Of a stretch of 64,000 nucleotides of DNA, positions 1-64,000 are shown piece by piece. Source of the stretch: Methylophilus sp. 14 (GTDB lineage: Bacteria; Pseudomonadota; Gammaproteobacteria; Burkholderiales; Methylophilaceae); contig NZ_JADKYS010000003.1 in assembly GCF_015354345.1 (NCBI RefSeq), positions 464,856 to 528,855 of the forward strand, in the 5' to 3' direction. Position numbers and translations under genes: made by a program. The notes below the pieces were generated by a model. The model did no database searches. It saw nothing but the letters and a program-made list of their open reading frames with translations, and had not been told where the DNA came from. How positions within the stretch are numbered: the first letter of the stretch is position 1; every line of letters begins with the position of its first letter.

Positions 1-1
1 T

Positions 2-583
2 GTGCAAAAACCGGACACGCCACGCGTCGCCATGGCACGCCCAGACGCGCGTACGGCAGGCGCCATTTTCAACAGTGCAGGCTTTCGCCCGCTGTTTGAA
101 GACCGCCGCCCACGCTATGTAGGTGATATCGTCACTGTTCGTATTGCAGAAAATACCACTGCTAACAAGGCTTCTGATAACGAGCAAACCAAAGATGGCT
201 CCACAGCCGCTTCTGTGACCGGCCTGTTTGGCCATAACGTGCCTAAAGCCGCCTTTAACGCCAGCTCAGCCCTGTCATTCAAAGACAAAGCAGCGGCAGA
301 TGCCAGCAATACCTTTAGTGGTTCTGTGACAGCGACCGTGACCGATGTGCTGCCAAATGGCTACCTGGTGATCAGCGGCGAGAAACAGATTGGCTTTGAC
401 AAGGGCACTGAATATGTCCGCTTCTCAGGCATTGTCAACCCGGACATGATTACCATCGGCAACGAAGTGGTCTCGACCAAAGTGGCTGATGCGCGTATTG
501 AATACCGCAGCAACAGCAAAATGGATGCCGCTGAAGTGCTGTCCATGTTCTCGCGCTTTTTCCTTAGCATGATTCCATTGTAG
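2..583 (+). CDS. flgH: Flagellar L-ring protein FlgH (5' end cut by window)
   Basis: FlgH forms the outer-membrane L-ring around the flagellar rod. The visible 193 residues include the conserved stretches RPRYVGDIVTVRIAENT and GNLVISGEK-like GYLVISGEKQI, then VRFSGIVNPDMI and a C-terminal ARIEYRSNSKMDAAE. Family members run to about 220-240 residues and start with a lipoprotein signal peptide. That N-terminus is missing here because the gene begins before the window, so the GTG at position 2 is probably an internal Val codon. The stop is followed 11 bases later by flgI on the same strand, the usual flgH-flgI-flgJ order. The family call is secure; only the start is unknown. Confidence 0.95.
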   Translation: MQKPDTPRVAMARPDARTAGAIFNSAGFRPLFEDRRPRYVGDIVTVRIAENTTANKASDNEQTKDGSTAASVTGLFGHNVPKAAFNASSALSFKDKAAADASNTFSGSVTATVTDVLPNGYLVISGEKQIGFDKGTEYVRFSGIVNPDMITIGNEVVSTKVADARIEYRSNSKMDAAEVLSMFSRFFLSMIPL

Positions 584-594
584 GAGAGTTAATC

Positions 595-1740
595 ATGCCC
601 GCACTGACAAAACCCCTGTTTCACAACGCACAGCGCGGCATACGCGCTGTTGCCTATGGCATGCTGGCCTGCAGCCTGCTGCTGACAACCCCGTTCGCCC
701 AGGCTGAGCGTATCAAGGATATCAGCAACATTCAGGGCGTGCGTGCCAACCAGTTGATTGGTTATGGCCTGGTCGTTGGCCTGGATGGCACAGGCGACAT
801 GACCACGCAAACCCCGTTTACCGTGCAAAGTATTATCAGCATGATGAACCAGATGGGTATTACCTTACCGCCTGGCACCAATCTGCAATTGAAAAACGTC
901 GCGGCAGTCATGGTCACCAGCTCCCTGCCCGCTTTCGCACAACCGGGCCAAACGCTGGATGTGACAGTCTCTTCCATGGGTAACGCCAAGAGCTTGCGCG
1001 GCGGCACCCTGCTGATGACGCCACTTAAAGGTGCCGATGGTCAAATTTACGCGATGGGTCAGGGCAACCTGGTCGTCGGTGGTGTCGGCGCGGCCGCCAA
1101 TGGCAGCCAAACCCAGATCAACCATTTAAGTGTAGGCCGTATTTCTGAGGGCGCCACGGTTGAACGTGCCCTGCCCAACACCCTGCTGCATCAGGATGTG
1201 GTCAAACTCGAATTGAAAGAAAGTGATTTCTCAACCGCCAACAATGTGGTGGAAGCCATTAACAAGAAGTTTGGCCCGATGACCGCACAAGCCGAAAGTG
1301 GCCGCGTGATTCAAGTGCGCCCACCTGAAAGCATGAGCCGCGTCTCGTTTCTGGCCAACCTGGAAACGATTAACGTGGCGCTGGCGGCAACCCCTGCCAA
1401 AATTATCCTCAATGCACGCACGGGTTCAGTGGTCATGAACAAGGCAGTAACGCTGGATAGTTGCGCAGTTTCGCACGGCAACCTGTCTGTGGTGATTAAT
1501 ACTTCACCGGTGATTAGCCAGCCTGGCCCATTCTCCAATGGCCAGACGATTTCCACCGCCGTGTCAGAAATTAACATTAACAAAGAGCCAGGCAAAGTGC
1601 TCAAGCTGAATAACGGCGCAAACTTGTCTGATGTGGTCAAAGCGCTCAACGCCATTGGCACCACACCACAGGACTTACTGGCGATTTTGCAAGCCATGAA
1701 AGCTGCCGGCGCATTGAATGCCGAGCTTGAGGTGATTTAA
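595..1740 (+). CDS. flgI: Flagellar P-ring protein FlgI
   Basis: FlgI builds the periplasmic P-ring that acts as a rod bushing in the peptidoglycan. The 381-residue product starts with a Sec signal peptide (hydrophobic core MLACSLLLTTPFAQA, cleavage near residue 32). The mature protein opens with the family signature ERIKDISNIQGVRANQLIGY and continues with GLVVGLDGTGD and MLNQMGI-like MMNQMGITLPPG. Length matches the family (about 365-385). A GGAG ribosome site lies 7 bases before the ATG. It sits between flgH and flgJ, with 13 bases to flgJ, so the three are surely co-transcribed. Confidence 0.97.
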   Translation: MPALTKPLFHNAQRGIRAVAYGMLACSLLLTTPFAQAERIKDISNIQGVRANQLIGYGLVVGLDGTGDMTTQTPFTVQSIISMMNQMGITLPPGTNLQLKNVAAVMVTSSLPAFAQPGQTLDVTVSSMGNAKSLRGGTLLMTPLKGADGQIYAMGQGNLVVGGVGAAANGSQTQINHLSVGRISEGATVERALPNTLLHQDVVKLELKESDFSTANNVVEAINKKFGPMTAQAESGRVIQVRPPESMSRVSFLANLETINVALAATPAKIILNARTGSVVMNKAVTLDSCAVSHGNLSVVINTSPVISQPGPFSNGQTISTAVSEININKEPGKVLKLNNGANLSDVVKALNAIGTTPQDLLAILQAMKAAGALNAELEVI

Positions 1741-1753
1741 GCGAGAGACGGCG

Positions 1754-2845
1754 ATGCAACCTCGTATCGATCCTACGACGCAAAGTCTGGCCATTGACGG
1801 TAACTCGCTCAATAGCCTGAAGCGTGGCAATACTGACTCGCCCGAATCTATTCGGGCGGTGGCACGCCAGTTTGAAGCTGTGCTGATGAACATGATGCTG
1901 AAAAGCATGCGTGACACCGTGCCGCAAGATGGCATCACCGATAGCGAGCAAGGCAAGATGTTTATGGGCATGCTGGACCAGCAACTGAGTACCAACCTCA
2001 GCCAAAAAGGCATGGGGCTGACAGATGTGCTGGTCAGGCAATTGAGCAAGTTTAGCCAAAAACCGGGCGATGCCACCGATGGCAGCAAAGACAGCAAATC
2101 TACTGGCAAGCTGGATAGCAGCGCTGCCCTGCCTCACACTAGCCAAACGAACCAAACAGCAAACAATGGCAATAGCAACGGTAAAGCTGTGCTAGCACAA
2201 GCCGCACAAAAAATCCGCGAAGCTTACCAGCAATGGGAAGCCACTGACGCCACCTCGGATAGCAATACCGATACAGCCTGGGCGCGCGGGATTCCTGAGC
2301 TGCCACCGCTGGTGGAAGAAACACAAGCCAATGTCCAGAGCTTTACCTTGCCGCAAGCGCCACTCGCCACCGCGATGCGTGAGGTTGCGGGTAAAACACA
2401 ACAGTTTATCCAGAGCATGTTACCGCACGCACAGGCCGCCAGCACTAGCTCCGGCATTCCTGCCAAGTTTATGATCGGCCAGGCTGCGCTTGAGAGCGGC
2501 TGGGGCAAGCATGAGATTAAAACCGACAATGGCGTCAACAGCCACAACCTGTTCGGCATCAAGGCGGATGCTAACTGGAAAGGCAAAGTCGCCACCAGCA
2601 CGACCACCGAATATATCAACGGCGTCAAACAGAGCCGGGTTGAAAAATTCCGCGCTTACGACAGCTATAGCGATGCGTTCAAAGATTACGCCAAACTGAT
2701 TTCACAAAATCCGCGCTACCAGCAAGCCATGAGCAATACGCATGATGCCAGCGCCTATGCCCACGCATTACAACGTGCTGGATATGCAACAGACCCTCAA
2801 TATGGCAAGAAACTGACGCAAGTCATCAAAAATTTACAAGGCTAG
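1754..2845 (+). CDS. flgJ: FlgJ, rod-capping protein with peptidoglycan hydrolase domain
   Basis: A 363-residue two-domain FlgJ. Residues about 25-100 are the rod-binding domain (VARQFEAVLMNMMLKSMRDT), which caps the growing rod. After a low-complexity Ser/Thr/Asn/Gln linker, residues about 205-360 form a glucosaminidase (GH73-type) domain. Its motif IGQAALESGWGKHEI carries the likely catalytic Glu, followed by NLFGIKADANWKG and the YATDPQYGKK end. The enzyme opens the peptidoglycan so that the rod can pass. Dual-domain FlgJ is typical of beta- and gammaproteobacteria. It follows flgI by 13 bases. Confidence 0.96.
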   Translation: MQPRIDPTTQSLAIDGNSLNSLKRGNTDSPESIRAVARQFEAVLMNMMLKSMRDTVPQDGITDSEQGKMFMGMLDQQLSTNLSQKGMGLTDVLVRQLSKFSQKPGDATDGSKDSKSTGKLDSSAALPHTSQTNQTANNGNSNGKAVLAQAAQKIREAYQQWEATDATSDSNTDTAWARGIPELPPLVEETQANVQSFTLPQAPLATAMREVAGKTQQFIQSMLPHAQAASTSSGIPAKFMIGQAALESGWGKHEIKTDNGVNSHNLFGIKADANWKGKVATSTTTEYINGVKQSRVEKFRAYDSYSDAFKDYAKLISQNPRYQQAMSNTHDASAYAHALQRAGYATDPQYGKKLTQVIKNLQG

Positions 2846-2857
2846 GCTGACGTACCC

Positions 2858-2884
2858 TAAAGAAACAAAAAAAACTGCCGATAG
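2858..2884 (+). promoter_or_regulatory. Sigma-28 (FliA) promoter for flgKL
   Basis: The -35 element TAAAGAAA (2858-2865) and the -10 element GCCGATAG (2877-2884) are separated by exactly 11 bases. This fits the flagellar sigma-28 consensus TAAAGTTT-N11-GCCGATAA. It lies in the only sizeable gap of the flg block, about 65 bases before the flgK start, as expected for late flagellar genes. Confidence 0.88.
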
Positions 2885-2950
2885 GCTACTTATCCACACT
2901 TTAAAGTCGTGTCTGACTCTCTGCAGGGGGCTGACACATGAGGAAATCAC

Positions 2951-4603
2951 ATGTCAAATGTACTCAGCATTGGTAAAAGCGCCCTCAATGCCGCGCAAAT
3001 AGGGATTGCCACCGTTGGCCACAACATTGCCAACGCGTCGACCGAGGGTTACAACCGTCAAACTGTAGTGCAAGCCGCTGCGCAAGCACAAAACTTTGGC
3101 TATGGCTACGTCGGCCAGGGCACCAATGTGGTGGGCATACAGCGTGTGTTCAACGAGACGCTGGCCAAACAGGTACTGAATGCCACGGCGACAGCCAATG
3201 CCAGCGGTGCTTATTACAGCAATATCAGCCAGATCAACAGCTTGTTGTCCGACAGCACGGCCGGTTTGAACCCAGTGATTACCAGCTTTTTCAGTGCAGT
3301 GAGCGCGGCCGCAGCCAACCCAAGTGACACGGCCACGCGCCAGACATTGATCTCTTCCGCACAATCCATGGTGAACCGTTTTAATGCGGTAAACACCCAG
3401 TTGGACCAAATGCGCGATAGTATTAATACGCAAATTACCGCCAGTGTGGATGCTATTAACAGCTACTCCTCACAAATTGCCAACTTGAATGACACCATCA
3501 GCAAAGCCATTAACTCAACAGGCAATACGCCTAATGACCTGATGGACCAACGTGACCAACTGGTGGCCAAGCTCAGTGAACAAATCAAGACCACCGTCAT
3601 CAAGCAGGATGATGGTTCTTACAACGTCTTTGCCGGTAGCGGCATGCCACTGGTCGTTGGTACGCAACAGTACTCTTTATATACACGCGCCAGTGATACC
3701 GACCCTACCCGCATGGAGGTGGCTTATGGTAATCCCGCCAGCCCTAAAATCCTGAGCACAGATACCTTGTCTGGCGGCACGCTTGGCGGTGTTTTGCAAT
3801 TCAGGAGTGAAACTCTGGACGTGGTGCAAAACCAGGTGGGCCAATTGGCCGTGACCCTGGCCAGCCAGTTTAATGCCCAGCAAACCCAGGGCTATGATTT
3901 AAATGGCGTGTTGGGTACCAACCTGTTTAATGTCGGTGGACCGACCGCGGTCAGCAGCGCCTACAACACAGACCCGACCAAAGCGGCTTCTGCCACCATC
4001 ACCGATGCCAGCCTGCTGACCAGCAGCGACTACACGGTCAAATATAACAGTGGCCAATACACCATTACCCGCCTCAGTGATAAGTCCGTGATGTGGCAAG
4101 GCGCTTCGCTGCCTGCTACCGTCGACGGCATGCAGATTGATGTCAACACTAGCACACCGACAGAAGGCGATTCTTACCTGATCAAGCCGACGCAGTATGC
4201 TGCGGGTCAACTGTCACTGGCATTTACCAATGTCGACAAACTGGCTATGGCAGGCTCAGCCACCACCGGCCCTAACGATAACGAAAACGGCTTGAAACTG
4301 GCTGCCTTGCAAACTGGCGCCAACGTGCGTGTGGCAGGCAGCAGCACGAATAGAACCTATGCACAGGCCTTTGCACAAATGGTGAGTGCCGTAGGCACTA
4401 AAACCAATGAACTCAGCATCACCAGCAAGGCTGATGCCACCGCCCTGGAAAATGCAACGGCCGCCATGCAGTCTGAGTCTGACGTCAACCTGGACGAAGA
4501 AGCCACTGATTTGCTGCGTTATCAGCAAGCCTACCAGGCGGCGGGCAAAATGATGCAAATCGCCAGCCAGCTATTTGAAGTTTTACTGCAAATTGGTCAA
4601 TAA
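2951..4603 (+). CDS. flgK: Flagellar hook-associated protein 1, FlgK
   Basis: FlgK is the first hook-filament junction protein. The 550-residue product has the typical N-terminus: LSIGKSALNAAQIGIATVGHNIANASTEGYNRQ, which contains the rod/hook-family ANASTxGYxRQ motif. It has a heptad-rich D0/D1 region and the C-terminal DEEATDLLRYQQAYQAAGKMMQ helix that packs against the N-terminus. The length is normal for the family. AGGAAATCAC precedes the ATG. The gene follows a sigma-28 promoter and is 21 bases before flgL. Confidence 0.97.
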   Translation: MSNVLSIGKSALNAAQIGIATVGHNIANASTEGYNRQTVVQAAAQAQNFGYGYVGQGTNVVGIQRVFNETLAKQVLNATATANASGAYYSNISQINSLLSDSTAGLNPVITSFFSAVSAAAANPSDTATRQTLISSAQSMVNRFNAVNTQLDQMRDSINTQITASVDAINSYSSQIANLNDTISKAINSTGNTPNDLMDQRDQLVAKLSEQIKTTVIKQDDGSYNVFAGSGMPLVVGTQQYSLYTRASDTDPTRMEVAYGNPASPKILSTDTLSGGTLGGVLQFRSETLDVVQNQVGQLAVTLASQFNAQQTQGYDLNGVLGTNLFNVGGPTAVSSAYNTDPTKAASATITDASLLTSSDYTVKYNSGQYTITRLSDKSVMWQGASLPATVDGMQIDVNTSTPTEGDSYLIKPTQYAAGQLSLAFTNVDKLAMAGSATTGPNDNENGLKLAALQTGANVRVAGSSTNRTYAQAFAQMVSAVGTKTNELSITSKADATALENATAAMQSESDVNLDEEATDLLRYQQAYQAAGKMMQIASQLFEVLLQIGQ

Positions 4604-4624
4604 GTTTTTGAAGGATAGGCCATC

Positions 4625-5530
4625 ATGAGAATCAGTACCAATACCATCTATCAATCTGGTACCAACCAGTTAATGAATCTGCAAGCAGACCTGAACAAGC
4701 TGAGCATTCAAACTGCGACTGGTAAGCGCGTAAATTCGCCAGCAGACGACCCGGTGGCGGCGGCACGCATACTCGAGCTCAATACGGCCAAAGACCAGAA
4801 CGCGAATTACACCAACACGCGTAAAACTGCAGAAACACTGCTGCAAACCTATGAGGCTAACTTGAGTAGCGTGACAGACACCATACAGTCCATCCAATGG
4901 ACCCTGATTGCTGCCGGTAATGGTGCTTATACGGATGCAGAACGTGCCAAGCTGGCCAATGAACTGCAAGGTAGTCTGGACACACTGAAGGGCCTGGCCA
5001 ATACCAAAGACTCGCAGGGCAACTATATGTACTCTGGCTATGCTTCGTCTACCGTACCGTTTGATGGCAACTTTGACTTTGTTGCCAACTCAACCCGCAC
5101 CAGCTTGCAAATTGATGTGCAAAGCCAGTTGCCAGTCACGTTCACCGGCGACCAGGTATTTGGTGCCAACGGCGACAATGTGTTCACTAACTTGCAGGAC
5201 ATTATTGCGCTGTTAAAAACACCGATCACCGACAGCACTACCCAAGACGCATTTAATACCGGCCTGGCAACCAGTATCGACAAAATGAAAGGCTCATTGA
5301 ACTCGGTATTGGATGCACGTTCAGAAATCGGTAGCAGCCTGAATTTGTTGGATACCCTGAATACCACGGGGGATAGTCTGGATCTGCAATATGATGCGTC
5401 TATTTCAACGCTGCAGGATCTGGATTATGCGCAGGCATTGTCAGATATCTCCAAGAAAACGACGATCTTGCAAGCGGCGCAAAAAGCATTTGTCGCTACC
5501 TCGAATATCTCGCTATTCAGCCTGATTTAA
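4625..5530 (+). CDS. flgL: Flagellar hook-associated protein 3, FlgL
   Basis: FlgL is the second junction protein, sitting between FlgK and the filament. The 301-residue protein starts MRISTNTIYQSGTNQLMNLQ and contains the flagellin-like motif GKRVNSPADDPVAAARIL. The C-terminus (YAQALSDISKKTTILQAAQKAF) matches the conserved flagellin-fold end helix. It is co-transcribed with flgK and ends 20 bases before the convergent fliR stop. Confidence 0.96.
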   Translation: MRISTNTIYQSGTNQLMNLQADLNKLSIQTATGKRVNSPADDPVAAARILELNTAKDQNANYTNTRKTAETLLQTYEANLSSVTDTIQSIQWTLIAAGNGAYTDAERAKLANELQGSLDTLKGLANTKDSQGNYMYSGYASSTVPFDGNFDFVANSTRTSLQIDVQSQLPVTFTGDQVFGANGDNVFTNLQDIIALLKTPITDSTTQDAFNTGLATSIDKMKGSLNSVLDARSEIGSSLNLLDTLNTTGDSLDLQYDASISTLQDLDYAQALSDISKKTTILQAAQKAFVATSNISLFSLI

Positions 5531-5550
5531 GCATCACCATTTAATCGTCA

Positions 5551-6318
5551 CTAGTGCAGCACTTGCAACATCAGTTGTTGCGCCTCAACTAGCCAACGAC
5601 TGATGGGGCTGACCAGAGAAGGCAGGCTGAGCAGCGTCATCAAGAAACCCACCGATATCGTGATCGGGAAACCGATACCGAAAATATTGAATTGTGGCGC
5701 CGCTTTGGTTAACACACCCAGCGCCATGTTGGTAATCAACAGGCTGGCAACCACCGGCAATGACAGCAGCAGGCCTTGCGAAAAAATATGCCCGCCCAAA
5801 CTGGCGATGGCCTGGCTATTCAGCTGCCAGTGCTCCATACCTATCGGCATGGTTTCAAAGCTTTGCAGCATGACGGCCACCACAATTAAATGACCATCCA
5901 GGCTTAAAAACACCAGCAACGCCAGCATGGTTAAAAACTGCCCGACAGCGATGGTTTGGCCATGCGCCTGTGGATCATAAAAACTGGCAAAGCCCAGGCC
6001 CATGCTCATGCCCATCATAAACCCGGCCATTTCAACCGCAGTAAACAGTAAGCGCATGACAAAGCCCATGCTGATACCGATTAAAAACTGTGCCAGCAAT
6101 GACAACAAGCCTTGCCATGACAACACCTCAATGGACGGCACCTGGATGGCAGGCACAATGGCCAGCGTAATGACAAAGCCGATCGCCAGCTTGATGCGTT
6201 TGGGAATAGAGGGATGGCTAAACAGCGGAACGACGGTGAGACAACCAAGCACCCGTGTCAGTGGCCACAATAGCTGGACAATCCACAATTGCAGATCTGA
6301 AGCATGGATGGTCAGCAT
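5551..6318 (-). CDS. fliR: Flagellar export gate protein FliR
   Basis: FliR is an inner-membrane component of the FliPQR export channel of the flagellar type III apparatus. The 255-residue protein has about six hydrophobic segments. Family landmarks include WPLTRVLGCLTVVPLFS at the N-terminus, IGISMGFVMRLLFTAVEMAGFMMG, the GLGFASFYDPQAHGQ loop and NIFGIGFPITI near the end. It is the last gene of the long fliF-R operon, 12 bases after fliQ. Confidence 0.96.
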   Translation of the reverse strand: MLTIHASDLQLWIVQLLWPLTRVLGCLTVVPLFSHPSIPKRIKLAIGFVITLAIVPAIQVPSIEVLSWQGLLSLLAQFLIGISMGFVMRLLFTAVEMAGFMMGMSMGLGFASFYDPQAHGQTIAVGQFLTMLALLVFLSLDGHLIVVAVMLQSFETMPIGMEHWQLNSQAIASLGGHIFSQGLLLSLPVVASLLITNMALGVLTKAAPQFNIFGIGFPITISVGFLMTLLSLPSLVSPISRWLVEAQQLMLQVLH

Positions 6319-6330
6319 AAGGCCTGAGGC

Positions 6331-6600
6331 TTAGTTCACCAATTGCGGAATCATGGTAAAAATATGGTGCATATAATCCACCATAGTCATCAGCATCCAG
6401 TGGCCAGCCAAGAGCAGCACAGCCATGACGCCGACCAATTTGGGGATAAATGACAGGGTTTGTTCGTTGATTTGTGTCGCTGCCTGGAAAATACTCACAA
6501 TCAAACCGATCATCAACGCAGTCCCCAGCACGGGCGCTGCTACCATCAATGTGGTTTGCATCGCTTCACTGCCTATGGTCAATACCTGTTCCGGACTCAT
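6331..6600 (-). CDS. fliQ: Flagellar export gate protein FliQ
   Basis: An 89-residue, two-helix membrane protein of the FliPQR export pore. The conserved FliQ pattern is clear: APVLGTALMIGLIVSIFQAATQINEQTLSFIPK. The size is exactly that of the family. AGGAG lies 6 bases before the ATG. It is flanked by fliP and fliR in the standard order. Confidence 0.96.
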   Translation of the reverse strand: MSPEQVLTIGSEAMQTTLMVAAPVLGTALMIGLIVSIFQAATQINEQTLSFIPKLVGVMAVLLLAGHWMLMTMVDYMHHIFTMIPQLVN

Positions 6601-6643
6601 GGTTTGCTCCTGAATTGAATATATGCTGCGTTATATCAAAAAG

Positions 6644-7411
6644 TTAAATCACAAAGCTTTGCGCCAGCGAGCCGAGTATCAGCTGCCAGCCATCGACCAG
6701 CACAAACAGCATGAGCTTGAAAGGCAGCGAAACAATGGCTGGTGACACCATCATCATACCCATGGCCATCAGGATACTGGCTACCACCATATCGATAATC
6801 AAAAACGGGATGTAGATGGCAAAGCCGATCTGGAAAGCGGTTTTCAGCTCACTGGTCATAAAGGCAGGCACCAGTATTCTGAGCGGTACATCCTCTGGCG
6901 TTTGAATGGTCTCGACATGTGCCATATTGGCAAACATGGCCAGGTCATTCTCGCGGGTTTGCTTGAGCATAAAGCCCTTGAGTGGCAATACACCGCGCTC
7001 CAACGCTTCCTGCATGGTGATTTTGCTTTCGGATAAAGGCTGGTAAGCGTCGGTATAAATCTTGTCGAACACCGGCCCCATGACAAAAAAGGTAATAAAC
7101 AAGGCCAGGCCAATCAATACCTGGTTAGAAGGCGCAGACTGGGTACCCAAGGCCTGGCGCAGCAAAGACAACACAATCACGATACGCGTAAAGCCGGTCA
7201 TCATCAGCATGGCGGCCGGGATGAATGTCAATGAGGTGAGTAAAATCAGGGTTTGCAGGCTCAGCGTATAGTCCTGGCCACCTCCTGCTCCGGGGGTCAC
7301 TGTGCCAATCGGCAGTCCGCCAGCCGCCCACGATAAGAGCGGGAAGCCAAGCAGCAAGCCGGTCGGCAGCAACAAGGACAAGAGAGACTTTAAACCTGAA
7401 AAAACGCGCAT
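6644..7411 (-). CDS. fliP: Flagellar export gate protein FliP
   Basis: FliP is the main pore-forming subunit of the flagellar export gate. From the ATG at 7411 the product is 255 residues, beginning [11 protein letters not shown] with a cleavable signal peptide ending near LLSWAAG. Family motifs include [45 protein letters not shown] and the C-terminal [18 protein letters not shown] 45 bases upstream would add 15 residues that are unlike the family, so I prefer the ATG. Confidence 0.95.
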
Positions 7412-7524
7412 GTATATGGCACCCGAAACTGTCTTGTACCTGCACACGGCAGACACAAGACGATCAATAAGTTAGGGCTATAGTACGCCAGACCTGGCTA
7501 AATCAAAGGTCGGAAATGAGCGAC

Positions 7525-8025
7525 TCAAGGCTTGTTTTTGATGGATTTGACGGTTTGCTGCAAGGTGGCCTGCATGGCCTGCTGTAAACGGACAGCAAAA
7601 GAAGCTTGCGGATCAACACCAGGAACCGAGGGCTCAGCCGCGCTGGCGCCCTCTTCTGCTGTGGACTCTGCGGCAGGCGGGTCAACCTCGCCTAGGGCGG
7701 TCATTTGGCCTGCATTGATACCAACCACCAGCCAGCGGCCAGCCACTTCAAGCACCACCACGCGTTCCCTGGGGCTTAACTGCAAACCACCTACCTGCTT
7801 GATCACACCGCGTTGAGCCATGGTTTGCCCAGGCAGAACTCGTCGTAACACCCAGGCAATCGCCGCAATTACCAGCAAGACAATTACCGTGCCATAGACC
7901 ATGCGGCCCAGGCTATCACTGGCACTGGGTGCGGCCGCGACAGTTGCCGCAGGTACCACAGCCCATGCCACACTGGTCAGCAGGCTGCTAAACAAGGCAA
8001 TTAACCACTGGCTGAGAGTTTTCAT
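7525..8025 (-). CDS. fliO: Flagellar biosynthesis protein FliO
   Basis: FliO assists assembly of the FliP ring in the export gate. The 166-residue product has an N-terminal signal-like segment, then a single membrane helix (MVYGTVIVLLVIAAIAWVLRRVLPG). The cytoplasmic domain carries the family motif LSPRERVVVLEVAGRWLVVGI. The acidic, Ala/Glu-rich C-terminus is typically variable. Its position between fliN and fliP supports the call. Confidence 0.92.
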   Translation of the reverse strand: MKTLSQWLIALFSSLLTSVAWAVVPAATVAAAPSASDSLGRMVYGTVIVLLVIAAIAWVLRRVLPGQTMAQRGVIKQVGGLQLSPRERVVVLEVAGRWLVVGINAGQMTALGEVDPPAAESTAEEGASAAEPSVPGVDPQASFAVRLQQAMQATLQQTVKSIKNKP

Positions 8026-8049
8026 GGCGATCTAATTCAAAAAAAGCAA

Positions 8050-8535
8050 TTAACGATTCAGCTTGCGAATACGCTCGGCCGGGGTAATGATATCGGTTAA
8101 GCGGATACCAAACTTGTCATTCACCACCACCACCTCACCTTGTGCGATCAGGCAGCCGTTCACCAGGACATCCATTGGTTCACCGGCCATGCCATCCAAC
8201 TCCACCACAGAGCCCTGTGCCAGTTGCAGCAGGTTCTTGATCGAAATTTTGGTGCGGCCTAACTCAACCGTCAGTTGTACCGGAATATCCAGAATGAAAT
8301 CAATGTCATTCTGAGTGCCTTCTAGCTTGTTATTGGCGCTAAACTCGTTAAACACTGCCGTCTTGCTGGTTGGCTCTTGCAGCGCCGAAGATTCCGCCTG
8401 GGTTTGCTCAGCCAGGGCCGCGCCCCAGTCATCTTCAGCAATCGTCTGCACATCACCGGGATCAGACACTCCCATGGCAGCCATGGCTGCATTCATATCA
8501 TCATCTGCACTATTCGTGGCGGGATCCATAGCCAT
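8050..8535 (-). CDS. fliN: Flagellar motor switch protein FliN
   Basis: FliN forms the lower C-ring and takes part in switching and export. The 161-residue protein has an unstructured acidic N-terminal half. Its C-terminal SpoA/FliN domain (about residues 80-158) reads IDFILDIPVQLTVELGRTKISIKNLLQL, then VELDGMAGEPMDVLVNGCLIAQGEVVVVNDKFGIRLTDI. The start codon overlaps the fliM stop by one base (TAATG), indicating translational coupling. Confidence 0.96.
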   Translation of the reverse strand: MAMDPATNSADDDMNAAMAAMGVSDPGDVQTIAEDDWGAALAEQTQAESSALQEPTSKTAVFNEFSANNKLEGTQNDIDFILDIPVQLTVELGRTKISIKNLLQLAQGSVVELDGMAGEPMDVLVNGCLIAQGEVVVVNDKFGIRLTDIITPAERIRKLNR

Positions 8536-9536
8536 TATGACTCTCCTTGCAATTGCTCGTGACTACCGTCAGCGCGAATTAACTTTTCAACCTTGAGGGC
8601 GTACTGCCCGTTAAATACACCATAACGACAATCCATCACTGGAATGTTGTCAATTTGTCCTTCGATGCTGTCACTGATATTAATCGGGATCACATCGCCC
8701 TCTTTCAGCTCCAGCAAGTCTGCCACTGTCAGTTTACGTGTCGCCAGATTGGCCACAATCTCAACCTCTGCGGCTTGAATCTGCTGCGTCATCAATTTGA
8801 CCCAACGTTTATCGCCACCCAGATTTTCGCCTTGTAACGGTGAGGTCAGCAGATCTTTGATTGGCTCGACCATGGAATACGGCACGCAAAAATGCATTTC
8901 GCCGCTATTCGGGCCCAGCTCAATATTGAAGGTAATGGCCACGACCACTTCATTCGGCGTGGCGATATTGGCAAACTGCGTATTCATTTCCGAGCGCAGG
9001 TATTCAAACTTGACCGGATACACGGGCGCCCAGGCTTTTTCATACGACTCGAACATAATGCTCAGGATGCGCTGGATAATGCGTTGCTCGGTCGCGGTAA
9101 AATCACGGCCCTCCACGCGGGTATGAAAACGGCCATCGCCGCCGAACATATTATCCACCACCAAAAACACCAGTGTCGGATCCAGCACCAGCACGCCTGT
9201 GCCACGCATTGGGTTCATATGAATCAGGTTGAGGTTGGTGGGCACCACCAGGTTACGGATAAAGTCGGTATATTTGATGATTCTGACCGGGCCGACTGAC
9301 ACTTCTACCGTGCGGCGCAGAAAGTTGAACAACTCAACACGTAATAAACGCGCATAGCGTTCATTAATCATTTCCAGCGTGGCCATGCGGCCGCGCACAA
9401 TACGCTCTTGCGTGGCGAGATTGTAATTGCGTACACCAGCCTCGTCTTTGCTGGACGAATCAGTCTCATCATCGCCCTCAACCCCTTTGAGTAGCGCATC
9501 AATTTCATCTTGTGATAAGAACTTGTCAGCTGACAT
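8535..9536 (-). CDS. fliM: Flagellar motor switch protein FliM
   Basis: FliM is the C-ring subunit that binds phosphorylated CheY. The 333 residues begin with the CheY-binding peptide LSQDEIDALLKGV, a hallmark of the family. A CheC-like middle domain follows (GTGVLVLDPTLVFLVVDNMFGGDGR), and the C-terminal SpoA domain covers about residues 255-325. The start is supported by alignment of the LSQDEIDALL motif at residues 7-16. It lies between fliL and fliN. Confidence 0.97.
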   Translation of the reverse strand: MSADKFLSQDEIDALLKGVEGDDETDSSSKDEAGVRNYNLATQERIVRGRMATLEMINERYARLLRVELFNFLRRTVEVSVGPVRIIKYTDFIRNLVVPTNLNLIHMNPMRGTGVLVLDPTLVFLVVDNMFGGDGRFHTRVEGRDFTATEQRIIQRILSIMFESYEKAWAPVYPVKFEYLRSEMNTQFANIATPNEVVVAITFNIELGPNSGEMHFCVPYSMVEPIKDLLTSPLQGENLGGDKRWVKLMTQQIQAAEVEIVANLATRKLTVADLLELKEGDVIPINISDSIEGQIDNIPVMDCRYGVFNGQYALKVEKLIRADGSHEQLQGES

Positions 9537-9569
9537 GATGACTCACTTTAAACAACTAGGCCCATAACA

Positions 9570-10154
9570 TTACTGAATCACAAACGAGGTAAATAATACC
9601 TGGGTGACTTTCAGCGGCTTACCGTGTGCTGCCAGCGGTTTTTTCAATTCAACCAGCAACTCTTCACTGAGTTGGGCTTTACCTTCTGGTGTAGAGATAT
9701 CAGACGCCTTTTTGCTGGTAAGCAATAACAATACGCGATTACGCAACACCGGCATTTGTGCCTTCATCTTTTCGGCCAATTCAGCGCCTTTCACCTCCAC
9801 CGTCAAATCCAATTGCAAGAACTTATCATCCGGGTCTGGCAGCAAATTCACAGTGAATGTTTCAAATTGCACATAAGTCAGGGCCGTTTTAGGGTCTGCA
9901 TGACCGCTCGCCTCTTCTTCGGGCGCCTCTTCCTCAGCGGCTTCGCCTTCAGCCGCTGCATCTTCGTGACCTTCTGCTTTTTCGCCATGCTTGGCTTTGG
10001 CTTGCTGCGCCTCTGGCTTCTTCAGCAAAAAGAACGCAGCAGCACCGCCACCGGCAGCTAATGCCAGTACCACGGCCAATATGACAATGAGTTTTTTCTT
10101 GGATTTGGGTGCAGCCTCTGCTGCGCCTTCTGCTTTAGCCGGTTGTTGAGCCAT
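9570..10154 (-). CDS. fliL: Flagellar basal body-associated protein FliL
   Basis: FliL is a single-pass inner-membrane protein that surrounds stator units and supports torque. The 194-residue product has a short cytoplasmic tail, one TM helix (KKLIVILAVVLALAAGGGAAAFFLL), an unusually acidic Ala/Glu/His-rich linker (about residues 55-88), and the periplasmic domain (TYVQFETFTVNLLPD, then LDLTVEVKG). AAAGG precedes the ATG. The long acidic linker is the only notable difference from shorter FliLs. Confidence 0.94.
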   Translation of the reverse strand: MAQQPAKAEGAAEAAPKSKKKLIVILAVVLALAAGGGAAAFFLLKKPEAQQAKAKHGEKAEGHEDAAAEGEAAEEEAPEEEASGHADPKTALTYVQFETFTVNLLPDPDDKFLQLDLTVEVKGAELAEKMKAQMPVLRNRVLLLLTSKKASDISTPEGKAQLSEELLVELKKPLAAHGKPLKVTQVLFTSFVIQ

Positions 10155-10300
10155 GACACAAACCTTTCTTACATCAAACTTTGACTGTTTATGGTGTCAT
10201 TATGCGCAACACTGCGCTCTGGAGATTGGCGGATAAAAGGGTAAAATCAGCGTTTAATCGAAACTTACACCCAGAGGCAGGCAGCTTGCCTGCCCACGGC

Positions 10301-11701
10301 TTAAACAAAGGTATCGACCAGGCCACGTGCGACGGTGGTTTTAACGGCTTGTGGGGCAACGACTGCATCAGCTTCACCTGTAGCGGCTAGTGACTGGCTA
10401 CCTTGGCGCGAAGTCTGCTGCTCAAAATGCTGTTGTGCCTGCTGACCATCACCGACAAAGGTCTGGCCCAGTTGCAAGCCTTGTGACTGCATGCGGTCTC
10501 GTAAATCCTGCATGCCATCTTCCAGTGCCTGACGAACCAGGGGGTTATCCGTGATAAAACTGGTGTTCACAGACTGGTTATCCACTTTCAACACCACCTG
10601 AATCGGGCCCAGGTCTGGTGGTGACAAGGTCAGGCTGGCCACATCGTCGCCACTGCCCACCATATTCATCACATGCTGGTTCATGGCTGTTTGCCAGCGC
10701 TCATTGCCAAACGGTGTTGCAATTTGCGACATCACCACATTGCTGCTTTGCGCCACACCAGCCGCATTCAGCCATGTGCTATTCGGCAAGGCTTGTGCAG
10801 CGGGCTGCTGCGTGATATTCAACAGATCAGCTTGCGCATCTGCACCACGCATGTCATTAAAAGCCTGTGCGGGTCGTCCGCCCCCTGCTGCCTCTGCCAT
10901 CAATTTGGCATTAACCAGGGTTTCAGAAATAGCAGGAGATTCTTTACCGGTTTCGGTTGGCACATTGCCAGCCAGCAATTGTTTGAAATCGACAGACTGA
11001 TCATCCTGGTCTGCATTCACGGCAGGCCCGGACGGCGTTTGTACGGCGGTCGTCTTAGTCATCGCTTCAGTGTCCAGCGGCAAAGCCAAGGCATTGCTAT
11101 CGACCACAGGCAGTTGCTCGCTATCCACCGTGACCGCAGCGCCATCCGTGCTAATCTCGGCTTTAGGCAACTGATCTGCAGGAGTTGCTGTGGGACGCAT
11201 GGCAATCATGGTTTGCATCCATGGCGAAATACCGGTGGGCAATTGATCATTCGCAGCCAGATCTGCCAATAAGCGTTTCTTGCGCTCTTGTGCAGTTTCA
11301 ATCACGGCCGCTGGGTCTTGTGTATTGCTTGCTGCGGCAGAAGCTGAAGTATCTTCAGTGTTTGCAGGCGTCTCAGCGCTAGTCGTTTCGTCGCTGCTCT
11401 CAGCTGCTGTTTTTTGTGGCTTGTCTTCTGATTTGACGTTATTGTTGGCTGCAGTGGGCGTTTTATCTGCCGCGGAAGAAGACGGCGTTGCCGCAGGTTT
11501 TGGCGTATCGGCCTTGTCAGCCATGGTCTTATTGGCCACTGGCATCACGGGCTTGCTGCTTTGCTGCATTTGCTTGCGCAAAGCCTGTGCAAACTCATCC
11601 GAGCCATTGTTCTGTGGCTCTGGCGAAACCTGATTGGCAGACGCTGTTTTCACGGCCTCTGCACCCATGTTCAATAAAGTTGCGGAATTTAAAAACGCCA
11701 T
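10301..11701 (-). CDS. fliK: Flagellar hook-length control protein FliK
   Basis: FliK measures the hook and switches export specificity through FlhB. I start it at the ATG at 11701 (466 residues), which has GGGAGAG just upstream; the longer frame from 11764 overlaps fliJ. Residues 1-300 are low-complexity Ala/Thr/Ser/Gln-rich, as expected for a molecular ruler. The C-terminal domain carries the Flg_hook signature ASLTLSPPDLGPIQVVLKV, followed by LRDRMQSQGLQL. The context fliJ-fliK-fliL is standard. Confidence 0.93.
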   Translation of the reverse strand: MAFLNSATLLNMGAEAVKTASANQVSPEPQNNGSDEFAQALRKQMQQSSKPVMPVANKTMADKADTPKPAATPSSSAADKTPTAANNNVKSEDKPQKTAAESSDETTSAETPANTEDTSASAAASNTQDPAAVIETAQERKKRLLADLAANDQLPTGISPWMQTMIAMRPTATPADQLPKAEISTDGAAVTVDSEQLPVVDSNALALPLDTEAMTKTTAVQTPSGPAVNADQDDQSVDFKQLLAGNVPTETGKESPAISETLVNAKLMAEAAGGGRPAQAFNDMRGADAQADLLNITQQPAAQALPNSTWLNAAGVAQSSNVVMSQIATPFGNERWQTAMNQHVMNMVGSGDDVASLTLSPPDLGPIQVVLKVDNQSVNTSFITDNPLVRQALEDGMQDLRDRMQSQGLQLGQTFVGDGQQAQQHFEQQTSRQGSQSLAATGEADAVVAPQAVKTTVARGLVDTFV

Positions 11702-11726
11702 ATGACTCTCCCGGTCAACACTTGTT

Positions 11727-12173
11727 TTACAGGCGCGTGCGCTTGGCACGGCTTGCAAACTCATCCATCAGTTTCTGATCACGCTTGCCTTCTGCTTTTG
11801 CCTGCATCGTTTCCGCCCGTGTCATCAGCACTTCAAAAGATTTCTGTTTACGCTGCTTTTCCTGCAATAGCTGTCGTTTTTGCAGGATATTCGCCTGCCA
11901 TTGTTCGATTTGAGCATTTTGACTGCGGACCGCCAATTCCAATTGCGAGAAAAAGCCCTGAAAATTGCGGTATAAATCGGCTTTGAGTCCTTTTTGTGAG
12001 GCCAGCTGCCATTGCTGCTCATATTCTTGCTGGTATTGTTCCAGCATGGTGCGCTGCTGTTGGGCCTGCTCAAGTAGCTGCATGGCCTGTGCCAACGCCT
12101 GCATGGCCGTTTCCACTTCGTCTGCGGCCAGTTGCTTAAGCAGTGCCAGCGTTTCGGTAGACTGTTTTGCCAT
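11727..12173 (-). CDS. fliJ: Flagellar export chaperone/ATPase stalk FliJ
   Basis: FliJ is the coiled-coil stalk inserted in the FliI ATPase ring. The 148 residues are almost entirely charged helix with many Gln, Glu, Lys and Leu heptads, and end in a basic tail (DEFASRAKRTRL). The length matches the family, and the N-terminal LKQLAADEVETAMQALAQA pattern is typical. It sits 14 bases after fliI. Identity rests on composition, size and gene order more than on strict motifs. Confidence 0.92.
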   Translation of the reverse strand: MAKQSTETLALLKQLAADEVETAMQALAQAMQLLEQAQQQRTMLEQYQQEYEQQWQLASQKGLKADLYRNFQGFFSQLELAVRSQNAQIEQWQANILQKRQLLQEKQRKQKSFEVLMTRAETMQAKAEGKRDQKLMDEFASRAKRTRL

Positions 12174-12187
12174 GACTCAATAAGGCA

Positions 12188-13726
12188 TTAGCCTATGGTA
12201 TTCGCCAACTGCTGCAAGCTGTCCTGCATATAGGCTGCCTCATCAATATCCTGCTGCAAAAATGCATTGATCTGGTCACGTTTCTTAATCGCAATATCCA
12301 GCATGGGATCAGATCCTGGCTGGTAAGCGCCGACGGCAATCAGGTCCTGGTTACGCAAATAACGGGAATATAACTGCTTGAGCAAACGGGCTGCCTGTTG
12401 ATGCTCTTTACTGGTGATATTGTGCATGGCGCGGCTGATCGATTGCTCAATATCAATCGCAGGATAATGCCCACTCTCGGCCAGCGTGCGGTTGAGCACA
12501 ATATGGCCGTCAAGAATCGCCCTTGCCGAATCGGCAATCGGATCCTGCTGATCATCGCCTTCGGTCAGCACGGTGTAAAACGCGGTGATCGAGCCCTCGC
12601 CCCTGGCGCCGTTACCGGTACGCTCAACCAGCGCAGGCAATTTGGCAAACACAGAAGGTGGATAGCCTTTGGTGGCGGGTGGTTCGCCAATCGCCAGGGC
12701 GATTTCGCGTTGCGCCATGGCATACCGGGTGAGGGAATCCATGATCAACAAAACGTTTTTACCTTGCTGGCGGAAACGCTCGGCAATGGCTGTCGCGTAA
12801 TTGGCGCCTTGCAAACGCATCAATGCCGAGACATCGGCAGGCGCTGCGACGACGACAGAGCGTGCCAAGCCTTCTGGCCCTAAAATCTGTTCAATAAACT
12901 CTTGTACCTCGCGGCCGCGCTCACCAATCAGGCCGACCACAATCACATCGGCCGTGGTGTAACGTGCCATCATGCCCAGCAAGACGCTTTTACCCACACC
13001 AGAACCGGCAAACAGGCCCAGGCGCTGGCCACGACCAACGGTCAGCATGGCATTGATTGCGCGCACGCCGACATCCAGTGTTTCTTCAATCGGTGCGCGC
13101 ATCAGCGGGTTAATCACGCGCCCGCTCAATGGTGCGGTGACTTCGGTTGAAATCGGGCCCAGGTTATCCAGCGGATTACCCGCAGCATCGACTACCCGGC
13201 CAAGCAGGCCATCACCGACCGGAAAGTGACGTGCACGGTCTTGCGCACGACGGCGCGGCGGACGGCCAAATTGCGGTTTAGGTAATGTTTCGGTGATTTC
13301 CATGCTGAAGACTTTGGCACCCGGGACGACGCCATCCACAGCAGACTGCGGCATCAGCAGCAGGTTTTCGCCATCAAAGCCCACCACTTCAGCTTCTACG
13401 CGGCCACCATCCTGCAACGGAATAAAACAGGCACCGCCAATCGGCATTTTGATCCCAGTGGCGACCATGATCAGGCCGGTGACCTTGACGATACGTCCAG
13501 CCACTTCCAGTGGCTCGACCAAATGGATCAGCTCTCTACAGTCCTTGAGGTAACTTTGCCAGCGCTGGTTATGCACATTGTGCGGCAAGTCTTGTGTATG
13601 CGGTGCAGCAGCGTCCGCCTGTGCGGTAGCCGTATCTACGCCTGTTACCGGTGCGATAGCCACATCATTATTTAACGCTTCAGCCAGCTCAGGACTGGCG
13701 TCTACGGCGGTATTGGGTTCTGTCAT
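12188..13726 (-). CDS. fliI: Flagellum-specific export ATPase FliI
   Basis: FliI energises protein export by the flagellar type III system. The 512-residue protein has a Walker A loop in [19 protein letters not shown] and a Walker B in [37 protein letters not shown], the F1-beta/FliI signature. An N-terminal extension of about 60 Ala/Asp-rich residues precedes the conserved region. I prefer the ATG at 13726; a GTG 15 bases upstream is possible. Confidence 0.96.
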
Positions 13727-13764
13727 GCTGGAATCAATCACTGTCAGTACATCAGCGACACACG

Positions 13765-14433
13765 TTATTCGTTGCTAACAGCAGGTTTGTGCCAGTCATC
13801 GACGCGTGACAACCCTTGCACCAGGCGTTTCCAGCGCATTTCATTGCTGGCATCAATCTGGTTTTCGGCAGTTTCCACCAGGCAGCCTCCACGCTCAATC
13901 TGAGCGTCTTCAATCAGTTGCCACCCCTGCTCTTTTAATTGTTCGCCAATATGGGCGCGCAGCACTTTGGCATCTTCGTGATGCACAATCAATCTGGCAG
14001 GCTGTTTCACTTGTGGTAAATAATGCATGGCATCTAGCACCACTGGAATCACCGCTTGCGGATCGACCTGTAACTTGGTTTTCATCATGGCTTTAGCCAA
14101 ATCCAGCGCCAGGCTTAATACAGACTCAGCGACGTTGACATCCTGCATGGCCAAGGCTTGCTGAAAGCTCGCTGCCATTTGCGACAATTGCTCGCGCTCA
14201 CCTTCTATTTGCGACTGCGCCTGTGTCAGGCCATCGCCATAACCGGTTTTAAATCCTTCTTCATAGGCCTCTTGCCTGACCTGCTTCAGAATCTGGCTCA
14301 CCGTGCGTGCATTTTCTTCAGCCTGCTCGCGTTCGCGCTTGACGCGCTCACTGGAGATGGAGTCATCAAAGCTGGCCATCTCCCAACGTTGATAGGCGCT
14401 CATTTGTTCTTTAGGAATTGCAGAAGCTACCAT
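13765..14433 (-). CDS. fliH: Flagellar assembly protein FliH (FliI regulator)
   Basis: FliH binds and inhibits FliI and docks it on the C-ring through FliN. The 222-residue product shows an N-terminal charged helix, the Gly-spaced segment [24 protein letters not shown] (GxxxG-type repeats typical of FliH), and a C-terminal domain ending [17 protein letters not shown], close to the family motif GGCxVET..GxIDA. AAGGA lies upstream of the ATG. It lies between fliG and fliI. Confidence 0.94.
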
Positions 14434-14457
14434 GAGACACTTTCCTTATTCAATGCA

Positions 14458-15456
14458 CTACACATATTGCTCGCTGTCACCTTTACCAGCCAGCATGATC
14501 TGGCCTTCATCTGACAAGCGACGCACAATTTGCAAGATTTGTTTTTGCTGGGTTTCCACTTCCGACAACTTGACCGGACCGCGGCTTTCCAGGTCCTCAC
14601 GCATCATGTCAGCCGCACGCGACGACATATTACGGAAGAATTTTTCTTTCATTTCATCTGACGTGCCTTTGAGGGCCACAATCAGCATGTCAGACTGCAC
14701 TTCACGCAACAACACTTGAATCCCGCGGTCATCAATTTCCATGATGTTGTCAAACACAAACATCTGGTCCATGATTTGCTGCGCCATGCCGTCATCGTAG
14801 CTTTTGAGGCCATCCATGAGTTTGGCTTCATGTTCGCCGCTGATGTAGTTCATGATCTCGGCGGCTGTTTTCACACCACCAATGGCCTGGCGTTTGAGGT
14901 TGTCGTTACCAGCCAGCATTTTCAGCATGCCTTCATTCAACTCCCGCAACGCAGTTGGCTTGATACTGTCCAGCGTGGCGATGCGCAAAATCACATCCTG
15001 ACGCAGACGCTCGGTAAAGTGACTCAAAATCTCTGCGGACTGTTCCGGCTCAAGGTGAGACAAAATAGTCGCAATAATCTGCGGATGTTCGTTCTTGATA
15101 AAGTCGGCCACACTGAAGGCATCCATCCACTTCAGGCTTTCTATGCCGGCTGCATCTTGTGATTGCGGAATACGGTTGAGCAAGTTGGAGGCTTTGTCAT
15201 CGCCAAACGCCTTGATCAGTACTGAGCGGATATAGCTGTCAGAGTCGAGGCCAAAATCACTGCTGCTGGCGAAGTCAATCATGAACTTCTCCAGCACCTG
15301 CTCTACCTCTTCGCGTGGCACCGGCTTCATCGAAGCCATGACAATACCCAGGCGTTGTACCTCTTTCGGTGACAGGTGTTTCATCACTTCAGCCGCCTCG
15401 TCTTCGCCGAGTGCCAGCATCAAAATTGCACTTCTGGTTAATCCCTGGTCACTCAT
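14458..15456 (-). CDS. fliG: Flagellar motor switch protein FliG
   Basis: FliG couples the rotor to the stators. The 332 residues include the armadillo-like middle region with the EHPQ motif (DFIKNEHPQIIATILSHL), the linker GGVKTAAEIMNYI, and the C-terminal torque helix LLREVQSDMLIVALKGTSDEMKEKFFRNMSSRAADMMREDLE with its conserved charged residues. GGAG lies 9 bases before the ATG. It starts 4 bases after the fliF stop. Confidence 0.97.
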   Translation of the reverse strand: MSDQGLTRSAILMLALGEDEAAEVMKHLSPKEVQRLGIVMASMKPVPREEVEQVLEKFMIDFASSSDFGLDSDSYIRSVLIKAFGDDKASNLLNRIPQSQDAAGIESLKWMDAFSVADFIKNEHPQIIATILSHLEPEQSAEILSHFTERLRQDVILRIATLDSIKPTALRELNEGMLKMLAGNDNLKRQAIGGVKTAAEIMNYISGEHEAKLMDGLKSYDDGMAQQIMDQMFVFDNIMEIDDRGIQVLLREVQSDMLIVALKGTSDEMKEKFFRNMSSRAADMMREDLESRGPVKLSEVETQQKQILQIVRRLSDEGQIMLAGKGDSEQYV

Positions 15457-15459
15457 GGC

Positions 15460-17175
15460 TTACTTCTCCGCCGAGGTCCAGCCGGACACCACATTGGCCA
15501 CCATACGTGGATTATCTTTCGCCACTTGCTTTGCCGCCTGCAAGGTCTGGTCCAGGCCACTTGGTAATGCTGTCGCATCGCCACTCAAAGTCACCAGCGC
15601 GTCTTCACCTTCTGCGCCCGCAGCCCCTGCAATCGGCAGTCCGTCAGGACCGGTCAATGCAGCAGCACCGGCTGCCAGTGCCTGTTCTTTCTTGTCGGCA
15701 CCAGTCAGTTTATTCGCCATCGGCTTGAGTAGTTTTTTGTAAACCATCATCAACACAATCACACCGGCCAAGAAGCGTAATGCGTCTTTACCATACTCAA
15801 TCACCAGCGGATCTTTCCACAAAGGTGGCTCAGCCAGCTTTTCCTGTGCTTCGGCAATAAAAGGCGTATTCACCACAGAAATCGTATCACCGCGCTCTTT
15901 GTTGAAGCCCATGGCCTGCATGGCCAGATCACTGACTTGTTGCTTCTCGGCATTGCTCAGCGCACGGTAAGTGGTTTTGCCTGTGCTATCGACGACCGGG
16001 ATATGATTCACTACCACCGCCACGTGCAGGCGCTTGATGCCGCCTTTGGCTTGCTGGATGTAGCTGACAGTTTTGTCCAGCTCGTAGTTGGTGGTGTTAT
16101 CTTTTTGGGTATTTTGTGGCGGTACTGGTGGCGCAGCTGGAGCAGCACCTTCCGCACCCGGCGCTTGGGCGCCAGGCGCATTAATTGGCGCAGTGGACTC
16201 CCCTGGTGGCTGATTGGACAAAGCACCTGGCACGGCACCGTTGCTGCCACCTGTATTTTGTGTTTCATGGCTTTGCGCACTGCGTATGGCCATATCGTCA
16301 GGCTTGGTATTCGGCTTATAAGACTCGTTGGCCTGCTCAGTCATCGAGAAATCAATCTCTGCACTGGTTTCAGCGTGCACGTTCTTGGCGCCGACGATAG
16401 GCGTAATAATCGACTCCACACGGCGGGCAATGCTGTTCTGCATATTTTCCACGTAAGCCATTTGCTCTGGGTCGAGGCCGTTTTGCTTGAGCTTATTAGC
16501 ATTATCAGACAGCAGATTACCGTTCTGGTCGACCACCGTCACGTGGTCTGCGGACAAGTTAGGCACACTACTGGCCACCAGATGCACCACCGCGGCCACT
16601 TGCTGGCCATCCAGACGGCGGCCATTATGCAGATTCAATAACACAGAAGCGGTTGGGTACTGTTGCTCGCGTACAAACACGCTTGGTTTTGGAATCGCTA
16701 AATGGATACGGGCTGCCTGCACAGCAGAAATAGACTGGATGCTACGCTCAAGTTCACCTTCCAGGCCGCGCTGAAAGTTCACTTGTTCAACAAACTGTGA
16801 CACGCCAAACTTCTGGTTTTCCAGCAGCTCAAAGCCAATATTGCCGCCTTTTGGCAAACCTTGTGCGGCCAGTTTCAAACGCACCTGATGCACCTGGTCA
16901 GCTGGCACCAGAATCGCATTACCGCCTTCAGCAAACTGGTAAGGCACACTTAACTTGTCGAGTTCAGCCACAATCGCGCCACCATCTTTGTCGGCAAAGT
17001 TGGAAAACAGCACGCGGTAATCCGGCTTCTGGCTCCACAGCCAGAACACAACCATCACTGCAACCACGGCCGCAATACCTGCGACCAGCAGCAGTTTCTG
17101 TCCGAGTTGACCAAACATATTCGGTGTACCGTTGGACTCACCAGTTGATGTAAGTAAGGCAGCGTCAGCAGCCAT
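15460..17175 (-). CDS. fliF: Flagellar MS-ring protein FliF
   Basis: FliF forms the MS-ring, the base on which the motor is built. I choose the ATG at 17175, which has GGAGG 5 bases upstream; this gives 571 residues. TM1 is near residues 28-48 (LLLVAGIAAVVAVMVVFWLW) and is followed by the YRVLFSNFADKDGGAIVAEL motif. The ring-building regions include GNIGFELLENQKFGVSQFVEQVNFQRGLEGELERSI. A Pro/Ala-rich loop lies near residue 320 and TM2 near residue 465. The C-terminal tail binds FliG. It heads the operon fliF to fliR. Confidence 0.96.
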   Translation of the reverse strand: MAADAALLTSTGESNGTPNMFGQLGQKLLLVAGIAAVVAVMVVFWLWSQKPDYRVLFSNFADKDGGAIVAELDKLSVPYQFAEGGNAILVPADQVHQVRLKLAAQGLPKGGNIGFELLENQKFGVSQFVEQVNFQRGLEGELERSIQSISAVQAARIHLAIPKPSVFVREQQYPTASVLLNLHNGRRLDGQQVAAVVHLVASSVPNLSADHVTVVDQNGNLLSDNANKLKQNGLDPEQMAYVENMQNSIARRVESIITPIVGAKNVHAETSAEIDFSMTEQANESYKPNTKPDDMAIRSAQSHETQNTGGSNGAVPGALSNQPPGESTAPINAPGAQAPGAEGAAPAAPPVPPQNTQKDNTTNYELDKTVSYIQQAKGGIKRLHVAVVVNHIPVVDSTGKTTYRALSNAEKQQVSDLAMQAMGFNKERGDTISVVNTPFIAEAQEKLAEPPLWKDPLVIEYGKDALRFLAGVIVLMMVYKKLLKPMANKLTGADKKEQALAAGAAALTGPDGLPIAGAAGAEGEDALVTLSGDATALPSGLDQTLQAAKQVAKDNPRMVANVVSGWTSAEK

Positions 17176-17440
17176 CTGAACCTCCATGTTTACTACCACA
17201 GGCTTTCTGAGACATTTCCCCATGCGGGGATACTGACTCAAAAACACCATCCTGAACTCGAATGCCCATTAAGGACATCTCACATGGATCACATTATGCG
17301 CGCACTCCCTGTTTTCAAATTGGCAAATAAGACGGATTAATGTTGCCTATTTTTCAGAGCAGTCCAGATGACGGGGTGCTAAAGTAGCTACCATGACAAT
17401 TAAGGGCTTTGTGTGCCCGTGACGATGAAAGGAGTCCACC

Positions 17441-17806
17441 ATGAACGCAGGCGGTATTGATGCACAACGTATCTCGTCCATGCTGGCACAATTGCGTGCA
17501 GCCGCACAAAAGCCTGAAGGTTTGGGTAGTGCAGCCATCGCAAGTCCTGTGCAGAAAAGCAATGCAGCCGCACCGACCAGCCAGGTCAGTTTTAGTGATG
17601 CCTTAAAAGCCTCGCTGGATCAGGTCAACAATATGCAGCTGCAATCAGAAAAGCTGGGGCAGGATTTTGCCATGGGCAATGACAATGTCAGCCTGTCTGA
17701 CGTCATGATCTCCGGGCAAAAAGCCAATATCGCCTTCCAGGCCACGGTGCAGGTACGCAACAAACTGGTGACCGCTTACCAGGACATGATGAACATGCAG
17801 GTTTAA
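17441..17806 (+). CDS. fliE: Flagellar hook-basal body protein FliE
   Basis: FliE links the MS-ring to the proximal rod. The 121 residues end with the family region VSLSDVMISGQKANIAFQATVQVRNKLVTAYQDMMNMQV. AAAGGAG lies 7 bases before the ATG. It is divergent from fliF across about 265 bases, so the two probably share a regulatory region, although I see no confident sigma-54 or sigma-28 site there. Its stop overlaps the convergent fhlB-like stop by 4 bases. Confidence 0.95.
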   Translation: MNAGGIDAQRISSMLAQLRAAAQKPEGLGSAAIASPVQKSNAAAPTSQVSFSDALKASLDQVNNMQLQSEKLGQDFAMGNDNVSLSDVMISGQKANIAFQATVQVRNKLVTAYQDMMNMQV

Positions 17807-18120
17807 ACCTTAGGCGCGTCCGTGGTTTCCCCTTGCTCCAGTTGATATAACCAAGCCAATATTTCTGCAATCGCCTGATACAGCTGTGGCGGAATATGGG
17901 CATCCAGCTCGACCTGCATTAACAGGCTCAACAAGGCCTGCGATTCGTGCACATACACCTCGTGTTCTTTTGCCAGCGCAATAATGCGTTCAGCCAGCAA
18001 GCCATTGCCTTTGGCCACCACACGTGGCGCCAGGTCACCGGCCTCATAAGCCAGCGCAACAGCGGACTGGGTATAAGCCTTATCCTGCTGCATATTGCGG
18101 CCTGTCTTGTGCGCTGTCAT
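17803..18120 (-). CDS. FlhB C-terminal-domain-like protein (FhlB family)
   Basis: A 105-residue protein matching the cytoplasmic C-terminal domain of FlhB/YscU: SAVALAYEAGDLAPRVVAKGNGLLAERIIALAKEHEVYVHESQALLSLLMQVELDAHIPPQLYQAIAEILAW. It lacks membrane helices and the self-cleaving NPTH motif, as in stand-alone FhlB proteins. These are thought to substitute for or modulate the FlhB substrate switch. Its start lies inside the upstream FliK-like gene (41-base overlap), which suggests coupling. A start at 18093 (MQQDKAY) would also fit. Confidence 0.85.
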   Translation of the reverse strand: MTAHKTGRNMQQDKAYTQSAVALAYEAGDLAPRVVAKGNGLLAERIIALAKEHEVYVHESQALLSLLMQVELDAHIPPQLYQAIAEILAWLYQLEQGETTDAPKV

Positions 18121-19219
18121 CACGGCTAATCTGCAACGATTCCAGTTTTAATCCCACAGACTGTAAACTCATGGCCAACTGGCTGCGGCCAGATTGCATT
18201 TCTTTCAATGCCTGCGTCTGTGCTGGCTCGACGCGTACGCTAAAACGACCATTCACCATGGTGATTTTGACCGTGACCTCTCCTAACCGTGGCAATTGCA
18301 AGGTCAAATCGCTCTTCAAGCTATTTAACACAGGCGCATCTGCTGAATGTGCCGAGTTTTCCTGCTCATTTACCTGCCACTGCATGGTTTGCCCCGGCCA
18401 GACCTCACCGTGCCAGACCAGCCGCTGCTGCTCCAATACCTGCAACTGTTGCGCCACCATTTCGGGAGGCATAAAAGCAGGTTTATTTTGTGGCTCCTGC
18501 AATAACTGGTGCCAGGGGCGGCTGCCTAAGGTTGCTTCTTTGAGGTGTGACTCGTAAAACAGGCCTGAGCTGTCCAAAGCATGTTTGAGGTCCTGTGCCA
18601 GCACTTGTGGCTTTTGCGGGCTGTGGCTCACCACCGCTTGCGCCTGCAAGGCGGTAGTTTGCTGCTGAAACTCTGACGAACTTAGCCAGCGCTGTAAATG
18701 TTTGGCTGGTGGGCTTAGTTCTACCAGGCTCGCTTGCCCGGCAGCGTTTTTTGACAGCGTTTGCAGATGCTCTTCATGGTCAGGCTGCGACATATCGGTT
18801 AACAGTGCCGATTCACCCAATCGCATTGGACCAGCCTGCGCCTGGCTATTAGCAGGCTGCACGCCCCACTTAACCTGTGGCAGATGGTCTTTACCCAAAG
18901 CTTGCTGGGCCATGCCCATAAACTGCATATGCAGGGTTTGCTGTTGTGCCAGATAAGCAGGCAGTTGCATTTGCACGGTGGCAGGTGGCTGGTTAGGCAG
19001 TTGGATCTGAACTTTGAATTGTGCCAGCTCTGAGGCTTTGGCAGCGCCTGCTTCTTTTTGCAGAATCAGGCCGGTGAACTGCATGCCGGGACGCATGCGC
19101 TCCCATAACGGGGCTTCTGACTGCGTGCCTTCGACCGGCATGATCGAAGAAATCGCGCGCAAGCTCTCTGTTTCACTGGCGATGAAGCGTTGTGTGAGAA
19201 CTTGCGGAATCGGTAACAT
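18080..19219 (-). CDS. Second FliK-like protein (hook-length-control C-terminal domain)
   Basis: A 379-residue, Gln/Ala-rich protein. The C-terminal part (LTLQLPRLGEVTVKITMVNGRFSVRVEPAQTQALKEMQSGRSQLAMSLQSVGLKLESLQI) matches the C-terminal domain of FliK, which contacts FlhB. The N-terminus begins MLPIPQVLTQRFI with an LRPGMQFTGLIL-like MRPGMQFTGLILQ segment. It is followed by the FlhB-like gene, so the pair may act together on export specificity. It is distinct from the canonical fliK at 10301-11701. The family call is good; the exact role is unknown. Confidence 0.78.
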   Translation of the reverse strand: MLPIPQVLTQRFIASETESLRAISSIMPVEGTQSEAPLWERMRPGMQFTGLILQKEAGAAKASELAQFKVQIQLPNQPPATVQMQLPAYLAQQQTLHMQFMGMAQQALGKDHLPQVKWGVQPANSQAQAGPMRLGESALLTDMSQPDHEEHLQTLSKNAAGQASLVELSPPAKHLQRWLSSSEFQQQTTALQAQAVVSHSPQKPQVLAQDLKHALDSSGLFYESHLKEATLGSRPWHQLLQEPQNKPAFMPPEMVAQQLQVLEQQRLVWHGEVWPGQTMQWQVNEQENSAHSADAPVLNSLKSDLTLQLPRLGEVTVKITMVNGRFSVRVEPAQTQALKEMQSGRSQLAMSLQSVGLKLESLQISRDDSAQDRPQYAAG

Positions 19220-19552
19220 CTATAGGCCGTCCGGCGGGATGCGCGCATGCAATTGCGCATCAAAAATCATATCGGTGATGCGGTGCATCACTGGATACAA
19301 CAAATTACGGATTTCACCATCATCGGCCAGAATCTTTTGCACCAGGGCCTGTTTGCGTTCATGCTGCTCTGACGTCAGGGTTTCAGATGCCAGTCGCATG
19401 TTTTGCTCCAGGGTTTTGACCACTTCAATCTTTAGCATGTAGGACTGCTCCAGTTCGGTCACTTTTTCCCAGGCATCCTTGCGCGCCGCAATCAGCATCT
19501 GTTCCATCAGTTTGGCTGCAGATTCATAGGTATTAATCAAGGCTTGTGACAT
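19220..19552 (-). CDS. fliT: Flagellar export chaperone FliT-like
   Basis: From the ATG at 19552 (GGAG 8 bases upstream) the product is 110 residues, all helical: MSQALINTYESAAKLMEQML, then WEKVTELEQSYMLKIEVVKTLE and a C-terminal region with RNLLYPVMHRI. Size, helix content and position directly after fliS match FliT, the chaperone of the cap protein FliD. Sequence motifs of FliT are weak, so context carries part of the call. Confidence 0.85.
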   Translation of the reverse strand: MSQALINTYESAAKLMEQMLIAARKDAWEKVTELEQSYMLKIEVVKTLEQNMRLASETLTSEQHERKQALVQKILADDGEIRNLLYPVMHRITDMIFDAQLHARIPPDGL

Positions 19553-19553
19553 C

Positions 19554-20045
19554 TTATGCTCCAACCGCGGCCAAACGGTTCACTTGCAGCTCATGTGTTT
19601 TTTGGGCAACCATTTGGCCTAGCGACATATCAGCCTGTACCGGACGCGCCATCGCTGACTTCTCCAGTGTTTCCCATGCGCTTTTCAATTCCATCAGCAA
19701 CTGTTGAATTTCCTGTACTTTTTTCACATCCTGACGCACGCTGGCTTCCATCAGGCTACGTGTCATATATTGGTAAAGCTGATCCAGATTCTGCGCAATA
19801 TTGCCACCGGCACGCTTGTCCAGGCAGGCACGCAAGCCACTATCGACAATAGTCACAGCCTGGGTCAGGTATTCCCCTTTTTTGGCAATATCGTGCTGCG
19901 CCATCGCTTGCTGGGCATGAATGCAGGCAGAAATTGCACCGTCATACAGCATGACGATCAGTTTCAACGGGCTGGCATCCACCACACCGGTTTCCAACCC
20001 TACGCTTGCATAAGCATTCACACCTAACTTTTTCATCCCGAACAT
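19554..20045 (-). CDS. fliS: Flagellar export chaperone FliS
   Basis: FliS binds flagellin and keeps it export-competent. From the ATG at 20045 (AGGAG upstream) the product is 163 residues. It contains the family core NAYASVGLETGVVDASPLKLIVMLYDGAISACIHAQQAMAQHD and a helical C-terminus. It is a little longer than the usual 125-145 residues because of the tail after about residue 125 (METLEKSAMARPVQAD region). It lies between fliD and fliT. Confidence 0.94.
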   Translation of the reverse strand: MFGMKKLGVNAYASVGLETGVVDASPLKLIVMLYDGAISACIHAQQAMAQHDIAKKGEYLTQAVTIVDSGLRACLDKRAGGNIAQNLDQLYQYMTRSLMEASVRQDVKKVQEIQQLLMELKSAWETLEKSAMARPVQADMSLGQMVAQKTHELQVNRLAAVGA

Positions 20046-20126
20046 TTTTGACTCCTGAATTCTGCTTAAAAGCGCATGGTTTAAGATAATTTGCCAGCCG
20101 CTCACTGCAGAGATTGACCGCTTCCA

Positions 20127-21794
20127 CTAGTTGTTGGCGCTAATCGCTGCCAGTTGTGAAGTCAGGTTACTGCTTGTGCTCTGCAAGCTACTGAGCAAGG
20201 CATCCAGCTTCGCATACTGTGCACGGTAGCGTGCTTCAATCGCGGGCAGCTTGGCACTTATATCATCGGCCTTTTTGTTCAAATCTTTAATCGAACTTGA
20301 AATACCATCAGTTTTTGTTGTCAATGCGCCTTCGGTATCCAGCCAGCCGTCCAGCAAGCTGCTGAGCTCGCCTGCCAGGCCTTTGCTAAAGGTCACGGTG
20401 CCACGACTGCCAGTGGCCGTGCCAGTGACACTCAATTGCAGCCCATAGCTGCCATTGCCGATCACACCAGTGAGCACAGAACCCGTGGTGTTGGCCGTCA
20501 CGCCGTTAATCGTACCAATCGCATTGACACCATTACCGCCCAGTTGCGTGATATTCACCGCATAGGTGCCAGAGGCCGTATCATCCTTGCTGCCGAGAAA
20601 AGTCACCTGTGGATCGGTAGAGGTCGCCGAAGGCGAGAACAACTTGGCCACATCACTGACATTGTTAGTAATGGCTTTTTGTAATTTAGTACTATCCAGC
20701 GATAACGACCCATCCGAGCCCATGCTGACGCCAATATCGCTCAGGGTTTTATAGGTGGTGGCTGTGGGCGAAGAAGCCGATAACATCGACTTTAACTTGA
20801 CCATAATATTGCGCGCCGTCGAATCTCCCAGCAAGGCCCCATTGGAGGTCGAGCCCGCCGACACAAACTTGGTCAGGTTACGCATACTGGTATTCAGCGC
20901 GTTATAAGCATCGACAAAGCTTTGTACCGAGGCCTGTATGGTATCGGTGTCCGTGCCCACACTCAGCGTATTACTGGCCGAGGTGACCGTCTTCAGCGTC
21001 AAGGTGACGCCCTGAATCACGTCTGAGACGGTATTACTGGCTTTGCTGATACTCATGCCATCAACCGTCAGCAAAGCGTTTTTCGCTGCCGTCATTTGTG
21101 TCATGTTATTGCTACTGGCCAACGGATCATAGGCCAGCGCAGACAAGCCGCCGGTATCGGTGTTGTTACCATCATCATCGGCCACCGATATTTTGAGACT
21201 ATTCACCTCGCCGGTGTCTTTAGACGTAATTACCAAGCGATTGCCGCTACCATCATTGACGATAGACGCGGAGACAGACGCGTTTTTGGCATTGATCGCA
21301 TCACGGATACCTGCCAGCGTATTGTTGCTGCTGGTGATGTCTATGGTGATATCGGTCTTATCGGCATTCGCCGTAAATGAGGCAGGTGCAGTTCCGGTAG
21401 TTCCAAAAGAAATAGTGAGTTTGCCGGTGCCCACAATATCGGTCGCGCTGCTGTAAGCAGGCGATGCCAGTTTTTGTGAGGTCGCCAGTTGCGTGACTGA
21501 CACACTATAGTTACCAAGCACTGCGGTGCCGTTGGCAGTGGCGCTGATGCTGGTCGCATCACTCGCAGTCACCGATTGCGCATTAAACTTGGCGGCGGTG
21601 GCCAATTTATCAACAGCCGTTTGAAACGTACTGAGCCCGCTCTTGAGCGTGCTATAGGCTGACAGCTTGGTATTGTAAGACGATATTTTGGTTTGAATAT
21701 CAGCAATGGGTTGCTGTTCCGCCTGCATCTGCGCCGTGACTAAAGAGTCAATAGGCAGGCCGGATGCGCCTGTAGAGGATACAATCGATGTCAT
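20127..21794 (-). CDS. fliD: Flagellar filament cap protein FliD (HAP2)
   Basis: FliD caps the filament and folds incoming flagellin. The 555-residue protein has the N-terminal region STGASGLPIDSLVTAQMQAEQQPI, and the Ser/Thr/Ala/Asn-rich middle typical of FliD. The C-terminal coiled coil includes SSIKDLNKKADDISAKLPAIEARYRAQYAKLDALLSSLQSTSSNLTSQLAAI. GGGAG precedes the ATG. It lies between flaG and fliS. Confidence 0.96.
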   Translation of the reverse strand: MTSIVSSTGASGLPIDSLVTAQMQAEQQPIADIQTKISSYNTKLSAYSTLKSGLSTFQTAVDKLATAAKFNAQSVTASDATSISATANGTAVLGNYSVSVTQLATSQKLASPAYSSATDIVGTGKLTISFGTTGTAPASFTANADKTDITIDITSSNNTLAGIRDAINAKNASVSASIVNDGSGNRLVITSKDTGEVNSLKISVADDDGNNTDTGGLSALAYDPLASSNNMTQMTAAKNALLTVDGMSISKASNTVSDVIQGVTLTLKTVTSASNTLSVGTDTDTIQASVQSFVDAYNALNTSMRNLTKFVSAGSTSNGALLGDSTARNIMVKLKSMLSASSPTATTYKTLSDIGVSMGSDGSLSLDSTKLQKAITNNVSDVAKLFSPSATSTDPQVTFLGSKDDTASGTYAVNITQLGGNGVNAIGTINGVTANTTGSVLTGVIGNGSYGLQLSVTGTATGSRGTVTFSKGLAGELSSLLDGWLDTEGALTTKTDGISSSIKDLNKKADDISAKLPAIEARYRAQYAKLDALLSSLQSTSSNLTSQLAAISANN

Positions 21795-21827
21795 TTCTTA
21801 ATCTCCCAACCGAATTAAAACGCCATA

Positions 21828-22172
21828 TCAGGCTGTCTGTCGTACCACCAGCCCGCGTAATTTATCCAGCGTTTTACTGATGGCTAACACTTCCTCATTG
21901 GGAATCTGGCGCAATACCTTTTGTGTTTCGGTATCCACCACTTTCACAATGATGCGTTCGCTATCATCATCGATAGAAAACTCTATCGTTTGTAACGCTG
22001 GTGCTACATATTCATTTAACTTTTTGACAGCACCGGTCAACGCGGCTTTGTCATTCACATCAGCTGCAGCTTTATCAGCAGATGATTCAGCATATTTCAC
22101 CAGCTTTAAACTACTGGCCGCCTGCACACCCTTTAAACCACCGCCTACACCATTAACAAATGAATCACTCAT
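21828..22172 (-). CDS. flaG: FlaG family flagellar protein
   Basis: A 114-residue protein with the FlaG C-terminal domain: VAPALQTIEFSIDDDSERIIVKVVDTETQKVLRQIPNEEVLAISKTLDKLRGLVVRQTA. FlaG limits filament length in some bacteria. AAAGGAG lies 7 bases before the ATG. It sits between flagellin and fliD, separated from fliC by a hairpin. Confidence 0.92.
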   Translation of the reverse strand: MSDSFVNGVGGGLKGVQAASSLKLVKYAESSADKAAADVNDKAALTGAVKKLNEYVAPALQTIEFSIDDDSERIIVKVVDTETQKVLRQIPNEEVLAISKTLDKLRGLVVRQTA

Positions 22173-22196
22173 GATGTTGCTCCTTTTACCTAGGCC

Positions 22197-22225
22197 AAAT
22201 CCACAGGGTCTAGGCCTGTGGATTT
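22197..22225 (-). terminator. Hairpin between fliC and flaG (attenuator-like)
   Basis: An 11-bp perfect stem AAATCCACAGG / CCTGTGGATTT with a 7-base loop lies 19 bases after the fliC stop. Only a short T run follows, so it probably gives partial termination or protects the 3' end of the abundant fliC mRNA while allowing read-through into flaG-fliD-fliS-fliT. Confidence 0.7.
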
Positions 22226-22244
22226 AGCGTTACCGAATGATGTA

Positions 22245-23042
22245 TTAGCCTCTCAGCAATGTCATCACTTGGTTAGGCAACTGGTTCGCTTGAGCCAGCA
22301 TCGCAGTACCAGCTTGTTGCAGAATCTGTGCACGTGTCATCTTCGCTGTTTCTGAAGCGAAGTCAGCATCAGTGATACGTGACTTGGCAGCAGACATGTT
22401 CTCAGACGCTACGCCCAGGTTGCTGACCACTGAAGCAAAACGGTTTTGGTAAGCACCCAATGTCGCACGGCTGGTGTTCACTGTCGTCAATTGTGCGTCA
22501 ATCGCTGTAATCGCATCTGAAGCGGCATCTGCTGAAGACAGGGAGCCTGACAGAGAAGCTGCTGAGACAGAAGCCACGCTGATGGTATCGCCACTGTCAG
22601 CACCAATCTGGAAGTTATAACCAGCACCGAATGCAGCTTGGCCGTTAAACTTGGTGGCAGTACCCAAACGTGTCAGTTCTGACTTCAGTTGTGAAAATTC
22701 TGTATCCAGGTTTGCACGGTCACCAGAGCTGTAGGAACCGTTAGCTGCCTGTACAGCCAGTTCACGCATACGTTGCAAGGCATCGGTTGCGCTGCTCAAA
22801 CCACCTTCTGCAGTTTGCAGGAAAGAGATCGCGTCGTTAGCGTTACGTGTTGCAACATCCATACCGCGAACTTGTGAGTCCATACGTGTTGCAATCGCCA
22901 TACCAGCCGCATCGTCTTTAGCGCTGTTGATACGCAGACCAGAAGACAAGCGTTGAATAGAAGTATTCAGGCTGCCTTGTGAAGCGTTTAAGTTACGTTG
23001 TGCATTCAAGGATGCCAAGTTGGTGTTGATTACTGAAGCCAT
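22245..23042 (-). CDS. fliC: Flagellin FliC
   Basis: The filament subunit, 265 residues. The N-terminus VINTNLASLNAQRNLNASQGSLNTSIQRLSSGLRINSAKDDAAGMAIATRM and the C-terminus ENMSAAKSRITDADFASETAKMTRAQILQQAGTAMLAQANQLPNQVMTLLRG are canonical D0/D1 flagellin. The middle is very short and Ser/Ala-rich (about residues 150-195), so D2/D3 domains are essentially absent. AAAGGAG precedes the ATG, and a strong sigma-28 promoter lies upstream. Surface Ser/Thr in the short central part are plausible glycan sites, given the neighbouring genes. Confidence 0.97.
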   Translation of the reverse strand: MASVINTNLASLNAQRNLNASQGSLNTSIQRLSSGLRINSAKDDAAGMAIATRMDSQVRGMDVATRNANDAISFLQTAEGGLSSATDALQRMRELAVQAANGSYSSGDRANLDTEFSQLKSELTRLGTATKFNGQAAFGAGYNFQIGADSGDTISVASVSAASLSGSLSSADAASDAITAIDAQLTTVNTSRATLGAYQNRFASVVSNLGVASENMSAAKSRITDADFASETAKMTRAQILQQAGTAMLAQANQLPNQVMTLLRG

Positions 23043-23154
23043 GTTAAATCTCCTTTAGAGTCGTATATCCAGTTAAGTGTCAAATCGTCATGTTACTTTC
23101 AACGTTGATCGCTATTTACCACTTAATGTTTGCTATCTAGCGTTGTTAGTTGTG

Positions 23155-23181
23155 TTATCGACCGCTGCAGAAATTTCTTTA
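23155..23181 (-). promoter_or_regulatory. Sigma-28 promoter of fliC
   Basis: On the minus strand, TAAAGAAA (23174-23181) and GTCGATAA (23155-23162) are separated by exactly 11 bases, matching the FliA consensus at 13 of 16 positions. It is about 112 bases upstream of the flagellin start, giving a leader of roughly 100 bases. Confidence 0.9.
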
Positions 23182-23490
23182 ATCCTTGTTGCAAATTTCT
23201 TTTTTCGATCAATCATGCACTTGAAACTATTTACGACCCCTCCACCAAAATCTTTAGCCTTTAATCAAGAACTGCACAAAATTGTTTATACCAATCTATT
23301 TTATAAAAAGAGTCACCCATACCATTAACCGAGCTAAATAGAGAATCAGTCTTAATTCTGCTTTTAAAGCCTCCCCTGTAAAACCGCGCATCAGGGCCAG
23401 CATGTCACACAAGATATAAGGCCAGTTTTCAGCGTTTATCTACAAATCATTCCCGGGCATTGCCAACGATAATCAGGCTATCCATTTCGC

Positions 23491-23508
23491 ATACCTTATA
23501 TAAGGTAT
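23491..23508. promoter_or_regulatory. 18-bp perfect palindrome, candidate operator of the phosphonate operon
   Basis: ATACCTTATATAAGGTAT is fully self-complementary and ends 24 bases before the ATG of the PEP mutase gene, so a bound protein would block transcription or its start. The central 10 bases CTTATATAAG recur within 63315-63326, upstream of the GntR-type regulator gene. No dedicated regulator gene adjoins this operon. Confidence 0.6.
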
Positions 23509-23532
23509 CCAAAAAGACTAAAGGAGTTTTGC

Positions 23533-24831
23533 ATGGCATCAGTTTATGTAGGGATGACGGTAGACATCTTGCACCATGGCCATATCAATATTATTGAGCA
23601 GGCCAGAAAGTATGGCGACGTCACCATCGGCCTGTTATCCGATGCGGCGGTCGCGGACCATAAACGTCTGCCTTACCTGACTTATGAACAGCGCAAACAG
23701 ATCGTCAGCAATATTCGCGGTGTGGTGAATGTGGTGCCGCAGGAAGAATGGGACTACGCACCCAACCTGCTCAAATACAAACCCGACATCATGGTGCATG
23801 GCGATGACTGGCTGGAAGGTCCGTTGGTGCCTTACCGTGACCGTGCACGTGCTGCGCTGGCCGAGTATGGTGGCCACCTGATTGAGATTCCTTATACACG
23901 CGGTGTGTCTTCCAATGAAATGCTGAGCCAGATCCAGGCCTTGGGCACCACGCCTGATATCCGCCGCCGCACCTTGAAAAGATTACTCACAGTCAAACCG
24001 ATTTCGCGTTTTATTGAAGCGCACAACCCGATTTCTGCGCTGATTGCCGAGCACGTCACCGCACAACGCAATGGCAAAAGCTGCCAGTTCGATGGTTTCT
24101 GGTCGAGTTCGCTGACCGATTCCACCGCACGCGGCAAGCCGGATATTGAAGCGGTGGAGATCAATAGCCGCTTATCTAATATTAATGACATTTTTGATGT
24201 CACCACCAAACCTTTAATTATGGATGCTGACACCGGCGGCAAACTGGAGCACTTTGAACTCAATGTGCGCAGCATGGAACGCCTGGGGATTTCGGCCACC
24301 ATTATCGAAGACAAAATTGGCCTGAAAAAGAATTCTTTATTTGGCAACGAAGTACCGCAATTGCAGGACGAGATTGAGCCCTTCTGCGAAAAAATTGCCG
24401 CTGGCCGTGCTGCCCGTGTCAGCGATGACTTTATGGTGATTGCGCGTATCGAAAGCCTGATCCTGGAAAAAGGCATTGCAGATGCCGTCAAACGCGCGCA
24501 AGCCTATGTCGGCGCTGGCGTCGATGGCATCATGATTCACAGCCGCCAGAAAACAGCGGACGAAGTATTTGAGTTTGCCAAGATATTCAAATCCGAGTTC
24601 CCAACCACACCTTTAGTCTGCGTACCCACCAGCTACAACAAGGTGACAGAGGAAGAACTGGCCGCACACGGCTTTAACCTGGTGATTTATGCCAACCACA
24701 TGATGCGTGCGGCTTACCCGGCCATGCAGAATGCCGCCATGGAGATCCTCAAAAATGGCAGGACAGCAGAAATCGAATCCAGCCTGATGTCGATTAACGA
24801 TGTGCTGGAACTGATTCCAGGGACTAAATAA
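23533..24831 (+). CDS. Bifunctional cytidylyltransferase / phosphoenolpyruvate mutase
   Basis: The 432-residue protein joins two domains. Residues 1-140 are a cytidylyltransferase-like fold with the nucleotide-binding HxGH motif (H14-HGH17 in DILHHGHINII) and a RGVSSNE loop in place of the usual RTxGISTT. Residues about 150-425 are PEP mutase of the isocitrate-lyase superfamily. The mutase signature EDKIGLKKNS at 259-268 and the metal-binding stretch LIMDADTGG are intact. The mutase turns PEP into phosphonopyruvate, making the C-P bond. The fused domain suggests that the final phosphonate is activated with CTP. AAAGGAG precedes the ATG, and the next gene starts 9 bases later. The mutase call is firm; the nucleotidyl substrate is inferred. 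Confidence 0.92.
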   Translation: MASVYVGMTVDILHHGHINIIEQARKYGDVTIGLLSDAAVADHKRLPYLTYEQRKQIVSNIRGVVNVVPQEEWDYAPNLLKYKPDIMVHGDDWLEGPLVPYRDRARAALAEYGGHLIEIPYTRGVSSNEMLSQIQALGTTPDIRRRTLKRLLTVKPISRFIEAHNPISALIAEHVTAQRNGKSCQFDGFWSSSLTDSTARGKPDIEAVEINSRLSNINDIFDVTTKPLIMDADTGGKLEHFELNVRSMERLGISATIIEDKIGLKKNSLFGNEVPQLQDEIEPFCEKIAAGRAARVSDDFMVIARIESLILEKGIADAVKRAQAYVGAGVDGIMIHSRQKTADEVFEFAKIFKSEFPTTPLVCVPTSYNKVTEEELAAHGFNLVIYANHMMRAAYPAMQNAAMEILKNGRTAEIESSLMSINDVLELIPGTK

Positions 24832-24840
24832 GCGGAGCAC

Positions 24841-26019
24841 ATGATGATTCATGCTGAAGACTTTTTAAGTGCATTGCAAACCGAACAAGTGCAATTTGTT
24901 GCCGGGGTGCCCGACTCATTACTTAAAGAATTGTGTGCCTGCTTTTCAGACAAGCTAGCAAAGGATCAACATGTGATCGCCGCCAATGAAGGTGGTGCGA
25001 TTGGCCTGGCCATTGGCCACTACCTGGCCACCCAACAACCTGCCCTGGTCTATATGCAAAACTCTGGCCTGGGCAATGTGGTCAACCCGATTGCGTCACT
25101 GGCAGACCCACAAGTGTATGGCATTCCTATGTTATTGGTGGTCGGCTGGCGGGGCGAGCTCGATGCCGATGGCACACAAATCCATGATGAACCACAGCAT
25201 GTCAAACAAGGCCAGATTACGCTGTCACAACTTGATGTGCTAGGCCTGCCTTATCAAGTGATGACCGATCATATAGAAACAGCCCATGCGCAAATCCAAA
25301 CCTTATTAAACCAGGCCATAACACGTCAAGGCCCGGTTGCCTTGGTCGTGCGCAAGCAAAGTTTTGCGCCGTATAAGCCAGTGAAAACAAGCACGTCCCC
25401 TGCCTCGGCTCTGGCAGAAAAATTAGCGGTGCTGGAAAGCCGTGAACATATGATCGAACAGATTGTGTCAGCCTTGCCAGAAGATGCCGCCGTCGTCGCG
25501 ACCACCGGCATGGCTTCGCGTGAGTTGTTTGAGCTGCGTAAAGCCCAACAGGCCGGGCACGGCCGTGACTTTCTGACGGTGGGCGGTATGGGCCATGCCT
25601 CGCAAATTGCCTGTGGCATTGCGCTGGCACAGCCAGACCGGCAAGTCGTCTGTATTGACGGCGATGGCGCCATGCTGATGCACATGGGCAGCCTGACCAT
25701 CAGCGCCCAGCAAGCGAACTTGCTGCATATCGTATTGAATAATGGTGCCCATGACTCCGTAGGTGGGCAACCAACCGTCGCCGCGCAATTGGCATTGGCC
25801 GAGATTGCCAGTGCCGCTGGCTATACGCAGGTGTACAGCGTATCCGGCGCAGAACAACTAAACCAGCTCATTCCACAAGTCCTGCGCAGTGGCAAAAGCT
25901 GCCTGATTGAAGTGTTGTGCCGCAAAGGTGCCCGTGCCGACCTGGGCCGCCCTACCCGCACGCCAGCCCAAAACAAACAGGACTTTATGCAATTTTTAAC
26001 CGAGGTGGAATATGCTTGA
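24841..26019 (+). CDS. Phosphonopyruvate decarboxylase
   Basis: A 392-residue thiamine-diphosphate enzyme that pulls the unfavourable mutase reaction forward by converting phosphonopyruvate to phosphonoacetaldehyde. The N-terminal domain has VPDSLLKELC and IAANEGGAIGLAIGHYLAT with the catalytic Glu. The C-terminal ThDP-binding domain has GGMGHASQIACGIAL and the metal/ThDP motif CIDGDGAMLMHMGSL ending in the NN dipeptide (VLNNGAHDSVGGQPT). The length is normal for Ppd/AepY. It overlaps the next gene by 8 bases. Confidence 0.93.
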   Translation: MMIHAEDFLSALQTEQVQFVAGVPDSLLKELCACFSDKLAKDQHVIAANEGGAIGLAIGHYLATQQPALVYMQNSGLGNVVNPIASLADPQVYGIPMLLVVGWRGELDADGTQIHDEPQHVKQGQITLSQLDVLGLPYQVMTDHIETAHAQIQTLLNQAITRQGPVALVVRKQSFAPYKPVKTSTSPASALAEKLAVLESREHMIEQIVSALPEDAAVVATTGMASRELFELRKAQQAGHGRDFLTVGGMGHASQIACGIALAQPDRQVVCIDGDGAMLMHMGSLTISAQQANLLHIVLNNGAHDSVGGQPTVAAQLALAEIASAAGYTQVYSVSGAEQLNQLIPQVLRSGKSCLIEVLCRKGARADLGRPTRTPAQNKQDFMQFLTEVEYA

Positions 26020-27007
26020 AGCAACCACCACCATACACGCGCATGTCGCTGCCCAAAACCAGCATAAAGTGCTGTTTACTGCGGGCCCGGCCAGCTTGCT
26101 TGAAGAAAACCTGCTAGGTTTGCGCCCGTGCTTCGGGCGTGGTGACCTCGACTACAATCAGGTTGATCATGCGGTGCTTTCCGCTCTCAAACACATGACC
26201 GGCCACGCGCAGATCGCGCGCCTGCAAGGCTCCGCCAGCCTGGCATTGGAAATTGCCAGCCTGAACTTTTTGCATGGCAAAGTACTGGTCATCGACAGTG
26301 GCTATTACGCCCAGCGATTAGTCAGCTTTGCGCAACTGGCTCAGCGTACGGCTGGCCAGGTGTCACTGGTCACCGTCTGCGACTGGCAGCAACTGGCCAA
26401 TATCAGCGGCCGTTACGACTGGGTCGTCGCCTGCTATACTGAAACCAGTGCTGGCCTGTTATTGCCAATTGCGGATTTGCGCGCATTGGCAGACCGCGTC
26501 GGCGCGCAGCTTATGCTGGATGCCACGGCCTCTATCGGCCTGGAAATAGATCACGGCCTGGCAGATGTGATTGCCTATAGCTCCTGCAAAGGCCTGTTTG
26601 GCCTCACAGGCGCCTCGTTTATTGCATTTAACCAGTTACCAAAACACGAGGTCGACTCGTTTTATCTCAATCTGGCGACACATTTGGAACGTCGCATGAC
26701 CGGCCCTTACCATGCCATGGCCTCGCTATATGAAGTGTTACCCAAGCATGATGACTTGCGCGAAGCGGTGTTTATCAACAAAGCCCAGATGCTGAAAAAG
26801 ATTGGCACTTATGCCACGCACCCCGTGCACTACCAGCCCGTGCTCTGCACCTGGGTCGATGCCACAGTCAGCAGCCAGGATAGCCGTGCAGTGCTCTACC
26901 AGTCACGCGGGATCAGCCGTGGCAGCGTGGTCTGCCATCTGGGCGAAGCACACCTGGGCAGTGCAGCACGCGGCGCCATTCTCGATTTACTGGAGTTACA
27001 GCCATGA
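26012..27007 (+). CDS. Class V aminotransferase, probable 2-aminoethylphosphonate-forming
   Basis: A 331-residue PLP enzyme related to AEP transaminase (PhnW/AepZ). It shows FTAGPASLLEENLLG near the start, the LQGSASLALEIASLNF cofactor region, LMLDATASIGLE with the PLP-pyridine Asp, and the Schiff-base Lys at K193 (YSSCKGLFGLTGASF). It is shorter than catabolic PhnW (about 360). Sitting after the decarboxylase, it should aminate phosphonoacetaldehyde to 2-aminoethylphosphonate. It overlaps both neighbours (8 and 4 bases). The direction and donor are inferred from context. Confidence 0.88.
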   Translation: MLEATTTIHAHVAAQNQHKVLFTAGPASLLEENLLGLRPCFGRGDLDYNQVDHAVLSALKHMTGHAQIARLQGSASLALEIASLNFLHGKVLVIDSGYYAQRLVSFAQLAQRTAGQVSLVTVCDWQQLANISGRYDWVVACYTETSAGLLLPIADLRALADRVGAQLMLDATASIGLEIDHGLADVIAYSSCKGLFGLTGASFIAFNQLPKHEVDSFYLNLATHLERRMTGPYHAMASLYEVLPKHDDLREAVFINKAQMLKKIGTYATHPVHYQPVLCTWVDATVSSQDSRAVLYQSRGISRGSVVCHLGEAHLGSAARGAILDLLELQP

Positions 27008-27417
27008 CGCAGCCACCCAAACGCATTATGGTCGATATGTCAGCGACCTTGATCCATCATGGTCATGTGCGCCTGTTAAAAGCGGCTAAACAGTTAGGTT
27101 ATGTGGTCGTTGCCCTGACGACCGACGAAGAAATTCGCGCCAAAAAAGGCTATGAGCCTGAGCTCGATTACGCCGCCCGTGCCGAAGTATTACTCGCCAT
27201 GCGCGATGTCGACGAAGTTGTGCCTAGCCCCTGGCTGCTCGATGAAGCCTTTTTGCAGCAACACAAGATTGACCTGCTGGTGCACGGTCACGATAACAGC
27301 AACCCGATTGCCGCTGAAAAATTGCATATTTTGCCGCGCACAGAAGGCATCAGCAGCACCTTGTTGCGTGCCCGCGTGCTCAAAGCCGTCAGTCAAAAAA
27401 TGGAAGCAAACACATGA
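27004..27417 (+). CDS. TagD-like cytidylyltransferase
   Basis: A 137-residue stand-alone nucleotidyltransferase of the glycerol-3-phosphate cytidylyltransferase class. It has the HxGH motif (H18-HGH21 in TLIHHGHVRLLKAAKQLG) and the signature loop RTEGISSTLLRAR near residue 115. The operon already carries a related domain fused to the PEP mutase, so the two may activate different substrates, for example the phosphonate and a glycerol phosphate, or one may be structural. The start overlaps the preceding stop as ATGA. Confidence 0.87.
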   Translation: MTQPPKRIMVDMSATLIHHGHVRLLKAAKQLGYVVVALTTDEEIRAKKGYEPELDYAARAEVLLAMRDVDEVVPSPWLLDEAFLQQHKIDLLVHGHDNSNPIAAEKLHILPRTEGISSTLLRARVLKAVSQKMEANT

Positions 27418-28112
27418 GTAACCTCTGGCAACAGATTTGGGAAAAGCGCAGCCTGCAACCGCAGCATGCCATCACATTGGAGACGCTGATTGCCCTGGAC
27501 GGCTTCGATAGCGGTGCAGGCAAAATCGACCTCGCCGACTGGCAGGAATATACGCGCCGCATCAGTGACAAGCTGGGGATGCAGTCTGGTGACTCGGTCT
27601 TTGAGGTCGGTTGTGGCGCCGGGGCTTTTTTGTATGCCTTGCGCCAGCAGCATCCCTTAACCGTTGGCGGCCTGGATTATGCCGCCGGACTGATTGAAGC
27701 TGCACAACAGGCCATGCCTGATGGTGATTTCCAGGCTATTCCTGCGCAATCGCTAGACACCAGCAAGGAATATGACTTTGTGATTGCCAACAGTGTATTT
27801 CATTATTTTGACGAAGCCATGGCCGCCGAAGTGTTCCAGGCCATGTGGCAAAAAGCCAGGGTGGGCGTCGCCATCCTCGACATTCCACATGCGGCCACCA
27901 AAGCGGCTTGCGAGCGTGCCCGCCGCGATGCTTTGACCGAGGCTGAGTACGAAGAAAAGTACCGTGGCCTGCATCACACCTATTACACGCCTGAATGGTT
28001 TAGCCAGCAATTGCCAACCAAACCACAGCAGGTATTTGAAAGCTGCGTGCCCAATTACGCACAAAGCCAATACCGTTTCAGTGTTATTTTTACTAAACGC
28101 TTGCATGGATAA
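27414..28112 (+). CDS. SAM-dependent class I methyltransferase
   Basis: A 232-residue methyltransferase with SAM motif I VFEVGCGAGAFLYAL, followed by VGGLDYAAGLIEAAQ (motif II acidic region) and YDFVIANSVFHYF (motif IV region). The substrate is unknown. Embedded in a phosphonate-activation operon with ATGA coupling to the cytidylyltransferase, it could N-methylate aminoethylphosphonate or methylate the sugar that carries it. That role is inference only. Confidence 0.85.
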   Translation: MSNLWQQIWEKRSLQPQHAITLETLIALDGFDSGAGKIDLADWQEYTRRISDKLGMQSGDSVFEVGCGAGAFLYALRQQHPLTVGGLDYAAGLIEAAQQAMPDGDFQAIPAQSLDTSKEYDFVIANSVFHYFDEAMAAEVFQAMWQKARVGVAILDIPHAATKAACERARRDALTEAEYEEKYRGLHHTYYTPEWFSQQLPTKPQQVFESCVPNYAQSQYRFSVIFTKRLHG

Positions 28113-28118
28113 GCCATC

Positions 28119-29507
28119 ATGACGACTACCCCACACCAACCCGTGTTTACTTTCTTTTATACCGACAACTGCGAGCGCCAGGCCCTGGCGCCGGTGGCCG
28201 ATGAGATCGCCAGCAGAGGCTATGTGATTCAATGGAGCACCAACTCCAAGCAATATGCCGAGGTCGGCGTGTATTGCGAGCACGCGTGCAAACCAAATGC
28301 CGGATTTTCAGTCATCTTGCTGCACGACCTGGCGCAGCGCCATGATATCTGGCCACACTTCTGGCATCATGAGCCATGGACCGCGTTTGATATGGGCATT
28401 GTGCCTGGCCCGGCATGGGTCGAGCGCTGGCAGACACAAACCAACTTTAAACAGGCCCGCCCAAAACTAGGCGTATTTGACCTCGGTTGGCCCAAAGCCG
28501 ACCTGGTTTACCGCAACCAGGAAACCTTTAAACTGGAAGCGCAAAAGTTGCGCGAGCAACTGGGCCTGAAATACGAACACTCCATCCTCTATGCACCGTC
28601 CTGGGAAAACCACGGCAAGCAGGATGAGTTTGTACAGGCCCTGAAAGACCTGCCGGTCAACCTGTTGCTGAAACAGGCGCCCTGGTCAGACAAATACCGC
28701 TGGGTACTGAACAATATCGACGCCATGGATGCGCTGCATAGAAACTGTGCCGACAATGTCTATGTCGTCGACCGCGAAGTCAGCATCATGTATTGCCTGG
28801 GCCTGGCTGATGTCATGGTCTCCGATGAGTCCAGTGTGCTCACAGAAGCCTTATTGCTGGATGTCCCCGGCATTGCAGTTACCGACTGGCTGATTCCAGA
28901 CACCAACCCACCGCGCCCGGCCAGTGTGCCTTATGACTATGTGATTAAAACCGTCAAAGCTGATCTGCGTCGCACGGTAGAACACGTCTTACAGAACGCC
29001 GCCGAATACCAGCAGCAGATCACGCAAAACAAGCAGCACCAATTTGCCCACCTGGGCCAAAGTGCGACCTTGATTGCAGACAATATTCTTGCTGCCCTGG
29101 CTGGACACACGCACTTACCTACCCCCGCGCTCAAGGCACAAGTCGACATAGACCGGACCACCTATCAGCAAGCGGAAAAACTGGCGGCAGAAGGTGATAT
29201 GAAACTGTCTACGCAAATGATGCTGGAACTGATCAAGCAAGAAAGTAGTTGCTGGGAGCCCTATAATGACCTTGGCACCCTGCTGGTGAGCCAGGGGCAA
29301 TTTGAGGATGCCGAACTACTGCTGGAAAAAGCCGTATTACTGGCGCAAGAGAACCCTGCCATCCCGCTCAGCAACCTGACAGAGGTTTATTGCCTGCAAC
29401 AAAAGGCCGATAAAGCGCTGGCAACCCTGGCCAAACTGAGCAAATATACGCCTAACCCGGTCGGCTCTATCCCGCATATCCGCCGCTGCATGGAAACCAT
29501 GTTTTAA
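28119..29507 (+). CDS. TagF/CDP-glycerol-glycerophosphotransferase-like enzyme with TPR-like tail
   Basis: A 462-residue protein. Residues about 1-330 resemble the GT-B-like polyol-phosphate transferases of teichoic acid synthesis: HDLAQRHDIWPHFWHHEPW, SILYAPSWENHGKQDEF and the signature VMVSDESSVLTEALLLDVPGI. Residues about 350-460 are TPR-like helices (SCWEPYNDLGTLLVSQGQFEDAELLLEKAVLLA). Enzymes of this fold transfer a phosphoryl-alcohol from CDP-activated donors. In this operon the natural donor would be CDP-aminoethylphosphonate, which would place the phosphonate on a glycan or protein. The acceptor is not shown by sequence, but TPRs suggest contact with a protein or the neighbouring TPR glycosyltransferase. 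Confidence 0.82.
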   Translation: MTTTPHQPVFTFFYTDNCERQALAPVADEIASRGYVIQWSTNSKQYAEVGVYCEHACKPNAGFSVILLHDLAQRHDIWPHFWHHEPWTAFDMGIVPGPAWVERWQTQTNFKQARPKLGVFDLGWPKADLVYRNQETFKLEAQKLREQLGLKYEHSILYAPSWENHGKQDEFVQALKDLPVNLLLKQAPWSDKYRWVLNNIDAMDALHRNCADNVYVVDREVSIMYCLGLADVMVSDESSVLTEALLLDVPGIAVTDWLIPDTNPPRPASVPYDYVIKTVKADLRRTVEHVLQNAAEYQQQITQNKQHQFAHLGQSATLIADNILAALAGHTHLPTPALKAQVDIDRTTYQQAEKLAAEGDMKLSTQMMLELIKQESSCWEPYNDLGTLLVSQGQFEDAELLLEKAVLLAQENPAIPLSNLTEVYCLQQKADKALATLAKLSKYTPNPVGSIPHIRRCMETMF

Positions 29508-29546
29508 GGCCATTCCATAGCTTTAAATAAGGCCCTACGGCATCTT

Positions 29547-29580
29547 AAAAATCCGGCCACGTGACAGTCGCCGGATTTTT
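29547..29580. terminator. Intrinsic terminator of the phosphonate operon
   Basis: Arms AAAAATCCGGC (29547-29557) and GCCGGATTTTT (29570-29580) form an 11-bp stem ending in a T run, 40 bases after the plus-strand stop. The symmetric A/T flanks would let it work in both directions. Confidence 0.9.
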
Positions 29581-29619
29581 ATTGGCCGTCATTTCTACAA
29601 TCAACGCTACAGACAACAA

Positions 29620-29649
29620 AAAAGCATGCACATTGCTGTGCATGCTTTT
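29620..29649 (-). terminator. Intrinsic terminator of the giant glycosyltransferase gene
   Basis: A perfect 13-bp stem AAAAGCATGCACA / TGTGCATGCTTTT with a 4-base loop, followed on the minus strand by a T-rich run, lies 18 bases after the stop of the 2491-codon gene. Confidence 0.9.
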
Positions 29650-29667
29650 GTATGCATACGTCCCGGA

Positions 29668-32600
29668 TTACGTAAACAACTGACGTACCGGTAACTCCGC
29701 CCGTGTGAACTCTGCTGTGAGGCCATTCACCACATGCTCTGGCACACCTTGCGTCATGTTTTGCAGGCGGTTAAACACGCTGATCAAGGCTTGCAACTGG
29801 TCATCGCGGTAATAGTATCCATTCTGCTCCAGCACCGCCAGCGTCAGGCTACCAATATTGGTTGGCGTGCTGGCATGCGGCTTGCCGCAACTACGCACGC
29901 GATGCAGCGTGAGGAACAGGCCGCGCAGAGCCACAAAAGCCACTGGCAGCGGGATCGCAAAGTCCCATTCCAGGTCAAAGAAATGGCCCTGCCCCGCTTT
30001 ATCCATCACAAAATTGGTCGGTGTCGCATCAAAATACTGTGAAGGCAACAACGTAGAATACCCGGCAAATTCCGGCAAGGTTTTACCGCCAGTCTGGGCG
30101 GCGGCTTCCAGGCCTTGCAACCACGGTGCAGCCCAAGCCGCCAAGTCTTCCACGCGCCAACCTGGGCGGTTCATCAACTGGGTCAGTTTGTCCATCCACA
30201 ACTGGCCGCCATGGTAAGGCGCATGCTCCCAATCGGCTTGCAACAATTGCGCCGTTTCGCCGGTATTGCGTGTACGCGTTGCCAGGCCTTGTGCATCATG
30301 CACAAACTGGGTTTCCTTGCTGAACACCGCCTGGCGCTGGCAGCCATAATGCGCTGCCAAGACATCCGGATGCAGTTTGCCAGACTGGCGTTGCGGATAA
30401 GCCACGAACATAAAGGAGTTGGCCACGTCTTCAACCAGATTGTTACGTGCAATCACCTGCCAGGCGTTTTCTAATGAGAAGGTTGGGTGACGTGGCGATT
30501 GTCTGTCATGCACCACTGAACCAGCCGCCAACGCGCCAACATCCCAACCTGCAGCACGGTGAGCCTGATTAAACCCTTCAGGATAAATCACGCTGACTGG
30601 CGTTTTGTAGTCAGGCAATGGTACATAGAGTTCTGTCGTTTCAAAACCGGCGCTGCGGATCAAGGCATCCAGCTCTACGCGGCCAAACGTGATCGGGCTG
30701 GTCGCGCTGTAGGAGTCATTAATGCCATACATCGCCTGCCCCATATGGTCTTCAGGCGCACCGCAGAAATACTTAAGGCCGAGCTGGTTCTCGATAGCCA
30801 CAATCAGCATGCCATCCTCTTTGAGGAATGACTTGGCTGTTTGCAGCAAAAAGCGCAAAGGATCCGCTTCTTTCACATAGACCTGCGCATATTCAAGCAC
30901 GCCAATCAGCGTCACCACATCAAATTTTTCATCGGTTTCAAATGACTGGATCAGGTCAGAGTAAATGGTCACATTATTCAAGTCTGCACAACGCTGGCCA
31001 ATCACGCGCGCACGGTTCGGGCTGCCTTCCAGCGCCACCACTTCGCCCCCCAGCTCGCCGAGGAAGCGGGTAATCGCGCCGCAACCGGCACCCAGTTCGA
31101 GCACTTTACCGTTGGCAATTTTGTCAGCAAACGGGCGCAGCAAATTGGCACGTTGTGAAGTGAGGTGATAGTAGCTAGGCCAGTCAGTGGCTTTGGCCGC
31201 CAACTCGCTTGAAAACACGCTCTTGTCACGCGAGTGGCGAATCATGTCATACAGGCGCTGTTCGGCATTGCCTACATCCTGGTAGCCAAATGCTTCGTTT
31301 TGCGCACGCTGGTAGAAATTATCTTCCGCACGGTAGATATATGGGCCTTTACGCACAGCATCAGCTGCTGGCTGGCTGTATTGCTGTTGCAGCGCATCGG
31401 CATCCGCCGCGGCCAGGCCATTCTGGCGAGCAAATGTGATCACATCCAGCACTTCATTTTTTGGCGCGGTCAGGGATAACACCTCAATATAGGCTTGCCA
31501 GTAGGCCGGTTGTTTAGGGGCCAGGATCACCGCCTGCTCCAGCAATGGCAATACTTCCTCTGCCTTGCCTGCTTGCTGTGCAAGTAACCCTAACTGAAAA
31601 TAGGTGGCGGCATGTTTGTCATCAATGCGCAAAATTTCCTGATAAAAGCGCATCGCCTGCGCCAAGTCGCCTTTTTCCTGCATTTGCAGCGCCAACTGAA
31701 ACACTTCAGCAATCGAGTCGTGCAGTGTGTTAGCTTGTGGGTTAAGTGTTGTAGTCATAGAGATACCTTTATCAGAGAGTTCAGTCGCGCCCGGCGCAAC
31801 AGAAGGTTCTTTCAGCGTTAAAGAGGGAACAGCAAAACTGCTCGCAGCCTGCCCCTGGCACCAGCGCTGCCACATCTGGCGTAGCGCCTGTGACAAGGTC
31901 TGCGCCAAAGGTGCCGCTTGTGCCAGCGGAGACTGCGTAAAACGGGTGCGCATCGTGGCGCGTAAATCAGACAATGCCTGCAGGTCAGACAACACCTGCG
32001 TGGCCTGTTGTACATAGTGCGCTGAGCTTGAGGCAATATAGTCATTCAAGCCCAGATGCTGCATCAATGCCATAGCCCCACGGCTGGCCAGGCGGTCACC
32101 AGCCACACACAAGGTAGGCACGCCCATCCATAAAGCATGCGCGGTCGTGGTCACGCCGTTAGAGGGGAAAGTATCCAGGCAAATATCTACCATATGATAT
32201 TGCTGCAAATAGCTCAGCATATCGGTGCGGGCATAAAACGATAGGCGATCAGCCGAGATACCTGCCTCAGCAAACCATTGCTGCACATGCGTACATGCGC
32301 CCGCCTCTGCCATGCCACCCAACACCATGCGACTGTCTGAGCAAGCCTGCATCACGGCAGCCCATTGTTGCACCGTGGCCTGGGTAATTTTGTTGGGGCG
32401 GTTAAAGCAGCCAAAAGTAACATAGCCATTGCTAAGTGCAGGTAAGGTATTCACATCTGGTGCCTGCGGATGTGGCACAAATGGCGCACTCACCGGCAAC
32501 TGCACCAGTTGCTCGGTAAACTGCTGGTCAAACTGCCCGGCTGGCAGCAACGCACTGTCGGCCAGGTAATAATCTATAGACGTCAGGCCTGTGGTATTCA

Positions 32601-35600
32601 AATAGCCTAACCAACTGGCCTGCACAGGTGCTGGTTTTCTGGCAAACGTCAGTAAGCGGTTGCCGGAAGTGTGGCCGGACAAATCAATCAGGATATCAAT
32701 CTGGTCTTGCCTGATGGTCTCAGCCAGTGCGTCATCGGATACGCTTGAAACCATGCGCCAATGTTTGAAGTACTGGCGCATCTCGGCAGTGACTTCGTCT
32801 TCCAGCGCGTAATTGGCATAGGCTAACAGTTGCAATGTGCTGTCCTGCGCCAGCGCAGGCAACAAAGGCAACAGGAAATGTGCCACTGAATGTGCACGCA
32901 AATCGGCAGAGACAAAACCGACACGCAGCGGACGCGCGGCATCACGCGTATTGCTGTGCGGCTGCCAATCGGCTTTTAATGGCGCCTCATAGAGTGCGGC
33001 ATAAGCGGTATGCGCTTGCAACAAGGCTTCGTTATCCACGTGTTCTGCATGCGTCATGCAAAACAGCAAATTGCTAAAGCAATCGGCATACTGCGGCTGC
33101 AAACGCAGCGCCTGCTTGAATTGCTTGATGGCCTTATCGACCTCGCCCAGGTCTTTGAGCACACTGCCCAGATTGTTATATGCCGCAGCGTAATCTGGTT
33201 TCAGGTGTATGGCCTGGGCAAAGGCGTCTGCGGCCGCATTGAGTTCATTTTGTGCTTTGAGCACTAGCCCGTAGTAGCAATGCTCTTCAGCGCTTTGCTT
33301 ATTCAGCGCCAGCGCTTTGCTGGCCGCTAGGCGGGCATCTTTCTTCTGTATCATTAACACGTCAGAGAGCATCTTCCAGCCACTGAGCCAGACAGGATAT
33401 TGCTGCAATAGGGTATGCAATTCACCTTCCATCTCGGCATATTGCTGTTGTTCAAATAATGCCAGCAAGGCTTGCTGTATTGAATCAGATGGCTGTACAT
33501 TGGTTGTTTGCACTGGTAACTGCCAGTCTTGCATCAGCGCTTGCAAAGCCTGTGTATGCTGACCATTATTCATGGCTTGCTCGAATACTTGCTCCAGCTT
33601 GGCGGTCTCATTACTGTTTTTGAGTGCCGTCAGATAGCTGCTTAACAACTGCCACTGCGTAGGCGCCAACGCATACGCCTGTGCCAGCAAGCGCAATGCC
33701 TCAGTTGGCTGTTGGTTGTGCCAATAAATCAAGCCCAGATTATGCGTAGCCAGCGCATGCTGGGCATCTACCGCCAGAATCTCCTGGTAAAGCTGTGCTG
33801 CAGTTGCCAGGTCACCCTGCTGCTGTGCGTGCGAAGCCAGGTCAAATACCTCGGCCATGGCGGCCTGCATCGCTGGAGACGTAGTCTGTGCGACTGGCGT
33901 TGCCTCCCATTTTTGGTGATAACGCACATAGGTTTCGCGCCAGCGAGCGCTACCGAAGGCGCCACCGCTTTGATGTGTCATGCGCACCGGCCACACGCCT
34001 AGTTTCAAGCCAGCACGTGTCGCCGTGCGGCAAAAATCCAGATCATAAAAATGAAACTCAAACTGCTGGTCAAAACGTACACCACTTTGCAGCAAGGTCT
34101 GCTTGTGCGCGGCCAGGAATACGCCATCCATCAATTGGCATTCGCCAGACACATCACCATAACTGGAAGCAGGTCCAAAGGCGTGCTGACCATGGCTGAC
34201 ACTGCCGCGCAAGTATTTGGCATCGTCCCAGGTGAATTGCAGATCAACAAAGCACCAGCCGGGTTGACCAGGCTGTATACGGGCGTTGCCCGCAATACCA
34301 ATCACATCATAGTGATCGAGGCCGCGCTGTATGGTGTGGACAAAGGTGTTTTCATCCAGCCAGACATCGTCGTGAATCAATACCAGCAAGGCCTGGTCCG
34401 GCGCAGCGGCAATCGCTTCGTTAAACACTTGCGACAAGCCGCGTGTATTTTCATAAGCCACCACTGGCATCAAACGCTTATCCTGCTGCATATGGCGTTT
34501 GAGCGAACGGCCAAGCGCTGAGTCACGCCAGAAAGCTTCTTCTGTCATGCGCGTGGCACTGACCACCCACACTGGCTGTTCTCCGCTAAAAGCGTCCTGT
34601 ACTGGCGATTCAGCCAGTAATTGTTGTGGCTTCAGCTGCAACAGTGCCTGTTGCCATAATTTGAATAGTAATTGCTCAAAGTCCTGGGCAAACTGCTCCG
34701 CGTTCATCAGTGGCGAAGCCAATACTTGTTGGCGTAACTGTGCACGTAATTTGGCTAAGGCATTCAGATCCCTGGTCAAGGCAATCGCTTTGCTCACATA
34801 CTCCTCACGGCTGGTCGCTACCCAGTCAGCCAAGCCCACGCAATGCATAAAACTCGCCCCTTGGCGGGCAATCAATGTCTCACCCAGCAAGGTCAGCGTA
34901 GGCACGCCCATCCATAAAGCTTCACAAGTCGTCGTGCCGCCGGTAAACGGAAAGGTATCCAGAATCACGTCAATCTGGTGATGGTTACGCAGGTATTCAT
35001 CTCTGGGCACCATGCCATGCAAAGTGCAACGCTCAGCGGAAATGCCATATTGCTGCAATCTGGAAAGCGCTTCTGCACGCACCAGGCCATCATTAAAGGC
35101 TTTGCTTTGCCAGAACAGTTTGGCCGTTGGCAAGGCCTGCAAGACCTCGCCCCAGCAAGACAGTACGTCATCGCTGACCTTGCTGTAGTTTTGAAAACAA
35201 CCAAAGGTAATGGCGCCGTTAGTCAGTGCAGGTAAGTCATTCACAGCAATCTCAAACGGCGGCGCAGTAAAGCACATACGTGTATGTGGCAGGTGCACCA
35301 CTTGCTCGGTGAATTGAGTCGCGACCTGTGCATCAATACTCACCGGGTCTGCAATCACATAATCCATCACTGGCAAGCCGGTGGTACCCCAATACCCCAG
35401 CCAGGTGGCCTGCACAGGTGCAGGCTTATGGGCAAAGATCGGCAAACGTGTACCACCAGACAAGCCGGATAAATCCAGCAGGATATGTATCCCATCTTCA
35501 TGCATCTGCTTGGCAGCCTGCGCATCGGTCAGCCCGGCCAATGAACGCCACTGGTTGCATAAGTCTTTGAGCTCATGTGAGAACGCATCTTCGCGGCCGT

Positions 35601-37143
35601 CAGTGGAGTAGCCATAAACCTCCAGGCGGCTGGCATCAAATGCCTGCAACCACTGGTGCAGGAAATAGCCTACCGGGTGTTTACGCAAATCAGCCGATAC
35701 CAGGCCGATACGAAGACGCTGCTCTTGCGCATGCACTTGCCAGCTGTCATACGGTGTCACCTCCTGCATCATGACAGCACCCAGTCTGTGGGCGTAATCC
35801 AGGCTCTCATTCTGAGGCAAGGTATTGCTGTAACTGTTGGCAAACAATAGATTTCTAAGCGCCATCATGTGGGTAGGCGCTATCTGCAACGCTTGTTGCA
35901 AGGTCGCAATCGCCGTTTCAATCTGCCCCATGTCCAAATAGACATTGGCCAGGTTGATATACCCAGGCATAAACTCAGGATGGATACGCAGCGCTTTTTC
36001 CAGGCAGGCAATTGCCTCGGTATAGCGGCCCAGCATACGCAAACTGATGCCGTAATTGCTCAAGATACTTTCTGACTCAGGCAACTGTTCTAATGCTTTT
36101 TCGCAATACACACACGCTTTGTCATAAGCGTTTCTGGCATTCTCAATCAGGCCAAGATTTGCCTGCACATAAGGATTCTCAGGATCCAGCAGCAGCGCTT
36201 TCTGGCAGTAACTTTCAGCCTCACCGTATAACTGCTGGTTCAGCATCTCGGTGGCCAGGTTATTCAGTGTTTCTGCACTCACCTCTTGCGTCTGCATGAT
36301 CTGCTCAATATAAGCCTGGTACTCGCGGGTACGGTTGGTCACGCGGTACAGCCTGGCCAGATTTTTAAGCAGCGATAACTCGGTTGGGTTCAACGCCATG
36401 CCCGCCAGCAGCCACTGCTCGGCCTCTTCCACGTCCCCATGTTTGAGGTACAAGGCACCCAGGTAGCTATACGCTTCAACATAGTCTTTTTGAATCGCGA
36501 TCGTTTGCTGATACGCCGCAATCGCCTCAGACGTATTACCCAGTTGATCCAACGCCAGCGCCATATTGAAAAAGATCACGGCATTGTCAGGCTCAATTGC
36601 CACTGCCTCGCGATAGTATTGAATCGCCTCCAGCGGTTTATCGGCCTCATGTAACAAGGTCGCCAGTTCAAAATTGACGCGGCCATCCTGCTGGTGAATA
36701 TTCAGCCCCCGGCGCAGTAACTTTTCGGCCTCTTTCAATTGCCCGGCTTGCTTGAGCACGCTGGCCCAGTTGGCATAGGCCTGGCTAAAAACGGGGTTAA
36801 TCTTGAGCGTTTGCCGATAATATTTAATCGCCTGCGTCGTGTCCTGCAATTGCGCATAAACATTGGCCAGGTTATACAACACCTCGGCATCTTTCTTTAA
36901 ACGCTTGCTCGCTTGCAAAAAAGCATCGGCGGCCAGCGCCAATGCCTCTTGTTGTTGATAAAGGCTGCCTAATAACTTCCAGGCCAGGCCCTCTTCAGGA
37001 AACTCACGGGTGATTTTCTGCGCCAGGGTCAAACACTGCTCCCAGGCACCCTGTTTCCAGGCCTGGGTCAGCGCTTGCATCCAATCGCTGCAATCCTGCG
37101 TATTCACGGCAGTAGATTGCATATGGCCTGGCGAGAGTTTCAT
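29668..37143 (-). CDS. Giant multidomain glycosyltransferase: TPR-GT41-GT2-TPR-GT41-TPR-methyltransferase
   Basis: A single 2491-residue frame. Approximate domains are: TPR array 15-455; GT41/OGT-type domain 1 at 475-830 (LRIGLVSADLRKHPVGYFLHQW, APVQATWLGYWGTTG, TFPFTGGTTTCEALWMGVPTL); GT2-like domain 855-1080 (LVLIHDDVWLDE, ECQLMDGVFLA, DLDFC); TPRs 1090-1365; GT41 domain 2 at 1408-1760 (LRVGFVSADLRAHSVAHF, APVQASWLGYLNTTG, FPSNGVTTTAHALWMGVPTL); TPRs 1810-1920; SAM methyltransferase about 1985-2190 (VLELGAGCGAITRFLGE). The C-terminal region (2200-2491) contains NFVMDKAGQGHFFDLEWDFA, reminiscent of the DLEW-type metal site of aminoglycoside/choline-kinase-like folds. GT41 key His and Lys positions look intact in both copies. 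Such TPR-GT41 proteins glycosylate flagellin in several bacteria; the fliC proximity supports that here. It is probably cytoplasmic, with no signal or TM seen. Confidence 0.9.
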   Translation of the reverse strand: MKLSPGHMQSTAVNTQDCSDWMQALTQAWKQGAWEQCLTLAQKITREFPEEGLAWKLLGSLYQQQEALALAADAFLQASKRLKKDAEVLYNLANVYAQLQDTTQAIKYYRQTLKINPVFSQAYANWASVLKQAGQLKEAEKLLRRGLNIHQQDGRVNFELATLLHEADKPLEAIQYYREAVAIEPDNAVIFFNMALALDQLGNTSEAIAAYQQTIAIQKDYVEAYSYLGALYLKHGDVEEAEQWLLAGMALNPTELSLLKNLARLYRVTNRTREYQAYIEQIMQTQEVSAETLNNLATEMLNQQLYGEAESYCQKALLLDPENPYVQANLGLIENARNAYDKACVYCEKALEQLPESESILSNYGISLRMLGRYTEAIACLEKALRIHPEFMPGYINLANVYLDMGQIETAIATLQQALQIAPTHMMALRNLLFANSYSNTLPQNESLDYAHRLGAVMMQEVTPYDSWQVHAQEQRLRIGLVSADLRKHPVGYFLHQWLQAFDASRLEVYGYSTDGREDAFSHELKDLCNQWRSLAGLTDAQAAKQMHEDGIHILLDLSGLSGGTRLPIFAHKPAPVQATWLGYWGTTGLPVMDYVIADPVSIDAQVATQFTEQVVHLPHTRMCFTAPPFEIAVNDLPALTNGAITFGCFQNYSKVSDDVLSCWGEVLQALPTAKLFWQSKAFNDGLVRAEALSRLQQYGISAERCTLHGMVPRDEYLRNHHQIDVILDTFPFTGGTTTCEALWMGVPTLTLLGETLIARQGASFMHCVGLADWVATSREEYVSKAIALTRDLNALAKLRAQLRQQVLASPLMNAEQFAQDFEQLLFKLWQQALLQLKPQQLLAESPVQDAFSGEQPVWVVSATRMTEEAFWRDSALGRSLKRHMQQDKRLMPVVAYENTRGLSQVFNEAIAAAPDQALLVLIHDDVWLDENTFVHTIQRGLDHYDVIGIAGNARIQPGQPGWCFVDLQFTWDDAKYLRGSVSHGQHAFGPASSYGDVSGECQLMDGVFLAAHKQTLLQSGVRFDQQFEFHFYDLDFCRTATRAGLKLGVWPVRMTHQSGGAFGSARWRETYVRYHQKWEATPVAQTTSPAMQAAMAEVFDLASHAQQQGDLATAAQLYQEILAVDAQHALATHNLGLIYWHNQQPTEALRLLAQAYALAPTQWQLLSSYLTALKNSNETAKLEQVFEQAMNNGQHTQALQALMQDWQLPVQTTNVQPSDSIQQALLALFEQQQYAEMEGELHTLLQQYPVWLSGWKMLSDVLMIQKKDARLAASKALALNKQSAEEHCYYGLVLKAQNELNAAADAFAQAIHLKPDYAAAYNNLGSVLKDLGEVDKAIKQFKQALRLQPQYADCFSNLLFCMTHAEHVDNEALLQAHTAYAALYEAPLKADWQPHSNTRDAARPLRVGFVSADLRAHSVAHFLLPLLPALAQDSTLQLLAYANYALEDEVTAEMRQYFKHWRMVSSVSDDALAETIRQDQIDILIDLSGHTSGNRLLTFARKPAPVQASWLGYLNTTGLTSIDYYLADSALLPAGQFDQQFTEQLVQLPVSAPFVPHPQAPDVNTLPALSNGYVTFGCFNRPNKITQATVQQWAAVMQACSDSRMVLGGMAEAGACTHVQQWFAEAGISADRLSFYARTDMLSYLQQYHMVDICLDTFPSNGVTTTAHALWMGVPTLCVAGDRLASRGAMALMQHLGLNDYIASSSAHYVQQATQVLSDLQALSDLRATMRTRFTQSPLAQAAPLAQTLSQALRQMWQRWCQGQAASSFAVPSLTLKEPSVAPGATELSDKGISMTTTLNPQANTLHDSIAEVFQLALQMQEKGDLAQAMRFYQEILRIDDKHAATYFQLGLLAQQAGKAEEVLPLLEQAVILAPKQPAYWQAYIEVLSLTAPKNEVLDVITFARQNGLAAADADALQQQYSQPAADAVRKGPYIYRAEDNFYQRAQNEAFGYQDVGNAEQRLYDMIRHSRDKSVFSSELAAKATDWPSYYHLTSQRANLLRPFADKIANGKVLELGAGCGAITRFLGELGGEVVALEGSPNRARVIGQRCADLNNVTIYSDLIQSFETDEKFDVVTLIGVLEYAQVYVKEADPLRFLLQTAKSFLKEDGMLIVAIENQLGLKYFCGAPEDHMGQAMYGINDSYSATSPITFGRVELDALIRSAGFETTELYVPLPDYKTPVSVIYPEGFNQAHRAAGWDVGALAAGSVVHDRQSPRHPTFSLENAWQVIARNNLVEDVANSFMFVAYPQRQSGKLHPDVLAAHYGCQRQAVFSKETQFVHDAQGLATRTRNTGETAQLLQADWEHAPYHGGQLWMDKLTQLMNRPGWRVEDLAAWAAPWLQGLEAAAQTGGKTLPEFAGYSTLLPSQYFDATPTNFVMDKAGQGHFFDLEWDFAIPLPVAFVALRGLFLTLHRVRSCGKPHASTPTNIGSLTLAVLEQNGYYYRDDQLQALISVFNRLQNMTQGVPEHVVNGLTAEFTRAELPVRQLFT

Positions 37144-37383
37144 AAATAGAGAATTCCAAAAATTTTCTCTTATTATTCAAAACTCTCGCGCATTTGCATT
37201 GCTTAAAAAAAGCGGCAAACACCAGCTATCTTCGCTGTTCGCTGAATGTATGAAACATAGGTATTGCTTGCCAGCCCGCATAGATACTGGCATGGCAGGG
37301 TAATCCATGTTTTTTGGCGGCAATAGCCTGGCAAAAAGATTTATTCAAGAATCAGGAAAGCATGCCGTAAACCTCGCCCCAAT

Positions 37384-37416
37384 AAAAAAACCTCCGGCAA
37401 TAGCGGAGGTTTTTTT
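37384..37416. terminator. Bidirectional intrinsic terminator after the small HTH gene
   Basis: AAAAAAACCTCCG and CGGAGGTTTTTTT form a 13-bp stem with a 7-base loop, 15 bases downstream of the minus-strand HTH gene stop. A and T tracts on both sides make it functional in both directions. Confidence 0.9.
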
Positions 37417-37431
37417 GGCGGAGATTGTTTC

Positions 37432-37716
37432 TTAGGCTACGTGCTCCTGCGGCACGGCAATATCAGGCTCCCAGCGCACCAGGCTATATAAATCACACTG
37501 CAAATAAGCGCACAGCTTATTCAGGTGATCGGTGCTGGCATTATAGGATTGATCTTTTAACATGCGATGCAAGGTCATGCGGCTAATCCCGCTGGCATCT
37601 GCAATTTCAGTGATGGTAATGGTTCTGCCCCACTCCAATTGTTTTTTAAGAATAACCGTCTTTAACTCTACGTAAATCACACAACTTCCTGACTTCATTG
37701 GTAATGCCTGCTCCAC
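37432..37716 (-). CDS. Small HTH (XRE/Cro-C1-type) transcriptional regulator
   Basis: A 94-residue protein. Residues about 25-80 hold a helix-turn-helix of the Cro/C1 type: ITEIADASGISRMTLHRMLKDQSYNASTDHLNKLCAYLQCDLYSLVRW. The pattern with a C-terminal CDLYSL segment resembles short phage-like XRE proteins. An ATG at 37698 would shorten it by 6 residues. A perfect FNR-type palindrome sits 53 bases upstream, so it may be oxygen- or redox-controlled. Target genes are unknown. Confidence 0.8.
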   Translation of the reverse strand: MEQALPMKSGSCVIYVELKTVILKKQLEWGRTITITEIADASGISRMTLHRMLKDQSYNASTDHLNKLCAYLQCDLYSLVRWEPDIAVPQEHVA

Positions 37717-38073
37717 ACGAGAGACGAAACATCATCGACTCAGTGTAAAGATGGCTTTCTTGCATGTGTTGATTGACATCAATCCTGGTTCAAAAGTGCT
37801 ACCAGCCACACACGACCAGATCATTATACAATTTTATAAAGTGTTGACCATGCGTGAAATGACGCAGACAAGGTAATTTTTAGGGGCACATTGCTAAACT
37901 TGGTTAACTTGCTAGGCGAGTATGCCAGCCACATGTAGGATAAACCATACAAGTTTTATCCCTGCCGCAGAATACGGCACATGGCTTAAGTGGGCTATTG
38001 GCAGGGCAAAACCATTGAGCTCATAATCAACACATAATGATTAAAACAATCAAAAACATCAGGGGGTCACGTC
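37717..38073. other. 357-base divergent intergenic region with an FNR-type box
   Basis: This gap separates the minus-strand HTH gene from the plus-strand small protein gene. It contains the perfect FNR-type box at 37769-37782 and -10-like hexamers on either side. The rest (about 37850-38060) is AT-rich, and I see no gene or strong hairpin in it. Confidence 0.55.
37769..37782. promoter_or_regulatory. FNR/ANR-type binding box
   Basis: TTGATTGACATCAA is a perfect match to the TTGAT-N4-ATCAA consensus for FNR/ANR-family regulators. A minus-strand TACACT (37742-37747) would put the box centre near -40.5 for the HTH gene. A plus-strand TATACA (37825-37830) would put it at -61.5 for the RMF-like gene. 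Both are classic activator spacings, although the hexamers themselves are weak. Confidence 0.65.
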
Positions 38074-38274
38074 ATGGACTTAGATTTACTCAAAGGATAC
38101 TTCTCATTCTTTAGCACGGCTAAGCAGGCAGACACAACCAACCACGCCCTGATGCAAAAATGCTATGACGAAGGCTTTCAAGCCTCTTCAGAAGGCCTGA
38201 AACACACAGAAAACCCCTACGCCGAAGGCAGCGAAGAAGCCCGCGCCTGGAGTCGCGGCTTCTGGGTGTGGTAA
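38074..38274 (+). CDS. RMF/CrpP-like small protein
   Basis: A 66-residue protein whose C-terminal half, CYDEGFQASSEGLKHTENPYAEGSEEARAWSRGFWVW, follows the pattern of ribosome modulation factor and related small proteins: Gly-aromatic-Gln-Ala, an Asn-Pro-Tyr or Cys-Pro-Tyr turn, then Trp-x-x-Gly-aromatic. RMF dimerises ribosomes in stationary phase; related proteins have other roles. AGGGGGTCAC precedes the ATG. Overall similarity is short, so the family call is tentative, but the frame has a good ribosome site and sits alone between non-coding regions. Confidence 0.6.
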   Translation: MDLDLLKGYFSFFSTAKQADTTNHALMQKCYDEGFQASSEGLKHTENPYAEGSEEARAWSRGFWVW

Positions 38275-38346
38275 GCATCAGCTTTGTACCCAGGCATCAT
38301 TGCAGTCATTCATAGCCAAGCGTCTATTTTGATGCTCGCAGACACA

Positions 38347-39050
38347 TCACACTAAACTAGCCAGCGCATTTAACTTATTTTCAAGCATCGGCAACCGACT
38401 CTGGCTTGCAGTATCGGGCGGTAAGTGCCCAGCCAAGGCTTGCCGAAATGATGGATTAGTCATCAACTCGGCAAACCTTACTTGCAAATAACTTTTTAGC
38501 TCTGGCCCTGCTTGCTTGCACTCATCCACCAGAGTCTCAAGCCCATCGACAACCGCAATAATGTCACCCAAATCATGACTGAACAAAAAATCGCAGTTGC
38601 CACGGTCTGCAAAGGCTTCCAGTTTAGTTGCAACAAATACTGGCGCAATAATCAGCTTAATCTCTTTGCCACTTGGCAAGGTAAAAGGCTGCGAAGTTGC
38701 AACCGCTAACGGATACCAGCGGTTAGCAAAACCCAAAACCGTTTTTTCCATAGGCATGACGTCTACCGTCAAAGCGCCGATACGCCAACGACATATTGGT
38801 GCATCTGCTGCCATATCTTGCACGAACCCCTGCGCTTTAATGCAGCTTCTGCGGCGTGGTACTCGCGCAGCACCGTCGCTTGTACCACTAAATCCACATC
38901 CTCTGTTGGGCGTATTGTCGGCATAGCCGGATCAGTAATCAGCAATCCTGCCACCGCTCCGCCCACAAACACCATGCGCTCAAGCAACTCTGCGCCCAAA
39001 TGCTGGGCAACGACCTCTAGCGACATCACATTGGGGTCATTTGCATTCAT
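38347..39050 (-). pseudogene. AbiEii-like nucleotidyltransferase, broken by a frameshift
   Basis: Two overlapping minus-strand frames (39050-38769 and 38823-38347) read as one protein if one base is changed. The first part has the nucleotidyltransferase core ERMVFVGGAVAGLLI and the metal motif TEDVDLVV. The second continues with RIGALTVDVMPMEKTVLGF and FVATKLEAFADRG, matching the rest of the AbiEii/AbiGii-type fold. The break lies near 38825-38835 in a run of G (AGGGG on the minus strand), where one extra G restores the frame. It could be a true mutation or a sequencing error. It overlaps the upstream HTH gene by 4 bases, as in toxin-antitoxin pairs. Confidence 0.78.
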
Positions 39051-39601
39051 GCCTGTGCGCTCAACCGTTCACTCAGCATTTCTTGCGCCAAATTGCGCTC
39101 ACGCGCACTGCCCGCGCGCAAGGCATCAAACAACACCAGCAATTCATACAAAGCCGGGTTGCGGTTTGCGGCATCTGGCACATTAGGGTAAAGCGGATAC
39201 AGCGCCATGCCACGCACCTTGCCATTTTTATCGGGCCACACCGGAGGCAGCTCATTAGATGCGATGATTTTTTCTTTCATCGGCGAAGCCGCATACAAAG
39301 TAGGCAAGCCGCGTGTGACTTCGCCATGAATTGCAGGGAAAGCATAGCGCGCCCCATACAGCAAAAACTGCTTGAATGCCTCGCGCACCAACTGTGGTTT
39401 GCCATCTGCCGCCTTGAACACCAATTGCGCTTGTATAGCACGCACCACACTGGCATGGACTTTAGAGGCCGCCAGCCCCAACTCCTGCCCGAGCGTCGCA
39501 TACGTTGGCATCGCCTCTCCTCGCCCAAGCGATAGCCGTAGCAACACCACCAGATCCTGGGGTTTTAAAGCAATCTGTTCATTTAGTTTAGCGCTTGCCA
39601 T
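39047..39601 (-). CDS. Winged-helix protein, probable partner of the nucleotidyltransferase
   Basis: A 184-residue protein. The first 70 residues look like a winged HTH (ALKPQDLVVLLRLSLGRGEAMPTYATLGQELGLAASKVHASVVRAIQAQLV). The remainder includes FAFPAIHGEVTRGLPTL-like FPAIHGEVTRGLPTLYAASP and is conserved in a family I do not have a name for. Its overlap with the AbiEii-like gene suggests an antitoxin or regulator of a two-gene module. A 23-base inverted repeat just upstream of its start is a likely autoregulatory operator. The assignment rests on context. Confidence 0.72.
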   Translation of the reverse strand: MASAKLNEQIALKPQDLVVLLRLSLGRGEAMPTYATLGQELGLAASKVHASVVRAIQAQLVFKAADGKPQLVREAFKQFLLYGARYAFPAIHGEVTRGLPTLYAASPMKEKIIASNELPPVWPDKNGKVRGMALYPLYPNVPDAANRNPALYELLVLFDALRAGSARERNLAQEMLSERLSAQA

Positions 39602-39618
39602 GGATTTAAAAACACATA

Positions 39619-39705
39619 TTCCTTATTCTAGAATTGGGAATATATCAACTAAAAACATATAAATCAATGGATTAAAATAAAAATTCCCAATTCTAAAATA
39701 AGGAA
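39619..39705. repeat. 23-base inverted repeat upstream of the HTH/nucleotidyltransferase module
   Basis: The left arm 39619-39641 and right arm 39683-39705 are reverse complements at 22 of 23 positions (core AATTGGGAAT / ATTCCCAATT), separated by 41 AT-rich bases. The left arm itself contains the palindrome ATTCTAGAAT. It begins 18 bases before the ATG of the minus-strand HTH gene, so it probably serves as paired operator sites, though a mobile-element remnant is also possible. Confidence 0.7.
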
Positions 39706-39712
39706 CATAGAG

Positions 39713-39744
39713 GTGTATATGCTATATGCGAATAGCATATACAC
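39713..39744. repeat. Perfect 13-bp hairpin palindrome
   Basis: GTGTATATGCTAT (39713-39725) and ATAGCATATACAC (39732-39744) are perfect reverse complements around a 6-base loop. No T run follows, so it is not an ordinary terminator. It sits 8 bases from the preceding inverted repeat in DNA without genes. Confidence 0.65.
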
Positions 39745-40041
39745 GGATAGAAGTGGACTACCCGCAAGTAAACGTCCGGTAAAGCAGCAATTTTTTGCAT
39801 ACAGCGCACACAATTTCCCTTGATATAGAGATTTGATGCGTTCAGCTTCAGCGAGAAGATTATCAGGTTAGATTTCACGGCTTTGTTAATTTAACAATTC
39901 TGTGAGCTGCCACTTTTATTGAAATACAGATGCAGTGTGGATGCTTGTTTGATGAATCAAAACGCCCCCAAGACGGGTATATTCGTTGCTGAAGATTAGG
40001 TATGTGATCAGTAGAGAAAAAACTGAAGCATTGAGTGAAGG

Positions 40042-40128
40042 TGGTGCCCGGAGCCGGAATCGAACCGGCACAGCCGTTAAGCCGAGGGATTTTAAGTCCC
40101 TTGTGTCTACCAGTTTCACCATCCGGGC
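40042..40128 (-). tRNA. tRNA-Leu (anticodon TAA)
   Basis: The minus-strand 87-base gene starts GCCCGGATGG, has the anticodon arm AGGGA-CTTAAAA-TCCCT with TAA, a long variable arm (class II tRNA), the T-loop GGTTCGATTCC, and ends CCCGGGCACCA-like with encoded CCA. It is the last gene of the tRNA cluster. Confidence 0.95.
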
Positions 40129-40205
40129 GGTAGGTCAACAAGCTTTGTATTCTAGCACCCTGATCTACGTTGCATAGTGTTCAGGAAACACGCTTGAGAG
40201 AAATT

Positions 40206-40281
40206 TGGAGCGGGAAACGAGTCTCGAACTCGCGACCTCAACCTTGGCAAGGTTGCGCTCTACCAACTGAGCTATTCCCGC
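40206..40281 (-). tRNA. tRNA-Gly (anticodon GCC), copy 2
   Basis: The minus-strand 76-base cloverleaf GCGGGAATAGCTCAG... has the anticodon loop CTTGCCAAG, T-loop GAGTTCGAGAC and encoded 3' CCA. It is identical to the copy at 40436-40511. Confidence 0.96.
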
Positions 40282-40299
40282 ATATTTGCTACATGAGAC

Positions 40300-40373
40300 T
40301 GGAGGCGCGAGCCGGAGTCGAACCGGCCTAAACGGCTTTGCAGGCCGCGGCATAACCGCTTTGCTATCGCGCC
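40300..40373 (-). tRNA. tRNA-Cys (anticodon GCA)
   Basis: The minus-strand 74-base cloverleaf starts GGCGCGATAG, has the anticodon GCA in GGCCTGCAAAGCC, the T-arm CCGGTTCGACTCCGG, and ends GCGCCTCCA with encoded CCA. It lies between two identical tRNA-Gly genes. Confidence 0.95.
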
Positions 40374-40403
40374 AGAACCAACAACATAAAAACTTCTTAT
40401 GTT

Positions 40404-40427
40404 AAAAAGGGAAAGCGGCGCTTTCCC
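40404..40427 (-). terminator. Hairpin with T run between tRNA-Gly copy 1 and tRNA-Cys
   Basis: On the minus strand GGGAAAGC-GCC-GCTTTCCC is followed by TTTTT, an intrinsic-terminator shape. It would end part of the pgsA-tRNA transcript after the first tRNA-Gly, or act as a processing signal. Confidence 0.65.
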
Positions 40428-40435
40428 CGAAATTT

Positions 40436-40511
40436 TGGAGCGGGAAACGAGTCTCGAACTCGCGACCTCAACCTTGGCAAGGTTGCGCTCTACCAACTGA
40501 GCTATTCCCGC
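40436..40511 (-). tRNA. tRNA-Gly (anticodon GCC), copy 1
   Basis: The 76-base minus-strand cloverleaf with GCC anticodon and encoded CCA is identical in sequence to the tRNA-Gly at 40206-40281. It is the first tRNA downstream of pgsA, 106 bases after that gene. Confidence 0.96.
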
Positions 40512-40617
40512 GTATTTCCTTACGCCATGTGTCGTAAAGAAGCTGGCATTTTAATGATTTTAAGACCGGTGTCAAGGACGATTTTGAAAATAATGTTTCT
40601 TTTTTATGATTGCTTTT

Positions 40618-41199
40618 TTAGATGGTTTCGCGTATTGCCGGCCATGCTGCGCGCAAGTAGTAACCCATGGAAATCAGGGTCAGTAATGCGGCGATGACAA
40701 TCAGCCATTCACCCAGCCATTGCACATCTAATCCAAACAATGGGTCATACCAGAGCAATAAGGTAATCGCGACCATTTGCGCAGCCGTTTTGACCTTGCC
40801 GACCATGGCCACAGCCACGTTGGCGCTTTTGCCTATACTGGCCATCCATTCACGCAAGGCGCTGATGGCAATTTCACGGCCGATAATAATCAGCGCGACC
40901 ACCGCGCCTGCGCGATTTAACTCAACGAGCACTATCAAAGCCGCAGCGACCATGAGTTTGTCGGCCACCGGGTCTAAAAACGCGCCAAATTTTGACATCT
41001 GGTGATATTTGCGCGCCCAGTAGCCATCCAGCCAATCAGTGAATGCCGCCAGGATAAACACACTGGCAGCGGTTAAGTTGACCCAGTGGGCTGGTAGGCC
41101 ATCAGCGGTGACAGCATTGGCAGGCAGGTAAAAGATACCAACAAACACCGGGATCATGCCGATGCGCAACAAGGTAAGTATATTTGGGATATTCCACAT
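40618..41199 (-). CDS. pgsA: CDP-diacylglycerol-glycerol-3-phosphate 3-phosphatidyltransferase
   Basis: PgsA makes phosphatidylglycerol phosphate from CDP-diacylglycerol and glycerol-3-phosphate in the inner membrane. From the ATG at 41199 the product is 193 residues, starting MWNIPNILTLLRIGMIPVFVGIFYLP as in well-studied homologues. The CDP-alcohol phosphotransferase motif spans AAFTDWLDGYWARKYHQMSKFGAFLDPVADKL (D-x2-DG-x2-AR-x8-G-x3-D-x3-D). Four to five TM helices are visible. It lies 43 bases after uvrC and heads the tRNA cluster, the same order as in E. coli. Confidence 0.96.
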   Translation of the reverse strand: MWNIPNILTLLRIGMIPVFVGIFYLPANAVTADGLPAHWVNLTAASVFILAAFTDWLDGYWARKYHQMSKFGAFLDPVADKLMVAAALIVLVELNRAGAVVALIIIGREIAISALREWMASIGKSANVAVAMVGKVKTAAQMVAITLLLWYDPLFGLDVQWLGEWLIVIAALLTLISMGYYLRAAWPAIRETI

Positions 41200-41242
41200 G
41201 TTTATTCGTCTATGGATGCATACAAGGGCCATTTACCCGCGA

Positions 41243-43042
41243 TTAATGCAAGCGTTCGTAAATGGTTTGCGCCAGGGCCAGGCTAATGCCTTCGACTTGG
41301 GCAATCTCGTCTATGCTAGCACTTTTTATCCCATCCAGGCCACCAAATCGCGTCAGCAAGGCTTTGCGGCGCTTGGCGCCCACGCCTTCAATCTCTTCCA
41401 GGCTAGAGGTGATTCTGGCCTTGGCGCGTTTTGCCCGATGCCCTGTGATGGCGAACCGGTGTGCTTCATCGCGGATTTGCTGTAATAAGTGCAAGCCTGG
41501 GTTATCGGTGGGCAAGTTCAGCATTTCACCGGTATCAGAGAAGATCATGGTCTCCAGGCCCGGTTTACGCTCCTCCCCTTTGGCAATACCGACCAATAGA
41601 ATATCCTCTAGGCCGACTTCCTGCATCACCTCAATCGCCACGCCAAGCTGGCCCTTACCACCATCAATAAAGATCAGGTCTGGCCGCTTACCCTCGCCTG
41701 CCGCCACTTTTTTATAGCGGCGCGTCAATACATCGCGCATGGCGGCATAATCATCGCCTGGCGTGATGCCGGTGACGTTATAACGGCGGTATTCGCTATT
41801 TTGCATATCGCCACGGTCAAACACCACGCAACTGCCCACGGTGGCCTCGCCCATGGTATGGCTGATATCAAAGCACTCAATGCGCTCGGTATTCTCTGCC
41901 AATTTGAGCGCTTCGCGTAATGACAGCAAACGTGCCTGTTGACTGGCTGAGGTCGCCTGACGCTGCTGCAAGGCTAGTTCCGCATTGGTTTGCGCCATTT
42001 TGAGCCAAACCTTTTTGTCACCGATAGCATTGGTCAAAATACGAATCTTGCGCCCAGATTGCTCGCTCAGCATCTCTTCAAATTCAGATTTGTTGACCTC
42101 GGCGCCACACACCAGCAACGGCGGCGTGTTTTGTGACAAGTAATATTGCGTGATAAACGCTTCTACCGTTTCGGCTAACTCTGCATCCTGGCTATTTTTA
42201 GGGAAAAAGCTCTGGTCGCCCAAATGGCGGCCGCCGCGGATCATCACCAGATTAATGCAATGCTGGCCCTGCACTTCGGCACAGGCAATCACATCGGCAT
42301 CACTGACACTAAAATCACTGACAAACTGCTTGGCCTGTACCTGGCGCAGCGCCTGGATACGATCGCGCAAAATCGCTGCCTGCTCATACTCCATCGCCTC
42401 AGCAGCCACATTCATGCCATCTGCCAGTGAATCAATCACCTCACTGGTTTTGCCTAGCAAGAACATCGCAGCATGGCGCACATCCCCGGCGTAATCGGCT
42501 TCAGAAATCAGGTTGACACAAGGCGCCGTGCAACGTGCAATCTGGTATTGCAAGCAAGGCCGCGAACGGTTGGCAAACACCGTATTTTCACAAGTGCGCA
42601 GCTTAAATACCTTTTGCAGCAACTGGATGCTTTCGCGTACCGCTGGCGAGCTCGGGAACGGGCCGAAATACTGGCTACCCTTGCGCTGGGTGCCTCGATG
42701 GAACGCCAAGCGGGGATAAGCATCCCCCGTCAGCGCAATATAAGGATAAGACTTGTCATCGCGGAACAACACGTTGTAACGCGGCATCAAGCCCTTGATC
42801 AGGTTATTCTCCAGCAATAACGCCTCAGCTTCCGAGCGCGTCACCGTGGTTTCGATATTGGCAATCTGAGACACCATCATTTTGGTACGCGGACTGGCCA
42901 GATTTTTATTAAAGTAGCTGGAAACCCGTTTTTTCAGGTCTTTGGCCTTGCCGACATAAATCACTGTGTTTTCCACATTGAGCATGCGGTAAACACCAGG
43001 CAGATTAGGCAGGTTTTTGAGGATGGGCTTGGGGTCAAACAT
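41243..43042 (-). CDS. uvrC: UvrABC excinuclease subunit C
   Basis: UvrC makes both incisions in nucleotide excision repair. The 599-residue protein has the N-terminal GIY-YIG nuclease (LPGVYRMLNVENTVIYVGKAKDLKKRVSSYF) and a UVR motif near residue 205 (DGMNVAAEAMEYEQAAILRDRI). The RNase-H-like C-terminal nuclease carries the motifs IECFDISHTMGE and LIFIDGGKGQL, and two helix-hairpin-helix units follow (LEEIEGVGAKRRKALLTRFGG, IDEIAQVEGISLALAQTIYERL). The length is typical. Confidence 0.97.
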   Translation of the reverse strand: MFDPKPILKNLPNLPGVYRMLNVENTVIYVGKAKDLKKRVSSYFNKNLASPRTKMMVSQIANIETTVTRSEAEALLLENNLIKGLMPRYNVLFRDDKSYPYIALTGDAYPRLAFHRGTQRKGSQYFGPFPSSPAVRESIQLLQKVFKLRTCENTVFANRSRPCLQYQIARCTAPCVNLISEADYAGDVRHAAMFLLGKTSEVIDSLADGMNVAAEAMEYEQAAILRDRIQALRQVQAKQFVSDFSVSDADVIACAEVQGQHCINLVMIRGGRHLGDQSFFPKNSQDAELAETVEAFITQYYLSQNTPPLLVCGAEVNKSEFEEMLSEQSGRKIRILTNAIGDKKVWLKMAQTNAELALQQRQATSASQQARLLSLREALKLAENTERIECFDISHTMGEATVGSCVVFDRGDMQNSEYRRYNVTGITPGDDYAAMRDVLTRRYKKVAAGEGKRPDLIFIDGGKGQLGVAIEVMQEVGLEDILLVGIAKGEERKPGLETMIFSDTGEMLNLPTDNPGLHLLQQIRDEAHRFAITGHRAKRAKARITSSLEEIEGVGAKRRKALLTRFGGLDGIKSASIDEIAQVEGISLALAQTIYERLH

Positions 43043-43080
43043 GCGCGTATTCTACACGCATGTGTGCAGGTTTGAAGGGC

Positions 43081-43260
43081 CTAGCCAAGTAACTCACCAC
43101 CTATTGCCCAGTCTTCATACTCGACCTCTTCAAAGACAATGTAGGTGTAATTGGCCGGTTTCTGGGCATGTTTTTGCAGGGTTTCGGTGATCTCCTTGGC
43201 AATCAGTTTCTTTTGCTCTTTGGTCACAGAGCCTGCGAGTTTGACATTAACGTAAGGCAT
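43081..43260 (-). CDS. 4-oxalocrotonate tautomerase family protein
   Basis: A 59-residue frame beginning MPYVNVKLAGSVTKEQKK, with the catalytic Pro exposed as residue 1 after Met removal, as in 4-OT/MIF-fold tautomerases. The middle has the typical ITETLQKHAQKPANYTYIVFEEV pattern. AAAGGAG lies 7 bases before the ATG. The subunit size matches 4-OT (about 60-75). The substrate is unknown. It stands between uvrC and the metal exporter gene on the same strand. Confidence 0.88.
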   Translation of the reverse strand: MPYVNVKLAGSVTKEQKKLIAKEITETLQKHAQKPANYTYIVFEEVEYEDWAIGGELLG

Positions 43261-43293
43261 ATGGGTGCTCCTTTAATGAGTCAAAAATAATAA

Positions 43294-44037
43294 TTAGTGG
43301 TGATGGCCGGTTTTTCCGCGATAGATATCACGGATCAAATTAAGGGTCACCACTAATAACAGCAATGAAATCAGGATAGACAGTATCGGGTCTATGGTCA
43401 TCCAGCCGGTGAAATAAATCACCACACCAGCGGCGACGGCAGTCACCGAACCGAGTAAATCGCCTAGTACATGCAAAAATGCGGCGCGGTGGTTCAAGCT
43501 GGCATCGCCGCCGTGATGCTCGTGCTGGTGATGCATATGCTTGGCCACAAACAGGTTAACCAGCAAACCAACCAGCGCGATAATGCTGACGTAGCCGCCA
43601 GCCACTGACACCGGGTGCTTGAGGCGCTCGATAGCTTCTATAACGATACCTGCTGTCACCAGCAACATGGAGACGGCATTAATCATAGACACACGGCGCT
43701 CGGTTTGCTGGGATGCCGGGTGGCCAGTACGCGCCCTGTGCGCGGCCCACATGGCCAGGCCGAGTGCCAGCACATCAAATAACATATGCCAGGCGTCACT
43801 GAGCAAAGCCAGCGACTGGGTCCAGAGGCCGCCGACAAACTCTACGACCGTGAATAGCGCAATGGCCAGGAAAGGAATCCAGAAAGGATTGCCATGTGCT
43901 TGGTCATCATGGCCATGATCGTCGTGGGCGTGCGTAGCGTGATCGTGTGCACAGCCCTTATGAGAGCCACCATGCGAGCCCTCATGTAAGTGATCATGCG
44001 CGTGCGTGTGTTCGGTATGTGTATGACTAGGTTTCAT
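43294..44037 (-). CDS. Cation diffusion facilitator (CDF) metal exporter
   Basis: A 247-residue inner-membrane metal/proton antiporter. The first 50 residues are a His/Asp-rich metal-binding tail with repeated HTH, HDH and DHGHDD units. Six TM helices follow. The transport-site motifs are LLSDAWHMLFDVLALGL in TM2 and HVLGDLLGSV in TM5, each with paired Asp and His, as in zinc/cobalt CDFs. It lacks a long C-terminal cytoplasmic domain, ending shortly after TM6 (IRDIYRGKTGHHH). Metal specificity (Zn, Co or Ni) cannot be read from sequence alone. Confidence 0.93.
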   Translation of the reverse strand: MKPSHTHTEHTHAHDHLHEGSHGGSHKGCAHDHATHAHDDHGHDDQAHGNPFWIPFLAIALFTVVEFVGGLWTQSLALLSDAWHMLFDVLALGLAMWAAHRARTGHPASQQTERRVSMINAVSMLLVTAGIVIEAIERLKHPVSVAGGYVSIIALVGLLVNLFVAKHMHHQHEHHGGDASLNHRAAFLHVLGDLLGSVTAVAAGVVIYFTGWMTIDPILSILISLLLLVVTLNLIRDIYRGKTGHHH

Positions 44038-44125
44038 GCTTGCATGCTAATGCAAGTTACCTAGTTTTAACAAGAGCACGCAAACTTTGTCGCTTATAAT
44101 AGTGGCTTATCTAAGAGTCTATGTA

Positions 44126-44962
44126 ATGTTAAGTTACCGTCACGCCTTTCACGCTGGCAATCATGCCGATGTTTTGAAGCACTGGCTTTATAGCCTGGTG
44201 CTGGATTATTTTAACCAGAAGGATAAACCTTACTGGGTGATAGATACCCACGCTGGCGCGGGTCTTTACCAATTGGACAGCGCCGTGGCGAATAAAACGG
44301 CCGAGTATGTCGATGGCATTCAACGCCTGCAGCAAAGCCAACCTGCCGAGATATTTGACAGCTATTTGCAAGCTGTTGCCGCAGCAGCCAAGGGGCAAAA
44401 AAACCTCTATCCCGGCTCACCTTGCATTGCCAGCCATTTTTTAAATGCGGCAGACAAATTGCGATTATTTGAGCTGCACCCAGCCGATGCTGCCTTGCTG
44501 GAGCAACAATTTTCGCAACAGAAAAGACAGGTGTCTATCCAGCAAAAAGATGGATTTGAAGGCATTAAAGCCTGCCTGCCGCCGCCCACCAAGCGCGGCA
44601 TTGTGCTGATAGACCCGCCATATGAGGTGAAAGACGATTATGCGCGCGTGGTCGACTGTATTAAAGATAGCCTGAAACGTTTTGCGACCGGCACTTACCT
44701 GATCTGGTATCCACGCCTGCAACGGCCAGAGCCACAGCAAATGATAGACAAGCTGCGCAGCCTGAATACAGATTATCTGCATGTGACGCTGGATGTGCAG
44801 CAACCGTCAGCAGATGGCTTTGGCATGTATGGCAGTGGCATGTGGGTGATTAACCCGCCATGGACTCTGCGCCAGTCTGTAGAGCCACATCTGAGCTGGT
44901 TAGCAAACACCTTGGCACAGGATGCAGGCGCACAAGCGGCTTGTGAAGGCCAGCAACGCTGA
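44126..44962 (+). CDS. rlmJ: 23S rRNA (adenine(2030)-N6)-methyltransferase RlmJ
   Basis: RlmJ methylates A2030 of 23S rRNA. From the ATG at 44126 the 278 residues start MLSYRHAFHAGNHADVLKHW, the family hallmark, with VIDTHAGAGLYQL as SAM motif I and the catalytic VLIDPPYEVKDDY (DPPY) motif. An in-frame start 39 bases upstream gives an unrelated extension and is unlikely. It is divergent from the CDF gene and convergent with the DUF2914-like gene. Confidence 0.95.
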   Translation: MLSYRHAFHAGNHADVLKHWLYSLVLDYFNQKDKPYWVIDTHAGAGLYQLDSAVANKTAEYVDGIQRLQQSQPAEIFDSYLQAVAAAAKGQKNLYPGSPCIASHFLNAADKLRLFELHPADAALLEQQFSQQKRQVSIQQKDGFEGIKACLPPPTKRGIVLIDPPYEVKDDYARVVDCIKDSLKRFATGTYLIWYPRLQRPEPQQMIDKLRSLNTDYLHVTLDVQQPSADGFGMYGSGMWVINPPWTLRQSVEPHLSWLANTLAQDAGAQAACEGQQR

Positions 44963-44969
44963 CCAGTCA

Positions 44970-46103
44970 CTAGTAGCGGATACGCGTGCGCCGCTGCGGA
45001 TCAGACTGATTATTGATGGTCACACTAAACGCGTTGACCGCAATCGTTTGCCGGGTAGCGGTCTGGATACGCACACGCCACTCCCCCGCGGTAAGGTTGG
45101 TTTTATAGGTATACCCCCGGTAGCCACTGTCGCGGCCGCCAGTGAGTGAAAAACCAGGCATGGAGACACTCACCCACTCCCCCTTCACTTTCTTCTGCCA
45201 GTCATGCAGCAGCTTGGTGTGCAAGCCTTGCGGCGCAAACACCGCTGAAAAACACACCAGTTTTTGCCCTTGTTGCAGGTAAAAATGGTCGCTATCGACC
45301 CGCCAAAACTGCCACCAGGGCGATTTTTCAACCGTCATCCAGTAACCTTCCGGTGACTTTTCGAGGTCATAAGCGATTACCACCGCCTGTTTCACCAATG
45401 GCACCGGTGGAATCATATCGGCGCGATAGGCCAGCATCAGCAGCCCGGCAATCACCCACACTGGCCAGATACGGCCTGCATGATGCGGTGCCCGCTGATA
45501 TAGCACATAAGTCACCGTCGCCCCCAGCACCGTGCTTAAATAAAACCAGGCCGCATGCACGCTGCCAAACAAAAATGGAAAAGCAAAGTTACACCACAAA
45601 ATCGTGCACAGGCCAAACATGCTCCAGCACAAGCTGAGGCGGCGGTACTCCCCCTCCATAAACTCATTGGCGACCAGCAATACGCCCAAGACCAACGTGA
45701 CGACCCACGCCAGGCCATAACTGGAGCTTTTAAAATAAAGGATGAACAATGCGCTGAGCAGGCTGCCGAATAAAAACTGTAATATCCAGTAGGGCCAGTC
45801 CTGCACGGTCCAGCGGGAAAGTTTACTCTGCAGCCACTGCCAGCTTAACAAGCGCTCGCCCATACGCCTGACCGAAGAGGAAGGCTCAGCCAACTGGTAC
45901 ATCAGCAACGCGGCCAGTAATAAATACCCGGCAAAAATCGCCATATCGGACAGCGCGACTTTTTTGCCTATGGTAATGGCATCCCAGACAAAGCCGCCGA
46001 TAAAAAAGGAAATCGGCAACACCATCCGGCTACGCGCCAGCCAGCGCGACAATCTGGAAGGCTGTTCAGTCTCGATAGGGCCAGTCTCAGTTGAGTTAGT
46101 CAT
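44970..46103 (-). CDS. Membrane protein with DUF2914-type C-terminal domain
   Basis: A 377-residue protein with about eight TM helices in residues 25-260, then a soluble C-terminal domain (about 270-377). That domain includes FSAVFAPQGLHTKLLHDWQKKVKGEWVSVSMPG and LTAGEWRVRIQTATRQTIAVNAFSV, which matches the DUF2914 pattern of a Trp-rich beta domain with the GEWRV motif. Function is unknown for the family. It lies alone, 7 bases from the convergent rlmJ stop. Confidence 0.75.
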   Translation of the reverse strand: MTNSTETGPIETEQPSRLSRWLARSRMVLPISFFIGGFVWDAITIGKKVALSDMAIFAGYLLLAALLMYQLAEPSSSVRRMGERLLSWQWLQSKLSRWTVQDWPYWILQFLFGSLLSALFILYFKSSSYGLAWVVTLVLGVLLVANEFMEGEYRRLSLCWSMFGLCTILWCNFAFPFLFGSVHAAWFYLSTVLGATVTYVLYQRAPHHAGRIWPVWVIAGLLMLAYRADMIPPVPLVKQAVVIAYDLEKSPEGYWMTVEKSPWWQFWRVDSDHFYLQQGQKLVCFSAVFAPQGLHTKLLHDWQKKVKGEWVSVSMPGFSLTGGRDSGYRGYTYKTNLTAGEWRVRIQTATRQTIAVNAFSVTINNQSDPQRRTRIRY

Positions 46104-46260
46104 GCAGATAAATCGATAAAAAGGTCAGAATATCGGCATTTTTATCACAGATGCCGTCAACCATACTATTATTTTGGGTTGCCAAAAGTAAACTTCCTTT
46201 GATAATCAAATCGAGCCTGCTAAAATTTAAGTTATCTTAAGAAAAGTCCGTTAACTATCA

Positions 46261-46292
46261 ATATAGGTTAGATTCCCCATATAGATTAGATT
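46261..46292. repeat. Tandem 14-base direct repeat upstream of the rpfC-like gene
   Basis: ATATAGGTTAGATT (46261-46274) and ATATAGATTAGATT (46279-46292) differ at one base and repeat with an 18-base period, about 50 bases before the ATG. Spaced direct repeats close to a start suggest binding sites for a regulator, though AT-rich chance similarity is possible. Confidence 0.5.
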
Positions 46293-46341
46293 TTTCCTGC
46301 GCCAGTACCGAGTAAGCGTATAACCCTGAACATGATTGAGC

Positions 46342-48591
46342 ATGCGAGATTTAGTTAGACAGTTAAAGCAGAAAGTGACAGAAATAAAGTCTATCAGTTA
46401 TGAAACTGAGCAGGCTCTCATCCGTGTTGTTTTCGTTAGTTTTATCACACTCTACCTTCTGGTCAATCACAGCAGTTTTGAGCCCGTATTACTTTGCCTG
46501 ATTTATTTGTGCCTGGGCTTTCTGATGTTATACAACATCCTGCAGAATCCGCAGAAAAATGAAAAGCGCCAGTGGACAGCCATGGTGATGGACATCACGG
46601 CGACCTCACTGGAACAAATGATTTCAGGCGCAATGGCTGGTGTGTTTATCGGCATTTACCTCTGGCTCATCATTGGTTATGGCTTGCGTTATGGCACCAA
46701 GTTTTTTAAAGGCTGTTACGTCTTCAGTCTGGTTGGTTTTAGCCTCACCCTCTATTTAAACCCCTACTGGAACCAGCATCAGCATTTAGCCTATGGCTTT
46801 TTACTGACCTTGTTACTAATCCCGCCTCATGCATTGCGCTTGCTGGTCAGCCTGGAAAAAGCCACCAAGGAGGCAGGACAAGCCAGTGAGGCGAAAACCA
46901 ATTTCCTGTCGAATATCAGCCATGAAATGCGCACGCCGCTGAACGGCATTATTGGTGCCAGTGAATTAATCGCGCAAACCAAGCTGGATAGCAAACAGTC
47001 TGAACTACTTAAAATGGTAGGCACCTCAGCCTCCAGCCTGAAAAAGCTGATTAATGACGTACTCGATATCAGCAAAATCGAAAAAGGAAAAGTGGAGCTG
47101 GAAGAAATCACCTTCTTCCTGCCGGACCTGATCCAGCGCCTGCAACTGATGTTCCAGATTGAGGTTGAACGCAAGCAATTATGGCTCAGATTCCATCTTG
47201 ATCCGCTGGTAGAACGCCATTATGTGGGCAGCATGCACCATCTCGAGCAGGTGTTAACCAACCTGATCGCCAACGCCATTAAATTTACCCAGCACGGTGG
47301 GGTCGATGTTGTGGTTAGCGTGATGCAGGGGCATGCCGACATGAGCAAGCTCAGCTTCCGTATTCGCGATACTGGTATCGGCATTAAAAGCGACGCCTTG
47401 CCATTGATTTTTGATAGCTTCACCCAGGCAGACAGCAGTATTACCAGGCGCTATGGCGGTACGGGTTTGGGCACTTCTATTGCCAAACAGCTGGTTGAAG
47501 TCATGGGCGGTAAAATAAGCGTCACCAGCCAGGAAAATGTTGGTACGACCTTTGTGGTGAGCCTGCCGCTGATACATGCAGTTGCGTCTGCGCCGCAGGC
47601 GGTGAACGAAATCAACCTGGATAGCCAGTCAAATGTGGTGCCATTAAGCAGCCACACTAAATTCCGCAAAAAAATTCGCGTGTTGATTGCGGATGACAAT
47701 GTGGTCAACCGCCTGATCCTGAACGAAACTCTGCAAAGAATGCACTGCGTGGTCAAAGCAGTAGACAACGGCGATGCCGCGCTGGACGCATTGGAACATC
47801 ATCAGTTCGACTTGATGATCCTCGATTACAACATGCCGGAAATGAACGGCCTTGAGGTGTTTAACATCCACAATGCTCTGCCTGGCAGCAAACCGATCAG
47901 GACCGTGATCCTGACGGCAGATGCGACTAAAACCACCCAAGACCGCTGTTTACGCGCCGGTGTGTATCAAGTATTGACCAAGCCTGTGGTTTCAAGACAA
48001 ATTCAAAGCCTGATCGAAGCTATCGCCAGCACGATAGAAACTGAACAGGTCGCGCAAGTGGCGCCTATCAGACGTAGAAAACCTAAAAACACAGCCGCCG
48101 AATCAGCAGAAGCCACACCTGTAGCGCCCGCTTTTATCGAATCAAGATCCCCTGATTCGCCGATGAGGACGGCAAAACCTGCCTCTACACCTAGTCCCAA
48201 AATCGCCAGCATCAGCCCAACCGTTGAACCATTGCTGGATGATGACCGCATGGCACACTTGTTAAAACTGGGTGGCGGCGAAGCATTCCTGCACAAACTC
48301 ATCACAGAGTTCATTGACTCCACCGATGTCTTGCTGCGCGCGCTGGGTAAAGCAAGCCTTGATTTAAACTTCGAGCAAGTCCATAAACTGGCGCATGAGT
48401 TGGCTGGCGAATCGGCCAACATGGGCCTGATTCCACTCAGCAAACTCAGCCGCCATTTACTGGGGTTGAGCATGGAGGATGCCCAGACTATTTCCGGCCT
48501 CTATCAGGCCGTGGCAGACTGTTATGAAGAGACGCGCACGCAATTGCAACAACATCGCAGCAAGCTCTCTTCCAAACGTTCTCATAAATAG
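46342..48591 (+). CDS. RpfC-like hybrid sensor histidine kinase (DSF sensor)
   Basis: From the ATG at 46342 the product is 749 residues. Residues about 25-170 contain several TM helices with the IYLWLIIGYGLRYGTKFF segment that is typical of the RpfC sensor region. The HisKA phospho-acceptor is H194 (SNISHEMRTPLNGI), followed by an ATPase domain (NLIANAIKFTQ, DTGIGI, GGTGLGTSIAKQL). A receiver domain has D495 (LMILDYNMPEMNGL). A C-terminal Hpt domain has H685 (KLAHELAGESANMGL). This order is that of Xanthomonas RpfC, which senses diffusible signal factor. It converges on the rpfF-like gene 23 bases away. No rpfG-type HD-GYP regulator is in the window. Confidence 0.88.
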   Translation: MRDLVRQLKQKVTEIKSISYETEQALIRVVFVSFITLYLLVNHSSFEPVLLCLIYLCLGFLMLYNILQNPQKNEKRQWTAMVMDITATSLEQMISGAMAGVFIGIYLWLIIGYGLRYGTKFFKGCYVFSLVGFSLTLYLNPYWNQHQHLAYGFLLTLLLIPPHALRLLVSLEKATKEAGQASEAKTNFLSNISHEMRTPLNGIIGASELIAQTKLDSKQSELLKMVGTSASSLKKLINDVLDISKIEKGKVELEEITFFLPDLIQRLQLMFQIEVERKQLWLRFHLDPLVERHYVGSMHHLEQVLTNLIANAIKFTQHGGVDVVVSVMQGHADMSKLSFRIRDTGIGIKSDALPLIFDSFTQADSSITRRYGGTGLGTSIAKQLVEVMGGKISVTSQENVGTTFVVSLPLIHAVASAPQAVNEINLDSQSNVVPLSSHTKFRKKIRVLIADDNVVNRLILNETLQRMHCVVKAVDNGDAALDALEHHQFDLMILDYNMPEMNGLEVFNIHNALPGSKPIRTVILTADATKTTQDRCLRAGVYQVLTKPVVSRQIQSLIEAIASTIETEQVAQVAPIRRRKPKNTAAESAEATPVAPAFIESRSPDSPMRTAKPASTPSPKIASISPTVEPLLDDDRMAHLLKLGGGEAFLHKLITEFIDSTDVLLRALGKASLDLNFEQVHKLAHELAGESANMGLIPLSKLSRHLLGLSMEDAQTISGLYQAVADCYEETRTQLQQHRSKLSSKRSHK

Positions 48592-48614
48592 CCGGGCACC
48601 TGCGCTGCTACACA

Positions 48615-49583
48615 CTACTGATTCACTGCCATATGATGGTCTACTGGCAATACCAGCGGCTGTTGTGGCGCAACATCACTCACCTGCGCTTCATTAGGAA
48701 ACAACCGTGACTGGGCACGATAAAAGCGATCCATCACCTTCAAGTCCCGCTCTGTCAGCCGCAAGGCGTTTTCCACCCACACATCGACAATATCCTTGAG
48801 CTCATCGTAAGTTAAAGGATTGATTCTCGCCTTGGCCTTCTGCGCCGACAAAAAGCCTTCTGCACGTTTGTTATTTTTATGAATGAAGTCCTGCACGGCC
48901 TGCTCGCCTTCCCCTTCGTCAACCACGATGTCAATCAGCCCCATTTGCAGGCACTCTTCGGCCGTGTAACGCTCGCAACCGAGAATCATTTTATCTGCCA
49001 CCGCAATCCCCGCTTTTCGTGCAATAAAGCTGTAAGCACCCATGCCTGGAATCATGTTAAAAAATAACTCTGGAAAGCAGAATACGGATTGTTTTTCAGC
49101 AATCAGCACGTCACTGGTCATCGCGGCCTCAATGCCGGCGCCTAGCACTTCGCCTTGCAACAGTGAGATTTTAGTCACGTGATCCAGCTGAAAACGGAAT
49201 GCGCGCTGGGCTACCACATCAATACTCAGCTTGGCATAGGCCTGCAATTGCGCCCTGTCCTGCTGGCGGATGGCAGCGGCCATTTTTTGCAAATCACCGC
49301 CCATATTGAAATAGCCTGGCGTGGCGGATGCAAAGACGGAATAACGGATAGGCAATACGGTGTCGGCATCAGCCTGGACATAACCGCCACTGCGCTGGAT
49401 ATCAGCATGGTGCTCATGCAAGTGCATGAGTAACTCATGATTAATGCAGGGAATGCGCTGTGGTTGGTGTATATAACTCCATAACGCCTGTTGCTCCGCA
49501 TCAAAACGGCAAAATACCTGACCGTAATCATGTGACAGCAAACGTTGTTGATAGTTAACCAAGCCTTGTTCGAACGGTTTCAT
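48615..49583 (-). CDS. RpfF-like DSF synthase (crotonase superfamily)
   Basis: From the ATG at 49583, with AAAGGAG just upstream, the product is 322 residues. It has FNMGGDLQKMAAAIRQQD and the two active-site Glu of RpfF at E152 (GEVLGAGIEAAM) and E172 (FPELFFNMIPGMGAYSF). Their spacing of 20 is the same as E141/E161 in Xanthomonas RpfF. The end region VDVWVENALRLTERDLKVMDRFYRAQSR also matches. RpfF makes cis-2-unsaturated fatty acid signals from acyl-ACP through combined dehydratase and thioesterase steps. Pairing with the rpfC-like sensor strongly supports this over a generic enoyl-CoA hydratase. Confidence 0.9.
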   Translation of the reverse strand: MKPFEQGLVNYQQRLLSHDYGQVFCRFDAEQQALWSYIHQPQRIPCINHELLMHLHEHHADIQRSGGYVQADADTVLPIRYSVFASATPGYFNMGGDLQKMAAAIRQQDRAQLQAYAKLSIDVVAQRAFRFQLDHVTKISLLQGEVLGAGIEAAMTSDVLIAEKQSVFCFPELFFNMIPGMGAYSFIARKAGIAVADKMILGCERYTAEECLQMGLIDIVVDEGEGEQAVQDFIHKNNKRAEGFLSAQKAKARINPLTYDELKDIVDVWVENALRLTERDLKVMDRFYRAQSRLFPNEAQVSDVAPQQPLVLPVDHHMAVNQ

Positions 49584-49752
49584 GAACTTCTCCTTTGACA
49601 TTGAAAATGTATTGAATGAATCAGTGGTATTGACGTGCCGCTAAAGCGAGTCGTTGACGTCAGCAAATACATCATAATCAAAACAGAAGGAGGCGGTGAG
49701 CAGGCCTCTCAGGTTTTACAGTTGCAAGGATATGTCCTGCCCTAAAAACAAC

Positions 49753-49774
49753 AAAGGGGGCAGATGCCCCCTTT
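49753..49774 (-). terminator. Intrinsic terminator of acnB
   Basis: AAAGGGGGC / GCCCCCTTT with a 4-base loop, followed on the minus strand by a T-rich run (TGTTGTTTTT), lies 28 bases after the acnB stop. Confidence 0.88.
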
Positions 49775-49801
49775 GCTCTTTACTCAGGTGATTAACAACC
49801 G

Positions 49802-52381
49802 TTAGGCTGTTTCTTTAATTGGAATAATTTTTTTCACGTTTTCCAAAGAGCCCGCGTACTGGGTCATCTGGTTAAAGTTGAGATATTTATAAATCTCAGC
49901 CGTATTGGTCAGCTTGCTACCCAGGGTGTCCATGTACTCTTGCATGGTCGGCATACGGCCCAATTTGGCACATACGGCCGCCAGCTCAGCAGAGCCCAGG
50001 TAAACACGTGCGTCTTTACCCATGCGGTTATCAAAGTTACGCGTAGAAGTTGAGAAGACGGTGGCCTTGTCTGCCACGCGTGCCTGGTTACCCATGCACA
50101 AAGAGCAGCCTGGCACTTCAGTACGCGCGCCTGCAACGCCAAAGGTAGAGTAGACGCCTTCTGCACGCAGTTGTGCTTCATCCATACGGGTCGGCGGCGC
50201 AATCCACAAACGGGTCGGAATACCACCGGCGCCTTCGAGCACTTTACTGGCGGCACGGTAATGACCGATATTGGTCATGCAGCTACCAATAAATACTTCA
50301 TCAATTTTGTCACCGACCACCTCAGACAATGGCTTGATGTCGTCCGGGTCATTCGGGCAAGCCACCAGTGGCTCTTTAATATCGGCGAGATCAATTTCGA
50401 TCACATGCGCATACTCGGCATCGGTGTCTGGTTGCAGCAACTCCGGTTTTTCCAGCCAGGCTTTCATGCTGGCAATGCGGCGCTCCAGCGTTCGTGCATC
50501 AGCATAACCATTTTCGATCATGTTCTGCATCAGCACGATGTTGGAGTTGAGGAACTCAATGACAGGCTCTTTATTCAGCAGCACGGTACAACCGTTGGCA
50601 GAGCGCTCGGCAGAGGCATCTGCCAGCTCAAATGCCTGCTCAACTTTCAAGTCAGGCAAACCTTCAATTTCAAGTACACGGCCGTTAAATACGTTTTTCT
50701 TGCCTTGTTTGCCAACGGTCAGCGTGCCTTCCTTGATTGCAGCATAAGGAATCGCATTGACCAGGTCGCGCAAGGTGATGCCAGGTTGCATTTCACCTTT
50801 AAAGCGCACCAAGACAGATTCCGGCATATCCAGCGGCATGGCGCCGGTGGCTGCGGCAAATGCCACCAGACCAGAACCTGCCGGGAAGCTGATGCCGATC
50901 GGGAAACGGGTATGGGAGTCACCGCCAGTACCTACAGTATCTGGCAAGATCAGGCGGTTGAGCCAGGAGTGAATCACACCATCACCGGCGCGCAAGCTGA
51001 CGCCACCGCGGCTGGACATAAACTCAGGCAACTCATGTTGCAGCTTGATGTCGACTGGTTTCGGGTAAGCCGCTGTATGGCAGAAGCTCTGCATGACCAA
51101 GTCAGCACTAAAGCCCAGGCAAGCCAGTTCTTTGAGCTCGTCACGCGTCATGCCGCCAGTCGTATCCTGTGAACCAACAGTGGTCGCTTTGGGTTCGCAA
51201 TAAGTCCCTGGGCGCACGCCCACACCTTCAGGCAAGCCACAGGCACGACCCACCATTTTTTGTGCCAGTGTGTAGCCCTTGCCAGTCTCTTTGGCCGGAA
51301 CGGATTTGATAAAGGTATCGGTGTCGCCCAAGCCTAACGCCTTACGCGCATTAGCCGTCAGGCCGCGGCCAATAATCAACGGAATACGGCCGCCCGCGCG
51401 CACTTCATCTGGCAAGGTGACCGGGTTCATTTCAAACGTAGACAGCAACTCGCCTGCTTCGCTGAATACTTTGCCTTCAAACGGCTTGATCACAATCACG
51501 TCGCCGGTATTCAATTTGGACACGTCGCACTGCAATGGTAAGGCACCGGAGTCTTCCGCCGTGTTGAAAAAGATAGGCGCAATTTTGCTGCCAATGACCA
51601 CACCACCCGTCCGTTTGTTAGGAATAAACGGAATGTCGTCGCCCATCCACCACTGCACGGAGTTAATCGCTGACTTACGGGAAGAGCCGGTACCGACCAC
51701 GTCGCCGACATAAGCCAATGGCAAACCTTTTTGCTTGAGGCTTTCAATCGTGCTTAAACCGTCGGTCATGCGGTTGATCAACATGGCTTTGGCATGCAAT
51801 GGAATATCCGGGCGGCTCCAGGCATCTTGCGCCGGGCTCAGGTCATCAGTGTTGGTTTCGCCATCCAGCTTGAATACAACAACTTTGATTTCTGCAGCCA
51901 GGGCTGGCTTGCTGGTAAACCATTCGGCATTCGCCCAGGCCGTCATCAAAGTTTTGGCGTGCAGGTTACCGGCTTTCATCTTGGCATCCACATCGTGGAA
52001 AGCATCAAACATCAGGATAGTGGTCGACAAGGCTTTGACCGCATGGGCAGCCATCGGCGTATCCAGCAAGGCCACCAAAGCCTGTACATTGTAGCCACCC
52101 AGCATGGTGCCCAGCAGTTCAACCGCGCGTTCTGCACTCACCAATGGCGAGCTGGCTTTTGCGTTGGCAACATCTGCCAAAAACGCGGCTTTGACATACG
52201 CCGCCTGGTCAACGCCTGCCGGAATACGATTTTCCAGCAAATCGACCAATAAGGCTTCCTGGCCCGCAGGCGGGGCTTTCAGCAACTCGACCAAGGCAGC
52301 GACTTGTTCTGCATTGAGGGGTAAAGGAGGCAGGTTTTGCGCAGCGCGCTCTTTAACGTGGGTATCGTATGCTTGTAACAT
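49802..52381 (-). CDS. acnB: Aconitate hydratase B
   Basis: The 859-residue bifunctional aconitase/2-methylisocitrate dehydratase of the TCA (and methylcitrate) cycle. The N-terminal HEAT-like domain is followed by the swivel domain, and then the Fe-S core. Cluster ligands are visible in [18 protein letters not shown] and [15 protein letters not shown]. Other landmarks are [28 protein letters not shown] and [12 protein letters not shown]. The length is exactly that of AcnB. An 8-bp inverted repeat and a TATAAT lie upstream. Confidence 0.97.
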
Positions 52382-52504
52382 GATGTGTAGGCTCTATCAA
52401 TAAAACAAAGTCGGGGAATGGGCCAGTACTGTTTTCTGATTAAAAAACTAGCGATTGGCCGCGAGGATCTCTTCTCGCTTGATTATAATCCAGTCCATCC
52501 GCCA

Positions 52505-52528
52505 GAATGTTAACTGCTTGTAACATTC
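52505..52528. promoter_or_regulatory. Inverted repeat in the acnB upstream region
   Basis: GAATGTTA and TAACATTC are perfect 8-base arms with an 8-base spacer. On the minus strand a TATAAT (about 52483-52488) follows, so the repeat would cover the -35 area of an acnB promoter and could be an operator. No regulator is assigned. Confidence 0.4.
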
Positions 52529-52582
52529 CGGCAATTGATGCAAATGACAGCCGCCGACAGCAACAAAACAACACTCCTGCGG

Positions 52583-52912
52583 TCAGCGCGTACTGTCTCC
52601 ATATAACTCTTTGGCAAATGGGGTACTGCAACTCTTACCCTGGGCAGACGACTCCCATTTATCCAGTAATTCTTTCTGGTAGCCTTTACCATGCTGCTTT
52701 TCCAGGTAGGCACGCACTTCAAACACATCGGCAAAACCGTTGTGGTCAGTGTCCATCAAAGCCACCTGATCCTCCAGCGTCGGCCCGCCATAGCGGCCGC
52801 TGCTATCGGTAAAATACTCTAGCGCAGACTCGGCATACGCAGGCAAACTGAGACTGATGGCCAAACCGGCCATCAAACCCATTACCCCAGTGTTTATTTT
52901 TATCATACTCAC
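52583..52912 (-). CDS. Secreted EF-hand protein
   Basis: A 109-residue protein with a signal peptide (hydrophobic MGLMAGLAISLSLPAYA, cleavage near residue 27) and one canonical EF-hand calcium loop DTDHNGFADVFE, with Asp, Asp, Asn, Asp and Glu at the coordinating positions. The rest is charged with a Cys near residue 94. It is probably periplasmic. Function is unknown; it is unrelated to its acnB and fumarase neighbours as far as the sequence shows. Confidence 0.82.
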   Translation of the reverse strand: MSMIKINTGVMGLMAGLAISLSLPAYAESALEYFTDSSGRYGGPTLEDQVALMDTDHNGFADVFEVRAYLEKQHGKGYQKELLDKWESSAQGKSCSTPFAKELYGDSTR

Positions 52913-52996
52913 TCCATGATGACATTTAGTCGTATGACGTATCTTTCACCAATTCGTGCGCCCTCTCAGTGATTGCGCTCACATTACTGGCGGCGA

Positions 52997-54502
52997 TTAA
53001 ACGGCTTGTAAGGCAATGGTTTTCTTCCATTGTGCCGGGCCGGTCTGATGCACGGATTCACCATCGGCGCTGACCGCCACCGTCACCGGCATATCAACCA
53101 CCTCAAACTCATAGATTGCCTCCATGCCTAACTCTGCAAAGGCCAGCACACGCGACTTTTTAATCGCCTTGCTGACCAGGTAAGCAGCGCCACCGACAGC
53201 CATCAGGTACACTGACTTGTGTTTGGCGATTTCAACCAACGCCTCTTCCCCGCGTTCGGCTTTACCGATGGAGCCTAACAAGCCGGTGTTGAGCATCATA
53301 TCGGTATAGCTATCCATACGCGTTGCTGTCGTTGGGCCTGCTGGGCCAACGGCCTCATCGCGCACCGCATCTACCGGGCCGACGTAGTAAATAAACTTGT
53401 TGGTGAAATCCACCGGCAAGGGCTCACCCTTGGCCAGCATGGTTTGTATGCGTTTGTGCGCCGCATCCCGACCTGTCAGGATTTTGCCGGTGAGCAACAA
53501 GGTATCACCGGTTTTCCAGGTCTGTGTTTCTTCACGCGTCACGGTTTCCAGGTTCACGCGTTTGGCTTGCGGACTGGGCGCCCAGTGCACATCTGGATAC
53601 ACCTCGGCACTCGGTGGCGTCAGTTCAGCCACGCCAGAACCATCCAGCGTAAAGTGCACATGCCGTGTCGCCGCACAGTTAGGGATAATTGCCACCGGCA
53701 AACTAGCGGCATGGGTGGGATAATCCAGTATTTTCACATCGAGCACGGTCGTCAAACCGCCCAGACCTTGCGCGCCTATGCCTAGCTGATTGACCTTTTC
53801 ATACAGCTCCAGCCGCAACTCTTCTATGCGATTTTGCGCGCCACGTGCCTGCAACGCCTGGATATCAATCGGCGCCATCAGTGACTCTTTGGCCAGCAGC
53901 ATGGCTTTTTCCGCACTGCCGCCTATGCCTATACCCAGCATGCCGGGCGGGCACCAGCCCGCGCCCATCTCTGGCACGACCTCCAGCACCCAGTCGACGA
54001 TGCTTTCGTTCGGGTTCAACATCGCCAATTTAGATTTATTCTCAGAGCCGCCACCTTTTGCCGCAATCTGGATATCGACGGTATCCCCGGTCACCATCTC
54101 AATATGGGTAATGGCTGGTGTGTTATCGCGTGTATTTTTACGCGCGCCTGCCGGGTCATTCACAATCGAGGCGCGCAAGGTATTATCGGGATGCAGATAC
54201 GCGCGGCGCACGCCTTCATTGACCATTTCTTCAATGGTCATATCGCCTTCAAAGCGTGCCTGCATGCCAACCTTGATAAACGCCACCACAATGCCGGTAT
54301 CCTGGCACAAAGGTCGCTTACCCTCAGCGCACATACGTGAATTGGTCAAAATCTGTGCAATGGCATCTTTGGCAGCAGGCGATGCTTCTTTTTCGTAGGC
54401 ACTGGCCAGCGCCCGGATATAGTCTTCCGGATGGTAGTAAGAGATATATTGCAAGGCATCGGCAATACTCTCGATAAAGTCTTGGGTTTTAATCAGGGCC
54501 AT
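52997..54502 (-). CDS. Fumarate hydratase, class I (iron-sulfur)
   Basis: A 501-residue class I fumarase (4Fe-4S, FumA-type) converting fumarate to malate. Visible conserved regions are KRPLCQDTGIVVAFIK and IIPNCAATRHVHFTLDGSG, both with candidate cluster Cys. Also present are GGSENKSKLAML, GWCPPGMLGIGIGGSAEKAM, and the C-terminal domain with VDFTNKFIYYVGPVDAVRDEAVGPAGPTTATRMD. The ATG at 54502 is preferred over a start inside the upstream gene. It follows the acyl-CoA synthetase gene by 25 bases, probably as one transcript. Confidence 0.95.
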   Translation of the reverse strand: MALIKTQDFIESIADALQYISYYHPEDYIRALASAYEKEASPAAKDAIAQILTNSRMCAEGKRPLCQDTGIVVAFIKVGMQARFEGDMTIEEMVNEGVRRAYLHPDNTLRASIVNDPAGARKNTRDNTPAITHIEMVTGDTVDIQIAAKGGGSENKSKLAMLNPNESIVDWVLEVVPEMGAGWCPPGMLGIGIGGSAEKAMLLAKESLMAPIDIQALQARGAQNRIEELRLELYEKVNQLGIGAQGLGGLTTVLDVKILDYPTHAASLPVAIIPNCAATRHVHFTLDGSGVAELTPPSAEVYPDVHWAPSPQAKRVNLETVTREETQTWKTGDTLLLTGKILTGRDAAHKRIQTMLAKGEPLPVDFTNKFIYYVGPVDAVRDEAVGPAGPTTATRMDSYTDMMLNTGLLGSIGKAERGEEALVEIAKHKSVYLMAVGGAAYLVSKAIKKSRVLAFAELGMEAIYEFEVVDMPVTVAVSADGESVHQTGPAQWKKTIALQAV

Positions 54503-54527
54503 GAGGTTTTCTTTAACGCGACTGCAT

Positions 54528-56177
54528 CTATCGGGCATTGCTCTTTAAATAAGCAATGGCGGGACTCACATCTTTACGCAGGATTTTACCATTTTTGGTG
54601 CGTGGAAACTCCTTGGCCAGGTAGACAGTTTTTGGCGCCTTATAAGCTGCCAGATGCTGTTTGCCAAAGGCCATGAGCTCTTCTGGTGCAATATTGGCCT
54701 CTGGTTTGGGGATGACATAGATCACCACTAGCAATTTGTCTTTTTCAATCTCCTCCCCCACGGCGGCACAATCCGCCACGGCCGGATGCCCCTTGTAAAC
54801 ACGCTCAATCTCATACGGTGAAACGCGGTAACCAAAGCTCTTGATAATGTCGTCTTTGCGGCCCAGGAACCAGATATAGCCATCCGCATCGTATTTGGCA
54901 TAGTCGCCAGTAAAGAAATAGCCGTCGTGTTTGTATTTGGCGGTTTCTTCTGGCAGGTTCCAATAGTTGAGAAACAAGCCAGGGTCAGTGTCCGGCACAC
55001 AGATCATGCCCTCCTCGCCCTCTGCCACCGGCTCACGCGTCTCAGGGTTAAGCAGGACAATATCGTGCCCTGGTTGCGGGAAACCTGCCGAACCGGCGCG
55101 AATCGGCCGAAAAATACTTTGTGATAAATAGTAAGAGAACTCACTCATGCCAACCGCTTCATAAATATCCAGCCCAAAGCGCTCCCGCCATTGCGTCAGC
55201 ACTTCGTCTGACAAATGCTCACCAGCACTCATAAAATGGCGCACACTAGGCACGTCGGCTTGGGTGGCATGGGTTTTTTGCAGCAACTGGCGGTAAATGG
55301 TCGGCACACCAATAAAAATAGTGGCGCCATGTTTGGCGATCAGTTCCAGCCATTTTTGCGCATCATTTTTCCCCTCATGCACAATCACGGTTTTGCCCAG
55401 ATATAAAGGATCCATCAGGCCAGTGCCCAGCACATAGGTCCAGTTAAACTTGCCAGAATGCATGATGCGGTCTTGCATAGTTTCGCTATAGTTAAACCAG
55501 TATTGGGCAGCAGTTTGACGGCCCAGCAAGGCACGATGCGCATGCAGCACGCCTTTGGGATAGCCTGTGGTGCCCGAGGTATAGACCAGATAAGCGGCAT
55601 CGTCACCACGTGTGGCATAAGCTGGGGCAACGGTTTGCACGGCAGCCAATGCTGTCTCCAGCGACAACACATTAAACACCGTCGAATCCGCCAGCTCGCC
55701 CTGCAATTGGGTCAATACGACATGCCTGAGGTGAGGGGTTTGTGCAATATTCTGCTGCATTTTGGCCGACATCCCGGCCCAGGCGGCGGCATCAGTCACC
55801 AGCACGACAGCACCGGAATCTTTCGCCAGATAAGCCACCTCTTCTGCAGTAAGCAACGTAGACGTTGGCACCGAAATCGCCCCCGTTTTCATGGTACCCA
55901 AAAAGGCCGTTGGATAATCCAGGCTATTAGGCAAACGGATCAGGACACGGTCACCCGGCGCCACACCCAAATCACGTAACACTTGAGCAAAACGGTCCGT
56001 ACGGCTCGCCAGTTCGCCAAATGTGATGGTACTAGTGCCGAAGGTGTCATCTTCCACAATCATGGCGATTTCATCGGCTTTGGCCGTGCCTAAATGGCGG
56101 TCACTACAAGCGACCCCGATATTAAAAAACTCGGGAATCTCCCATTGCCATTGTGGATAAGGGGCTAACTGTGTCAT
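54528..56177 (-). CDS. AMP-forming acyl-CoA synthetase
   Basis: A 549-residue ANL-superfamily ligase that joins a carboxylic acid to CoA through an acyl-AMP. Motifs: AYLVYTSGTTGYPKGVLHAH (AMP loop), EAVGMSEFSYYLSQ, YFFTGDYAKYDADGYIWFLGRKDDIIKSFGYRVSPYEIE (A7/A8 hinge) and the catalytic Lys in PRTKNGKILRK. It is closest in style to medium-chain/benzoate-type ligases rather than acetyl-CoA synthetase. Substrate is unknown. Its position next to fumarase, sdh and CitE-like lyases suggests a C3-C5 acid feeding malyl- or citramalyl-CoA chemistry. AAAGG precedes the ATG. Confidence 0.88.
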   Translation of the reverse strand: MTQLAPYPQWQWEIPEFFNIGVACSDRHLGTAKADEIAMIVEDDTFGTSTITFGELASRTDRFAQVLRDLGVAPGDRVLIRLPNSLDYPTAFLGTMKTGAISVPTSTLLTAEEVAYLAKDSGAVVLVTDAAAWAGMSAKMQQNIAQTPHLRHVVLTQLQGELADSTVFNVLSLETALAAVQTVAPAYATRGDDAAYLVYTSGTTGYPKGVLHAHRALLGRQTAAQYWFNYSETMQDRIMHSGKFNWTYVLGTGLMDPLYLGKTVIVHEGKNDAQKWLELIAKHGATIFIGVPTIYRQLLQKTHATQADVPSVRHFMSAGEHLSDEVLTQWRERFGLDIYEAVGMSEFSYYLSQSIFRPIRAGSAGFPQPGHDIVLLNPETREPVAEGEEGMICVPDTDPGLFLNYWNLPEETAKYKHDGYFFTGDYAKYDADGYIWFLGRKDDIIKSFGYRVSPYEIERVYKGHPAVADCAAVGEEIEKDKLLVVIYVIPKPEANIAPEELMAFGKQHLAAYKAPKTVYLAKEFPRTKNGKILRKDVSPAIAYLKSNAR

Positions 56178-56277
56178 GTTCAAACCTTTCCATTCACTCT
56201 GTGCATGCATGGTTTATGCGATGCTGATTTTGCATTTCTTTTGAAAATGCTTTTTCAAACTCTATAAATACGGCTAA

Positions 56278-56396
56278 ATTCAGAATTTAGCGATGAAGTG
56301 CAAGGCGCACAGCGCACAGAAAGCGGAATGTACATAAAGTACATGAGCATTTCGAGCACTGCGCAACGCCGCAATTCGCGCTAAAAATGAATTTTT
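56278..56396. repeat. REP-like imperfect palindrome, copy 1
   Basis: The two halves of this 119-base stretch pair imperfectly around a centre GTAC-N5-GTAC (near 56331-56343). Outer matches include AAATTCA / TGAATTT and TTTAGCG / CGCTAAA. It lies just downstream of the CitE-like gene stop. A second element of the same design occurs at 62380-62478. It is probably a dispersed extragenic palindromic repeat that folds as a long hairpin. Confidence 0.65.
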
Positions 56397-57525
56397 ATAA
56401 CAGAATGCCGTAGGGCCAGTTTTGGCGCACTACCTGCGCTGGCATCAACTGCAATACATGCAATGCAAATTCCATATCGCTGACTTTCAGTGCTCGCAAG
56501 GCATGCGCGCGCAGCAAGGTCTGCAAGGCCTTACCAAACATGGGCGGATCCAGCATTTCGCCATCGAACTTGATCGCCCCGCCCAGCAAGGCATCCGCTT
56601 CAATCGCCGCTTTTAAAATCGCCACCTTCTGGTTAATTTCAGTCGGTGACGGTGTATAAGCGGTTTTACACAAATGGATATGCCCGGGGTGAATCACTTG
56701 CTTACCGGTCAGGCCCATCGCGGCTTCCTGGCAAGCGTGCTTGTAGACCACACGCGACTCGTTATCCCCATGCAAATCCAGCCAGCGACGCACATCGTGT
56801 GGCTCAACAAACTTGTCTGGCATGATGTTACTGCCTATCAATGTTTCTACACCGCCAATCACGCCTTTACCGGCAATCCTGGCTTCAAAAATCAGCTGAT
56901 TGATAAAGTAAAATAATTCTTCAATCCAGTGCTCTGGCGTAATGTGTATACCCAGCGCTTTGGAGAAGTCATGGATACCAAACACCACGTGTTTCACGGT
57001 GTCGTATTGCATCAATTCCGGCGCGATTTTGAGCGATTTCGGGTGCTCAATAATCGGCTGTATGGTGATGTGCGGATTGATACTGAGCAAAAAGCTCGAC
57101 AGATCACGCACTTCGGCCGCGCCGTAAGACTCACCCGCCTTGGCCAGCATGACGACGTCGATATACTCGCCCATGTCGCGCACCAGTTTCATATCCTCTT
57201 CGTACTCATCAGTACGGAAAGAATTGGCACGAATGGCAATCGTCACGCGCTCATTGACCTTGCGCAGCTTGGGTAACTCCTGGCGCAGCAAGGTGCGGCT
57301 CATTTCTTTCTGCCGACAGCCGTCTTCCAGGTCAAAAATCAGCGTATGCGCATTAGTGAAATGCGCGTGCTTGACCATACGGTTAGCCGCCTGTTCCATG
57401 TCTTCATAAATGCCCAGGCTAGGCGCGTATTTCACTGGCGGGTAATACAACTGTATGCCTGGCCAGTAATCCCCCAACGCGCTGGCATCCAGTGCAATTG
57501 GCTCTTCTCCCATGTGCTGACTCAT
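56395..57525 (-). CDS. HpcH/HpaI (CitE-like) aldolase/lyase
   Basis: A 376-residue protein of the citrate lyase beta/malyl-CoA lyase superfamily. It has the motif HTLIFDLEDGC, the arginine motif AIRANSFR, VVMLAKAGE, the metal Glu in IQPIIEHPKS, and the metal Asp in VFGIHDFSKALG; all key positions are present. It is longer than typical CitE (about 290) because of extra N- and C-terminal parts. The start overlaps the sdhE stop as ATGA, so it is translated from the sdh transcript. A malyl-CoA-type cleavage is plausible; the substrate is unproven. Confidence 0.85.
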   Translation of the reverse strand: MSQHMGEEPIALDASALGDYWPGIQLYYPPVKYAPSLGIYEDMEQAANRMVKHAHFTNAHTLIFDLEDGCRQKEMSRTLLRQELPKLRKVNERVTIAIRANSFRTDEYEEDMKLVRDMGEYIDVVMLAKAGESYGAAEVRDLSSFLLSINPHITIQPIIEHPKSLKIAPELMQYDTVKHVVFGIHDFSKALGIHITPEHWIEELFYFINQLIFEARIAGKGVIGGVETLIGSNIMPDKFVEPHDVRRWLDLHGDNESRVVYKHACQEAAMGLTGKQVIHPGHIHLCKTAYTPSPTEINQKVAILKAAIEADALLGGAIKFDGEMLDPPMFGKALQTLLRAHALRALKVSDMEFALHVLQLMPAQVVRQNWPYGILL

Positions 57526-57809
57526 GCGGTTTCCTGTTCTGCCGTCGGTCGGCTCGCTCTTAATTTTTCAAGAATGGCGGCGGATTGCGCCATGCCGGGT
57601 TGTGGATTCACACCCTGTATCAAGTCCCAAAATACGTTATCTGGCAGCTCTAGCAAGGCATCAAGCTGCTCCATTTCGGCCAACGTTAACCCGCTAAAGT
57701 GGTCACTGACAAAGCGTTGCAACACAATGTCCAGCTCCAGCATGCCACGGCGGCAACGCCAGGCCAGGCGACGCTGCTCTGCTTCACGTAAAATTTCAGC
57801 ATTCAACAT
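57522..57809 (-). CDS. sdhE: Succinate dehydrogenase assembly factor SdhE
   Basis: A 95-residue helical protein carrying the SdhE/SDH5 motif RRGMLELD (RGxxE). It is needed for covalent FAD attachment to SdhA. The family core runs RLAWRCRRGMLELDIVLQRFV and ends at LLELPDNVFWDLIQG; the last 25 residues are variable. It directly follows sdhB by 9 bases. Confidence 0.94.
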   Translation of the reverse strand: MLNAEILREAEQRRLAWRCRRGMLELDIVLQRFVSDHFSGLTLAEMEQLDALLELPDNVFWDLIQGVNPQPGMAQSAAILEKLRASRPTAEQETA

Positions 57810-57818
57810 ATGTCGCTC

Positions 57819-58565
57819 CTATAACACCTTGATACCAAATATCTTTTTACCCGGTTTAGCTTCGCTGTGCGCTTTTGCCTTTTCAATCTTGAGATCTTTA
57901 ATCGCCGCAATCGCCGCATTCGGATTGAGTTTTTTCGGGCACACATCGGTACAGTTCATGATGTTATGGCAGCGATACAAACGGTAAGGGTCTTCCAGAT
58001 TCTCCAGGCGCGCGTCCTGCTCCTGGTCGCGGCTATCGGCAATAAAGCGGTAGGCCTGCATCAGTCCGGCCGGGCCGACAAACTTGTCCGGATTCCACCA
58101 GAAGCTCGGACAGGAAGTCGTACAAGCGCCGCACAAAATACATTCATACAAACCATCCAGCTTGGCGCGGTCTTCCGGGCTTTGCAGGCGCTCTGTTTCA
58201 GGTGGCGTGTCATGGTTTTGCAGGTAAGGCATCACTGAGTGATAGTTGTCAAAAAACTGCGTCATGTCGACCACCAGGTCACGAATCACCGGCAGGCCAG
58301 GCATAGGGCGTAACACCACCGGCTCTTGCAACTCACTGAGCTTGGTGATGCAGGCCAGACCATTTTTACCGTTGATATTCATGGCATCACTGCCACAGAC
58401 GCCTTCACGGCAGGACTTACGCATGCTGAGCGACTCGTCCAGCTCTTTAATGCGCATCAGGGCATCCAGCAACATCTGGTCGCTGTCTTCCAGCGTGACA
58501 TCGTAATCCTGCATATAGGGCTTTTTGTCTACGTCCGGGTTAAAGCGGTAGATAGAGAAACGCAT
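57819..58565 (-). CDS. sdhB: Succinate dehydrogenase iron-sulfur subunit SdhB
   Basis: A 248-residue subunit that passes electrons from FAD to quinone. It carries the 2Fe-2S motif CREGVCGSDAMNINGKNGLAC, the 4Fe-4S motif CILCGACTTSCPSFWW, and the 3Fe-4S motif CHNIMNCTDVCPKKLNP. The length is slightly above the usual 235-240. It starts one base after the sdhA stop region, in the order sdhC-D-A-B. Confidence 0.97.
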   Translation of the reverse strand: MRFSIYRFNPDVDKKPYMQDYDVTLEDSDQMLLDALMRIKELDESLSMRKSCREGVCGSDAMNINGKNGLACITKLSELQEPVVLRPMPGLPVIRDLVVDMTQFFDNYHSVMPYLQNHDTPPETERLQSPEDRAKLDGLYECILCGACTTSCPSFWWNPDKFVGPAGLMQAYRFIADSRDQEQDARLENLEDPYRLYRCHNIMNCTDVCPKKLNPNAAIAAIKDLKIEKAKAHSEAKPGKKIFGIKVL

Positions 58566-58566
58566 A

Positions 58567-60357
58567 TCAATACACCCTTTTCTTCAACTCAAATGGTTCA
58601 ACCGTCAATGGCTGCAATCGCACTGGCTTATAAGCAAGCTTTTGCTCGTGGGCAAAATACAGCGAATGGCTGAGCCATTGTGCATCGTCACGTTCAGGAT
58701 AATCTTCACGCGCATGCGCGCCACGGCTTTCCTGGCGAGCATGCGCCGCTTGCATGGTGGCCAGCGCCACTTGCATCAGGTTATCCAGTTCTAGCGCCTC
58801 TACACGGGCAGTGTTAAAGACTTTGCTTTTGTCAGTAATTCTTAAGTGCTGCGCTTGTTGGGCGACTTGTTTGATCGCATCTACACCCTGCTCCAGCAAC
58901 TCAGGGAACCGGAACACGCCACAGTGTTTTTGCATGGTTTGGCGCATGGCCAGGCCGACTTCGGCTACTTTTTCACCAGCGCTCGAGCTCTCGAGTCGGT
59001 TCACACGTGCCAACGTGGCATCCGCGACATTGGCGGGTAAGGGTTTATGGGCTTTGTTGGCAGCAATATCGGTCGCCATTTTGTCGCCCGCGGCCTTGCC
59101 GAAAACAACCAGGTCGAGCAAAGAGTTCGAGCCTAAACGATTGGCGCCATGCACAGACACACAGGCACATTCACCCACGGCATATAAACCATTGACCACA
59201 CGCTCAGACTGGCCATCGTGTACCACCACCTGGCCGTCGAGGTTCGTCGGAATGCCACCCATCATGTAATGCGCCGTTGGCACCACCGGGATAGGATCAT
59301 TCGTCGGGTCTACCCCAGCAAAGGTTTTGGCAATTTCGCGAATGCCTGGCAGGCGTTTGCTGATGATGTCTTCGCCCAAATGATCCAGCTTGAGAAACAC
59401 CGCATCTTTATGTTTGCCGATGCCACGGCCTTCTTTAATCTCCGTCGCCATGGCGCGCGACACCACGTCGCGGCTAGCGAGGTCTTTGGCACTTGGCGCA
59501 TAACGCTCCATAAAGCGCTCGCCCTCGCTATTCACCAAGTAGCCACCTTCACCGCGCACGCCTTCGGTAATCAGCACCCCGGCATTCAATACACCGGTCG
59601 GGTGAAACTGCCAGAACTCCATATCCTGCAACGGCAAGCCAGCGCGTGCGGCCATGCCCAAACCATCGCCGGTATTGATATAAGCATTGGTGCTGGCCTG
59701 AAAAATACGGCCACCGCCGCCCGTCGCCAGCATGGTGGCTTTGGCGTGAATGACATGAATATCGCCGGTTTCAATTTCCAGCGCGATCACGCCCAGCACA
59801 TCGCCGTCGCTATCGCGAATCAGGTCGAGCGCAAACCACTCGATCAAGAATTGGGTATTGGCTTTCACGTTACGCTGATACAAGGTATGCAACATGGCAT
59901 GGCCGGTGCGGTCTGCCACGGCACAGGTACGCGAAATCGGTGTTTCGCCAAAATTGCGCGTCATGCCGCCAAACGGACGCTGAAAAATACGGCCGTTTTC
60001 CAGGCGATCAAACGGCATACCAAAATGCTCCAGCTCGATAATCGCCTTGGCCGCATTGCGGCACATAAACTCAATCGCATCCTGGTCGCCCAGGTAATCC
60101 GAGCCCTTGATGGTGTCATACATATGCCACAGCCAATTATCGTCAGACACATTGCCTAAGGCTGCTGCAATCCCACCTTGCGCCGCCACCGTGTGTGAGC
60201 GGGTTGGAAACACCTTGGACAACACGGCCACATCGGCACCGGACTCGGCCAGTTGCAGTGCAGCACGCAAGCCTGCGCCGCCGCCGCCGATAATGACGGC
60301 ATCTACCTGATGATGCTGGAGTTTGCTTGCCTCTGTCATATTGGCTGTATTGGTCAT
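58567..60357 (-). CDS. sdhA: Succinate dehydrogenase flavoprotein subunit SdhA
   Basis: The 596-residue FAD subunit oxidises succinate to fumarate. It has the dinucleotide motif [20 protein letters not shown] and the flavinylation motif [14 protein letters not shown] with the FAD-linked His. The active-site region reads [27 protein letters not shown], and a [17 protein letters not shown] motif follows. I use the ATG at 60357 (AAGGTGAG upstream) rather than a start 27 bases earlier that overlaps sdhD. Confidence 0.97.
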
Positions 60358-60367
60358 GCCACTCACC

Positions 60368-60721
60368 TTAAAAATCCATTCCAAATAAAATCCACAACAC
60401 CGCTAGCGCATTGCCCCATACGGCAATATTCACCAGCCATTGCAACACCGCCCGAATACCCAAGTGCGGTACGTAATCACGCAATACATCACGCACCCCT
60501 AACCAGGCATGCAACAGCATGCAGGCAAAAAACCATAGCGTGAGCAGGCGCCACCACAGTGGCGCAAACAAGGCTTGCCACTCACTAAAATTCTGTGGAG
60601 ATAACCACATCACACGCAACCACAACAACAGCAACACCACCGCCATCGACAGCGCACACAAGCGCTGTGTCAGCCAACGCCGCATGCCAGGATATTTGGC
60701 CGTCAGTAACTCAAACAACAT
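60368..60721 (-). CDS. sdhD: Succinate dehydrogenase membrane anchor SdhD
   Basis: A 117-residue protein with three TM helices. It anchors SdhAB and helps bind heme b and quinone. The motif [16 protein letters not shown] in TM2 contains the conserved His and the Arg-Asp pair of SdhD. It lies between sdhC and sdhA. Confidence 0.93.
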
Positions 60722-60731
60722 GGCGGCCCCT

Positions 60732-61121
60732 CTACCAAATCGCCCAGATCACAAACACCATGGTGCCTGCGACCAGCCATAACACCACACGGCTGGAGAA
60801 GCGCGCTTTTTGCAAGGTCGTCATCCAGTGCACATCCATCGCCAGGTGGCGGATACCGGCATAAAAATGATGAAAAAATGCACAGGCCAACACGGTGATC
60901 AGCAGCTTGACCGGCCATTGCTGAAATTGCGTGGCCACGGCTGCATACCCTTGTGCGCTGGACAAGGACAAATACAAGGCCCATAACAACAGCGGCTGAA
61001 TCAAAAACAGCACCACACCGCTGGCGCGGTGCAAAATGGACACCACCGCATTGACCGGCAAGCGGATCGTGAATAAATCCAGATTCTTCGGGCGTTGTTT
61101 TTTTTGCTTCTTTACGATCAT
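60732..61121 (-). CDS. sdhC: Succinate dehydrogenase cytochrome b subunit SdhC
   Basis: A 129-residue, three-TM cytochrome b556 subunit. It has the entry motif RPKNLDLFTIRLPVNAVVSILHRASGVVLF (HRxSG) and the heme-ligand motif FFHHFYAGIRHLAMD. It is the first gene of sdhCDAB and starts 11 bases after the malic enzyme stop, so the malic enzyme gene may lead the operon. Confidence 0.94.
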   Translation of the reverse strand: MIVKKQKKQRPKNLDLFTIRLPVNAVVSILHRASGVVLFLIQPLLLWALYLSLSSAQGYAAVATQFQQWPVKLLITVLACAFFHHFYAGIRHLAMDVHWMTTLQKARFSSRVVLWLVAGTMVFVIWAIW

Positions 61122-61132
61122 GCTAAATGCTC

Positions 61133-62335
61133 TTACTCGCCTGCATTGGCCGCACGCGCAACGGCGCCAGCCACGTATTCCATCAAACGTGGATCAAATG
61201 GTTTAGGGATAATGTAGTCTTTACCAAACGATAATGACTGTAACTGGTAGGCCTCCAGCACCTGCGCAGGTACTGGCTCGCGCGCTAACTGGCTCAGCGC
61301 TTTGGCAGCTGCGACTTTCATCTGCTCGGTAATCTGTTTGGCCTGTGCGTCCAGCGCGCCACGGAACAGATAAGGGAAACACAAGGCATTATTGACCTGG
61401 TTAGGGAAGTCGCTGCGGCCGGTGGCCATAATCACGTCATCGCGCAAGGCAAAGACCTGGCTGGGTAAAATTTCGGGATCAGGATTCGCTAAAGCAAAAA
61501 TCACCGGCTTGGCTGCCATGCTGCTTACTAATGCTGGCGGCAAGCCATTTTTGGCAGAGACACCAATAAACACATCGGCCCCCTGCATGGCATCTGCCAG
61601 CGTTTTGACACTGCCAGCTGCAATCGCCAGTTCACGGTTGTTATCATGCAAATCATCGCGGCTTGTATCCAGCACGCCTTTGCGATCGACCATAGTGATA
61701 TTGTTCGCGCCCATTAACTTGAGCAATTTGGCACACGAACAACCCGCTGCACCTGCGCCTAAAAACACAATCTTGGCGCGGGGCAACGTTTTGCCTTGGA
61801 GATCAAGTGCGTTCAACAAAGCAGCGGCCACGATCACAGCGGTGCCATGCTGATCGTCATGAAACACCGGGATGTCCAGACGTTTTTTCAATTCATTTTC
61901 AATATAAAAACAGTGCGGCGCAGCAATGTCTTCGAGGTTAATGCCGCCAAAGGTTGGCGCAATATTGACCACCGTCTGGATAAACTCGTCCGGCGTCGCA
62001 GCATTCACCTCAATATCAAACACATCAATATCCGCAAAGCGCTTAAACAACACACCCTTGCCTTCCATCACTGGCTTGCCAGCCAGCGCCCCAACATTAC
62101 CCAACCCTAGCACCGCAGTACCATCGGTAATCACCGCCACTAAATTACCTTTATTGGTATATTTATAGGCATTGGCCGGATCCGCCTCAATCTCACGTAC
62201 CGGCTCGGCCACGCCGGGCGTATAGGCCAGTGATAAATCCTGCTGTGTCGCACAAGGCTTGGACGACTCCACGCTCAGTTTGCCCGGCTTGGGAAACTGG
62301 TGGTAATCCAGCGCGCGTTGCTTTAAATCGTCCAT
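61133..62335 (-). CDS. Malic enzyme (short form)
   Basis: A 400-residue malate dehydrogenase (oxaloacetate-decarboxylating) making pyruvate from malate. Motifs: LAYTPGVAEPV with the catalytic Tyr, GNLVAVITDGTAVLGLGNVGALAGKPVMEGK with the catalytic Lys, FHDDQHGTA, and the nucleotide fold IVFLGAGAAGCSCAKLL. It lacks the phosphotransacetylase-like C-terminal domain of MaeB, so it is the short bacterial type. The ATG at 62335 has GAGG 9 bases upstream. NAD versus NADP preference is not clear from sequence. Confidence 0.93.
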   Translation of the reverse strand: MDDLKQRALDYHQFPKPGKLSVESSKPCATQQDLSLAYTPGVAEPVREIEADPANAYKYTNKGNLVAVITDGTAVLGLGNVGALAGKPVMEGKGVLFKRFADIDVFDIEVNAATPDEFIQTVVNIAPTFGGINLEDIAAPHCFYIENELKKRLDIPVFHDDQHGTAVIVAAALLNALDLQGKTLPRAKIVFLGAGAAGCSCAKLLKLMGANNITMVDRKGVLDTSRDDLHDNNRELAIAAGSVKTLADAMQGADVFIGVSAKNGLPPALVSSMAAKPVIFALANPDPEILPSQVFALRDDVIMATGRSDFPNQVNNALCFPYLFRGALDAQAKQITEQMKVAAAKALSQLAREPVPAQVLEAYQLQSLSFGKDYIIPKPFDPRLMEYVAGAVARAANAGE

Positions 62336-62379
62336 TTGTGACCTCTTTCTTTTATTGCACCAGCCTTGTGTTCCAACAA

Positions 62380-62478
62380 GACTTTTCAAAATGCATTTTG
62401 GCTAGGCGGACAAGCGCAGACAGTACGATCAGTACGGCAAGCGAAGTCCAACAACGCGAAAATGCGTTTTCAAAAGTC
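62380..62478. repeat. REP-like imperfect palindrome, copy 2
   Basis: The outer arms GACTTTT / AAAAGTC and GCATTTT / AAAATGC pair around the centre GTAC-N5-GTAC (near 62423-62435), the same plan as the element at 56278-56396. It separates the malic enzyme and GntR genes, touching neither reading frame. Confidence 0.65.
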
Positions 62479-62481
62479 GCC

Positions 62482-63216
62482 CTATTCCAATTCGCTCATA
62501 TAGTGGTGATCGTCTGTCAGACACAAGCCCAAACGCCACTCCATCGGCTTATCGCCATAAGTAAATGACACACGCTCAATGCTTAATAATGGATAACCTT
62601 CTTTCAAGCCCAGCGCTTTAGCCACCTCGGCATCGGCAGCCACGGCTTTGATGCGCTCTTCGGCGCGGATCATGCGCACGCCAAACTGCGACTCATACAT
62701 GCTATACATCGAGCCATTGCTTTCTTCCACTTTGGCGCGGTTCAACCCTTTAAAGGGCGCTGCGGGCACAATAATGTGGTCATAAATCAATGGCCGCCCG
62801 GAAAAAGTCAGCAAGCGTTTGACGTCTATGGTGGTCGCGCCTGCTTTGATTTCCAGCACCTTACCGATATGTACACTGGCCTTGCTCTTCACGCAGGAAA
62901 GAAACTCATTTTGCAACTGTTCTTTCTGCCCACTTTCTGCCGTTAAACGCAAAAAGCGCAATCTGACATCATCCTGGTTATGCGTGGCTACAAAGGTCCC
63001 CTTGCCTTGACGGCGGATCAGGATATTCTCCGTCGCTAGGCTATCAATCGCCTTACGCACCGTGCCCTGACTGACCTTATAACGCTGGGCGAGATCAATT
63101 TCACTTGGAATCATATCCCCAGGACGCCACTCCCCACCGATCAGACTTTGCGTAATCAGCACTTTGATCTGGTCATACAGCGGCCTATAACTTGGCGACC
63201 CTAACTGCTTATCCAT
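62482..63216 (-). CDS. GntR-family regulator with UTRA domain (HutC type)
   Basis: A 244-residue repressor-type protein. The N-terminal winged HTH reads PLYDQIKVLITQSLIGGEWRPGDMIPSEIDLAQRYKVSQGTVRKAIDSLATENILIRRQGKGTFV. The UTRA ligand domain covers about residues 85-240 (RLLTFSGRPLIYDHIIVP, YPLLSIERVSFTYGDKPMEWR). It is divergent from a CitE-like gene and next to the malic enzyme-sdh operon, so it probably controls organic-acid metabolism. The start is uncertain: ATGs at 63246, 63234 and 63216 are in frame; I use the one with GGAG upstream nearest the conserved region. Confidence 0.9.
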   Translation of the reverse strand: MDKQLGSPSYRPLYDQIKVLITQSLIGGEWRPGDMIPSEIDLAQRYKVSQGTVRKAIDSLATENILIRRQGKGTFVATHNQDDVRLRFLRLTAESGQKEQLQNEFLSCVKSKASVHIGKVLEIKAGATTIDVKRLLTFSGRPLIYDHIIVPAAPFKGLNRAKVEESNGSMYSMYESQFGVRMIRAEERIKAVAADAEVAKALGLKEGYPLLSIERVSFTYGDKPMEWRLGLCLTDDHHYMSELE

Positions 63217-63311
63217 AGATTCGACTCCGTTCATGATTGGCACCATTTAATTGCACCTGAAATAAGTTTTTTTAATTTATATCACAGGGTGTTTTTATTG
63301 TCCACTATTTT

Positions 63312-63336
63312 ATATCTTATATAAGACATAAGATAT
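63312..63336. promoter_or_regulatory. Overlapping palindromes, candidate GntR operator
   Basis: ATATCTTAT and ATAAGATAT form perfect 9-base arms with a 7-base spacer, and the 12-base palindrome TCTTATATAAGA (63315-63326) overlaps them. The position between the divergent regulator and CitE-like genes is that expected for an autoregulated GntR operator. Confidence 0.65.
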
Positions 63337-63402
63337 TTGTTGACACAGTTTTTTTATTCATGAATAATGAATCTAATTTCTTGCCGCAACAAAGGAAACC
63401 CC

Positions 63403-64000
63403 ATGTCATATGCACTCAGACCCAGACGCTCGATGCTATACGTTCCCGGCTGTAACCAGCATTATCTGGAACGTGCACGTACGCTTGCGGCCGACTCTGT
63501 CATCCTTGACCTGGGCGACCCTATTCTGGTCGATGCCAAAATCCAGTCACGCCATAATGTGGTCCATGCAGTCAAAGAAGGCGGCTATGGCAAAAGAGAA
63601 GTCGTGGTGCGCGTCAATGACCTGCACTCCATCTGGGGGCATGACGACATCGCAGCCGTTGCCAATATTGGCGCCGATGCCATATTGTTCCCGAATATCG
63701 AGTCGCGCGAAGACGTGTTACAGGCGCAACAACTATTAGACGATGCGGGCGGCAAAGACGTGCCCATGATGGTGATGATAGAAAGTCCGCTGGCCGTATT
63801 GAACGCCAAGGAAATCGCTGCGGCCTCTGACCGCGTGATCTGTATGGTGATGGCGACCTCCGACCTGATTTCACAACTACACGCCCGCGTGACGCATGAG
63901 CGCTCAGCCATTCTCACCTCATTATCCCTGGTGATATTGGCCGCCCGTGCTTATGGCAAAGGCGTGATTGACGGCATCACCTCAGACTTTAAAAACATGC
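63403..64000 (+). CDS. CitE-like lyase, partial (3' end beyond window)
   Basis: 199 codons of an HpcH/HpaI-superfamily protein. AAAGGAAACCCC precedes the ATG. It starts with RRSMLYVPGCNQHYLERARTLAADSVILDL like citrate lyase beta and malyl-CoA lyases, and keeps the metal Glu (MVMIESPLAVLNAKEI) and Asp (MATSDLI). Two usual positions differ: DLED is DLGD (G38) and the LPK lysine is Asn in LFPNIES. It may therefore be a divergent lyase or thioesterase. It is divergently transcribed from the GntR gene and probably under its control. Confidence 0.85.
   Translation, partial: MSYALRPRRSMLYVPGCNQHYLERARTLAADSVILDLGDPILVDAKIQSRHNVVHAVKEGGYGKREVVVRVNDLHSIWGHDDIAAVANIGADAILFPNIESREDVLQAQQLLDDAGGKDVPMMVMIESPLAVLNAKEIAAASDRVICMVMATSDLISQLHARVTHERSAILTSLSLVILAARAYGKGVIDGITSDFKNM

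Follow-up and report, generated by a model that had tools for sequence, protein, structure and literature searches.

A phosphonate operon beside fliC in Methylophilus and its probable role in decorating flagellar sugars

Introduction

In the unrelated gut bacterium Clostridioides difficile, 2-aminoethylphosphonate (AEP) was found on the GlcNAc of flagellin by mass spectrometry in 2022 (with Fe-IMAC enrichment and an AEP ion at m/z 126.031), as a minor form, in an organism that was negative for pepM and for which the source of AEP was called unknown (PMC8861647, available sections); the statement in a preliminary description of the present locus that a link between phosphonates and flagella would be new was therefore too strong. 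The type A pathway of C. difficile, encoded by CD0240-CD0244, yields a glycan whose GlcNAc bears N-methylthreonine through a phosphodiester; the phosphothreonine is proposed to derive from a ThrH-like protein, and the pathway involves a nucleotidyltransferase, for which synthesis of a CDP donor has been proposed, as well as CD0244, which has been modelled on TagF (PMC8861647; PMC10714395, in the portions available). Phosphonyl tailoring (Pnt) pathways were described by Rice et al. 2019 (PMC6697681), the accessible parts of which also treat Fom1 of the fosfomycin pathway, where a CTP_transf_like domain stands at the N-terminus of PepM and activates hydroxyethylphosphonate. In Prochlorococcus, phosphonylated glycoproteins have been postulated and linked to oligosaccharyltransferase-like genes (PMC8931226, in the text available). 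The string 'flagell' has 0 occurrences in the main text of PMC6697681, and no report of pepM genes beside flagellin was found in the open-licence full-text literature, among the matches listed. The locus presented here, from the methanol-using bacterium Methylophilus sp. 14, holds six genes which, judged from their sequences, very probably direct the synthesis of an unusual carbon-phosphorus compound and probably its attachment to flagellar sugars.

Results

Organization of the locus

The window, the 64-kb stretch of DNA that was analysed, contains the following features.

19554-20105, minus strand: fliS, labelled by position
20127-21794, minus strand: fliD, labelled by position
21828-22172, minus strand: flaG, a homologue of which follows fliC in relatives
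22245-23042, minus strand: fliC, with Flagellin_N and Flagellin_C, the proposed carrier of the modified glycan
23155-23181, minus strand: sigma-28-like fliC promoter, differing from TAAA-N15-GCCGATAA by one mismatch
23533-24831, plus strand: pepM, PEP mutase with an N-terminal cytidylyltransferase-like domain
24841-26019, plus strand: ppd, phosphonopyruvate decarboxylase
26012-27007, plus strand: AT, class V aminotransferase, a divergent PhnW/AepZ relative
27004-27417, plus strand: CTPT2, stand-alone cytidylyltransferase
27414-28112, plus strand: MT, SAM-dependent methyltransferase
28119-29507, plus strand: TagF-like transferase with C-terminal TPR
29668-37143, minus strand: giant glycosyltransferase of 2491 aa, in the order TPR, GT41, GT2-like, TPR, GT41, TPR, Cmt

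The labels of flaG, fliD and fliS are assumed from position, and the motif given for the fliC promoter is what we take to be the sigma-28 consensus; a scan for this box returned 11 matches in the window against 3.86 expected by chance. Cmt is the name given here to the methyltransferase-like C-terminal module of the 2491-aa glycosyltransferase, which matches PF13844 (364 bits in 4 stretches), PF13712 (27.8 against 27) and Methyltransf_12 (38.1 against 30).

The six genes at 23533-29507 are tightly coupled, as first described, with junctions that are tight or overlapping. The operon had been placed directly behind the flagellin gene; instead, fliC lies on the minus strand and the operon diverges from it across a 490-bp intergenic region. 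On its other side, the GT41 gene, also on the minus strand, is convergent with the operon. The plus strand of this intergenic region contained no sigma-28 box for the operon within two mismatches. In comparisons of the six genes with those of L025 (Methylophilus methylotrophus DSM 46235) and L030, of the same genus, dN/dS was ~0.01 to 0.11 in 11 of 12 cases (dS was saturated in the twelfth), which shows purifying selection on the genes.

Enzymes encoded by the operon

PepM (TIGR02320, 412.8 bits against 319.55 as cut-off) and Ppd (TIGR03297, 475.1 bits against 312.5) are identified at the family level by their sequences. The EDKxxxxxNS motif of PepM reads EDKIGLKKNS, its five named residues being invariant in 12 of 12 aligned sequences. 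Residues 9-97 of PepM match PF01467, and the N-terminus has its best PDB match in 5x3d (158 bits), which we take to be the Fom1 cytidylyltransferase and which, by that label, it resembles. The idea that this fused domain is dead, as it has Tyr in YTRGVSS where CTPT2 has RTEGISS, was rejected because 5x3d also has YTPGISS. CTPT2 is the second PF01467 domain of the operon, three genes after the PepM-fused one, which gives one cytidylyltransferase domain more than the model proposed below needs. Its best PDB match is 3elb, an ethanolamine-phosphate cytidylyltransferase (1.2e-18), HHGH plus the R-T and S-S of RTEGISS are invariant in 12 of 12 aligned sequences, and it is a probable CTP:AEP cytidylyltransferase.

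AT reaches 72.8 bits with TIGR03301, far under the cut-off of 360.8, and so is a divergent family member at best. Its best PDB match is 7e7g, an AEP-pyruvate transaminase (2.6e-13), Lys193 in SSCKG, presumably the catalytic lysine, is invariant in 14 of 14 aligned sequences, and it is probably an AEP aminotransferase. MT (PF13649, 44 bits against 27, with related models matching too) possibly N-methylates AEP. The TagF-like protein matches PF04464 (29.3 bits against 22.1) and has a TPR tail; a profile built from 11 relatives reached the TagF-like polymerase 8qoy at 1.4e-10, the sole TagF-type match among 51, nearly all of which were to the TPR tail, and the protein is presumed to be the CMP-AEP user. 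The aminotransferase, cytidylyltransferase and transferase roles are ones that we infer from the families and from a non-orthologous replacement described below. Of the families first named for the operon, PepM and Ppd pass curated cut-offs and the two cytidylyltransferase domains, MT and the TagF-like protein were recovered, while the aminotransferase falls under its cut-off. Recycling by C-P lyase was rejected as a function, as a search of the own genome found PhnJ absent.

An alternative that appears quite improbable is that the phosphonate on flagellin is neither AEP nor N-methyl-AEP but, e.g., hydroxyethylphosphonate; AT would then have another function, and the PepM-fused domain is similar to the Fom1 domain that activates hydroxyethylphosphonate. 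The position of AT under the PhnW/AepZ cut-off and the closeness of the PepM N-terminus to 5x3d are consistent with such a product; however, an AEP transaminase is the best PDB match of AT, Lys193 is kept, CTPT2 has its closest match in an ethanolamine-phosphate enzyme, and in G421, the Burkholderiales genome considered below, the corresponding places are filled by an AepZ of canonical type and a relative of PntC.

Linkage to fliC across genomes

A search of related genomes for pepM adjacent to fliC, proposed at the outset, bore out the association: the two lie ~0.5 kb apart in all 11 Methylophilus genomes that have full pepM (genus n = 22) and less than 10 kb apart in two of three Methylotenera genomes, and the association recurs in Dechloromonas and, with a non-orthologous module, in one Burkholderiales genome. 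In Methylotenera the operon is flanked by the corresponding GT41 and Cmt genes, and L031 and L032 have GT41, the six genes, Cmt, fliC, flaG and fliD all on one strand, an arrangement that differs from that of Methylophilus, while in the third genome (L033) unrelated genes fill the ~29 kb between operon and fliC. As Methylotenera L075 retains intact GT41 and Cmt genes beside operon debris and has fliC on another contig, loss can affect the decoration as well as the linkage. In Dechloromonas the six genes are followed by a 1754-aa Cmt+GT2 gene and, ~160 bp on, by fliC; simple hitch-hiking with fliC was rejected, as FliC is only 38% identical there against 76% for PepM. The operon-fliC linkage survives rearrangement in Methylotenera and Dechloromonas, and the linkages may in part represent one island inherited or transferred rather than independent events.

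At E 1e-20, 16 of the 187 genomes searched in the family and 4 of the 399 in the order gave a TagF homologue, the own genome being counted. The version of the operon with this close TagF was found only in genomes with flagellin, except for two fragmentary Methylophilus drafts, G006 (no fliC match) and G018 (weak fliC match). Nine pepM-minus Methylophilus loci were fetched and three scanned, and other glycosyltransferase genes stand at the fliC flank in two of the three: a formyltransferase-like gene with GT41/GT61 in L115 and a TOD1-like gene beside a GT41 homologue in L121. No glycosyltransferase was present in the three genes scanned at the fliC flank of L116. With three of the nine pepM-minus loci scanned, the glycosyltransferases beside fliC vary between relatives, the pattern of a flagellin glycosylation island. 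Flagellin core composition was tried as a predictor, and Ser/Thr counts in 18 flagellins do not separate pepM-plus from pepM-minus genomes.

In G421, the donor module is non-orthologous, with PepM 33% and Ppd 34% identical to the Methylophilus proteins. Its AepZ is a canonical AEP aminotransferase (362.0 bits against a cut-off of 360.8), and its cytidylyltransferase, a PntC relative, has its best PDB match in the solved Treponema AEP-cytidylyltransferase 6pd1 (1.4e-43); the genome also has PF12804 domains. The transfer genes have homologues there (MT 50%, TagF 58% identical), TagF being encoded in a single 2061-aa frame together with Cmt and glycosyltransferase domains, ~210 bp before the start of fliC. 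In G421 as in Dechloromonas, fliC directly follows the final gene of the block. As far as sequence comparison can indicate, this module beside fliC is the strongest evidence for the flagellin reading.

Related cassettes without a close TagF

Seven genomes in which no flagellin was found carry cassettes whose PepM is 55-74% identical, and among 39 genomes reached via PepM-type loci without close TagF, flagellin was over cut-off in two and had no match at all in 36. An operon found mostly away from flagellar genes had been named beforehand as counting against a flagellar role, and such a distribution holds only for these relatives without close TagF. The Balneolaceae MAG and Vulcanococcus cassettes adjoin genes of NeuB, epimerase or GDP-mannose dehydratase type (Pfam scan), and the L069 cassette, read by eye, has glycan genes alongside and a gene resembling a CDP-alcohol phosphotransferase downstream. 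Cassettes in genomes without detected flagellin lack the close TagF, and those examined sit among polysaccharide genes.

These settings, the 36 of 39 genomes devoid of a flagellin match, and the statement of Rice et al. 2019 (PMC6697681, in its accessible parts) that the greater part of the phosphonate capacity of bacteria is devoted to the cell surface would suit a reading in which AEP or a related phosphonate decorates a general surface polysaccharide or LPS and the proximity of fliC is incidental. This reading is rather unlikely, however, as the close-TagF version is found only with flagellin, bar the two fragmentary drafts, and adjoins fliC in several dissimilar gene orders; in one case the donor module is non-orthologous, and in two, Dechloromonas and G421, the block ends directly before fliC. 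It is very hard to credit that the phosphonate goes to a lipid or remains a small molecule; the ethanolamine-phosphate type of CTPT2 and the downstream gene of L069 would agree with it, but the six genes include no CDP-alcohol phosphotransferase, their partners are the TagF-like protein and the giant glycosyltransferase, and the CDP-OH_P_transf gene at 40618-41232, past four tRNA genes and beside uvrC, looks like an ordinary phospholipid gene.

Discussion

Taken as a whole, these observations favor a model, which we regard as likely, by which the operon makes a CMP-AEP donor and transfers the phosphonate, probably N-methylated, to a flagellin sugar placed by the neighbouring glycosyltransferases; the sugar, the acceptor and the methylation are predictions. 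PepM would convert PEP to phosphonopyruvate, Ppd would convert this to phosphonoacetaldehyde, the aminotransferase would yield AEP, and a cytidylyltransferase would activate AEP to CMP-AEP. The TagF-like protein may then move the phosphonate to an O-linked GlcNAc or short glycan that the GT41 protein has put in place, methylation occurring before or after transfer. In these terms, comparative genomics gives good support to the first proposal, namely that AEP is synthesized, activated as its CMP derivative and passed on to a flagellin glycan.

A broader proposition, held with somewhat less assurance, is that of a dedicated, genetically encoded phosphonate decoration of flagellin, in which a fliC-side transfer module (MT, TagF-like, Cmt) in several betaproteobacterial lineages receives CMP-AEP from supply modules that differ in origin and can replace one another; it would be the C-P counterpart of C. 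difficile type A. If true, this would provide a genetic route for a C-P group on the flagellum, would suggest, by analogy, a means by which C. difficile could attach AEP to its flagellin, and would offer a non-pathogenic methylotroph in which to ask why bacteria spend phosphonates on filaments (e.g., for resistance to hydrolysis, phage or grazers). Two enzymes would be of particular interest, the TagF-like protein as a CMP-AEP transferase and the methyltransferase, which possibly acts on the nitrogen of AEP.

Among known systems, the Pnt pathways share with the operon, in the accessible parts of PMC6697681, a PepM with fused cytidylyltransferase, Ppd, an aminotransferase and, as predicted for the operon, cytidylyl activation and surface transfer, and G421 encodes a protein related to the solved enzyme 6pd1; the operon has the EDKXXXXXNS PepM, cytidylyltransferases both fused and near, and Ppd. 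However, the Pnt pathways use LicD-like phosphotransferases where Methylophilus has a TagF-like protein, and Fom1 serves an antibiotic whereas the Methylophilus operon stands in a surface-transfer context. Prochlorococcus is alike in that a phosphonate on a protein-linked glycan is postulated, but, in the available text, on cell-surface glycoproteins rather than flagellin. With C. difficile type A, as represented in the portions available, the locus would share FliC as carrier, a protein glycosyltransferase acting first, a nucleotidyltransferase, a TagF-like transferase and a methyltransferase, the likeness to CD0243/CD0244 being at the family level (PF04464 and a SAM methyltransferase); it likewise lies at the flagellin gene with a putative protein glycosyltransferase (GT41). 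CD0242 belongs to the NTP-transferase family whereas Methylophilus has PF01467 cytidylyltransferases, and none of the six operon genes encodes a ThrH/PSP-like protein (cf. CD0241), a PEP mutase route standing in its place. Unlike C. difficile, Methylophilus would make the C-P bond by genes beside fliC, and the logic of the operon, by analogy, resembles that of type A with a phosphonate replacing phosphothreonine.

Operon content

As the preliminary description stated, the six genes are tightly coupled; the operon is real and under purifying selection, very probably specifies a CMP-phosphonate pathway and is probably flagellar.

Main features of the locus
23533-29507, plus strand: six-gene operon (pepM, ppd, aminotransferase, CTPT2, methyltransferase, TagF-like gene), neighbours overlapping or at most 9 bp apart
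29668-37143, on the other side of the operon from fliC: 2491-aa GT41 protein; four stretches match GT41, and there is also a GT2-like region and, at the C-terminus, the methyltransferase-like module Cmt

PepM, whose closest named relatives in a similarity search are Methylophilus proteins (92-99% identity), carries the EDKxxxxxNS motif and passes its curated cut-off (412.8 bits against 319.55), as does the phosphonopyruvate decarboxylase Ppd (475.1 against 312.5). The aminotransferase matches the PhnW/AepZ models for 2-aminoethylphosphonate (AEP) aminotransferases weakly (72.8 bits against 360.8); its best PDB match is the AEP transaminase 7e7g (2.6e-13), and all 14 of the proteins aligned have Lys193. 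The PF01467 cytidylyltransferase domain is found twice, at the N-terminus of PepM (closest PDB match 5x3d, 158 bits) and in the fourth gene, CTPT2, which in a PDB search is closest to an ethanolamine-phosphate cytidylyltransferase. The last two genes of the operon encode a SAM methyltransferase and a TagF-like protein that ends in a TPR region.

The operon was initially placed directly behind flagellin; the arrangement is instead divergent, with 490 bp between operon and fliC, and a sigma-28-like box with one mismatch precedes fliC. Between the GT41 gene and four tRNA genes (38347-39601) lie small minus-strand ORFs, two without Pfam hits, which by eye resemble a decayed nucleotidyltransferase-type gene pair. 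Elsewhere in this 3.0-Mb genome, approximately 2.5 kb beyond the window end (G000:C9:531374-532099), a second PF13714 protein, 27% identical to PepM, is perhaps a methylisocitrate-lyase type enzyme.

Linkage to flagellin

Full pepM is present in 11 of 22 Methylophilus genomes and in all 11 lies divergently about 0.5 kb from fliC, so that the adjacency in related genomes proposed as a check is borne out within the genus. Two genomes with only the operon tail on contigs below 5 kb (G006, G018) were left out of this judgement, loci L024-L030, being records of the same Methylophilus genomes, were not counted again, and the operon is absent from the other nine assemblies, five of which are only 82-94% complete. 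Taken alone, this linkage could be plain inheritance. At two of three scanned pepM-minus loci of the genus other modification genes flank fliC, so that the operon seems to be one among several flagellin decorations that can replace one another. L114 and L115, from two Methylophilus genomes that lack pepM, have three consecutive flagellin genes, adjoined in L115 by a 2OG-Fe(II) oxygenase, a formyltransferase-like gene and a 2502-aa GT41+GT61+GT2 gene.

Beyond the genus, two Methylotenera loci (L031, L032) carry, on a single strand, GT41, the six genes, Cmt, fliC, flaG and fliD, with pepM 8.1 and 7.2 kb from fliC, respectively; GT41 and Cmt, fused in Methylophilus, are here separate genes flanking the operon. 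A third Methylotenera locus (L033) retains the GT41-operon-Cmt block intact, with fliC approximately 29 kb away beyond regulators and other genes. Dechloromonas (L034, L123) has, after the six genes, a 1754-aa gene in which Cmt is fused to GT2, and fliC lies about 160 bp further. In Methylotenera D1-2020 (L075:10001-10836) the operon has been lost naturally: GT41 and Cmt remain intact, and what lies between them are remnants of pepM, of CTPT2 and of the TPR tail of TagF. The fliC of this strain sits on a contig of different length (395,515 against 416,441).

The transfer genes are rare. Among 187 genomes of the family, 16 gave a TagF homologue (E <=1e-20), namely 13 Methylophilus and three of a second genus, probably Methylotenera L031, L032 and L033; among 399 of the order there were 4 (the query's own, two Methylophilus and G421), and among 398 of the phylum only the query genome itself. 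For the methyltransferase (1e-30), 369 genomes of the class likewise yielded the query genome alone. These sets are sampled and mutually overlapping draws.

G421, a genome from another family of the same order, offers the strongest test. Its methyltransferase and TagF are 50% and 58% identical to those of the operon, but the genes that supply the donor are of another kind, with PepM and Ppd only 33% and 34% identical. This PepM bears a fused C-terminal MobA-like NTP transferase, the aminotransferase matches AepZ (362.0 bits against a cut-off of 360.8), and a stand-alone cytidylyltransferase has as its best PDB match 6pd1 (1.4e-43), which is Treponema Tde1415, purified by Rice et al. with, in the accessible text, a reported preference for AEP (PMC6697681). 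G421 also keeps two cytidylyltransferase domains, like the operon. Its TagF is fused in a single reading frame to Cmt, RgpF and GT2, the frame thus including glycosyltransferase domains, and fliC begins approximately 210 bp past that frame on the same strand, followed by flaG, fliD and fliS. That a non-orthologous route to CMP-AEP should stand next to both flagellin and these same transfer genes is difficult to account for, unless CMP-AEP is the donor and the acceptor is part of the flagellum. Flagellin in G421 (L132:11349-12968) is 539 aa long, compared with 265 aa for the one in the window, and its central insert is rich in Ser and Thr (97 S/T among 314 residues).

Relatives without a close TagF

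The wider PepM family is not flagellar. Flagellin was sought in 44 genomes reached via PepM-related loci, a search that leaves L024-L030 and L076 outside. In a set of 12, flagellin was present in five, namely three Methylotenera, Dechloromonas and the strain with the remnant at L075; in a set of 32, two were over the cut-off and one below it. Among the 39 genomes lacking a close TagF (7 + 32), which include weak or partial PepM matches (L066, L067, L068, L070, L073), two therefore exceed the cut-off and 36 have no match at all, several assemblies being incomplete; in the fetched flanks of the two with flagellin (L039, L047) fliC has no match even at E 1. An operon mostly away from flagellar genes, named at the outset as counting against a flagellar role, is accordingly what these relatives show, and not Methylophilus, fliC-linked in 11 of 11.

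The Balneolaceae cassette neighbours NeuB, epimerase, carbamoyltransferase and GDP-mannose dehydratase types (Pfam, matches in five of eight genes scanned), the Vulcanococcus cassette adjoins an epimerase (one of two), and the L069 cassette lies, by eye, within a glycan cluster. Two SAR11 loci (L042, L043) combine PepM, CTPT2 and aminotransferase relatives with a convergent, ~30% identical TagF-like gene, perhaps a related surface phosphonate system; flagellin was searched for in both genomes and not found.

Proposed pathway and comparison with C. difficile

PepM would convert PEP to phosphonopyruvate and Ppd would yield phosphonoacetaldehyde, two steps shown at family level by profile matches. 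The later steps are inferred: phosphonoacetaldehyde would give AEP, and AEP would be activated to CMP-AEP, from which a TagF-type enzyme may transfer the phosphonate to a FliC-borne sugar placed by GT41, with methylation somewhere along the pathway.

A link to flagella was at first thought new. However, Hensbergen et al. (2022) report that GlcNAc on type A-modified flagellin carries AEP in C. difficile, described in the accessible text as pepM-negative (PMC8861647), and phosphonate on flagellin is therefore not new; a search largely outside subscription journals found no published case of a flagellin locus with genes for phosphonate biosynthesis. In the revised type A model, as given in the accessible text, a nucleotidyltransferase makes a CDP donor, the TagF-like CD0244 moves the donor group onto FliC GlcNAc and CD0243 methylates (PMC10714395). 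As proposed, the operon would follow the same logic of nucleotide-activated donor, TagF-like transfer and methylation, but has no ThrH-like protein and uses a different cytidylyltransferase family, and so would work like type A while not being classed as a member.
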